From contig JACQBK010000084.1 in assembly GCA_016194505.1 (NCBI GenBank), positions 1 through 34,975 on the forward strand: a stretch of 34,975 bases of DNA, written 5' to 3'. This DNA is from Ignavibacteriales bacterium. GTDB taxonomy: Bacteria; Bacteroidota; Ignavibacteria; UBA10030. Positions 1-34,975 of the stretch are shown one piece after another. The notes beneath the pieces were generated by a model, which saw nothing but the letters and a program-made list of their open reading frames with translations, was not told the DNA's origin and made no database searches. The first letter of the stretch is position 1, and the number at the start of each line of letters is the position of its first letter. Position numbers and translations under genes: made by a program.

Positions 1-84
1 CCGCTGATGTTTCGATGACGGCATCAAAGGGAAATAAGACGGTTTCTTATCCGCAGTAGCGGTAAGTAGTATTTAGGAGGTTTA

Positions 85-1827
85 ATGGTTGAAGCGTTTA
101 ATAGCACAAATGATCTTGAAGAACGGGAGTATTCCGACGCCGAATTAAAAGAATTGACAAAATTGTACGAAGGTACAATGGGTTCAATCAATGAAGGCGA
201 GATCATTAAAGGACGGGTTGTTCATATTGGGGATTCTTCTGTCATCGTTGACATCGGCTTTAAATCAGAAGGTGCCATTCCGATATCAGAGTTTCCAAAT
301 ATAAAGGACATTAAGGTTGGCGAAGAACTTGAAGTCTTCCTTGAAGCGGTCGAAAACAAAGATGGCCAGTTGATTCTTTCCCGCAAGCGTGCTGATTTTA
401 TGCGCGTGTGGGAGAAGGTTGTAAGATCGCACGATACGGGCGAGGTTCTCAAAGGTCGTTGTGTGCGTCGAACGAAGGGCGGTATTGTGGTAGATTTGCT
501 TGGCATTGATGCCTTTCTTCCCGGCTCACAAATTGACGTTCGACCTGTCCGTGATTTCGATGCGTTCATTGGAAAAGAGATGGAATTCCGGGTTGTTAAA
601 GTCAATCATCCCTCTGAAAACGTTGTTGTCAGCCACAAGATTCTTGTGGAAGAAGAGCTTGCAGGTCAGCGCAAGTCTATTCTCGATAGCTTGGAGAAGG
701 GGCAGATTCTCGAAGGTCATGTCAAGGCGCTTACCGATTTTGGTGTGTTTGTGGACCTTGGCGGCGTGGACGGGCTTGTTCACATTACCGACCTTTCATG
801 GGGACGCGTTAGCCATCCTTCAGAAGTCGTTAAGCTTGACCAGACAGTGAATATTGTCGTGCTGGATTTTGACCAAGAAAAGAAACGAATCTCTCTCGGT
901 ATGAAACAGTTGTTGCCGCATCCGTGGGAGAATATAGAGGTAAAGTATCCTGTTGGAACAAAAGTACAGGGCAAAGTCGTATCCCTTACGGATTACGGAG
1001 CATTTGTTGAGATTGAGAAGGGAATTGAGGGGCTTATTCATATTTCTGAGATGAGTTGGACTCAGCATATTAAACATCCTTCGCAAGTCGTGTCTATGGG
1101 ACAAGTCGTTAGCGCAGTTATATTGTCTCTCGATAAGGACGGAAAGAAAATATCACTGGGTATGAAACAGCTCGAACCCGATCCATGGTTGAGCCTGCTC
1201 CAAAAATATCCCCTTGGTTCAAAACACACTGGTGTCGTTCGCAATTTAACGAATTTCGGTGTTTTTGTAGAGCTTGAGGAAGGCGTTGATGGACTTGTCC
1301 ATATCTCCGATTTATCGTGGACAAAGAAGATCCGTCATCCGGGTGAAGTTGTAAAAAAGGGAGACAAGATCGAAGTCGTCATCCTTTCCATTGACGTTGA
1401 CCAGCGTAGGATTTCCTTGGGTCATAAACAAATCCAAGAGAATCCTTGGGATGTTTTTGCAAACTCATACAAAATTGGCACGCCGGTTGACGGCAAAATC
1501 GTCCGTATCATTGAAAAGGGCGTTATTGTCGAGCTTCCGATGGGTGTAGATGGGTTTGTTCCATTATCCCAGCTTTCTCAGACGCCTGTGAAGAACGTTA
1601 CGGATTCGTTCCGCGTTGATGATACTTTACCGCTTCAAGTTATCGAGTTTGACAAGGACAACAAGAAGATTGTCCTTTCTGTACTCGAGTATTTGCGTGG
1701 CAAGGAGCAAGCTGTGGTAGATAATTATGTTGCCAACCACAAGCTTTCTCCAATGACGCTGAAGGATATGATGTCAGGCGCTTTTGCCCCATCAGATTCC
1801 GGAATTAACGAAGCTTCGCCTGTTTAA
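85..1827 (+). CDS. rpsA: 30S ribosomal protein S1
   Basis: 580 aa with repeated S1 motifs (VxxLTDFGVFVDLGGVDGLVHITDLSW; VVSLTDYGAFVEIEKGIEGLIHISEMSW; VRNLTNFGVFVELEEGVDGLVHISDLSW; KRISLGMKQL). AGGAGG Shine-Dalgarno-like sequence at about 76-81. Confidence 0.97.
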   Translation: MVEAFNSTNDLEEREYSDAELKELTKLYEGTMGSINEGEIIKGRVVHIGDSSVIVDIGFKSEGAIPISEFPNIKDIKVGEELEVFLEAVENKDGQLILSRKRADFMRVWEKVVRSHDTGEVLKGRCVRRTKGGIVVDLLGIDAFLPGSQIDVRPVRDFDAFIGKEMEFRVVKVNHPSENVVVSHKILVEEELAGQRKSILDSLEKGQILEGHVKALTDFGVFVDLGGVDGLVHITDLSWGRVSHPSEVVKLDQTVNIVVLDFDQEKKRISLGMKQLLPHPWENIEVKYPVGTKVQGKVVSLTDYGAFVEIEKGIEGLIHISEMSWTQHIKHPSQVVSMGQVVSAVILSLDKDGKKISLGMKQLEPDPWLSLLQKYPLGSKHTGVVRNLTNFGVFVELEEGVDGLVHISDLSWTKKIRHPGEVVKKGDKIEVVILSIDVDQRRISLGHKQIQENPWDVFANSYKIGTPVDGKIVRIIEKGVIVELPMGVDGFVPLSQLSQTPVKNVTDSFRVDDTLPLQVIEFDKDNKKIVLSVLEYLRGKEQAVVDNYVANHKLSPMTLKDMMSGAFAPSDSGINEASPV

Positions 1828-1858
1828 ATACGAAAAGAGGAGTATCGTATAAAGTATA

Positions 1859-1896
1859 AAGAGTTGTTCGAGAAGCTTCGGACAACTCTTTTTTTT
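1859..1896 (+). terminator. Rho-independent terminator after rpsA
   Basis: AGAGTTGT...GACAACTCT stem followed by TTTTTTTT. Confidence 0.85.
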
Positions 1897-1909
1897 AACT
1901 ATCAGATCA

Positions 1910-3268
1910 ATGAAACGTGTAGCACTCCATACGCTGGGCTGCAAGCTGAACTTTGCCGAGACTTCTACCATTGGCAGACAGTTTGTCCAACGAGGGTATC
2001 AGATTGTAGATATTGATGCTCCCGCTGACGTATGTGTCATTAACACGTGCAGTGTAACGGAACGGGCTGATAGGGAATGCAGGCAAATCGTTCGTAGGGC
2101 ATTGCGGCACTCGCCCAACGCGTATGTCATAGTAACAGGTTGCTATGCACAGCTACAACCCGAAGAGATTGCTTCAATTGCGGGAGTTGACCTCGTCCTT
2201 GGCTCGAAGGAAAAATTTGATGTTTTTGGCTTTACAAATGGCTTCAACAAGGCTCACGTTACACGTATAGAAGTTTCTCCCATTGCTGAGGTTGATAATT
2301 TCGGGATAGCCTCATCTGTTGGATCTCCCGATAGAACAAGGGCATTTCTCAAGGTTCAAGATGGCTGTGACTTTAGCTGTGCTTTTTGCACGATTCCTTT
2401 GGCTAGGGGAGGAAGTCGTAGTTTATCCGTAGAAAACACAGTATCACAAGCTATGGAAGTCATTAAAGAAGGATATAAGGAAATTGTCTTAACCGGTGTT
2501 AATGTAGGCGATTACGGGAAGAAGATTGGTGCAAGTCTTTACAATCTGTTGAAAGAATTAGAGCGCATTAATGGACTTGAGAGAATCCGGATAAGCTCAA
2601 TTGAGCCTAATCTCTTGACGGATGAACTTCTCGATTTTTGGCTCGGGAGCACCATGATTTGCAAGCATTTTCATATTCCCCTGCAGGCTGGGACCGATGA
2701 GCTCTTAAGAAGTATGCGTCGGCGCTACCAAACCGATTGGTACGCTAATAGGGTTCAAAAGATCAAGGCTTCGTGTCCTAGTGCAGGTATTGGAGTGGAT
2801 GTAATTGTAGGGTTTCCAGGAGAAACCGACGATCATTTCAAAGAAACATATAAGCTCTTGGTTGATCTACCTGTTTCCTATTTACATGTTTTCACTTATT
2901 CGGAGCGTCCGAATACGCCTGCGGCAAGCTTTGAAAATCAAGTTGAGCCGCGCGTCCGCTTTGAAAGAAGCGAGCAATTGCGTATCTTAAGTGCCAAAAA
3001 GCGAAGGCAGTTTTATGAAAGTGCCATAGGTTCGACTGTGAATGTCTTATTTGAGTCACAAGTTGAAGGCGGCTGGATGACGGGGTTGTCGGACGAATAT
3101 ATTCGAGTCAATGTTCCAACATTAAGGAATCTAACGAATGAAATTGCGCAAGTCTCTATAATTCAAGTTGATAACGATGGTTGTGTAGGCAAATTAGTTA
3201 ATGAACAAGACCTGCCATTACCTACGTTACAGGCAACTCAACAACAGGAGGCTCTATGCATGCTATAA
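1910..3268 (+). CDS. mtaB: tRNA (N6-L-threonylcarbamoyladenosine(37)-C2)-methylthiotransferase, radical SAM
   Basis: HTLGCKLNFAET N-terminus, INTCSVTERAD, VTGCYAQ, radical SAM cluster CDFSCAFCTIP, VDVIVGFPGE. Confidence 0.93.
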   Translation: MKRVALHTLGCKLNFAETSTIGRQFVQRGYQIVDIDAPADVCVINTCSVTERADRECRQIVRRALRHSPNAYVIVTGCYAQLQPEEIASIAGVDLVLGSKEKFDVFGFTNGFNKAHVTRIEVSPIAEVDNFGIASSVGSPDRTRAFLKVQDGCDFSCAFCTIPLARGGSRSLSVENTVSQAMEVIKEGYKEIVLTGVNVGDYGKKIGASLYNLLKELERINGLERIRISSIEPNLLTDELLDFWLGSTMICKHFHIPLQAGTDELLRSMRRRYQTDWYANRVQKIKASCPSAGIGVDVIVGFPGETDDHFKETYKLLVDLPVSYLHVFTYSERPNTPAASFENQVEPRVRFERSEQLRILSAKKRRQFYESAIGSTVNVLFESQVEGGWMTGLSDEYIRVNVPTLRNLTNEIAQVSIIQVDNDGCVGKLVNEQDLPLPTLQATQQQEALCML

Positions 3269-3999
3269 GATTTTCGTCCATATTTATTTTACTGCTGAGT
3301 GGAATGACAGTCTCTTTTTCTCAAGCAAACTTACGGGAAGCGGTTCTTACATTGGAGCATAAGGCTGATTTTCGTGCTCCCAAAATTATGCGATTTGATG
3401 AACCCGCGTCAGATTTGAAGTCTACTACAGTAGCGGTGTTATACTCTCTTTTGTTGCCGGGCATGGGGGAGCTCTATGCCGGAAATTTTGAAACCGGAAA
3501 ATATTATCTTATGGCAGATGCAGGGTTGTGGCTGACATACGGGGGATTTCAATTGCACGGTCAATGGTTGCGTCAAGATGCCCGCTCGTTTGCCTTGCAA
3601 CACGCTCAAGCAAACACCGATGGGAAAGACGAGCAGTTTGAAGTCAATTTGGGCAACTTTAACACTGTTGCAGATTACAACGAAGCAAAATTACGCGACC
3701 GCGATTATAATTTGATGTACGATCCCAATTCAAACTACGCGTGGAAATGGGATAGCGATGCTACTCGTCTGCAATATAAAAATTTGAGAATTAGAAGCGA
3801 CGAAGTATTCCAAAACTCTAAATTTGTTCTCGGGGCTTTAGTGCTGAATAGGATTATCTCAGCGTTTTCTGCTGGTCGAGCTGTCGCAGCATATAACAAG
3901 TCTCTTGCCGAGTCCGGAAACTGGCGAATCAACGCCACTGTTTCCGGCGGAATACTCAGCGCTCACGGGATTGAGCTAAGGTTGACAAAAGAATTTTAA
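3256..3999 (+). CDS. Secreted/membrane DUF5683-like protein
   Basis: N-terminal signal sequence; AVLYSLLLPGMGELYAGNFETGKYYLMADAGLWLTYGGF resembles DUF5683. Overlaps the mtaB 3' end by 13 nt. Confidence 0.7.
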   Translation: MHAIRFSSIFILLLSGMTVSFSQANLREAVLTLEHKADFRAPKIMRFDEPASDLKSTTVAVLYSLLLPGMGELYAGNFETGKYYLMADAGLWLTYGGFQLHGQWLRQDARSFALQHAQANTDGKDEQFEVNLGNFNTVADYNEAKLRDRDYNLMYDPNSNYAWKWDSDATRLQYKNLRIRSDEVFQNSKFVLGALVLNRIISAFSAGRAVAAYNKSLAESGNWRINATVSGGILSAHGIELRLTKEF

Positions 4000-4017
4000 C
4001 GAAGAAATGAACCCAGC

Positions 4018-4051
4018 AAAAATCCCGCCCGAATGAGCGGGATTTTTTTTT
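4018..4051 (+). terminator. Rho-independent terminator
   Basis: AAAATCCCGC-CCGAATGA-GCGGGATTTTTTTTT stem-loop with T-tract. Confidence 0.9.
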
Positions 4052-4064
4052 GACGCGATAACGA

Positions 4065-4796
4065 ATGCGCAACATCAAACTGACGATAGAATACGACGGG
4101 ACAAATTATGTCGGCTGGCAGGTTCAACCGAATGGTCCTTCCGTACAAGCAGAAGTTGAAAAGGCATTGCGCCAAATTCTGCAAGAAGATATTCATATCA
4201 ATGGAGCGGGAAGAACGGATAGCGGCGTCCATGCACGAGGGCAGGTTGCTAACTTTCTCACTGCTCATACTTTTGAAAACAAACCATTATGCAAAAGTTT
4301 GAACGGTATTCTTCCTTCCGATATTGCGGTTCTTTCAGCGGAAGATGTGCCAGAATCTTTTCACGCTCGGTATAGTGCACAAGCGCGAGAGTATCTGTAT
4401 TGTTTAGCTCTACAGCCGACAGCACTTTGGAGGAATTATTCTTGGTATGTCGGCGGCTATACATTAGATAAGGCGCTTATGAATTTTTGCACCGATTCTA
4501 TTCTGGGCGAACATGATTTTGCGTCATTTTGTAAATCAGAAGCAGAAGTGGATCATTATCGTTGCGTTATTCATAGCGCACAATGGCAAGTAATAGAATC
4601 ACAAATGATTTTTCGAATCTCAGCCAATCGCTTTTTGCATGGTATGGTGCGTGCGCTGGTCGGGACAATGGTTGAGGTCGGACGAGGATATCGTCCGTTG
4701 GAAGATTTCAGAAAAATTTTAGATGCAAAAGACCGGAAGGCCGCCGGCATGGCCGCTCCGGCAAAAGGGTTATTCCTTGAGCGGATTACCTATTAA
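4065..4796 (+). CDS. truA: tRNA pseudouridine(38-40) synthase
   Basis: KLTIEYDGTNYVGWQVQPNGPSVQ, GAGRTDSGVHARGQVANF, FLHGMVRALVGTMVEVGRG. Confidence 0.97.
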   Translation: MRNIKLTIEYDGTNYVGWQVQPNGPSVQAEVEKALRQILQEDIHINGAGRTDSGVHARGQVANFLTAHTFENKPLCKSLNGILPSDIAVLSAEDVPESFHARYSAQAREYLYCLALQPTALWRNYSWYVGGYTLDKALMNFCTDSILGEHDFASFCKSEAEVDHYRCVIHSAQWQVIESQMIFRISANRFLHGMVRALVGTMVEVGRGYRPLEDFRKILDAKDRKAAGMAAPAKGLFLERITY

Positions 4797-4914
4797 GTGG
4801 TTGATATGCGAGCAAAGATTCAAAAATCTTTTTATCCACGGTACCAAAAGATGAAGAACAGATTGTCGTGAATGCGGCATTGCAAATGGAGACCCTTTCC
4901 TTTACATTGAGAAT

Positions 4915-5925
4915 ATGATTAGAGAGGTCATTAGCAAGCTTTCATCAAAACAAAACCTTTCCAAGGATGAAGCGTATGCCGCGATGAATGATATTATGTC
5001 CGGCAACGCTACCGAGTCCCAAATTGCTGCTTTCTTGATGGGGCTTCGCCTCAAAGGGGAAACTGTTGATGAAATTGCCGGTTGCACACTATCAATGCGT
5101 GAGAAAGCTACACGAATCAACTCGAAGCATAAGAATGTCATTGACACGTGCGGGACGGGAGGGGATGCTTCTGGGACATTTAATATCTCTACGACTGCCG
5201 CTATTATAGCCTCTGCGGGTGGAGCGATAGTCGCAAAGCATGGCAATCGTGCGGTCTCAAGCAAATGTGGGAGCGCGGATGTGCTAAAAGCTCTCGGTGT
5301 TAACATTGAAATTCCGGTTGAGAAAGTTTCACGAGTGTTAGATGAGGTCGGCATAACATTTTTATTTGCGCCGTTGATGCACGGCGCAATGAAATATGCT
5401 GCCCCAGTACGGAAAGATTTAGGCATACGAACAATTTTTAACGTATTGGGACCCTTAACGAATCCTGCCGGGGCAAAGCGGCAAGTGTTGGGGGTGTTCG
5501 ATCCTTCGTTAACAGAAGTGATAGCGTCGGTGTTAGCTGAGTTAGGTTCTGAGCACGCGTTGGTTGTGCACGGGGAGGGTGGATTTGACGAGCTATCAAC
5601 TCTCGGATGGACAAAAATCAGTGAACTGAAAGGCGGATCGGTCAATACATACAACATTACAGCGCAAGAGTTTGGGTTCTCAAACCATGATGCTTCTGGA
5701 TTGAAGGGGGGAGATGCTGCGACAAATTCTCGGATTGTTCGTGATATTTTCAATGGCAAAAATGGCGCGCCGAGAGAAATTTCTTTGTTGAATGCCGCCG
5801 CGGCACTTGTTGTTGCAAGCAAAGCGCAGTCGCTTAAAGAAGGGGTATCATTGGCGCAAGAGTCTGTGGATAGCGGCGCCGCGTTACGTAAACTTACTCA
5901 ATGGATAGAAGCAACGAACAATTAA
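4915..5925 (+). CDS. trpD: Anthranilate phosphoribosyltransferase
   Basis: DTCGTGGDASGTFNISTTAAI, AKHGNRAVSSKCGSADVLKALG, NVLGPLTNPAGAKRQVLGVF. Confidence 0.97.
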   Translation: MIREVISKLSSKQNLSKDEAYAAMNDIMSGNATESQIAAFLMGLRLKGETVDEIAGCTLSMREKATRINSKHKNVIDTCGTGGDASGTFNISTTAAIIASAGGAIVAKHGNRAVSSKCGSADVLKALGVNIEIPVEKVSRVLDEVGITFLFAPLMHGAMKYAAPVRKDLGIRTIFNVLGPLTNPAGAKRQVLGVFDPSLTEVIASVLAELGSEHALVVHGEGGFDELSTLGWTKISELKGGSVNTYNITAQEFGFSNHDASGLKGGDAATNSRIVRDIFNGKNGAPREISLLNAAAALVVASKAQSLKEGVSLAQESVDSGAALRKLTQWIEATNN

Positions 5926-5934
5926 CTATATCAC

Positions 5935-6783
5935 TTGGACCCATTTCATAAAATATTTAAAGAGCTTTTGATAAAGTTGGGTTTGTTAAAAGCCAAACTC
6001 TCTGAAGACGACCTTAGGCAGGTTTTGGAGGCAAGCACCCTCAGCGGCACGTTGGATAAAACCGAGCATGAGCTGATTAAAAGTATCTTTGAGTTTACGG
6101 ATACTACCGTTAAGGAGATCATGGTCCCGCGCCCGGATATAGTCGCTTTGGATCTCTCGATGCCTCGCGAATCGCTAGTTCGAAAAGTTATCGAAGAGGG
6201 CTATTCACGTCTTCCGGTGTACAAAGGAACTATTGATAACATTGTGGGAATTGTTTACAGCAAAGACCTGCTAAGCCTTCTTGAGCATCGGGACTTAATT
6301 GTGTTGCAGGATATTATTCGCCCCGTCATGTTTGTGCCGGAATCCAAACAAGTCAGTCAGCTTTTAAGGGAGTTTCAGCAACACAAGGCTCACCTTGCCG
6401 TTGTCGTTGATGAGTTCGGTGGCACTGAAGGCATCATCACAATGGAAGACATTGTGGAAGAAATTGTAGGGGAGATTCACGACGAGTACGATGAAGTTAG
6501 AAAATCTGCCGAACGATCTACCGATGGTTCCCTTGTCGTTGATGCTCATTTGAGCATAAGTGATTTCAATGAGCAGTTTAGCGCGCAAATTCCAGAAACC
6601 GCAGACTACGAAACATTAGCCGGCTTTTTACAAAAACATACGGGCCGCTTACCCGATCTCAATGAAGAAATTAAATACGATGACTTAACGTTTGTCATCA
6701 TAGGTAAGACGGCGCGAAGAATTCGGCAAGTGAAGGTAAGTAAGATGCCGTCAACCCTTTCTAATAATGAGAAAGACGCATGA
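5935..6783 (+). CDS. CBS-pair CorC/HlyC-like protein (no DUF21 membrane domain), TTG start
   Basis: VKEIMVPRPDIVALD, SRLPVYKGTIDNIVGIVYSKDLL, HLAVVVDEFGGTEGIITMEDIVEEIVGEIHDEYD, C-terminal transporter-associated domain. Stop overlaps the trpC start (ATGA). Confidence 0.9.
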   Translation: MDPFHKIFKELLIKLGLLKAKLSEDDLRQVLEASTLSGTLDKTEHELIKSIFEFTDTTVKEIMVPRPDIVALDLSMPRESLVRKVIEEGYSRLPVYKGTIDNIVGIVYSKDLLSLLEHRDLIVLQDIIRPVMFVPESKQVSQLLREFQQHKAHLAVVVDEFGGTEGIITMEDIVEEIVGEIHDEYDEVRKSAERSTDGSLVVDAHLSISDFNEQFSAQIPETADYETLAGFLQKHTGRLPDLNEEIKYDDLTFVIIGKTARRIRQVKVSKMPSTLSNNEKDA

Positions 6784-7556
6784 GTATTTTGGATGACATT
6801 CTTATCCAAAAACGGAAAGAAGTCGAAAGCGCTCGCCGGCTTGTTCCTTTGGAAAAGCTTAAAGAAGAAGCTTTTGCAAAAGGTGGTACTCGATCATTCG
6901 ATAAGGCGCTAAGAACATCGGGTATTTCAGTCATTGCGGAAGTTAAAAAAGCGTCTCCTTCCAGAGGAGTGTTAGTCGAAGATTTTGACCACTTGGCGAT
7001 TGCTCGAGACTATGAGAACGCAGGCGCAAATGCGCTCTCGGTGTTGACGGATGCTCCCTTTTTCCAAGGAGAAAAGAGATTTATTTCCGAGATCAAGAAA
7101 ATTACCTCCTTGCCAATTCTCCGTAAGGACTTTATCATTGATGAATATCAGGTGTACGAGTCCAAAGTCATTGGGGCGGATGCTATATTGCTTATTGTAA
7201 AAGCATTAGATATTTGTTCCCTTCAGACTTTATATGATTGCGCCCAATCTCTTGAATTATCAGTACTTGTGGAGGCTCATACAAAACAAGAGGTTGAAAC
7301 AGCAAACTCTATCGGTGCCGCAATAATTGGGATTAACAATAGGAACCTTGATACCTTTGAGGTCTCCATTGAACATTCAATTAGACTTAGGTCAATTATT
7401 CGCACTGGAACAATAGCGGTCAGCGAAAGCGGAATTAAGTCTTCTCAAGATGTTTCCGCCCTTCGTAAGGCGGGATTTGATGCTATTCTTATTGGTGAAG
7501 GGTTGGTAGCTAATAGCAATAAAATTAATGCTTTACAAGAATTGGTTCGTGGGTAA
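6780..7556 (+). CDS. trpC: Indole-3-glycerol phosphate synthase
   Basis: ISVIAEVKKASPSRGVL, LRKDFIIDEYQVYE, IGINNRNLDTFEV, AVSESGIKSSQDV. Confidence 0.97.
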   Translation: MSILDDILIQKRKEVESARRLVPLEKLKEEAFAKGGTRSFDKALRTSGISVIAEVKKASPSRGVLVEDFDHLAIARDYENAGANALSVLTDAPFFQGEKRFISEIKKITSLPILRKDFIIDEYQVYESKVIGADAILLIVKALDICSLQTLYDCAQSLELSVLVEAHTKQEVETANSIGAAIIGINNRNLDTFEVSIEHSIRLRSIIRTGTIAVSESGIKSSQDVSALRKAGFDAILIGEGLVANSNKINALQELVRG

Positions 7557-7558
7557 GC

Positions 7559-8197
7559 ATGCAGGAGTTGTTTGTAAAAATTTGTGGGATAACGAATCTT
7601 GAAGATGCTCAGCATGCTGTTCTATGCAAGGCTGATGCAATCGGATTTATTTTTTATGAGGAGAGCCCCCGCTTTATTCCTCATCACCGGGCGGCTGAGA
7701 TTGTCAAGAAACTGCCGGAGCACGTTTCAAAAATTGGGGTCTTTGTCAATGCAGACCGCAAGTTCATTCACGAAGTCGTCAGCCATGTGAATCTCAGCGC
7801 AGTCCAGCTTTACGGCAATGAGGGACCCGATGACCTTGTCAATTACGAAGCCAGTGTTATTAAGGTCTTTCGAGTAAAAGATGATTTTGATGTTGAGGTA
7901 ATGCGAAATTATATCGTTGATGCTTTCCTGTTGGATACTCACAAAGAAGGAATGATGGGCGGGACGGGCACGACGTTTAACTGGAATCTTGCCGTTGCTG
8001 CGAAGGAGTATGGGAAAATAATTCTTTCTGGCGGATTGACGCCGGAAAATATCGAGGAAGCTGTTCGGTTTGTCCAGCCTTACGGCGTAGATGTGAGCAG
8101 TGGCGTTGAGGCGAGTCCCGGGAAAAAAGACCCGCAAAAGGTTCGTGAGTTTATTATGCGCGCTAAAAGTATTCCATTATACTATAATCAAGAATGA
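7559..8197 (+). CDS. trpF: Phosphoribosylanthranilate isomerase
   Basis: [63 protein letters not shown]. Confidence 0.97.
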
Positions 8198-9423
8198 GCA
8201 ACAAGCACTACATTGGAACATTGCCGGATGAAGCCGGTCATTTTGGGGTTTATGGAGGACGCTACATTCCCGAAACTCTCATTCCTGCCGCCGAAGAGCT
8301 CGCACAGATGTATGCCGAAGTACGAAAGGACAAGGCATTTCAAGAAGAGCTATCATACTACTTGAAATACTTTGTGGGTCGTCCTACGCCATTGTTTTAC
8401 GCAGAAAGATTATCCGAGCATATCGGCGGCACTAAAATTTACCTCAAACGCGAAGATCTGTGTCATACCGGCGCTCATAAAATAAATAATACGGTCGGAC
8501 AAATTCTCATTGCGCGGCGCATGGGAAAGAAACGCATTATCGCCGAGACCGGTGCGGGACAGCATGGCGTTGCGGTTGCAACGGTCTGCGCGCGATTTGG
8601 ACTTGAGTGCATTGTGTATATGGGCGAAGAAGATATCGAACGCCAAGCCCCGAATGTTGCGCGCATGAAGCTCCTTGGTGCGGAAGTACGCTCAGTAACA
8701 AGCGGGAGCCGAACACTGAAGGATGCAACAAACGAAGCGATTCGTGATTGGGTTACGAACGTCGAGACAACGTTTTACATCATTGGCTCCGTTGTCGGCA
8801 TGCACCCGTACCCGATGATGGTGCGCGATTTTCAAAGCATTATCGGGCGAGAAACACGCGAACAAATTCTTGTCGCAGAAGGTCGCCTGCCGGACGCTAT
8901 CGTTGCGTGTGTGGGAGGTGGGAGCAATGCAATGGGCATATTTTATCCTTTCCTCGATGAGGCGAGCACTATAAAACTGATCGGTGTTGAAGCCGCAGGA
9001 CTGGGACTTAATTCCGGCAAACATTCCGCATCTCTAACTGCCGGAACCCCTGGCGTGCTTCATGGTGCTATGCAATATCTTCTTCAAGATTCGAATGGAC
9101 AAATTCAAATTGCTCACTCCATTTCTGCCGGATTGGATTACCCCGGTGTAGGTCCCGAGCATTCGTACTTAAAAGATAAAGGGCTTGTCCACTATACTTC
9201 CGTTACGGATGAAGAGGCACTGGAAGGGTTTCAGTTGCTTGCGCGGTTGGAAGGGATTATTCCTGCTCTTGAGACAGCACACGCCATTGCTTACGTTGCC
9301 AAAGAGTTTTCAAAGCAATCAAAGGAAAAAATTGTTGTTATAAATCTTTCGGGACGAGGAGATAAAGATTTGACAACAGCCATGAAGGCTATAGAAGGAA
9401 AATCAACACGCAAAACGGGTTAA
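8194..9423 (+). CDS. trpB: Tryptophan synthase beta chain
   Basis: [60 protein letters not shown]. Starts within the trpF stop (ATGA). Confidence 0.98.
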
Positions 9424-9586
9424 GATAGTAATTCTCTCTGCAAATTTTGCCTACCTTCTCTGCGCTATATATGTATCTCGCTACTTCTCTTGAGTTTAGG
9501 AGCATGACTGTTTATATTCTTGTCAGCTCAACGTTGCGATTGGAGCAAACGCGGCAATCTCATAAGGCACATCTAGAACGGACAAT

Positions 9587-10402
9587 ATGCTCTCGGTTAT
9601 AATCCTTCAGTATAATAATGCCGCCCTCACAAAGAAGGCGATAGAATCGTTCCAAAAACGCTATCGAGGTGAATACGAGATCATTCTCGTTGATAATAAT
9701 TCGACCGAGGAAGAGGCCCGCCATATAGGACAGCATCTGCACAACATTCGCTTTATTCAGAACGAAACAAATGAAGGATTCAGCAGGGGGAATAATCGTG
9801 CCGCACAGAGCGCGAAAGGCGAGATTCTCCTGTTTTTGAATAACGATACCATCACCGTTTCTGACTTTGTTCCCGACGTTTTAGGTGTGTTAAGAAAGGA
9901 TGCTTCCGTCGGCATCATTGGTCCAAAATTATTGAATGAGGATTTTTCTTTTCAGATTTCATGCGGGAAGCTACCATCTATTCTTCATGAAGTCATTGAC
10001 AAAATTATTTATTCTCTTGCGCGTACAAAAGCGAGTAGAGTGCTTCGTTGGCTTGAAAAAAAATATTCTCAACCCATGCCGGTTGAATGGGTCACGGGCG
10101 CTGCTCTTTTTATTCGTGCCCACATCTTTAAACGACTCGGAGGGTTTGATGAACAACTGTTTATGTTTTTTGAGGATAAAGATTTATGCTTACGGACACG
10201 CCTCTTAGGTAAAAAAGTTATCTATTTCCCTAGCACATCATTGATTCATCTTGGCGGCGGAAGCAATACATCGAGCTTAAAAAAAACAACGGAAATGATT
10301 TACAGGAGAAGTCAGATTTCTTATTACAAGAAGCACTTAGGCTTGTTCCAACAATATGTGCTAACGCTGTACTTAAAAATTGTGAGAAAGTATCCATCGT
10401 GA
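9587..10402 (+). CDS. Glycosyltransferase family 2 (rhamnosyltransferase-like)
   Basis: SVIILQYNNAALTKKAIESF, ILVDNNSTE, FLNNDT, WVTGAALFIRAHIFKRLGGFDEQLFMFFEDKDLCLRTRLLG. Confidence 0.92.
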   Translation: MLSVIILQYNNAALTKKAIESFQKRYRGEYEIILVDNNSTEEEARHIGQHLHNIRFIQNETNEGFSRGNNRAAQSAKGEILLFLNNDTITVSDFVPDVLGVLRKDASVGIIGPKLLNEDFSFQISCGKLPSILHEVIDKIIYSLARTKASRVLRWLEKKYSQPMPVEWVTGAALFIRAHIFKRLGGFDEQLFMFFEDKDLCLRTRLLGKKVIYFPSTSLIHLGGGSNTSSLKKTTEMIYRRSQISYYKKHLGLFQQYVLTLYLKIVRKYPS

Positions 10403-11538
10403 ACAAGGCAATACCTACAAAAGTGCTTTTAATGATTGACGAAGCTTCCATCGGTGGGGGACAGCAGCACGTGCTTGCTTTGGCAGAAAACATCAAGAGG
10501 GAAGAATATGAAGTTGCCGTTGCCTGCGAACGATCAGGTTATCTTGTTGATGAATTGAGAAAACGCAAAATTTCCGTATTACCTATTTCAATTTCTAATA
10601 CACTGAGTGTGCGTTCGTTGCTTTCCTGCGTACAGGCGATCCGCCAATATTCTCCCGCAATTGTTCATACGCACGGCGGGACGGCCGGATTTTACGGCAG
10701 AATTGCTGCACGCATTGTTGGAGGGATTCGTACTGTCCACACGTACCACGGGTTACATTACCTTCATGCGAAATCTAACAGTATAACGTTTCTCCATCGC
10801 TGGATTGACCGCTTATTGCTTCCAATGACTAATTCCCTTATTTGCGTTGCGCAGGCGGATTATGACCTCGGAGTCGCCAAAAAAGTAGTGCATCCCTCAA
10901 AAGGGGTTGTTATTTATAATGGTATTGCTGTGGAGCGATATAAGGCTTCTGTGCTCAGCGCAAAAGGCCTCTTGGAGCAGAAGACAAAAAATGATACTTT
11001 CATAGTAGGCACTATTGGAAGGCTTCATATTCAGAAAGGGCATAAATTTTTTCTCGTAGCTGCTAAACAAATTCTGGAGGAGTATCCTAACACTCTCTTC
11101 TACATTGTTGGGGAAGGAATACTCAGGCAAGAATTAGAAGCGCAAAGCAGGACACTTGGAATAGCCGAGAACGTAAAATTCTTAGGCGCTCGTACCGATA
11201 TACCGCAGCAATTGGCACGAATGGATGTTTTTGTTCTTCCCTCTCTTTGGGAAGGTCTTCCTCTTGTTCTTTTGGAAGCAATGGCTGCACGAAAGCCGAT
11301 TGTTGCTACAGCGGTCAATGGAGTTTTGGAAATTCTTGAAGATCGTAAAGAGGGGATGCTTGTCCCGCCAAAAGACCCCGAGTCGCTTGCGAAAGCCGTC
11401 CTTTTACTGCGGCGGGACCCGGCACTTGCATCAGCACTAGAATCGGCGGCATATACAAAAGTTTCTACTCGGTTTAATGTTCAAACGATGACCCGTAGCA
11501 CAGAGAAGGTGTACGAAAAGGTTTTAAATATCAAATGA
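10399..11538 (+). CDS. Glycosyltransferase family 4 (GT-B), GTG start
   Basis: GGGQQHVLALAENI, VHTHGGTAGFYGRIAA, GTIGRLHIQKGHKFFL, FVLPSLWEGLPLVLLEAMAARKPIVAT. Confidence 0.93.
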   Translation: MNKAIPTKVLLMIDEASIGGGQQHVLALAENIKREEYEVAVACERSGYLVDELRKRKISVLPISISNTLSVRSLLSCVQAIRQYSPAIVHTHGGTAGFYGRIAARIVGGIRTVHTYHGLHYLHAKSNSITFLHRWIDRLLLPMTNSLICVAQADYDLGVAKKVVHPSKGVVIYNGIAVERYKASVLSAKGLLEQKTKNDTFIVGTIGRLHIQKGHKFFLVAAKQILEEYPNTLFYIVGEGILRQELEAQSRTLGIAENVKFLGARTDIPQQLARMDVFVLPSLWEGLPLVLLEAMAARKPIVATAVNGVLEILEDRKEGMLVPPKDPESLAKAVLLLRRDPALASALESAAYTKVSTRFNVQTMTRSTEKVYEKVLNIK

Positions 11539-12116
11539 GAATCGGAATTTTCGGCGGCTCGTTCGACCCGCCGCACATCGGCCATCTTGTTATTGCAGAG
11601 CTTGCCTGCGAACAGCTTGGGCTTGATAAGGTCATTTTTGTTCCGGCATATCTGCCGCCGCATAAAATGGGTGGCCATCGGTCGTCCCCACATCACCGGT
11701 TGCAGATGACGAAGATTGCGGTAAAAGGGAATCCGCAGTTTGTAGTTTCTGATATTGAAATACAGCGCGAAGGTATTTCTTACACGGTTGATACGCTTCA
11801 GTATTTTAAAAAGAAATATCCCAAGGCAAAATTATTCTTACTTATTGGCGGTGATAATTATGTCCAGTTTGTAACATGGAAATCGCCGGATGTTATTGCA
11901 AAGCTGGCATCGCTTGTCGTCTATCCGCGCCCGGGCTATGACTCTACCGTGCTGCCTCACTCTTATTTTGGCAAAGAATATTTGTTGCAAGGGAATAAGT
12001 TGGATCTCTCTTCAACGGAAATCCGAAAACGCGTATTTGCTGGAAAAACCAGCCGGTATGTAGTCCTTGAAAAAGTCGAGCAGTACATTGTCAAAAAGCG
12101 CCTTTACAAAAAATAA
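11535..12116 (+). CDS. nadD: Nicotinate-nucleotide adenylyltransferase
   Basis: IGIFGGSFDPPHIGHLVIAE, VPAYLPPHK, LIGGDNYVQF, SSTEIRKRV. ATGA overlap with the upstream glycosyltransferase. Confidence 0.95.
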   Translation: MRIGIFGGSFDPPHIGHLVIAELACEQLGLDKVIFVPAYLPPHKMGGHRSSPHHRLQMTKIAVKGNPQFVVSDIEIQREGISYTVDTLQYFKKKYPKAKLFLLIGGDNYVQFVTWKSPDVIAKLASLVVYPRPGYDSTVLPHSYFGKEYLLQGNKLDLSSTEIRKRVFAGKTSRYVVLEKVEQYIVKKRLYKK

Positions 12117-12122
12117 TTTCAG

Positions 12123-14339
12123 ATGAAGTCCACCGTATCACAAGACGAGATGCACCGAATCGTTTCTACGGATCATTACGACCCGTTTCAAGTGTTAGGA
12201 CCTCATGTTATTCAGGGGACGAAACGAAAATCTCTCGCCATCCGGGCTTTTCTGCCTGATACCAATTATATATCGGTTGTTGAGCTGAAAAATGGGGAAC
12301 CTGCTAAAGAATATCCGATGCAAAAAATTCTCGATGAGGGATTTTTTGAGGTTGTTATTCCTAACCGCTCGAAAGTCTTTCCGTATAAATTGAAACGGGT
12401 CATTGACGCAAACACCTCTGATCTTTTTTATGATTCGTATTCTTTTCTTCCAACCTTAACGGATTTTGATCTTTATCTTTTTAATGCCGGCGACCATCAT
12501 CGTATTTATGAAAAGCTCGGCGCACATTACGCGGAGGTCAACGGTGTCGGCGGAATCCAATTTGCTGTGTGGGCTCCCGCCGCGCGCAGTGTCAGCGTCA
12601 TTGGCAGTTTCAACGGATGGGATAGAAGGAAACACGCAATGCGCGTGTTAGGTTCATCGGGCGTGTGGGAAATTTTTATTCCCGGATTGCCGGAAGGCGA
12701 GCTTTATAAGTTCCAAGTGAAAACCCAACCGGGTGAAATCTTGGACAAAACGGATCCGTATGCTGTTGAGATGGAATTGCGACCAAGCACAGCATCGCGG
12801 GTAAATCTTTTGTCCGGTTTTTCTTGGAGCGATAATGATTGGATGAAGCGACGAGCAAGCGATGACCATGGCTCGAAGCCAATGTCGGTTTACGAAGTTC
12901 ACCTCGGCTCGTGGGCGCGGATTCCTGAAGAAGGAAATCGGTGGCTGACGTATCGTGAGTTTGCCGAACGCCTTGTTGCGTATGTCAAGCAGCATGGCTT
13001 TACACATATTGAATTGCTGCCCGTTATGGAACATCCTTTGGATGGCTCATGGGGGTATCAGGTAACAGGCTATTTCGCGCCCACAAGTCGGTTTGGCAAG
13101 CCGCAGGATTTTATGCACTTCGTTGACCATTGCCATCAAAACAGGATCGGTGTCATTTTGGATTGGGTGCCTGCGCATTTTCCGAAAGATATTCATGCAC
13201 TCGGAGAATTTGACGGCACGCATCTGTACGAGCACGCCGACCCGCGCAAAGGAGAGCATCAAGATTGGGGAACGTACATTTTTAATTTCGGACGCAAAGA
13301 AGTAAAAAATTTCCTTATCAGTAATGCTTTATATTGGATTGACAAGTATCATATTGACGGTTTTCGTATTGACGCAGTTGCTTCGATGCTCTACCTTGAT
13401 TATTCCCGAAAAGAAGGGGAATGGCTCCCCAACCAATACGGCGGACGCGAAAACCTCGATGCGATTGAATTTATAAAATATCTCAACAGTATTGTTCATC
13501 AGTACTACCCCGGCGTGTTGACTATCGCGGAGGAATCCACCGCGTGGCCCGGCGTTACAAACTCCCTTGAGCATGGCGGATTGGGTTTTGATTTAAAATG
13601 GAATATGGGTTGGATGCATGACATGTTGGAATATTTCTCCAAAGACCCGATTCATCGGTCGCACCACCATCGTAATCTAACGTTTGTCCTGTTGTATGCC
13701 TTTACCGAGCGATTTCTTCTTCCGCTTTCTCACGATGAAGTGGTGCACGGCAAGCGCTCACTGCTCGATAAAATGCCCGGCGATGTATGGCAGAAGTTTG
13801 CCAATCTTCGCGCCCTGCATGGGTTGCAGTATGGATTTCCCGGTAAGAAATTACTCTTTATGGGCGATGAAATAGGACAGTGGACAGAATGGAGCCACGA
13901 CCAATCGCTTGATTGGCATTTGCTGAACGACGGAATGCACTCAGGGCTACTGCGCTGGATTGATGATTTGAATAAATTTTATAAACATGAGCCTGCGCTT
14001 TACGAAATAGATTTTCATTACACCGGTTTCGATTGGATTGATTTCCACGATAGCGTAAGCAGTATTATTTCGTTCGAGCGCAAAAGCGTCAATGCCGCGG
14101 AACGCATTATCGTCGTATGCAATTTTACGCCCGTTCCCCGCCTTGATTATAGAATTGGTGTTGCCGAACAGGGGGCGTATGCCGAGCTGCTCAACAGCGA
14201 TTCTTCTTATTATGGCGGAAGCAATATGGGCAATGCGGGTACAATCGAATCAGAAGAAATACCACATCATAATAGGCAATATTCAATTAGACTTACGCTT
14301 CCTCCGTTGGCGATTCTGTTTCTTAAATTAAAAAGTTGA
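12123..14339 (+). CDS. glgB: 1,4-alpha-glucan branching enzyme (GH13)
   Basis: [102 protein letters not shown]. Confidence 0.98.
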
Positions 14340-14467
14340 TTTTTTCGTTAGTTAGCGTTATTCTACGCGCTGGCAACAAACTGTGCATCGTGACTGAGCT
14401 TTTCTCAATTTTCTAACTCATCTACATTCTCACAATTCCTACTATCAACTGAAAGGTCAAAGGCGTT

Positions 14468-16945
14468 ATGAGATACACACTCCTTCTTCTCATTGCAGCG
14501 TTTATGTTATACGGTTGCGCTTCGACGAAACCGGATAATGGTCCCCAAAAAACAGATACAACTGGTGTCAGGCCCTCTGCGCCTCCAAGTGGCGGTATGA
14601 AGCCTTATAGCCAGGTTATCACCAAAGAAGCGAAGACTTCAAAAGGATTATTTACTATTCATCGCATCAAAGATAAACTTTTCTTCGAGATACCGACGAA
14701 AGAATTCAACAAAGAATTTTTGCTCGTGAGCAACCAAGCGAAGATTCAAACGGGGTTGGGATATGGTGGCGATGCCGTCAATCGTCAAGTTGTCAAATGG
14801 GAACGAGTGGGCGACCGCATCTTGCTGAGGAGCGTTCTCTACGCCGCTGTCGCTGCGGATAGCTTGCCGGTTTCCTATTCGGTTAAGAAAGCGAACCTTC
14901 CGCCCATTATCGCGGCGTTCGATATTCAGGCGCTCAATAAGGATAGCTCTGCGATGGTAGTTGACGTTACGGATTTATACACGACAGATGTTCCCGAAAT
15001 GGGGTTAGCAAAGTTTATTCGGGATATGAACCGAGTGAGGCGGCTCGATTCCAAACGCTCGTTTATTGATTATTGCAAAACGTTCCCTGACAATGTTGAA
15101 ACAGAAGCTACGCTTACCTATGACGCCGCTCAAGTTCCTCAAGCAAATAATTTAAGCTCTATTTCGATTACTATGCATCATTCTATGGTGCGGTTGCCAG
15201 AAAAACCGATGATGCCGCGGTTGGAAGACGACCGTGTAGGCTTTTTCAGTTATGACCGTTATGACTATGGGTATGATTCGCAGCGCGCTGAAAAGCGATC
15301 ATATATTGCGCGTTGGAGGCTTGAACCGAAAGACCCGGCCGCCATCCAGCACGGGGGATTAAGCGAACCGGTTAAGCCTATTACATATTACATTGATCGC
15401 GGCGTTCCCGATAAATGGCGTCCCTGGTTGAAGAAAGGTGTGGAAGATTGGCAGGCGGCTTTCGAAAAAGCAGGTTTTAAAAATGCAATCATCGCGAAAG
15501 ATGCGCCGAGCGAAAAAGAAGATCCCGATTGGAGCGCTGAGGACGCACGTTATGCAACGATTCGCTGGTTGCCGTCTGAAATTGAAAACGCCTATGGTCC
15601 TCACATCGCGGATCCACGCACGGGCGAAATTCTCGACTCAGATATCGGATTCTTCCACAACGTGATGAATCTTGCCAGAGATTGGTACTTTGTGCAAGTG
15701 GGAAATGTTGACCCTCGCGCAAAGAAATTACCGCTGCCTGATGATTTAATGGGCGAGCTTCTTCGCTATATTGCCGCCCACGAAATAGGCCACACACTTG
15801 GTTTCCCCCACAACTGGAAATCTTCTTCATCCTATCCCATTGATAGCTTACGAAGTGCTTCGTTCACTGCGCGCAATGGCGATGAAGCTTCCATTATGGA
15901 TTACGGACGATTCAATTATGTTGCACAGCCGGGTGATAATGCTCACCTTATTCCCATCGTTGGACCGTACGATAAATTCGCGGTCGAATGGGGCTATAAA
16001 CCAATCATCGGTGTTAAAACTCCCGACGACGAAAAAGCAGAGCTTAATAAAATTGCCGCCCGTCAAGAAAAAGAGCCGTATCTGCGCTTTGGCGTATCCG
16101 ATATTAATGACCCTACAGTCCAAACGGAAGACTTGGGCGCGGATGCAATTGCTGCGACAAAGATGGGCTTGAAAAATATCAACGCGATTTCCAATATGCT
16201 GATTAGTGCAACGACAAAAGTAGGAGAAGACTACAGCGACTTACGGGAAATATATGGTCAATTACTCGCTCAGCGCAATCGCGAGCTTGGACATGTTGCA
16301 AACTACATCGGTGGTGTTGTTAAGACAACGCGGGTTGCCGGGCAAGAAGGAGTCGTGCACACGCCGGTTGCACGTGAGAAACAAAAAGAATCAATGGATT
16401 TTGTGATTAAGGAGGCGTTTAGAACACCGACTGAGCTTATCAAACCTGAAATTCTTGCTCTTATCGAGCCTACGGGTGCGGCAGACAGAATATTGCAGGG
16501 TCATAGGCAAATTCTCAGTATTCTTCTGAACAACGACCGCATGGGAAGATTGATTAACACGGCTGCGATTGCTAAGTCCAACCGTCCATATACTCTGAAC
16601 GAAATGTTAACGGATCTAAGGCAGGGAGTATGGAGCGAGTTAACCAGCAGTAGTGTGAAAACAGACTTGTATCGGCGAAATTTACAAAGAGCCTACGTTG
16701 AATTGATGGGAACGAAGCTCAATCCACTGCCGTTTGTACCGCCGCCAAATTTGCCGCCCGGATTCATATTTCCGCCTCCAACACCATTGCCCGGAGAAGC
16801 ACGTGCGCTCATCCGAACGGAGTTGTTGGATTTGGATAAAACTATTGCAGGTGCACTTTCCCGTGCCGGCGATAGGGAAACGAAAGCACACTTACAAGAT
16901 AGCAGAGATCAGATTTCTAAAATCTTGTATCCGGATAAGAAGTAA
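14468..16945 (+). CDS. Zinc-dependent metalloprotease lipoprotein (DUF5117/DUF4953-like)
   Basis: Lipobox MLYGCAST; HEIGHTLGFPHN (HExxHxxGxxH) and Met-turn-like SIMDYGRFNY. Confidence 0.9.
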   Translation: MRYTLLLLIAAFMLYGCASTKPDNGPQKTDTTGVRPSAPPSGGMKPYSQVITKEAKTSKGLFTIHRIKDKLFFEIPTKEFNKEFLLVSNQAKIQTGLGYGGDAVNRQVVKWERVGDRILLRSVLYAAVAADSLPVSYSVKKANLPPIIAAFDIQALNKDSSAMVVDVTDLYTTDVPEMGLAKFIRDMNRVRRLDSKRSFIDYCKTFPDNVETEATLTYDAAQVPQANNLSSISITMHHSMVRLPEKPMMPRLEDDRVGFFSYDRYDYGYDSQRAEKRSYIARWRLEPKDPAAIQHGGLSEPVKPITYYIDRGVPDKWRPWLKKGVEDWQAAFEKAGFKNAIIAKDAPSEKEDPDWSAEDARYATIRWLPSEIENAYGPHIADPRTGEILDSDIGFFHNVMNLARDWYFVQVGNVDPRAKKLPLPDDLMGELLRYIAAHEIGHTLGFPHNWKSSSSYPIDSLRSASFTARNGDEASIMDYGRFNYVAQPGDNAHLIPIVGPYDKFAVEWGYKPIIGVKTPDDEKAELNKIAARQEKEPYLRFGVSDINDPTVQTEDLGADAIAATKMGLKNINAISNMLISATTKVGEDYSDLREIYGQLLAQRNRELGHVANYIGGVVKTTRVAGQEGVVHTPVAREKQKESMDFVIKEAFRTPTELIKPEILALIEPTGAADRILQGHRQILSILLNNDRMGRLINTAAIAKSNRPYTLNEMLTDLRQGVWSELTSSSVKTDLYRRNLQRAYVELMGTKLNPLPFVPPPNLPPGFIFPPPTPLPGEARALIRTELLDLDKTIAGALSRAGDRETKAHLQDSRDQISKILYPDKK

Positions 16946-16966
16946 ATTTAGGTGATGCTTTACGAG

Positions 16967-17003
16967 AACAAGGGAGGCTCATTGAGTCGCCCTTGGTGTT
17001 TTT
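16967..17003 (+). terminator. Rho-independent terminator after metalloprotease
   Basis: CAAGGG..G.CTCA-T-TGAG.C..CCCTTG stem, then TGTTTTT. Confidence 0.7.
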
Positions 17004-17044
17004 GATAGGATATTCTCCTGCGAAAGCATTTATTTTTTTACTAG

Positions 17045-17068
17045 CGGTCACGGACCATTCCGTGACCG
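17045..17068. repeat. Intergenic palindrome, hairpin 1
   Basis: CGGTCACGGA-CCAT-TCCGTGACCG, perfect 10-bp stem. Confidence 0.9.
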
Positions 17069-17087
17069 TTTTGCAGAGATTGTTTAC

Positions 17088-17113
17088 GCTGTCACGGTGT
17101 GGACCGTGACAGC
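17088..17113. repeat. Intergenic palindrome, hairpin 2
   Basis: GCTGTCACGGT-GTGG-ACCGTGACAGC, perfect 11-bp stem sharing GTCACGG/CCGTGAC with hairpin 1. Confidence 0.9.
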
Positions 17114-17141
17114 CAAACGAAATAAGATATTGGTAAATGGT

Positions 17142-20100
17142 TTATTTTGTTGCGAACGTAATTATCTTTTTCAAATAGGTTTTTTCCTCAACGGCGCCAT
17201 CAAAGCGAAAAACAGCAGTTAATTTTTCACCTTTTCTCGATTTAATTTCCGCATTGTGGACACTCTTTATAACTGAATCAGGGTCAATCACATCCAGCGT
17301 ATATTCAAATCCTGTACGGCCTTCTACGGTAAGCAAATACTTTCCTTGCTCCCACTTTTCATCAATTACACGGAGACCTGTAGATTCCTGATGCGGTTCG
17401 GGATGAGGCACCGGAGGGACTATCCCAATTCCTTTTGAGTGATGCACCCTCATGGTCGTTTTGCCTGATAGTTTAATTGGAAGGATGGGTGCATCTTCGT
17501 ACTTCGTTATAATTTTTCTCTGTTGGATTTTCTTTGTCCCAATTTGAACGGAGGAAATTTCCGTTCCCAAAGAAAACAACTGCTGAAATATCACTTGCAT
17601 TGTTTTTGAACTGGAAGTGTGGAACTCATAACTTGTAACGTTTTCTTCCCGCGTCATACGAAAATTACATTGTTGTTTTCCTAACCGGATATTTTTGACT
17701 TCGACTGTTTTCCAATCGGGAGGAAAATATGGGCGCAATGTTAATTGATTTTTCAAAGCATCGAATTCCAATCCGAGCATGCCCTCAAGAATCGGCTGCA
17801 AGACCATTGTCTCCGACCAAGCCTGGTGGGGACAGACTCCTGCCGGCTGAAACTGTTCGCCGTGCAACACCTCCTCAACATATCCCGCCGCAAAATGCTG
17901 ATAGACTAAAAGATTATTCATAAGATGAACATATCCCTGTAACGGACGATACAACGTGAATTCCGCCAAGGCTGTCCATCCAGTAAACAGGGGCCAAACG
18001 CTTCCGTAGTGATACCCTTTAGGATTATACATTGCGTTATCGCTGCCAACGATGCGAGTGCCCCAATCAGCGGAAAATCTGTGCGATGCGTATTCGGCTA
18101 AACAATTTTTTGAGTTTTCTTTTTCAGTGGCTCCGAGATACATGCCCACCGCCGGTAACACAGTTTTTTCTGTATTGTAGGATCCGTCTTTACGTTTACC
18201 AAAATTGTAAAAATTGGTCGTTGCGTTCCAAAATTCTTTTTTTACAATTTCACGAACAGTCTCGGATTCTCGCCGCCATTTTCTTGCCAGAGGATTTTTC
18301 ATTAATGCTTGCGCGACATACGAGGCTTCTTTCAACGCGGCACACCAGCACGAAGCAAGATAATGTTCCGTGTGAACAGGGAAGAGCTTTCCGCCTTCGA
18401 CCCAACCGTGGCCAACGTTAGTGTTTTCGATAAGATGATCACCGTCTGTATCAGTCGAGAAGCAGAAATCAATGGCTCTGGATAGATGTTCAAATTCTTT
18501 TCGAACAAATGCGGTATCGCCGCTTGCCCGCAGATAATGCCCCATCAGAATAATATAAAGGGGAGTGGAATCAGCCGCGTCAAAGTGAGCGTAGGCGCTG
18601 GTCGTCAGTTCGTGCAAAATCTTTCCGTTGACGTCTTGGTGTTTTCCGAGAAACTCCAACGTGTCTTTTACTTTATCAAAATCTCCGTAATCGAGAACGG
18701 CGAAGCTTGTCCAAACGCTATCGCGGCCAAAGTACCAGGCGTAGCCGGGCCTGCCGCTTATTTTCTGTCCGCCATCCCAGCCCGAGGTGCTCAGCCCGTA
18801 GCCCGCTAAAAACGATGCACCGAGTCCCGGAGTCTCGACAAAAAATCTATCGGTTGCTGCAACAGCCCAATTGTATCCTTCATTAAACTCTTCGTTGGGA
18901 GTATTGAATTGCACCAGTTGCTTTTGGAATGATTTAAAGTAGCGGGCTTGTCGCTCTAACGCTCGAGAAGGATTTGACACTATTTTTTCATAAGCACGAA
19001 CTGCTTCTGCCTCGCCACGGTTCGATCCCGCGAAAGCGAGAGTGCAGTAAGGATTCCGTTCATTCAATTGAAGTCGAAGCCCAACAGCAACTTGGATCGT
19101 TTCCGTCGGCTCGCCGGAGAATTTATTTTCTTTTTCTACGATAGAAGAATATTGTCCGGCAACAATTTCTGAAGGAGGCATCGAACAACCAATAAGAGAG
19201 ACAAGCTCGCTGTTCTGATTTGCCACGACAAACCCTTGCAAACCACCATCCCAAGCGTACCGTAAGGAACCTGAGGCTTGTTCATTAAGAGGCCACATCA
19301 ATCGTAGATCAACCTGCGCTGTGCAGAGAATTTCTACTGGTTCTTTTGAATCAATTCTGTAATGAATTGCTCCGCAAGAGAGTTGGTAATCTCCAAATAT
19401 GACTTCTTCTATGACTGCTTCTCCCACATGATAAATGCGCGTGATGGATTCAGGCTCGATAATAACCTGTGGATTGAGCGAAGCGCTGGACTGAGCATCT
19501 GACGCTCCAATTTTGAAACTGGTTTTAAAATCTTTCAGAATTCTTAACGGATGGCACCAAATTTCCTGGATGCCGCCGCGCTCTTTTCCCATAAGAAGAA
19601 TTCTTCGTCCGCCGACATCATAAAATTGCTCAGGCTCAGCAGGAGAGGTAAACTCCCGCTTGATGAGTAAGCCGTTCGGTTTGATCTGCCAATAATCAGA
19701 CTCTATTTTGATTGGCTTATTATTGCGCTTGATTGACCGAACAGACTGAGGCTCAAATGTCCAATATGTTTTTCTAAGTTTTTGGCTTGGTTTAGTCGCG
19801 AGATAGGTAATGCAATTAACAGCAAATTTTTCGAGCTGTTTTCTAAACCGCGTCTGTTGCTCTTTGAAGAAAAAGTATGTTCCGATTGTAAGCGTTTTGC
19901 CTTTGCCAATTTGGTATTCGGAAATAATTCTCCATTGCTCGTTTAACTTGATATAAAGATGTTCAACACCAACAACAGAACCGTTGGCTGGAGTTGTTTT
20001 ATCATACAGTGCGGCAGAATAATCTACTCCGCTCGATGGATTCCAGGTATACACTCCCCCTGCAAGGCCATCAAAAATTGGGTGTCCTTGAAAACTTGCA

Positions 20101-20489
20101 AACCCACGAATATCCGGATAATCTTCTGCCCAAGATTTTTGCTCCCAGGCACCTTTGGCTATAAAGTTTGGCCGCGAATTTTCGAAGCCCAAATCAACAA
20201 TATAGGGGGCGGCAAGTAACGATAACAGGAGAGAGCCGCCTTGTTCCGCGTACTGTTTGATTGTGTGAAGGATTTCCGGCTCAAGAACTAACGGAGGTAT
20301 CGTGATCGAAGAATCGAAATGCCACCATACTACATCATATCCCTTAAGAACTGAAGGCTTCCGGCTGATAGCAGCAAATGGAATTTTTGTTGCTTTGAAT
20401 TTCTTTAAAGAGGAAAGAAAATTCCATCCAGCCCTTTCTTCTTCTGACAATGCTTGTGGATTGTAAATTAAATAACCGATCGTTTTCAT
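17142..20489 (-). CDS. GATase-like domain fused to (alpha/alpha)6 glycoside hydrolase (amylo-alpha-1,6-glucosidase/GH15-GH133-like)
   Basis: 1115 aa. N-terminal about 235 aa (GYDVVWWHFDSS, YAEQGGSLLLSLLAAPYIVDLG, GKGKTLTIGTYFF) looks GATase1/DUF4960-like. C-terminal GH region: GRPGYAWYFGRDSVWTSFAVLDYGDFDKVKDTLEFL, SVWPLFTGWTALAEF, CPHQAWSETMVLQPILEGMLGLEFDA. Confidence 0.8.
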   Translation of the reverse strand: MKTIGYLIYNPQALSEEERAGWNFLSSLKKFKATKIPFAAISRKPSVLKGYDVVWWHFDSSITIPPLVLEPEILHTIKQYAEQGGSLLLSLLAAPYIVDLGFENSRPNFIAKGAWEQKSWAEDYPDIRGFASFQGHPIFDGLAGGVYTWNPSSGVDYSAALYDKTTPANGSVVGVEHLYIKLNEQWRIISEYQIGKGKTLTIGTYFFFKEQQTRFRKQLEKFAVNCITYLATKPSQKLRKTYWTFEPQSVRSIKRNNKPIKIESDYWQIKPNGLLIKREFTSPAEPEQFYDVGGRRILLMGKERGGIQEIWCHPLRILKDFKTSFKIGASDAQSSASLNPQVIIEPESITRIYHVGEAVIEEVIFGDYQLSCGAIHYRIDSKEPVEILCTAQVDLRLMWPLNEQASGSLRYAWDGGLQGFVVANQNSELVSLIGCSMPPSEIVAGQYSSIVEKENKFSGEPTETIQVAVGLRLQLNERNPYCTLAFAGSNRGEAEAVRAYEKIVSNPSRALERQARYFKSFQKQLVQFNTPNEEFNEGYNWAVAATDRFFVETPGLGASFLAGYGLSTSGWDGGQKISGRPGYAWYFGRDSVWTSFAVLDYGDFDKVKDTLEFLGKHQDVNGKILHELTTSAYAHFDAADSTPLYIILMGHYLRASGDTAFVRKEFEHLSRAIDFCFSTDTDGDHLIENTNVGHGWVEGGKLFPVHTEHYLASCWCAALKEASYVAQALMKNPLARKWRRESETVREIVKKEFWNATTNFYNFGKRKDGSYNTEKTVLPAVGMYLGATEKENSKNCLAEYASHRFSADWGTRIVGSDNAMYNPKGYHYGSVWPLFTGWTALAEFTLYRPLQGYVHLMNNLLVYQHFAAGYVEEVLHGEQFQPAGVCPHQAWSETMVLQPILEGMLGLEFDALKNQLTLRPYFPPDWKTVEVKNIRLGKQQCNFRMTREENVTSYEFHTSSSKTMQVIFQQLFSLGTEISSVQIGTKKIQQRKIITKYEDAPILPIKLSGKTTMRVHHSKGIGIVPPVPHPEPHQESTGLRVIDEKWEQGKYLLTVEGRTGFEYTLDVIDPDSVIKSVHNAEIKSRKGEKLTAVFRFDGAVEEKTYLKKIITFATK

Positions 20490-20490
20490 T

Positions 20491-20850
20491 TCACAGTTGA
20501 GCTATAATTGACATTAATTTATCCATGGTTATGGGCTTTTGTAGAAACGCCTCAACGCCGGTTGCGAGCACATCCGCAGGAGAATAAAGCGCAGCATAGC
20601 CGGTAATCATGACGATAGGGAATTGAGGATGTTGTTCCTTGATAGCTTTTGTCAATTCTATGCCATTCATTGTTGGCAGATCTACGTCTATAATAGCCAT
20701 ATCAGGTTTTTGTTTTTCCAACATTTCTAACACAATTTCGCTTGATGATGTTTCAAGGAGCTTGTATCCGCGCTCGCCAAGGGCATCTATTAACAATTGT
20801 CGAAACACTTCGTCATCATCTACGATAAGGATGGTTGAGCCCTTTTTCAT
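20491..20850 (-). CDS. Receiver-only response regulator (CheY-like)
   Basis: ILIVDDDEVFRQLL, MAIIDVDLPTMNGIEL, IVMITGYA, FLQKPI; 119 aa with no output domain. Confidence 0.95.
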   Translation of the reverse strand: MKKGSTILIVDDDEVFRQLLIDALGERGYKLLETSSSEIVLEMLEKQKPDMAIIDVDLPTMNGIELTKAIKEQHPQFPIVMITGYAALYSPADVLATGVEAFLQKPITMDKLMSIIAQL

Positions 20851-20854
20851 AGGG

Positions 20855-22147
20855 TTATTTTTTCTTTTGAAGATCTTGTATTTGATTTTGAATTACTTTT
20901 TGTAGCAGTCTTTTTGTCGTGTCGTTTGAAGTCAGCGTAAGATACTTTTGATAATTTTTCAGTGCCATCGAGGCGTCATGAAGTTGTTCAAAGGCAAAAC
21001 CGAGGAAGAACTGTGATTGAACATTCGAAGGGTCGAATTCAACCGATCGTTGATAAGCAGAGACGGCTTCCTTGTATTGTTTCCTGTTATAATACATACT
21101 TCCGAGTTGGTAGTAGATGTATCCTATGTCTTCCGGATGGGATACAGCAACAGCTTTTTGAAACGTCCGTGCCGCTAATTTTACGGAATCCATTTGCTGA
21201 TAGACTAATGCGAGGTTTGTCAAATACAGAGGGTTTTGGTTATCAATCACAATTGCTTTTTCGTACGCTACAACGGATGAATCATGTTTATTTTCATGAA
21301 AATATGCATGGCCGAGATTGGCGGCGTATGTAGCAGTTAAACTATCTATTTCTGTCGCTTTTTTAAAAAAAGAGATGGCGTTGGGGTAATCGTTTACTTG
21401 ACGGTAGCAAAGCCCGATTCTATTCGCATAATCAGCGTTGTTGGGTCGTTGTGAAAACGCATTTTGGTATAATTCCAGCGCCTTTGCATAATCTTTTATT
21501 GCGTAATAGAGGGATCCTAAGACTGCAATTGCCGGAACGAAATTAGGATTGAGCTCGCTCGAAATTCTTAAGCACACGCGCGCGGAATCTTGCTTACCCA
21601 GAGCGACCATTGCATTGCCAAGGTAATAATAGCTCAAAAAGTCTCTCGGATTTATTTCAACGATACGTCGAAACTTATCTGCCGCCTCTTCATGCATCCG
21701 TTGGTCATTGTAGACCAGCCCAAGCTGGAACAACACTGGCGTATACGTTGAATCAAATGCAAAGGCGGTTTCGTAGTGTTGGCGTCCTTCAACAAGAGCT
21801 CCTGATTGAATAAGAAAACGGGCATACATAGAACGATACGGTACATTTGTAGAATCTCGCTCAACGACGGCTTGGAAAAATTTTTTCGCATTTTGAAAAT
21901 CATTTAACGAGGCATAACTCATCCCTACAAAAAACATTGTTTTGGGTGATGAGGAATCAGGCCGAGCGCTGAGCAGCGTTGAGACTGCTTCTGCATAGCG
22001 TCCCTCGGAATATTGTTGGATGCCGGCTTGGAAAAGACTGTCCTTCCTTGCCTGCTGATCTTGTTGACGAGCTTTGCTGAATGAAAACACTGTGTTTTGC
22101 AATAAGAGACAAATCAACATCAGTGAAAATATCTTAACCGGTTTCAT
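20855..22147 (-). CDS. Exported TPR-repeat protein
   Basis: Signal peptide MKPVKIFSLMLICLLLQNTVFS; about 10 tandem TPR-like units (e.g. AVSAYQRSVEFDPSNVQSQFFLGFAFEQL). Confidence 0.93.
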   Translation of the reverse strand: MKPVKIFSLMLICLLLQNTVFSFSKARQQDQQARKDSLFQAGIQQYSEGRYAEAVSTLLSARPDSSSPKTMFFVGMSYASLNDFQNAKKFFQAVVERDSTNVPYRSMYARFLIQSGALVEGRQHYETAFAFDSTYTPVLFQLGLVYNDQRMHEEAADKFRRIVEINPRDFLSYYYLGNAMVALGKQDSARVCLRISSELNPNFVPAIAVLGSLYYAIKDYAKALELYQNAFSQRPNNADYANRIGLCYRQVNDYPNAISFFKKATEIDSLTATYAANLGHAYFHENKHDSSVVAYEKAIVIDNQNPLYLTNLALVYQQMDSVKLAARTFQKAVAVSHPEDIGYIYYQLGSMYYNRKQYKEAVSAYQRSVEFDPSNVQSQFFLGFAFEQLHDASMALKNYQKYLTLTSNDTTKRLLQKVIQNQIQDLQKKK

Positions 22148-22179
22148 CGGAAATCTCCCTCGTTAATAATTTTTGAAAG

Positions 22180-23502
22180 TTAGCTAGTAGCTTTGTTACC
22201 CTTCTTTCGCCAATAATAATATACCGGAACACCAAGTGCCAAGAACAAAACACCAGCGCTGGCTTCGGCGGGTTTTTCAACAAACGTATAAATCACAAAT
22301 AAGGTGGAGAGGATCGTAAAAAAGAGAGGTGTGAAGGGATAGCCAAAAGTTTTATACGGACGTTCAGCGTTGGGAAGTTTTTTTCTGAATATAAACACAC
22401 TTGCAGCAGCTAAAGCGAAAAATATCCAGTCCGTGAACACTACGTACGAGATGAGGCTTTCAAATGTTCCCCAGAAAAGAATAAGCACAATAGCCCACAT
22501 TGTTTGGAAAATAATTGAGAACATCGGCGTTCTGTATTTTGGATGGATTTCTGCGACACGCTTGAAGAACACGCCATCGTTTGCCATTGCGTAATAGATG
22601 CGGGGCGCGGTAAGCGTATAAATTCCCGTTGTGCCAAATGTTGAAATAAAAATTGTCAGAGCTATGAGGCTGCCTCCCAGCGGGCCCAGCACGATGCTTA
22701 ATGCGTCCGAAGCAATGCGAGGAGAAGCTGCCATCTGAGCAGGCGAGAGAAGAAACATGTAGGCGACGTTTGCCGAGACATAAATAAATGTTACCGTAAG
22801 AGCTCCTAAGATAAGTGAAAGCGGAACCGTTCGCTTAGGGTCCTTTGCCTCTGCGGCGGTAAATGTTGAGTGCTGCCATCCGCCGTAAGACCACATGACA
22901 CTGACGAAGGCAAGTGTGAGCGCGCTTGTTAAGCCGTTTGAAAGATTTCCTAATGGCGCCGCAAAATTTGTTGTATGGCTTGATCCCCACCCAAGTCCGG
23001 CGACGAGTAGCACGCCAATGCCGGCAAGTTTGAGAATCGTAAATAAATCGGAAAAAATTCCCCCTGCTTTTACACCCAAGACGTTAATAATAGTTACGAG
23101 AATCATGCCACCGATTGCCACCATCATTTGTCCGGTAGGAGATAGCGGGACGAAATATCCAAAATATGTCGAGAAAGCAACTGCCAGTGCTGCGAGAGCA
23201 CCCGTATTTGCTACAAGAAAAATAGCCCAGCCGTATAAAAACCCAACAAGTCCGCCGTACGCTTCTGTGAGAAAAACATATACGCCGCCCGCACGGGGCA
23301 TCATGGCGCCCAATTCGGCAAAGGTAAGCGCTCCGGACATTGCCATGAGTCCACCAACGACCCAAACGCCGATAATCCACATTGGAGAGGGAAGCGCATT
23401 TGCTATAAGCGCGGGGGTGAGAAAAATGCCCGAGCCTATTGCTGAGCCGATGGAAATCATCGTCATATCAAAAAGGGAGAGATCGCGTTTAAGTTCGGTC
23501 AT
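22180..23502 (-). CDS. APC-family amino acid permease
   Basis: MISIGSAIGSGIFLTPALIANALPSPMWIIGVWVVGGLMAMSGALTFAELGAMMPRAGGVYVFLTEAYG; multiple TM segments. Confidence 0.95.
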   Translation of the reverse strand: MTELKRDLSLFDMTMISIGSAIGSGIFLTPALIANALPSPMWIIGVWVVGGLMAMSGALTFAELGAMMPRAGGVYVFLTEAYGGLVGFLYGWAIFLVANTGALAALAVAFSTYFGYFVPLSPTGQMMVAIGGMILVTIINVLGVKAGGIFSDLFTILKLAGIGVLLVAGLGWGSSHTTNFAAPLGNLSNGLTSALTLAFVSVMWSYGGWQHSTFTAAEAKDPKRTVPLSLILGALTVTFIYVSANVAYMFLLSPAQMAASPRIASDALSIVLGPLGGSLIALTIFISTFGTTGIYTLTAPRIYYAMANDGVFFKRVAEIHPKYRTPMFSIIFQTMWAIVLILFWGTFESLISYVVFTDWIFFALAAASVFIFRKKLPNAERPYKTFGYPFTPLFFTILSTLFVIYTFVEKPAEASAGVLFLALGVPVYYYWRKKGNKATS

Positions 23503-23513
23503 AGTGTTAAATT

Positions 23514-23543
23514 TCCGCTAAAGGCGGATCAGCCTCCGGCTGA
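23514..23543. repeat. Double mini-palindrome between glycosidase and permease genes
   Basis: TCCGC-TAAAG-GCGGA immediately followed by TCAGCC-TCC-GGCTGA. Confidence 0.75.
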
Positions 23544-23578
23544 AAAAATGAAAAATTTAAAAGGAAAAAACAAAGATA

Positions 23579-25852
23579 TTAAATTTGCACCGCAATCGCC
23601 TTACCGATGACGCTTTCTGCGTGATGTTTTCCATCTACCCAGACTTTGAATGTTTTACCTTTGAGTTCTACTTTGAATTTTCTTCCTCGTATCAAAACAT
23701 TTTCAATACGCAGGTGTTTTAATCCGAAAGGGAACGGATCAATCGTGACGGAAAATTCCTCAGGACGAATCCCGCAAACGTATTTTATGATTAAATCGTT
23801 GACCCACGAGTGTTGGTAATCGTCTATACCGCGGTACACGCTCGGTTTTCCGTTTAAAGGATTGTAATGCTCGAAGCAATTCGGACGTGTTGAATCGCCA
23901 TCGAAAAACATCATCTTGATAAACTTTTCTATGAACTCCACACTTTTCTTCTTTAGCAGCTGATCGTTAAATCGAATGGCGGATTGCGCTAACGCCTCGG
24001 CAACATGGCTGTTTGTCATGGGCCAAACACGACCATTCCATGGGCAGTTCATTCGTTTACCCTTCCACTCCGGCAACGCGCTAAAAAACTCATCGTCGGT
24101 GCTTGAAGAGGGAACGGGGTAGGAAGTCCAAAATTCCTTCGGATTAAGCAAATGTTTCTTTAAGCCCGCAATGTGGCTATCATCAACAATGTCGGTAAAA
24201 TAAGGATAAAAACATGTTGCGGCTTTTATCTTTGTCCGCTTCCCGGTAGCTGGATCCACATCAAAAAACATTTCTTCTTGTGCATCCCACATTTTATCGC
24301 GGACTGCATTTTTAATCTTATCAGCTTCTAATTTCCAAAGATCGGAATCTTCCTGCTTGCCGAGTTTTTCCGCAATCATCGCCAACGCGCGCTTTAACTC
24401 ATAAATATAAATCGTAACATCAACTCCTTTGAGGCGAAATACTTCTCCCCAATGTTTCTGGTCCGCTTTGGCGTTGACTGCCATATAGCGGCTCATAAAT
24501 TCTTGTCCCGTTTCAAAATGATTATCAATATCGTACAGCCCGCTGACTTCCTCATCGCGCTCGCGGTCAAAGTAGCTTGCATATTTTTTTAATCCGTCAT
24601 AAACGTTTTCGAAATATTCGAATGAAGGGTGTATCGCGTGTAGTTGCACCACGGCATTTCCCCAATTGGCGTGGTAGAACATTTCCTGCCGGTAATGATT
24701 CGCATCAATATATCCACGAAAGCCGCCGTCCTCTCGTTGGTTATCCAGGAAGGTCAGAAGGCTTCCCTGTGCCAGCTCCGGTTCTTGCATCCAACGATTT
24801 TCCAGCATGTGACATTGAGCGCTATATGAAATCGGCGCGCGGAAATATTGAATGCCCTCGCAAACGCAAGGGCGCTTGTAATTACCCTCGTTTCCATAAA
24901 TGGTATTTAAGCGCAGTCCGTACCAACGATACCAATAGTAGCGCGTGAGAAATTCATCCGAGCATTCAAAATAGGGGACACTTTGAAAGTGATCGTTCCA
25001 ACTGATCCTACTTAATTCAACAGGATTCTTAGACTTGACGATTGGCGCAATATGTTGCAGAGCCTCATTCAGCATAGAAGCCGCAGAGAATGCAATCGTA
25101 ATATTTTCGCTTTTATTGGGCTTTATGCTGAGCGATTGGTGTAACCCTAAATAGATAATCCCTTCATTGGTTGTTCCGGATAATTTCTTTTCATCGGGGA
25201 GCTTCTTATTCTGGAAAGATTCAAAAAACGGCGAAAGCTTCCAGTGCGGCTGTACAGCCGTCTGCTCACTTACATTGACGCTGTATGATTGAGCCTTCTT
25301 GCTCAGTGCAAACGCGCACGCAAACTGAAGATGGGGCATAACGGATGGGCGTAGATATTTATTAAAGGAAATTACCCCATTCGTATAAGAAATCCCATCA
25401 ATCCACGCTGATTCTTTAGAAGGGTAATGTTCTTGTGTTGACCAGGCTATAAGATGAAGACGCAGGCTATGCTTTAATGTGTTCTTTATTTCGACGACGC
25501 AACTTGCTACGTCATTTGGCAAAATGGACTTTGTCTCAATGATTTTAATTTTACTCTTGCCAATGTTCGCTTCGTAAATCTGTGTAAGGGCAGATGGATT
25601 CCATTGGCGCGAAAGGAACTTTAGTGGAATCTCGTTTCCTGCGTCATCAAGAATTGTCCAGGTAAAGAGAGGCTTGAGTTCATAATTATAGTAATGAGCC
25701 TCGTCCCAAAAACCGGGATAATCAAGATACACAGGGAACGAAGGAGCCCAAAGAAGTTTATTGCCGCCACCCAAATACCATTTGTCGGTTCGAGTGAGGA
25801 AATTTAATACATTAATTTTTTTCATAGCTCTTGCCTTATTACAAAACATCAA
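23579..25852 (-). CDS. Glycoside hydrolase, MGH1/GH63/trehalase-like (alpha/alpha)6 protein, no signal peptide
   Basis: EGIQYFRAPISYSAQCHMLENRWMQEPELAQGSLLTFLDNQREDGGFRG, MNCPWNGRVWPMTNSHVAEALAQSAIRF, DDYQHSWVNDLIIKYVCGI. True start may be MKKINVL at about 25825. Confidence 0.82.
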   Translation of the reverse strand: MMFCNKARAMKKINVLNFLTRTDKWYLGGGNKLLWAPSFPVYLDYPGFWDEAHYYNYELKPLFTWTILDDAGNEIPLKFLSRQWNPSALTQIYEANIGKSKIKIIETKSILPNDVASCVVEIKNTLKHSLRLHLIAWSTQEHYPSKESAWIDGISYTNGVISFNKYLRPSVMPHLQFACAFALSKKAQSYSVNVSEQTAVQPHWKLSPFFESFQNKKLPDEKKLSGTTNEGIIYLGLHQSLSIKPNKSENITIAFSAASMLNEALQHIAPIVKSKNPVELSRISWNDHFQSVPYFECSDEFLTRYYWYRWYGLRLNTIYGNEGNYKRPCVCEGIQYFRAPISYSAQCHMLENRWMQEPELAQGSLLTFLDNQREDGGFRGYIDANHYRQEMFYHANWGNAVVQLHAIHPSFEYFENVYDGLKKYASYFDRERDEEVSGLYDIDNHFETGQEFMSRYMAVNAKADQKHWGEVFRLKGVDVTIYIYELKRALAMIAEKLGKQEDSDLWKLEADKIKNAVRDKMWDAQEEMFFDVDPATGKRTKIKAATCFYPYFTDIVDDSHIAGLKKHLLNPKEFWTSYPVPSSSTDDEFFSALPEWKGKRMNCPWNGRVWPMTNSHVAEALAQSAIRFNDQLLKKKSVEFIEKFIKMMFFDGDSTRPNCFEHYNPLNGKPSVYRGIDDYQHSWVNDLIIKYVCGIRPEEFSVTIDPFPFGLKHLRIENVLIRGRKFKVELKGKTFKVWVDGKHHAESVIGKAIAVQI

Positions 25853-25871
25853 AAAAATCGAAATTCAAAAA

Positions 25872-28427
25872 TTATTTAGTACGTATAGAAATACTATGCC
25901 TCACAAATTCGCCTTGCGGGCCATTGGGAAATAAAATATCCAGCGTATTTCCTTGGAGTCGCGCCCCCGTCACTGATTGTATCAATTCCGAATTTTGCAA
26001 TTTCAAATTATAAATTTCGTTCGCCAATCCTTCAACGACGATTTTTAGTTCATTCTCTTTCCGTGTTGTTGAAATGATTTTTAATCCCTTATTCGTATCG
26101 CCGGTTTTTGTATCGCTTGAAGGCGGCAGTAACTCGACCGTCGGTTCAAATGTTATCTCAATATGAGCGGCGTTTTTAATTGGTACTTCAACGATTGGTT
26201 GAATCGTCTGGGAAGATACTTGTTCTTTCCATCGAACGGCTTGCCCATTGGCTTGAACCGCCAGGATTTTGTGTCCAATCCCCAACGCAGGGGCAAATGT
26301 CAAAGAATAGGGAAGACCGTTTTTCGTTTTCACATCCAATGTAATTTTGGTTTTTTCTCGTTTGAAGTCAAAAGAAAAATATTCCTGTCCAACATGATAC
26401 TCTGTGATCAAGAATTTGTCCCAATCTGCCGGAACATGCGGAGCGAACGAAACGCTTTTAGCGATTGCATCACCTTCGAGGCCGAGCATCCCTCGAACGA
26501 AAGGCATCACAACTCCCGCCGTGCAAAATCCCTGATGCGCCACCGCTTCTTGCGGCCATATATTTTGCTCACCGGAAAAAACCTCGGTCACTTGACCCAG
26601 CGAATTATCAAATGTGTGTCTCACGGATGCCATCAGTGAATTATATCCTTGCAATGCAAAATGGTGCTTGTATTGCGCTGTCGCTACCCAGCTTGTAAGG
26701 AAGGGCCACACTGCTCCGTAATTATAGTTAAGCGCCTCAAAGTATTGGCTCTTGATGGAAATACTCCGCGTTCCCCAATCGGTTGAAAGCTCGGCGGAGT
26801 TTATTTTCTCCAGCGATTTTGCGCTTTTGTCGGGTTCACCAAGCTCCCACATTAGCCCGACGGAACTCCATGGGGAAGCTATATCAACGCGTTCATCGTT
26901 TGCAGTAAAAGCATAAGCATACTGTTTATTGTTCTCGTCCCAGAATTTTTCTTTGAATGTTTTCGAAGCTTTCGTATAATACTCTTGGGCTTTTTTGGCG
27001 AATGACTGTTCCCCGACCGCCTGCGCTAAGAATGGCATTGCATACGCCGCACGCACCCACACTGCTCCGGTATAAATATCCGATTGAATATCAGTTAACG
27101 GTCCATACTCCATCGCTCCAAGTCCGGCTTTGGCATTATCCATCAGTCCATCATTATTTTCATCTGTGGAAAGAGACCAATCGTACGCGCGCTTGATAGA
27201 ATTCCAACTCTTCTTGATAAAATCCACATCGCCCGTCATCTTGTAATAATCGTAGATCGAGCAAATGTAAAATGGCGAGGTATCACCGTGGATGTATCCA
27301 TACGGATAATCTTTCCACCAATTCACATAGCCTCCGGCTTGCGTAAGCTCGTGAGCCATCTTTCCATCGGCGCGTTGCCATTGTTGTGTGAAGGCGAGTG
27401 CATCGCGTACCGTTTCATAGGCTCCGTAGCCGTTCAGACTAAAAGAATTGATGAACGCGTCACCGCCGAAGAACCATCCAAAGCCGGGTCGCCCGCCGGT
27501 CCCGGAAGGACCTAAGCCTGCCACCATTCCATAGCCAAGATCAGGATTGTTCACCATAAGATTATCGTATGCGACTTTTGCCCATTCAAGCGCAAGATTG
27601 AGTTCCTTATTTGGGGTTTGAACTTGCATTGTGTTGGAGCGTAGCGAGCGATAATAAGAAAAATTTTGATGATAGTATTGTTCAGGATTTCCCGCCAGTC
27701 GTTTGTAGATTGCTTTGATGCTATCACGAGATCCTTTTCCGCCAGCCATGATGATTGGTATATATTTTCCTTTCAGTGAGTCGGGATGATGCACAAGTAT
27801 TTTAAATTGATTCGGGACATCGGAAAGCATGTGGGCAGGAGTGTACGAAATTCCCGCTGCGGCAGGGCTTCCAATGAATGCTGAATTTTTCCTAGTCGGT
27901 TCGGAGATTTGATACGCTTTGATGTCATCAAGCCAGCGCGCCGACTGACCACCGATGCCTGCGGGCCACATCGGCTGTAGAACGGGGAGGAAACTGCATA
28001 CAATCGTCAACGGCTCAGTTGAGCTTACGTCAAGGAAAATGATTGCTCCGGGTTCCTCAATTGGAGTTACGTAAATCGCTTTGACGGTAAAAGACTGATA
28101 TGTGTACGTGAGAGTGGTTGCCTCCGGCGTTACGGAAATGTACCGGACAATATCTTTTGCTTTGATCGGCTCAGTCGAACTGCCGATGAAAAACGAAAAC
28201 TCAAAATTTCGGAAAAGCTTTAAAGGATAAGCCCAAGCTTCGAACGAGCCGCTTTCGTATCCGAGAACGGCGAATTTCCTTCCCACCTTATCAAAATACG
28301 TAGAAGGCTGCGCGAGACGATGAAGCTCGAGGTCATTAGGTCCTAACTTAAACGCAGGAACGGTTTGAGGCTGTGCAATAAAAGTGGTCGCAAATAAGAA
28401 AAATAAAGCGATAATAAAGCTTTTCAT
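25872..28427 (-). CDS. Exported (alpha/alpha)6 glycoside hydrolase-like protein, amylo-alpha-1,6-glucosidase-like
   Basis: Signal peptide MKSFIIALFFLFATTFIAQPQT. GTGGRPGFGWFFGGDAFINSFSLNGYGAYETVRDALAF, GDTSPFYICSIYDYYKMTGD and AVWPFLTSWVATAQYKHHFALQGY parallel the 1115-aa protein. Confidence 0.85.
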   Translation of the reverse strand: MKSFIIALFFLFATTFIAQPQTVPAFKLGPNDLELHRLAQPSTYFDKVGRKFAVLGYESGSFEAWAYPLKLFRNFEFSFFIGSSTEPIKAKDIVRYISVTPEATTLTYTYQSFTVKAIYVTPIEEPGAIIFLDVSSTEPLTIVCSFLPVLQPMWPAGIGGQSARWLDDIKAYQISEPTRKNSAFIGSPAAAGISYTPAHMLSDVPNQFKILVHHPDSLKGKYIPIIMAGGKGSRDSIKAIYKRLAGNPEQYYHQNFSYYRSLRSNTMQVQTPNKELNLALEWAKVAYDNLMVNNPDLGYGMVAGLGPSGTGGRPGFGWFFGGDAFINSFSLNGYGAYETVRDALAFTQQWQRADGKMAHELTQAGGYVNWWKDYPYGYIHGDTSPFYICSIYDYYKMTGDVDFIKKSWNSIKRAYDWSLSTDENNDGLMDNAKAGLGAMEYGPLTDIQSDIYTGAVWVRAAYAMPFLAQAVGEQSFAKKAQEYYTKASKTFKEKFWDENNKQYAYAFTANDERVDIASPWSSVGLMWELGEPDKSAKSLEKINSAELSTDWGTRSISIKSQYFEALNYNYGAVWPFLTSWVATAQYKHHFALQGYNSLMASVRHTFDNSLGQVTEVFSGEQNIWPQEAVAHQGFCTAGVVMPFVRGMLGLEGDAIAKSVSFAPHVPADWDKFLITEYHVGQEYFSFDFKREKTKITLDVKTKNGLPYSLTFAPALGIGHKILAVQANGQAVRWKEQVSSQTIQPIVEVPIKNAAHIEITFEPTVELLPPSSDTKTGDTNKGLKIISTTRKENELKIVVEGLANEIYNLKLQNSELIQSVTGARLQGNTLDILFPNGPQGEFVRHSISIRTK

Positions 28428-28509
28428 GAAATCCTCTAAGAAGTGAAAAATTAAAAAGAAAAGTAAAAGGAAGCTTTTTATTTTTGCGTTTTAAATTTTA
28501 CTATTTGAT

Positions 28510-29343
28510 TTAGCCTTTTATCCCTGTCATAGTAATGCCTTTGACAAAATATTTTTGCGCAAACGAAAACACAATTACGATTGGCACCATGACGACAACA
28601 GCCGCCGCCATTTGATGGGACCAATCAGTATTATAAAGATTGCTGAAATTCGCAATGCCTACCTCAACAGTTCGCATATCCGTCCTGTTAGTGACAATGA
28701 GGGGCCAAAGGAAATCCTTCCAGCTTCCCATAAAAGCGAAAATTGCAAGCGTTGCAAGCGCCGGTTTTGAGAGGGGAAGAATTACTTTCCGGAAAATTGT
28801 GAACTCCGAAGCTCCGTCAACGCGAGCGGCGTCTTCTAACTCTTTTGGAATGGTAAGGAAGAATTGCCGTAGAAGGAAGATTCCCCACACGCTGGAAAGC
28901 GTTGGGGTGAACAAAGCCCAATAGGTATTGATCCATCCGAACGTGGTAATGACAAGAAATGTGGGGATAATGGTGACAATCGCCGGTATCATCATTGTGC
29001 CGAGATAGAGAGCGAAGATTTTATCTCTCCACGCGAATCGAAGCCGCGCAAAGGCATACGCCGCCATGGAACAAAACATAAGCTGACCGAGAACCGATAC
29101 AGCGGCTACAATCATTGTGTTGAGGAAAAATCTTCCGAAGGGTTGCAGGGACATTGCCTCCGCGAAATTTTCCCACTTCCAATTTGTGGGAAGTAACTTC
29201 GGAGGAAATTGATAGACCTCGTTTTCTGTCATCAATGCCGTGCTTACCATCCACAAGAAAGGGATAAGCATGGAAAATGCAAGAAGCAATACTATAGTGT
29301 AAACTGTAGCTGTTGTTATCTTTTTTAATTTTGATTTTTCCAT
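28510..29343 (-). CDS. Carbohydrate ABC transporter permease, MalG/UgpE type
   Basis: PFLWMVSTALMTENEVYQFPPKLLPTNWKWENF; EAA loop LEDAARVDGASEFTIFRKVILPLSKPALATLAIFAFMGSWKDFLWPLI. Confidence 0.95.
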   Translation of the reverse strand: MEKSKLKKITTATVYTIVLLLAFSMLIPFLWMVSTALMTENEVYQFPPKLLPTNWKWENFAEAMSLQPFGRFFLNTMIVAAVSVLGQLMFCSMAAYAFARLRFAWRDKIFALYLGTMMIPAIVTIIPTFLVITTFGWINTYWALFTPTLSSVWGIFLLRQFFLTIPKELEDAARVDGASEFTIFRKVILPLSKPALATLAIFAFMGSWKDFLWPLIVTNRTDMRTVEVGIANFSNLYNTDWSHQMAAAVVVMVPIVIVFSFAQKYFVKGITMTGIKG

Positions 29344-29355
29344 TTTTACCTTAAA

Positions 29356-30465
29356 TCAGTCCCCAAAACTGATCCCTAAATCCCGTGCGCTTAAAATCGT
29401 GTCACAATCCAACGGCACGGATTTCATACGATGCGTTGCCTGTTCAAGCGGCACATAGCGAACAGTGGGAGGATCAAGCGCTACCATAATTCCCGATTTG
29501 CCTTCATCTAAAGCTCGTACTGCCGCCGCTCCAAACCGAAGTGAGATAAGCCTATCGAACGTGGTCGGGCTACCGCCCCGTAAAAGATGTCCCAATACCA
29601 CACAACGAGTTTCCTTGCCGGTTGCCGCTTGAATCTCTTTTGTTACAGTTTCACCGGCTCCGCCCAATCGCTCCGCGCGTCCCAATTCTTTTGAGACGAC
29701 CGAGACAGCTCCGCCTTTCGGCTTTGCTCCTTCGGCAACAACGACAATGGAAAACTTTGAGCCTCGTTTTTCCCTATCGTTAATCTTTTGCGCGACTTTT
29801 TGGATGTCATAAGGGATTTCGGGGATCAAAATAACGTCCGCTGTTCCCGAAACGCCGCTGTTCAGAGCAATCCAGCCTGCGTAGCGCCCCATGACTTCGA
29901 CCACCATCACACGTTGGTGCGCTTCGGCGGTTGAATGCAAGCGATCAATGCATGTGGTTGCAAAAGAAACTGCGGTATCAAAACCAAATGTAATGACCGT
30001 TTTGTCGAGGTCATTGTCAATCGTTTTAGGGACGCCGACAACGCGGAGTCTTTTTTTTGCAAACTCGTTTGCGATGGTGAGCGAACCATCGCCGCCGATT
30101 GCCACGAGCGCGTCAATTTTATTTTTCTTGAACGCGCGCATAAGCTCATCGGAACGATCTTTTTCGTACATCGTTCCGTCTTTGCGCTTTGTCGGATATT
30201 TAAGCGGATTACCTTTGTTTGTTGTGCCTAAAATGGTCCCACCAAGGTGGGTTATGCCGCTAACTTTATCCCTCGTCAGATCAATGAGTCCGCCATTAGG
30301 ATACAGGTGCGGGAGAAATAATCCGTTGTAACCGTCCCGAATGCCTACACACTCCCATCCGCGGTTTAATGCCGAGACTACGACCGAACGAATGACAGCA
30401 TTAAGCCCCGGCGCATCACCGCCGCCCGTGCTGATCGCAATTCGCTTGATTTTATTGTTAGCCAT
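29356..30465 (-). CDS. pfkA: 6-phosphofructokinase (phosphofructokinase A superfamily, group III-like)
   Basis: ISTGGGDAPGLNAVIR, AIGGDGSLTIA, VPKTIDNDLDKT, DRLHSTAEAHQRVMVVEVMGRYAGWIAL, LGHLLRGGSPTTFDR. Confidence 0.95.
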   Translation of the reverse strand: MANNKIKRIAISTGGGDAPGLNAVIRSVVVSALNRGWECVGIRDGYNGLFLPHLYPNGGLIDLTRDKVSGITHLGGTILGTTNKGNPLKYPTKRKDGTMYEKDRSDELMRAFKKNKIDALVAIGGDGSLTIANEFAKKRLRVVGVPKTIDNDLDKTVITFGFDTAVSFATTCIDRLHSTAEAHQRVMVVEVMGRYAGWIALNSGVSGTADVILIPEIPYDIQKVAQKINDREKRGSKFSIVVVAEGAKPKGGAVSVVSKELGRAERLGGAGETVTKEIQAATGKETRCVVLGHLLRGGSPTTFDRLISLRFGAAAVRALDEGKSGIMVALDPPTVRYVPLEQATHRMKSVPLDCDTILSARDLGISFGD

Positions 30466-30516
30466 AATTAACTCCTGTTCTTAAAGGCCTTGTAGTTTTA
30501 ATTATGTTCAAAAGCC

Positions 30517-30552
30517 TTACACAGAGACCACAGAGAAGTCACAGAGAAAAGA
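30517..30552. repeat. Degenerate 'acagagaccacagagaagtcacagagaa' repeat
   Basis: Three imperfect copies of ACAGAGA within 36 nt between pfkA and the aminotransferase. Confidence 0.6.
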
Positions 30553-30764
30553 ATTAAAGAATAAATCTTTTTAAGCCGTCTATAAGTTTTTTTAGCGCTG
30601 AAATTTATTAAAAGTCCGATTCTCTTTTCCACAAATTTCATACTTGTCAAAATTTGAGTTTCATGAACAAAGGTCAAAAGCAGGAATACTAAAAAAAATA
30701 AACAATGGAATGCCGGAGAGAAAAACCTTTTAATAAGAGAGAAGGGATCGAACAACGTTTTCAT

Positions 30765-31997
30765 TCAATGCTGATGTGTGCTCGATTGGATAATGACATT
30801 TTTTGCGCGCGGGTCGAGACAGCATTCTTTGGTTGCTTCTACCGCGAGGCGAACTTCTTCTTGTGTATTATAGAAATGCGGTGAGTAACGGAGTTTTCCT
30901 TCACGCAAGGCAATTTGAATATTGCGCTGTTGCAAAGCTTCAAAGACGGCGCTTGGACTCACGTTATTCGGAAGCTGGATAGTTACAATGCCCGCACGCT
31001 CGGAAGCTTGAGCGGATGAAATCAATTGTACTCCATCGATTGTTTGTAACTCGTCCGTAAGAAATTGTGTTAATGCAAGAATGTGGTTTTGAATTGTTGG
31101 CATGCCATATTCCAACAATGTCGTAATTGCGGCGTGCATTCCCCAAATACCGGGAATATTCAAAGTGCCGCTTTCGTAGCGCCGAGCCGATGAAGCAAGC
31201 GGCTGATTGTAATCAAAGAAATTCCATGGATTGTACACACCAAGCCATCCAAGATATTTTTGATGAATACGAGCCTGCAACTCTTCGGTGAGATAAAGAA
31301 ACCCTGTGCCATGCGGTCCCATTTGTCACTTTTGGCTTCCGGCAGAAAGAGCATCAATTTTCATTTTCTGAACATCAATATCTATTGCCCCAATGGCTTG
31401 AATACCATCTACGGCAAAAATTATTCCGCGGTGGCGACAGATTTCACCGATGGTCGCTAAATCTGCGCGGTAGCCGGTAAGAAATTGCACAGCGCTTAAT
31501 GCAACAACGCGCGTTTGCGGTTTAAGCGCTTCATAAATCATTTCGGACGTCATTGCTCCGGTGGGACATTTGATCGTTTCGATTTCAACGCCAAGTCGGC
31601 GCAAATGAAGGTAAGGATAAACATTTGCGGGAAACTCAAGATCGTTAAGCAAAACTCTGTCGCCACTTTCCCAATCAAGCCCCGATGCCACAATGTTCAG
31701 CGCATCGGAAGTATTGCCGGTGAAAGCGATGCGCTCGGGAGATTCTGCATGAATAAGCTGATGGAGAGCATTTCGAGTTTCGGCAACTTGTTGCATATCA
31801 ATTGTATAGGTATCAAGCTTGCCAAAGGAACGTTCTTCCAAATGCCGAGTCATAGCATCAACCACTCGCGTGGATAATGGGCTTGTGGCGGCGTGGTTGA
31901 AATAAACTACTCCCTTTGCCGTATACGGAAACAGTGACCGGATTTTTTGAAGAATATTATCAGGGATAGATTCTAATTTTTCGTGGAGTGGTTGCAT
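30765..31997 (-). pseudogene. Class V aminotransferase (cysteine desulfurase/CsdA-like fold), one in-frame TGA
   Basis: The 223-aa and 185-aa ORFs are the same frame, separated only by TGA CAA: ...DALSAGSQK-TGA-Q-MGPHGTGFLYL.... Class V motifs YFNHAATSPLS, NTSDALNIVA, FAVDGIQAIGAIDIDV, SQK(PLP)x..MGPHGTGFLY, RYESGTLN. Confidence 0.88.
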
Positions 31998-32168
31998 CGT
32001 ATCTCAGCGTTAACTCTAATGCTGGTTGGTTATTTGTTGACTGGAACGAGGGTACGATGTGATAGTACGGAAAGAGGCGAGGAAAATCAAGTAATACGAG
32101 ACGAAAGCCTTTGTTTTTACCTATAAACTATCTCAAAAATGGTAGTTAAGCTTGGGTCACCATGAGCG

Positions 32169-32188
32169 CCTGCCTGTCGTCAGGCAGG
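32169..32188. repeat. Perfect palindrome CCTGCCTG-TCGT-CAGGCAGG
   Basis: 8-bp stem, 4-nt loop. Confidence 0.9.
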
Positions 32189-32201
32189 TAGACCAGACGG
32201 T

Positions 32202-32222
32202 GGGCGAGTCAGCGACTCGCCC
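32202..32222. repeat. Perfect palindrome GGGCGAGTC-AGC-GACTCGCCC
   Basis: 9-bp stem, 3-nt loop, 13 nt from the preceding palindrome. Confidence 0.9.
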
Positions 32223-32284
32223 TTACAAAAACCTTTACATCTTTGCGTCTTAGTGCGTGCCAATATTGCTGAGTTCTTAAGTCA

Positions 32285-32878
32285 TTACTTCGTAATCGAG
32301 TTTACTAATCCGTCAAATTCTTTTTCTGCATCTGCGACTGTTTTCGCAGGTCCGGTTAGTTTAAAGAACACCGGTCCTTCGGGTGTCTCAATAATTGCTC
32401 CTAAGAGCCTGTAATTTTCTTTCTTTCCTGTTGATTCCATCATTGGACCGCTTGGCGAAAGATATGCGCCTGAAATTTGCACAAGCGTGACCTTCATGGC
32501 GTTAATTTCTTTTGATGAGCGGTTATGTTTTCCACCGCTTTCAAACTGACCGATCCAGCGATTGATGTTATCGTCTACGTTGCCGCCTTGTCCGCTGCCG
32601 AAATAGAAAACAGCGCACTCGCCGTTTTCTTTATCTCCTGTTGCGGCGGAAATTGTATAGGTCGCTACGCGCATTGCTCGCTCGCCTTGTTGCACCCAAC
32701 GTTCCGGTTTAGTCCACCGGATATTGGCGACGTTGTTCGCAGGTGCGCTGCTAATCGTTGGTTGCATTGGTTCGGGCATGGTTGTCTTTGGCTGTTCTGG
32801 TTCTTTTTTAGTACAGCCGGCAAGCGTGATAAACAGAAAAATAGCCATTGCCAAAAATGATAGGCGAGTGTGTGTCAT
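32285..32878 (-). CDS. Hypothetical lipoprotein
   Basis: Signal peptide with lipobox ITLAGCTKKEPEQPK; no family recognised with certainty. Confidence 0.75.
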   Translation of the reverse strand: MTHTRLSFLAMAIFLFITLAGCTKKEPEQPKTTMPEPMQPTISSAPANNVANIRWTKPERWVQQGERAMRVATYTISAATGDKENGECAVFYFGSGQGGNVDDNINRWIGQFESGGKHNRSSKEINAMKVTLVQISGAYLSPSGPMMESTGKKENYRLLGAIIETPEGPVFFKLTGPAKTVADAEKEFDGLVNSITK

Positions 32879-33017
32879 AAGAAGTATTCCGTATATTTAG
32901 TTTTTGAATTTATTGAAGGCATCTAAGTATAAAGGAGAAGCATCAAAGAGTCAATATTTAAAATTGATTTTGGCTCGATTTGTGTTAACTTCATGAGAAA
33001 ATTCACCTAATTCTCTT

Positions 33018-33998
33018 ATGCTCAAGCGATTTTCGTTTTTCCTTAAAATATCCCTATGTACTGTTCTCGTTGCGTGCGGGGGAGGCTTTTATTTTCACTA
33101 CCTGAACGGCGAATATTATTATGGGCAAGGCAGGTATGAAGAAGCAATTCACAGCTATTTGCTTGCTCTGAAGGAAAATGATAAAGATGCCAAAGTATAC
33201 AATAATTTAGGTCTGTCATTTTATGCAATTGATGATTTTGAAGGCGCAGTGTACGCTTTAGAGAAGGCGATAGAAATCGATTCATCGTATGTTGATGCTT
33301 ATCATAACTTAGCGCTAGTGTATCTCGATTTAGAAAAATCTGATTCTGCAATCTCGTTATGCCAACAAGCGCTTACGATTGATTCATTGATGTTAAAAAA
33401 TTATTCCATGCTTAGCTATGCCTACATCGAGGGAAAACGGTACAGCTCGGCTCACGATATCTTAAAAAAAGGAATAGCTCTTGGTCTCAATCAGTATAAC
33501 GAAAGTATTTTGGATAAAAGATTTTTCCAACGTAAAATTATTGCCGGAGATTTGGCTGAGCTATATTATTATCTCGGCATTGTTTATTCATCGAGTGAAC
33601 GACCAAAAGAGGCGATTGTTGCGTTTGAATCTGCCGGTTCCTATGATGCTTCTTGGTCAACGCCTCTGATTTACAAGGGACTCGAGTACGAAAAATTGAA
33701 TAAGTATGATCAAGCAGTACAGGCATATCTTGATGCTCTTGGCATTTCCCCGAAAGATCCCATTGCCTTAAATAATTTGGGTCATGCGTATGAAATGAAC
33801 GGAAATTATCAAAAAGCGATCAAGGTGTACAAGCAAGCCATTGCCGCAGATCATAATTTTACTTTGCCAGTGAGAAATCTCGGTCAATTGTATTTTGAGC
33901 GGGGCGATAAGAGCGAAGCATTAAAATACTATCGCCGTGCAGCAGAACTTGGGGACGAAGTAGCCAAAGATTTTTTGCAAAAACTCGAAGAAAAGTGA
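33018..33998 (+). CDS. TPR-repeat lipoprotein
   Basis: Lipobox VLVACGGG; repeats such as AKVYNNLGLSFYAIDDFEGAVYALEKAIEIDSSYVDAYHNLALVYLDLEK. Confidence 0.92.
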   Translation: MLKRFSFFLKISLCTVLVACGGGFYFHYLNGEYYYGQGRYEEAIHSYLLALKENDKDAKVYNNLGLSFYAIDDFEGAVYALEKAIEIDSSYVDAYHNLALVYLDLEKSDSAISLCQQALTIDSLMLKNYSMLSYAYIEGKRYSSAHDILKKGIALGLNQYNESILDKRFFQRKIIAGDLAELYYYLGIVYSSSERPKEAIVAFESAGSYDASWSTPLIYKGLEYEKLNKYDQAVQAYLDALGISPKDPIALNNLGHAYEMNGNYQKAIKVYKQAIAADHNFTLPVRNLGQLYFERGDKSEALKYYRRAAELGDEVAKDFLQKLEEK

Positions 33999-34075
33999 AG
34001 CAATCAACCGATAGCTTTTTATCAAAATTATGCCAAAATTATGTGAAAGGTTAGTATCGTCTTGCAGAGGACAAT

Positions 34076-34579
34076 ATGGAAAATAGCCCTTCACCTGAAC
34101 CGCCATCTAAAGTAAAATCCAGCCGTGTACACCTTGACAGATGGATTCTCATTCCCCTTATAGCGATCGCTGTTTTTATAGTCGTTGATAGAGTGCTCGA
34201 ACAATATCATTCCGTGAGAAATCGTGGGCAGTCGGATAATCGAGCCTTCGCGGATTCGGTCAATAAACTTCTTGGCAGCGCGACGTTCACGACTGATGAA
34301 TTAAAACTTGCCGAAAAATTCGAAACGGACACGCTTCCTACCGCATTGAAAACGGGACTCGTCAAACAATTCAAGCGCAATGACGAGATGACTTTTGTTT
34401 TGGTAGATGGAACAAAATGGGTCCGGCAAGAATATACGATGAAGGTTGATTTGATTTTCGAAATTGTCATCACAAATAAAGTTCGGGGATATGCTTCGGC
34501 GCTTCAGGTACGGGATTTTGAAACAGGGAAGCTGTACGCCAACATTCGCCCGCCTGCTACTGTTGAGATGTACGATTAA
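34076..34579 (+). CDS. Hypothetical protein with one predicted TM helix
   Basis: Hydrophobic ILIPLIAIAVFIVVDRVL near the N-terminus; otherwise no recognised motif. Confidence 0.65.
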   Translation: MENSPSPEPPSKVKSSRVHLDRWILIPLIAIAVFIVVDRVLEQYHSVRNRGQSDNRAFADSVNKLLGSATFTTDELKLAEKFETDTLPTALKTGLVKQFKRNDEMTFVLVDGTKWVRQEYTMKVDLIFEIVITNKVRGYASALQVRDFETGKLYANIRPPATVEMYD

Positions 34580-34603
34580 AGATTTTCCAGACAAGAAAAT
34601 TTT

Positions 34604-34640
34604 TTACCACGGATTGGCACGGAGATTCACAAAGAAAAGT
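34604..34640. repeat. Degenerate 'ttaccacggattggcacggagattcacaaagaa' repeat
   Basis: Same style of sequence as 30517-30552. Confidence 0.55.
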
Positions 34641-34651
34641 TTTTTTTGTAG

Positions 34652-34669
34652 GTCGAACTTCAGTTCGAC
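34652..34669. repeat. Palindrome GTCGAAC-TTCA-GTTCGAC
   Basis: Perfect 7-bp stem, 4-nt loop. Confidence 0.8.
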
Positions 34670-34708
34670 TTTCTTTGCAAAATTAAAATTATCCGTACAA
34701 TTCTATGA

Positions 34709-34975
34709 AATTCCGCCGGCTATAATTTTACAAGCACAGAGGAAGTTCATACGCTTGCAGAGGCTTCCGATGGGTTTACCTATCACCGTATTGCAGACTT
34801 TGCGGCGAAAAAATCCTGTTACGTTGTTTATGGATTTGCAGAAAAGGCGGGAAAAATCTTCAACTCAGCGGCGCTTGTTGGTCCATCAGGGTTGATAGGG
34901 GTGTATAGAAAAATTCACCTTTTTGACCGCGAACATTTATTCTTCACGCCGGGGGATTTGGGTTTCCCTGTTTTC
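34709..34975 (+). pseudogene. Carbon-nitrogen hydrolase (nitrilase superfamily), N-terminus missing, runs off window
   Basis: Frame reads NSAGYNFTSTEEVHTLAEASDGFTYHRIADFAAKKSCYVVYGFAEKAGKIFNSAALVGPSGLIGVYRKIHLFDREHLFFTPGDLGFPVF. In-frame TGA at 34706-34708 and no plausible start before GYNF. Contains nitrilase GFAE and YRKxHLFD motifs. Confidence 0.75.

Follow-up and report, generated by a model that had tools for sequence, protein, structure and literature searches.

A single-domain response regulator of an order-restricted family at the 3′ end of a sugar cluster in an Ignavibacteriales genome

The window, by which we mean the whole 34,975-nucleotide stretch of Ignavibacteriales DNA analysed here, contains a same-strand run of genes from 31997 to 17142. 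In order, the run encodes a class-V aminotransferase (AT), an 88-aa ORF, a phosphofructokinase (PFK), a MalG-like permease, the glycosidases GH_C and GH_B, an APC-family permease, a TPR protein, a receiver (RR) and the glycosidase GH_A (Table 1), and it converges on a metzincin gene and glgB. An earlier note on this DNA had singled out the last three genes as a packed group, and their ORFs, with gaps of 4 bp (TPR–receiver) and 1 bp (receiver–GH_A) and all on the same strand, were confirmed. The trio is the 3′ tail of the run rather than a self-contained unit. Gaps of 10 bp or less separate 11 of the 23 same-strand neighbour pairs in the window, and thus the tight packing of the trio is no more than normal operon structure. 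The co-transcription proposed in that note is plausible given the 4- and 1-bp gaps, although as that of the tail of a longer run and not of a stand-alone unit.

Table 1 Features of the sugar cluster
Feature	Coordinates	Strand	Evidence and remarks
Exported TPR protein, 430 aa	20855..22147	(-)	Pfam TPR repeats; orthologs in the G047, G019, G046 and G023 clusters and in G020
Stand-alone receiver (single-domain response regulator), 119 aa, D55/T83/K105	20491..20850	(-)	Response_reg 2.2e-28; orthologs in 18 other genomes of the order
GH_A glycosidase, cytoplasmic-type, 1115 aa	17142..20489	(-)	Pfam; AF2 model and Foldseek
APC-family amino-acid permease	22180..23502	(-)	Pfam/NCBIfam; synteny
GH_B, MGH1/GH63/trehalase-like glycosidase	23579..25852	(-)	Pfam 2.4e-44; conserved neighbour
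GH_C, secreted paralog of the GH_A catalytic part (27% identity)	25872..28427	(-)	
MalG-like sugar ABC permease	28510..29343	(-)	Pfam
Phosphofructokinase (PFK) of the cluster	29356..30465	(-)	
Class-V aminotransferase (cysteine-desulfurase-like), interrupted by an in-frame TGA	30765..31997	(-)	
Two palindromes, GTCACGG-N6-CCGTGAC	17047..17110	no strand	Convergent gap between the cluster 3′ end and the metzincin gene

The two palindromes form a closely spaced pair where none is expected by chance, and the motif was absent from all other fetched loci; the pair is a possible two-way terminator. An Rfam search of the DNA found no RNA elements, and promoter and terminator scans returned no more matches than in shuffled sequence. 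As the earlier note had stated, Pfam detected no histidine kinase or DNA-binding output protein among the main window proteins scanned. The SusC/SusD pair and the hybrid sensor that are hallmarks of Bacteroidota PULs with hybrid two-component systems were likewise not found among the window proteins scanned.

The Response_reg domain covers residues 7–116 of the 119-residue receiver (Pfam, 2.2e-28), leaving a receiver-only protein with no output domain. The acidic pocket D11/D12/D13, the phospho-acceptor D55, T83 and K105 are all present, and D12, D55, T83 and K105 are invariant among 18 receiver-family members, bearing out the intact D/T/K residues reported before. Domain coverage and conserved residues both identify the window protein as a single-domain response regulator. 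A signal peptide is visible in neither the receiver nor GH_A, and both proteins are probably cytoplasmic.

GH_A is composed of an N-terminal DUF4960/ThuA/GATase-like domain (about residues 1–235), a β-sandwich, an (α/α)6 glycosidase domain and a C-terminal β domain. Pfam matched DUF4960 at residues 14–143 and the MGH1-like, GDE_C and DUF608 glycosidase models; the combined Pfam and NCBIfam searches added a sub-cut-off oligosaccharide amylase match and gave no GH94 model. The AF2 model of the whole protein (pLDDT 80) found as its best Foldseek match the GH94 structure 1v7v (7e-24, TM 0.66 by target length), followed by GH116 and GH63. The model of the N-domain (pLDDT 83) matched 8aa2_G best (7.5e-13), and also ThuA-like 1t0b and GATases. 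The GATase–glycosidase fusion described earlier therefore stands as regards the predicted flavodoxin-like GATase fold, but the nucleophile Cys of class I glutamine amidotransferases is absent from the elbow, which reads LLLSLLAA; the only Cys of the N-domain lies in its last helix (NCITYL) and is not conserved. Homologs of GH_A (36–53% identity) occur widely among MAGs of Ignavibacteria, Bacteroidales and Calditrichaceae, and the named relatives nearest to the window genome indicate that it is itself an Ignavibacteria-type MAG. The invariant residues E698 (WVEGG) and E873 (EEV) are candidates for the catalytic pair. Signal peptides are present in the more distant homologs at L045 and L046 but not in the cluster form, so GH_A probably catalyses the cytoplasmic breakdown of an imported oligosaccharide.

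Conservation of the receiver–GH_A pair was assessed in 91 GH_A loci taken from public genomes, a few of which entered twice; of these loci, 85 have at least 500 nt of upstream sequence and 64 at least 3 kb. A receiver HMM, which did recover receivers at other positions of the loci, detected none beside GH_A in any of the 85, and the pair was rejected as a conserved unit. About 14 genomes of the order encode a close GH_A ortholog, and the receiver family is present in only two of these, the window genome and G077; most receiver-family genomes lack a close GH_A ortholog. In the family of the window genome, nothing lies between APC and GH_A at L042, L043 and L048, and other loci have TPR (L051/L154), P950 (L039 and others) or TPR together with P950 (L041) in this slot; at L040 APC is missing as well. 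The TPR protein adjoins APC and/or GH_A in some relatives. P950 (9602–12445 of L041, and relatives) is a 947-aa secreted protein with no Pfam match, and its gene overlaps the start of GH_A by 4 bp in several genomes. The direct adjacency of receiver and GH_A is special to the window genome and probably a by-product of local gene shuffling.

G077, from another family, offers what may be the only other case of a receiver upstream of GH_A, dependent on the closing of a contig gap. This genome contains only two pieces of P950, residues 15–297 and 571–946, which are complementary and both reach contig ends, the second being joined to GH_A; the likely order is thus RR-RR-P950-GH_A. The neighbourhood search that had been proposed for the receiver–GATase-GH pair hence returned the exact pair in the window genome only, together with this probable arrangement in which one gene lies between.

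These distributions bear on the possibility that the phosphorylated receiver binds GH_A, perhaps at its catalytically dead GATase-like domain, and thereby switches polysaccharide turnover on or off. Such binding would accord with the 1-bp gap, with the probable cytoplasmic location of both proteins and with the likely G077 arrangement, and the extra N-terminal domain, devoid of its nucleophile Cys, might serve for docking or regulation. It is also possible in principle, given the precedent of EpsW and EpsZ, in which a single-domain receiver activates a carbohydrate enzyme (PMC12802240). However, GH_A homologs without a nearby receiver also have the GATase-like domain, among them secreted forms that carry signal peptides, and the absence of an adjacent receiver from all 85 loci, with co-occurrence in just two genomes, leads us to regard this explanation as quite improbable.

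Orthologs of the receiver (40–54% identity) were found in 18 of the 97 other genomes of the order, so that the family is present in 19 of 98, and every receiver-family match in a phylum sample of 396 genomes came from this order. In a tree that included five other receivers of the window genome, the family receivers group as a single clade (100/100) separate from those five, and the longest terminal branch of the family belongs to the window receiver. Receiver orthologs lie in the same kind of sugar cluster in three families of the order, and a random newcomer was rejected as a description of the receiver on this ground. Of the interpretation in the earlier note, the idea of a receiver that serves a carbohydrate locus is supported by its recurrence in carbohydrate clusters, whereas its pairing with this particular glycosidase is unsupported. 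The arrangement had also been put forward as undescribed; the receiver family is new as an orthologous group, but its kind of protein is known, and no undescribed class of system is involved.

No other gene accompanies the receiver as often as that of the class-V aminotransferase, near it in 12 of the 18 other genomes. Ten f6 genomes have AT-RR neighbours; these include G076 with PFK-AT-RR, G065 with AT-APC remnant-RR and G077 with GH_B-AT-APC remnant-RR-RR-P950. Two g14 genomes (L141, L142) show APC-RR-AT, with APC directly upstream of the receiver and, in one, PFK and GH18 further upstream (PFK-GH18-APC-RR-AT). The f3 genome G058 has SBP/MalF-histidine kinase-RR-MalG-...-GH_C-GH_B. In five g9 genomes the receiver lies near housekeeping genes and away from the sugar cluster, so the link between receiver and cluster is not obligatory. 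Two further features of these loci may be recorded. At L169 and L171–L178 the AT and stand-alone receiver genes recur as a pair without a kinase or regulator, overlapping by 4 bp at L169 and L178. At L170 (3085–4134, G077) the stand-alone receiver is tandemly duplicated directly after a C-terminal permease remnant.

Conservation of these neighbours points to the aminotransferase or the permease, rather than GH_A, as the ancestral partner of the receiver. A regulatory action of the receiver on one of these two proteins would fit the frequency and overlaps of the AT-RR pairs, the upstream APC genes of the g14 genomes and the APC C-terminal remnants that adjoin the receiver at L170 and L175. Yet the window aminotransferase carries an in-frame TGA and lies about 10 kb from the receiver, and the g9 and f3 receiver genomes lack the aminotransferase at 1e-80; we consider this reading rather unlikely.

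The state of the window cluster differs from that of its relatives. Same-family genomes have an orthologous sugar cluster to which an SBP-MalF fusion and a GH18-like protein are added; the window cluster has neither, and a search of its own genome for ABC parts found only weaker, separate ABC sets elsewhere. The MalG-like permease (28510–29343) is stranded without its SBP-MalF partner, and the cluster appears partly degraded here. The TGA in the aminotransferase gene, near position 31325, takes the place of a Trp found in all 15 of the 15 relatives (SAGSQK*QMGPHG) and reflects a pseudogene, an assembly error or stop read-through. Genome-wide reading of TGA as Trp was set aside as a rescue of this gene, since the receiver gene itself has TGA as its stop codon; a nonsense change or an assembly error would be the simpler explanation. 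Together, the long end branch of the window receiver, the aminotransferase stop and the missing SBP-MalF and GH18 genes suggest that the window locus may be losing function.

Another possibility is that rearrangement has brought the receiver along as a passenger that has no functional tie to the cluster. Its variable positions, its absence from most cluster-bearing genomes, the free-standing g9 copies and the long branch of the window copy are all compatible with this. Against it, the receiver is repeatedly present in the cluster in three families and has retained its phosphorylation residues, and we hold a passenger role to be improbable.

A kinase gene adjoins the receiver in one relative only (L179). 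There, at 3213–7575 of the G058 locus, histidine kinase and receiver genes separate the SBP-MalF fusion gene from malG and thus stand within an operon for a sugar ABC transporter; the kinase gene, at 5505–6389 between SBP-MalF and the receiver, encodes a 294-aa HisKA+HATPase protein. In other f3 genomes related kinases, some of them Reg_prop sensors, precede malG or adjoin other genes, in these cases without the receiver. The window genome has no clear ortholog of the f3 kinase, and its presence there was rejected because the best matches reach only 28–33%; about 18 kinase-like matches and about 40 receivers were nonetheless found in this genome. Two-component input into the sugar locus is thus supported by synteny in f3, and in the window genome we infer it.

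The same data could be read as those of a Spo0F-like phosphorelay intermediate or a phosphate sink that works with unlinked kinases and DNA-binding regulators and controls transcription of the cluster indirectly. The receiver-only architecture, the lack of an output domain and of a kinase nearby, the abundance of kinases and receivers in the genome and the positions of the f3 kinases, ahead of the receiver ortholog in one genome and, as Reg_prop kinases, ahead of malG in others, would all suit such a role. No histidine phosphotransfer protein was identified, however, and the tight coupling of AT and receiver genes in f6 without regulators is atypical of a relay. We judge this role unlikely, though deserving of some weight.

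The explanation that we tentatively prefer, with somewhat less than even confidence, is that an order-restricted stand-alone receiver serves the sugar locus through an unlinked kinase and an output by protein contact, that its target is likelier not GH_A and that reshuffling brought it to its present slot. The trio would then be the 3′ end of a cluster for sugar uptake and oligosaccharide breakdown. The receiver would most likely gain its phosphate, on D55, from a histidine kinase whose gene is at another site of the genome and, by analogy with the action of EpsW on EpsZ, the phospho-receiver would act as a diffusible switch through protein–protein contact. Its target would probably be the transport or metabolism machinery of the cluster, with the aminotransferase or the permease as first candidates by synteny, and not GH_A specifically. 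The site of the receiver between TPR and GH_A would have arisen by reshuffling of a variable slot, APC-[TPR/receiver/P950]-GH_A. A broader proposal, which we offer as speculative and on balance unlikely, is that of an order-wide two-component branch in which the stand-alone receiver directly controls sugar-operon enzymes or transporters post-translationally, without a DNA-binding regulator, and the kinase either is unlinked or, as in G058, has been captured into the operon.

Single-domain response regulators that act directly on metabolic enzymes are rarely documented. The present receiver family, small and associated within one order with a sugar cluster and an aminotransferase, provides a concrete, testable case. 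The kinase, receiver and transporter genes of G058, present in one run, supply a natural pair for in vitro phosphotransfer.

The closest mechanistic precedent is EpsW-EpsZ of Myxococcus xanthus, where a single-domain response regulator activates a phosphoglycosyl transferase post-translationally; EpsZ is a membrane biosynthetic transferase, and EpsW is phosphorylated by the Dif chemosensory kinase (PMC12802240). Both EpsW and the window receiver are receiver-only proteins with no DNA-binding output, and the phospho-form of EpsW contacts a carbohydrate enzyme. Whereas that system is biosynthetic and served by the Dif kinase, the window locus is catabolic, has no kinase near, and the interaction here is a proposed one. 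Regulators of the CheY/Spo0F/DivK type share with the 119-aa window protein the receiver-only form and the canonical D/T/K residues; by contrast, the window receiver has no chemotaxis, sporulation or cell-cycle genes nearby, and its orthologs are linked to the aminotransferase and the sugar cluster. For the GH_A N-domain, the best match in both sequence and fold is the DUF4960 surface glycan-binding protein of the Bacteroides levan utilisome (PDB 8aa2). That protein is part of a surface glycan-uptake machine, while in GH_A the domain is fused to an (α/α)6 glycosidase and there is no signal peptide. With GH94 phosphorylases, GH116, GH63 and archaeal glycogen-debranching enzymes GH_A shares the β-sandwich and (α/α)6 barrel, along with weak GDE_C, MGH1 and DUF608 sequence matches, but identity over the fold is 10–14%, and GH_A has no strong membership of a named GH family.
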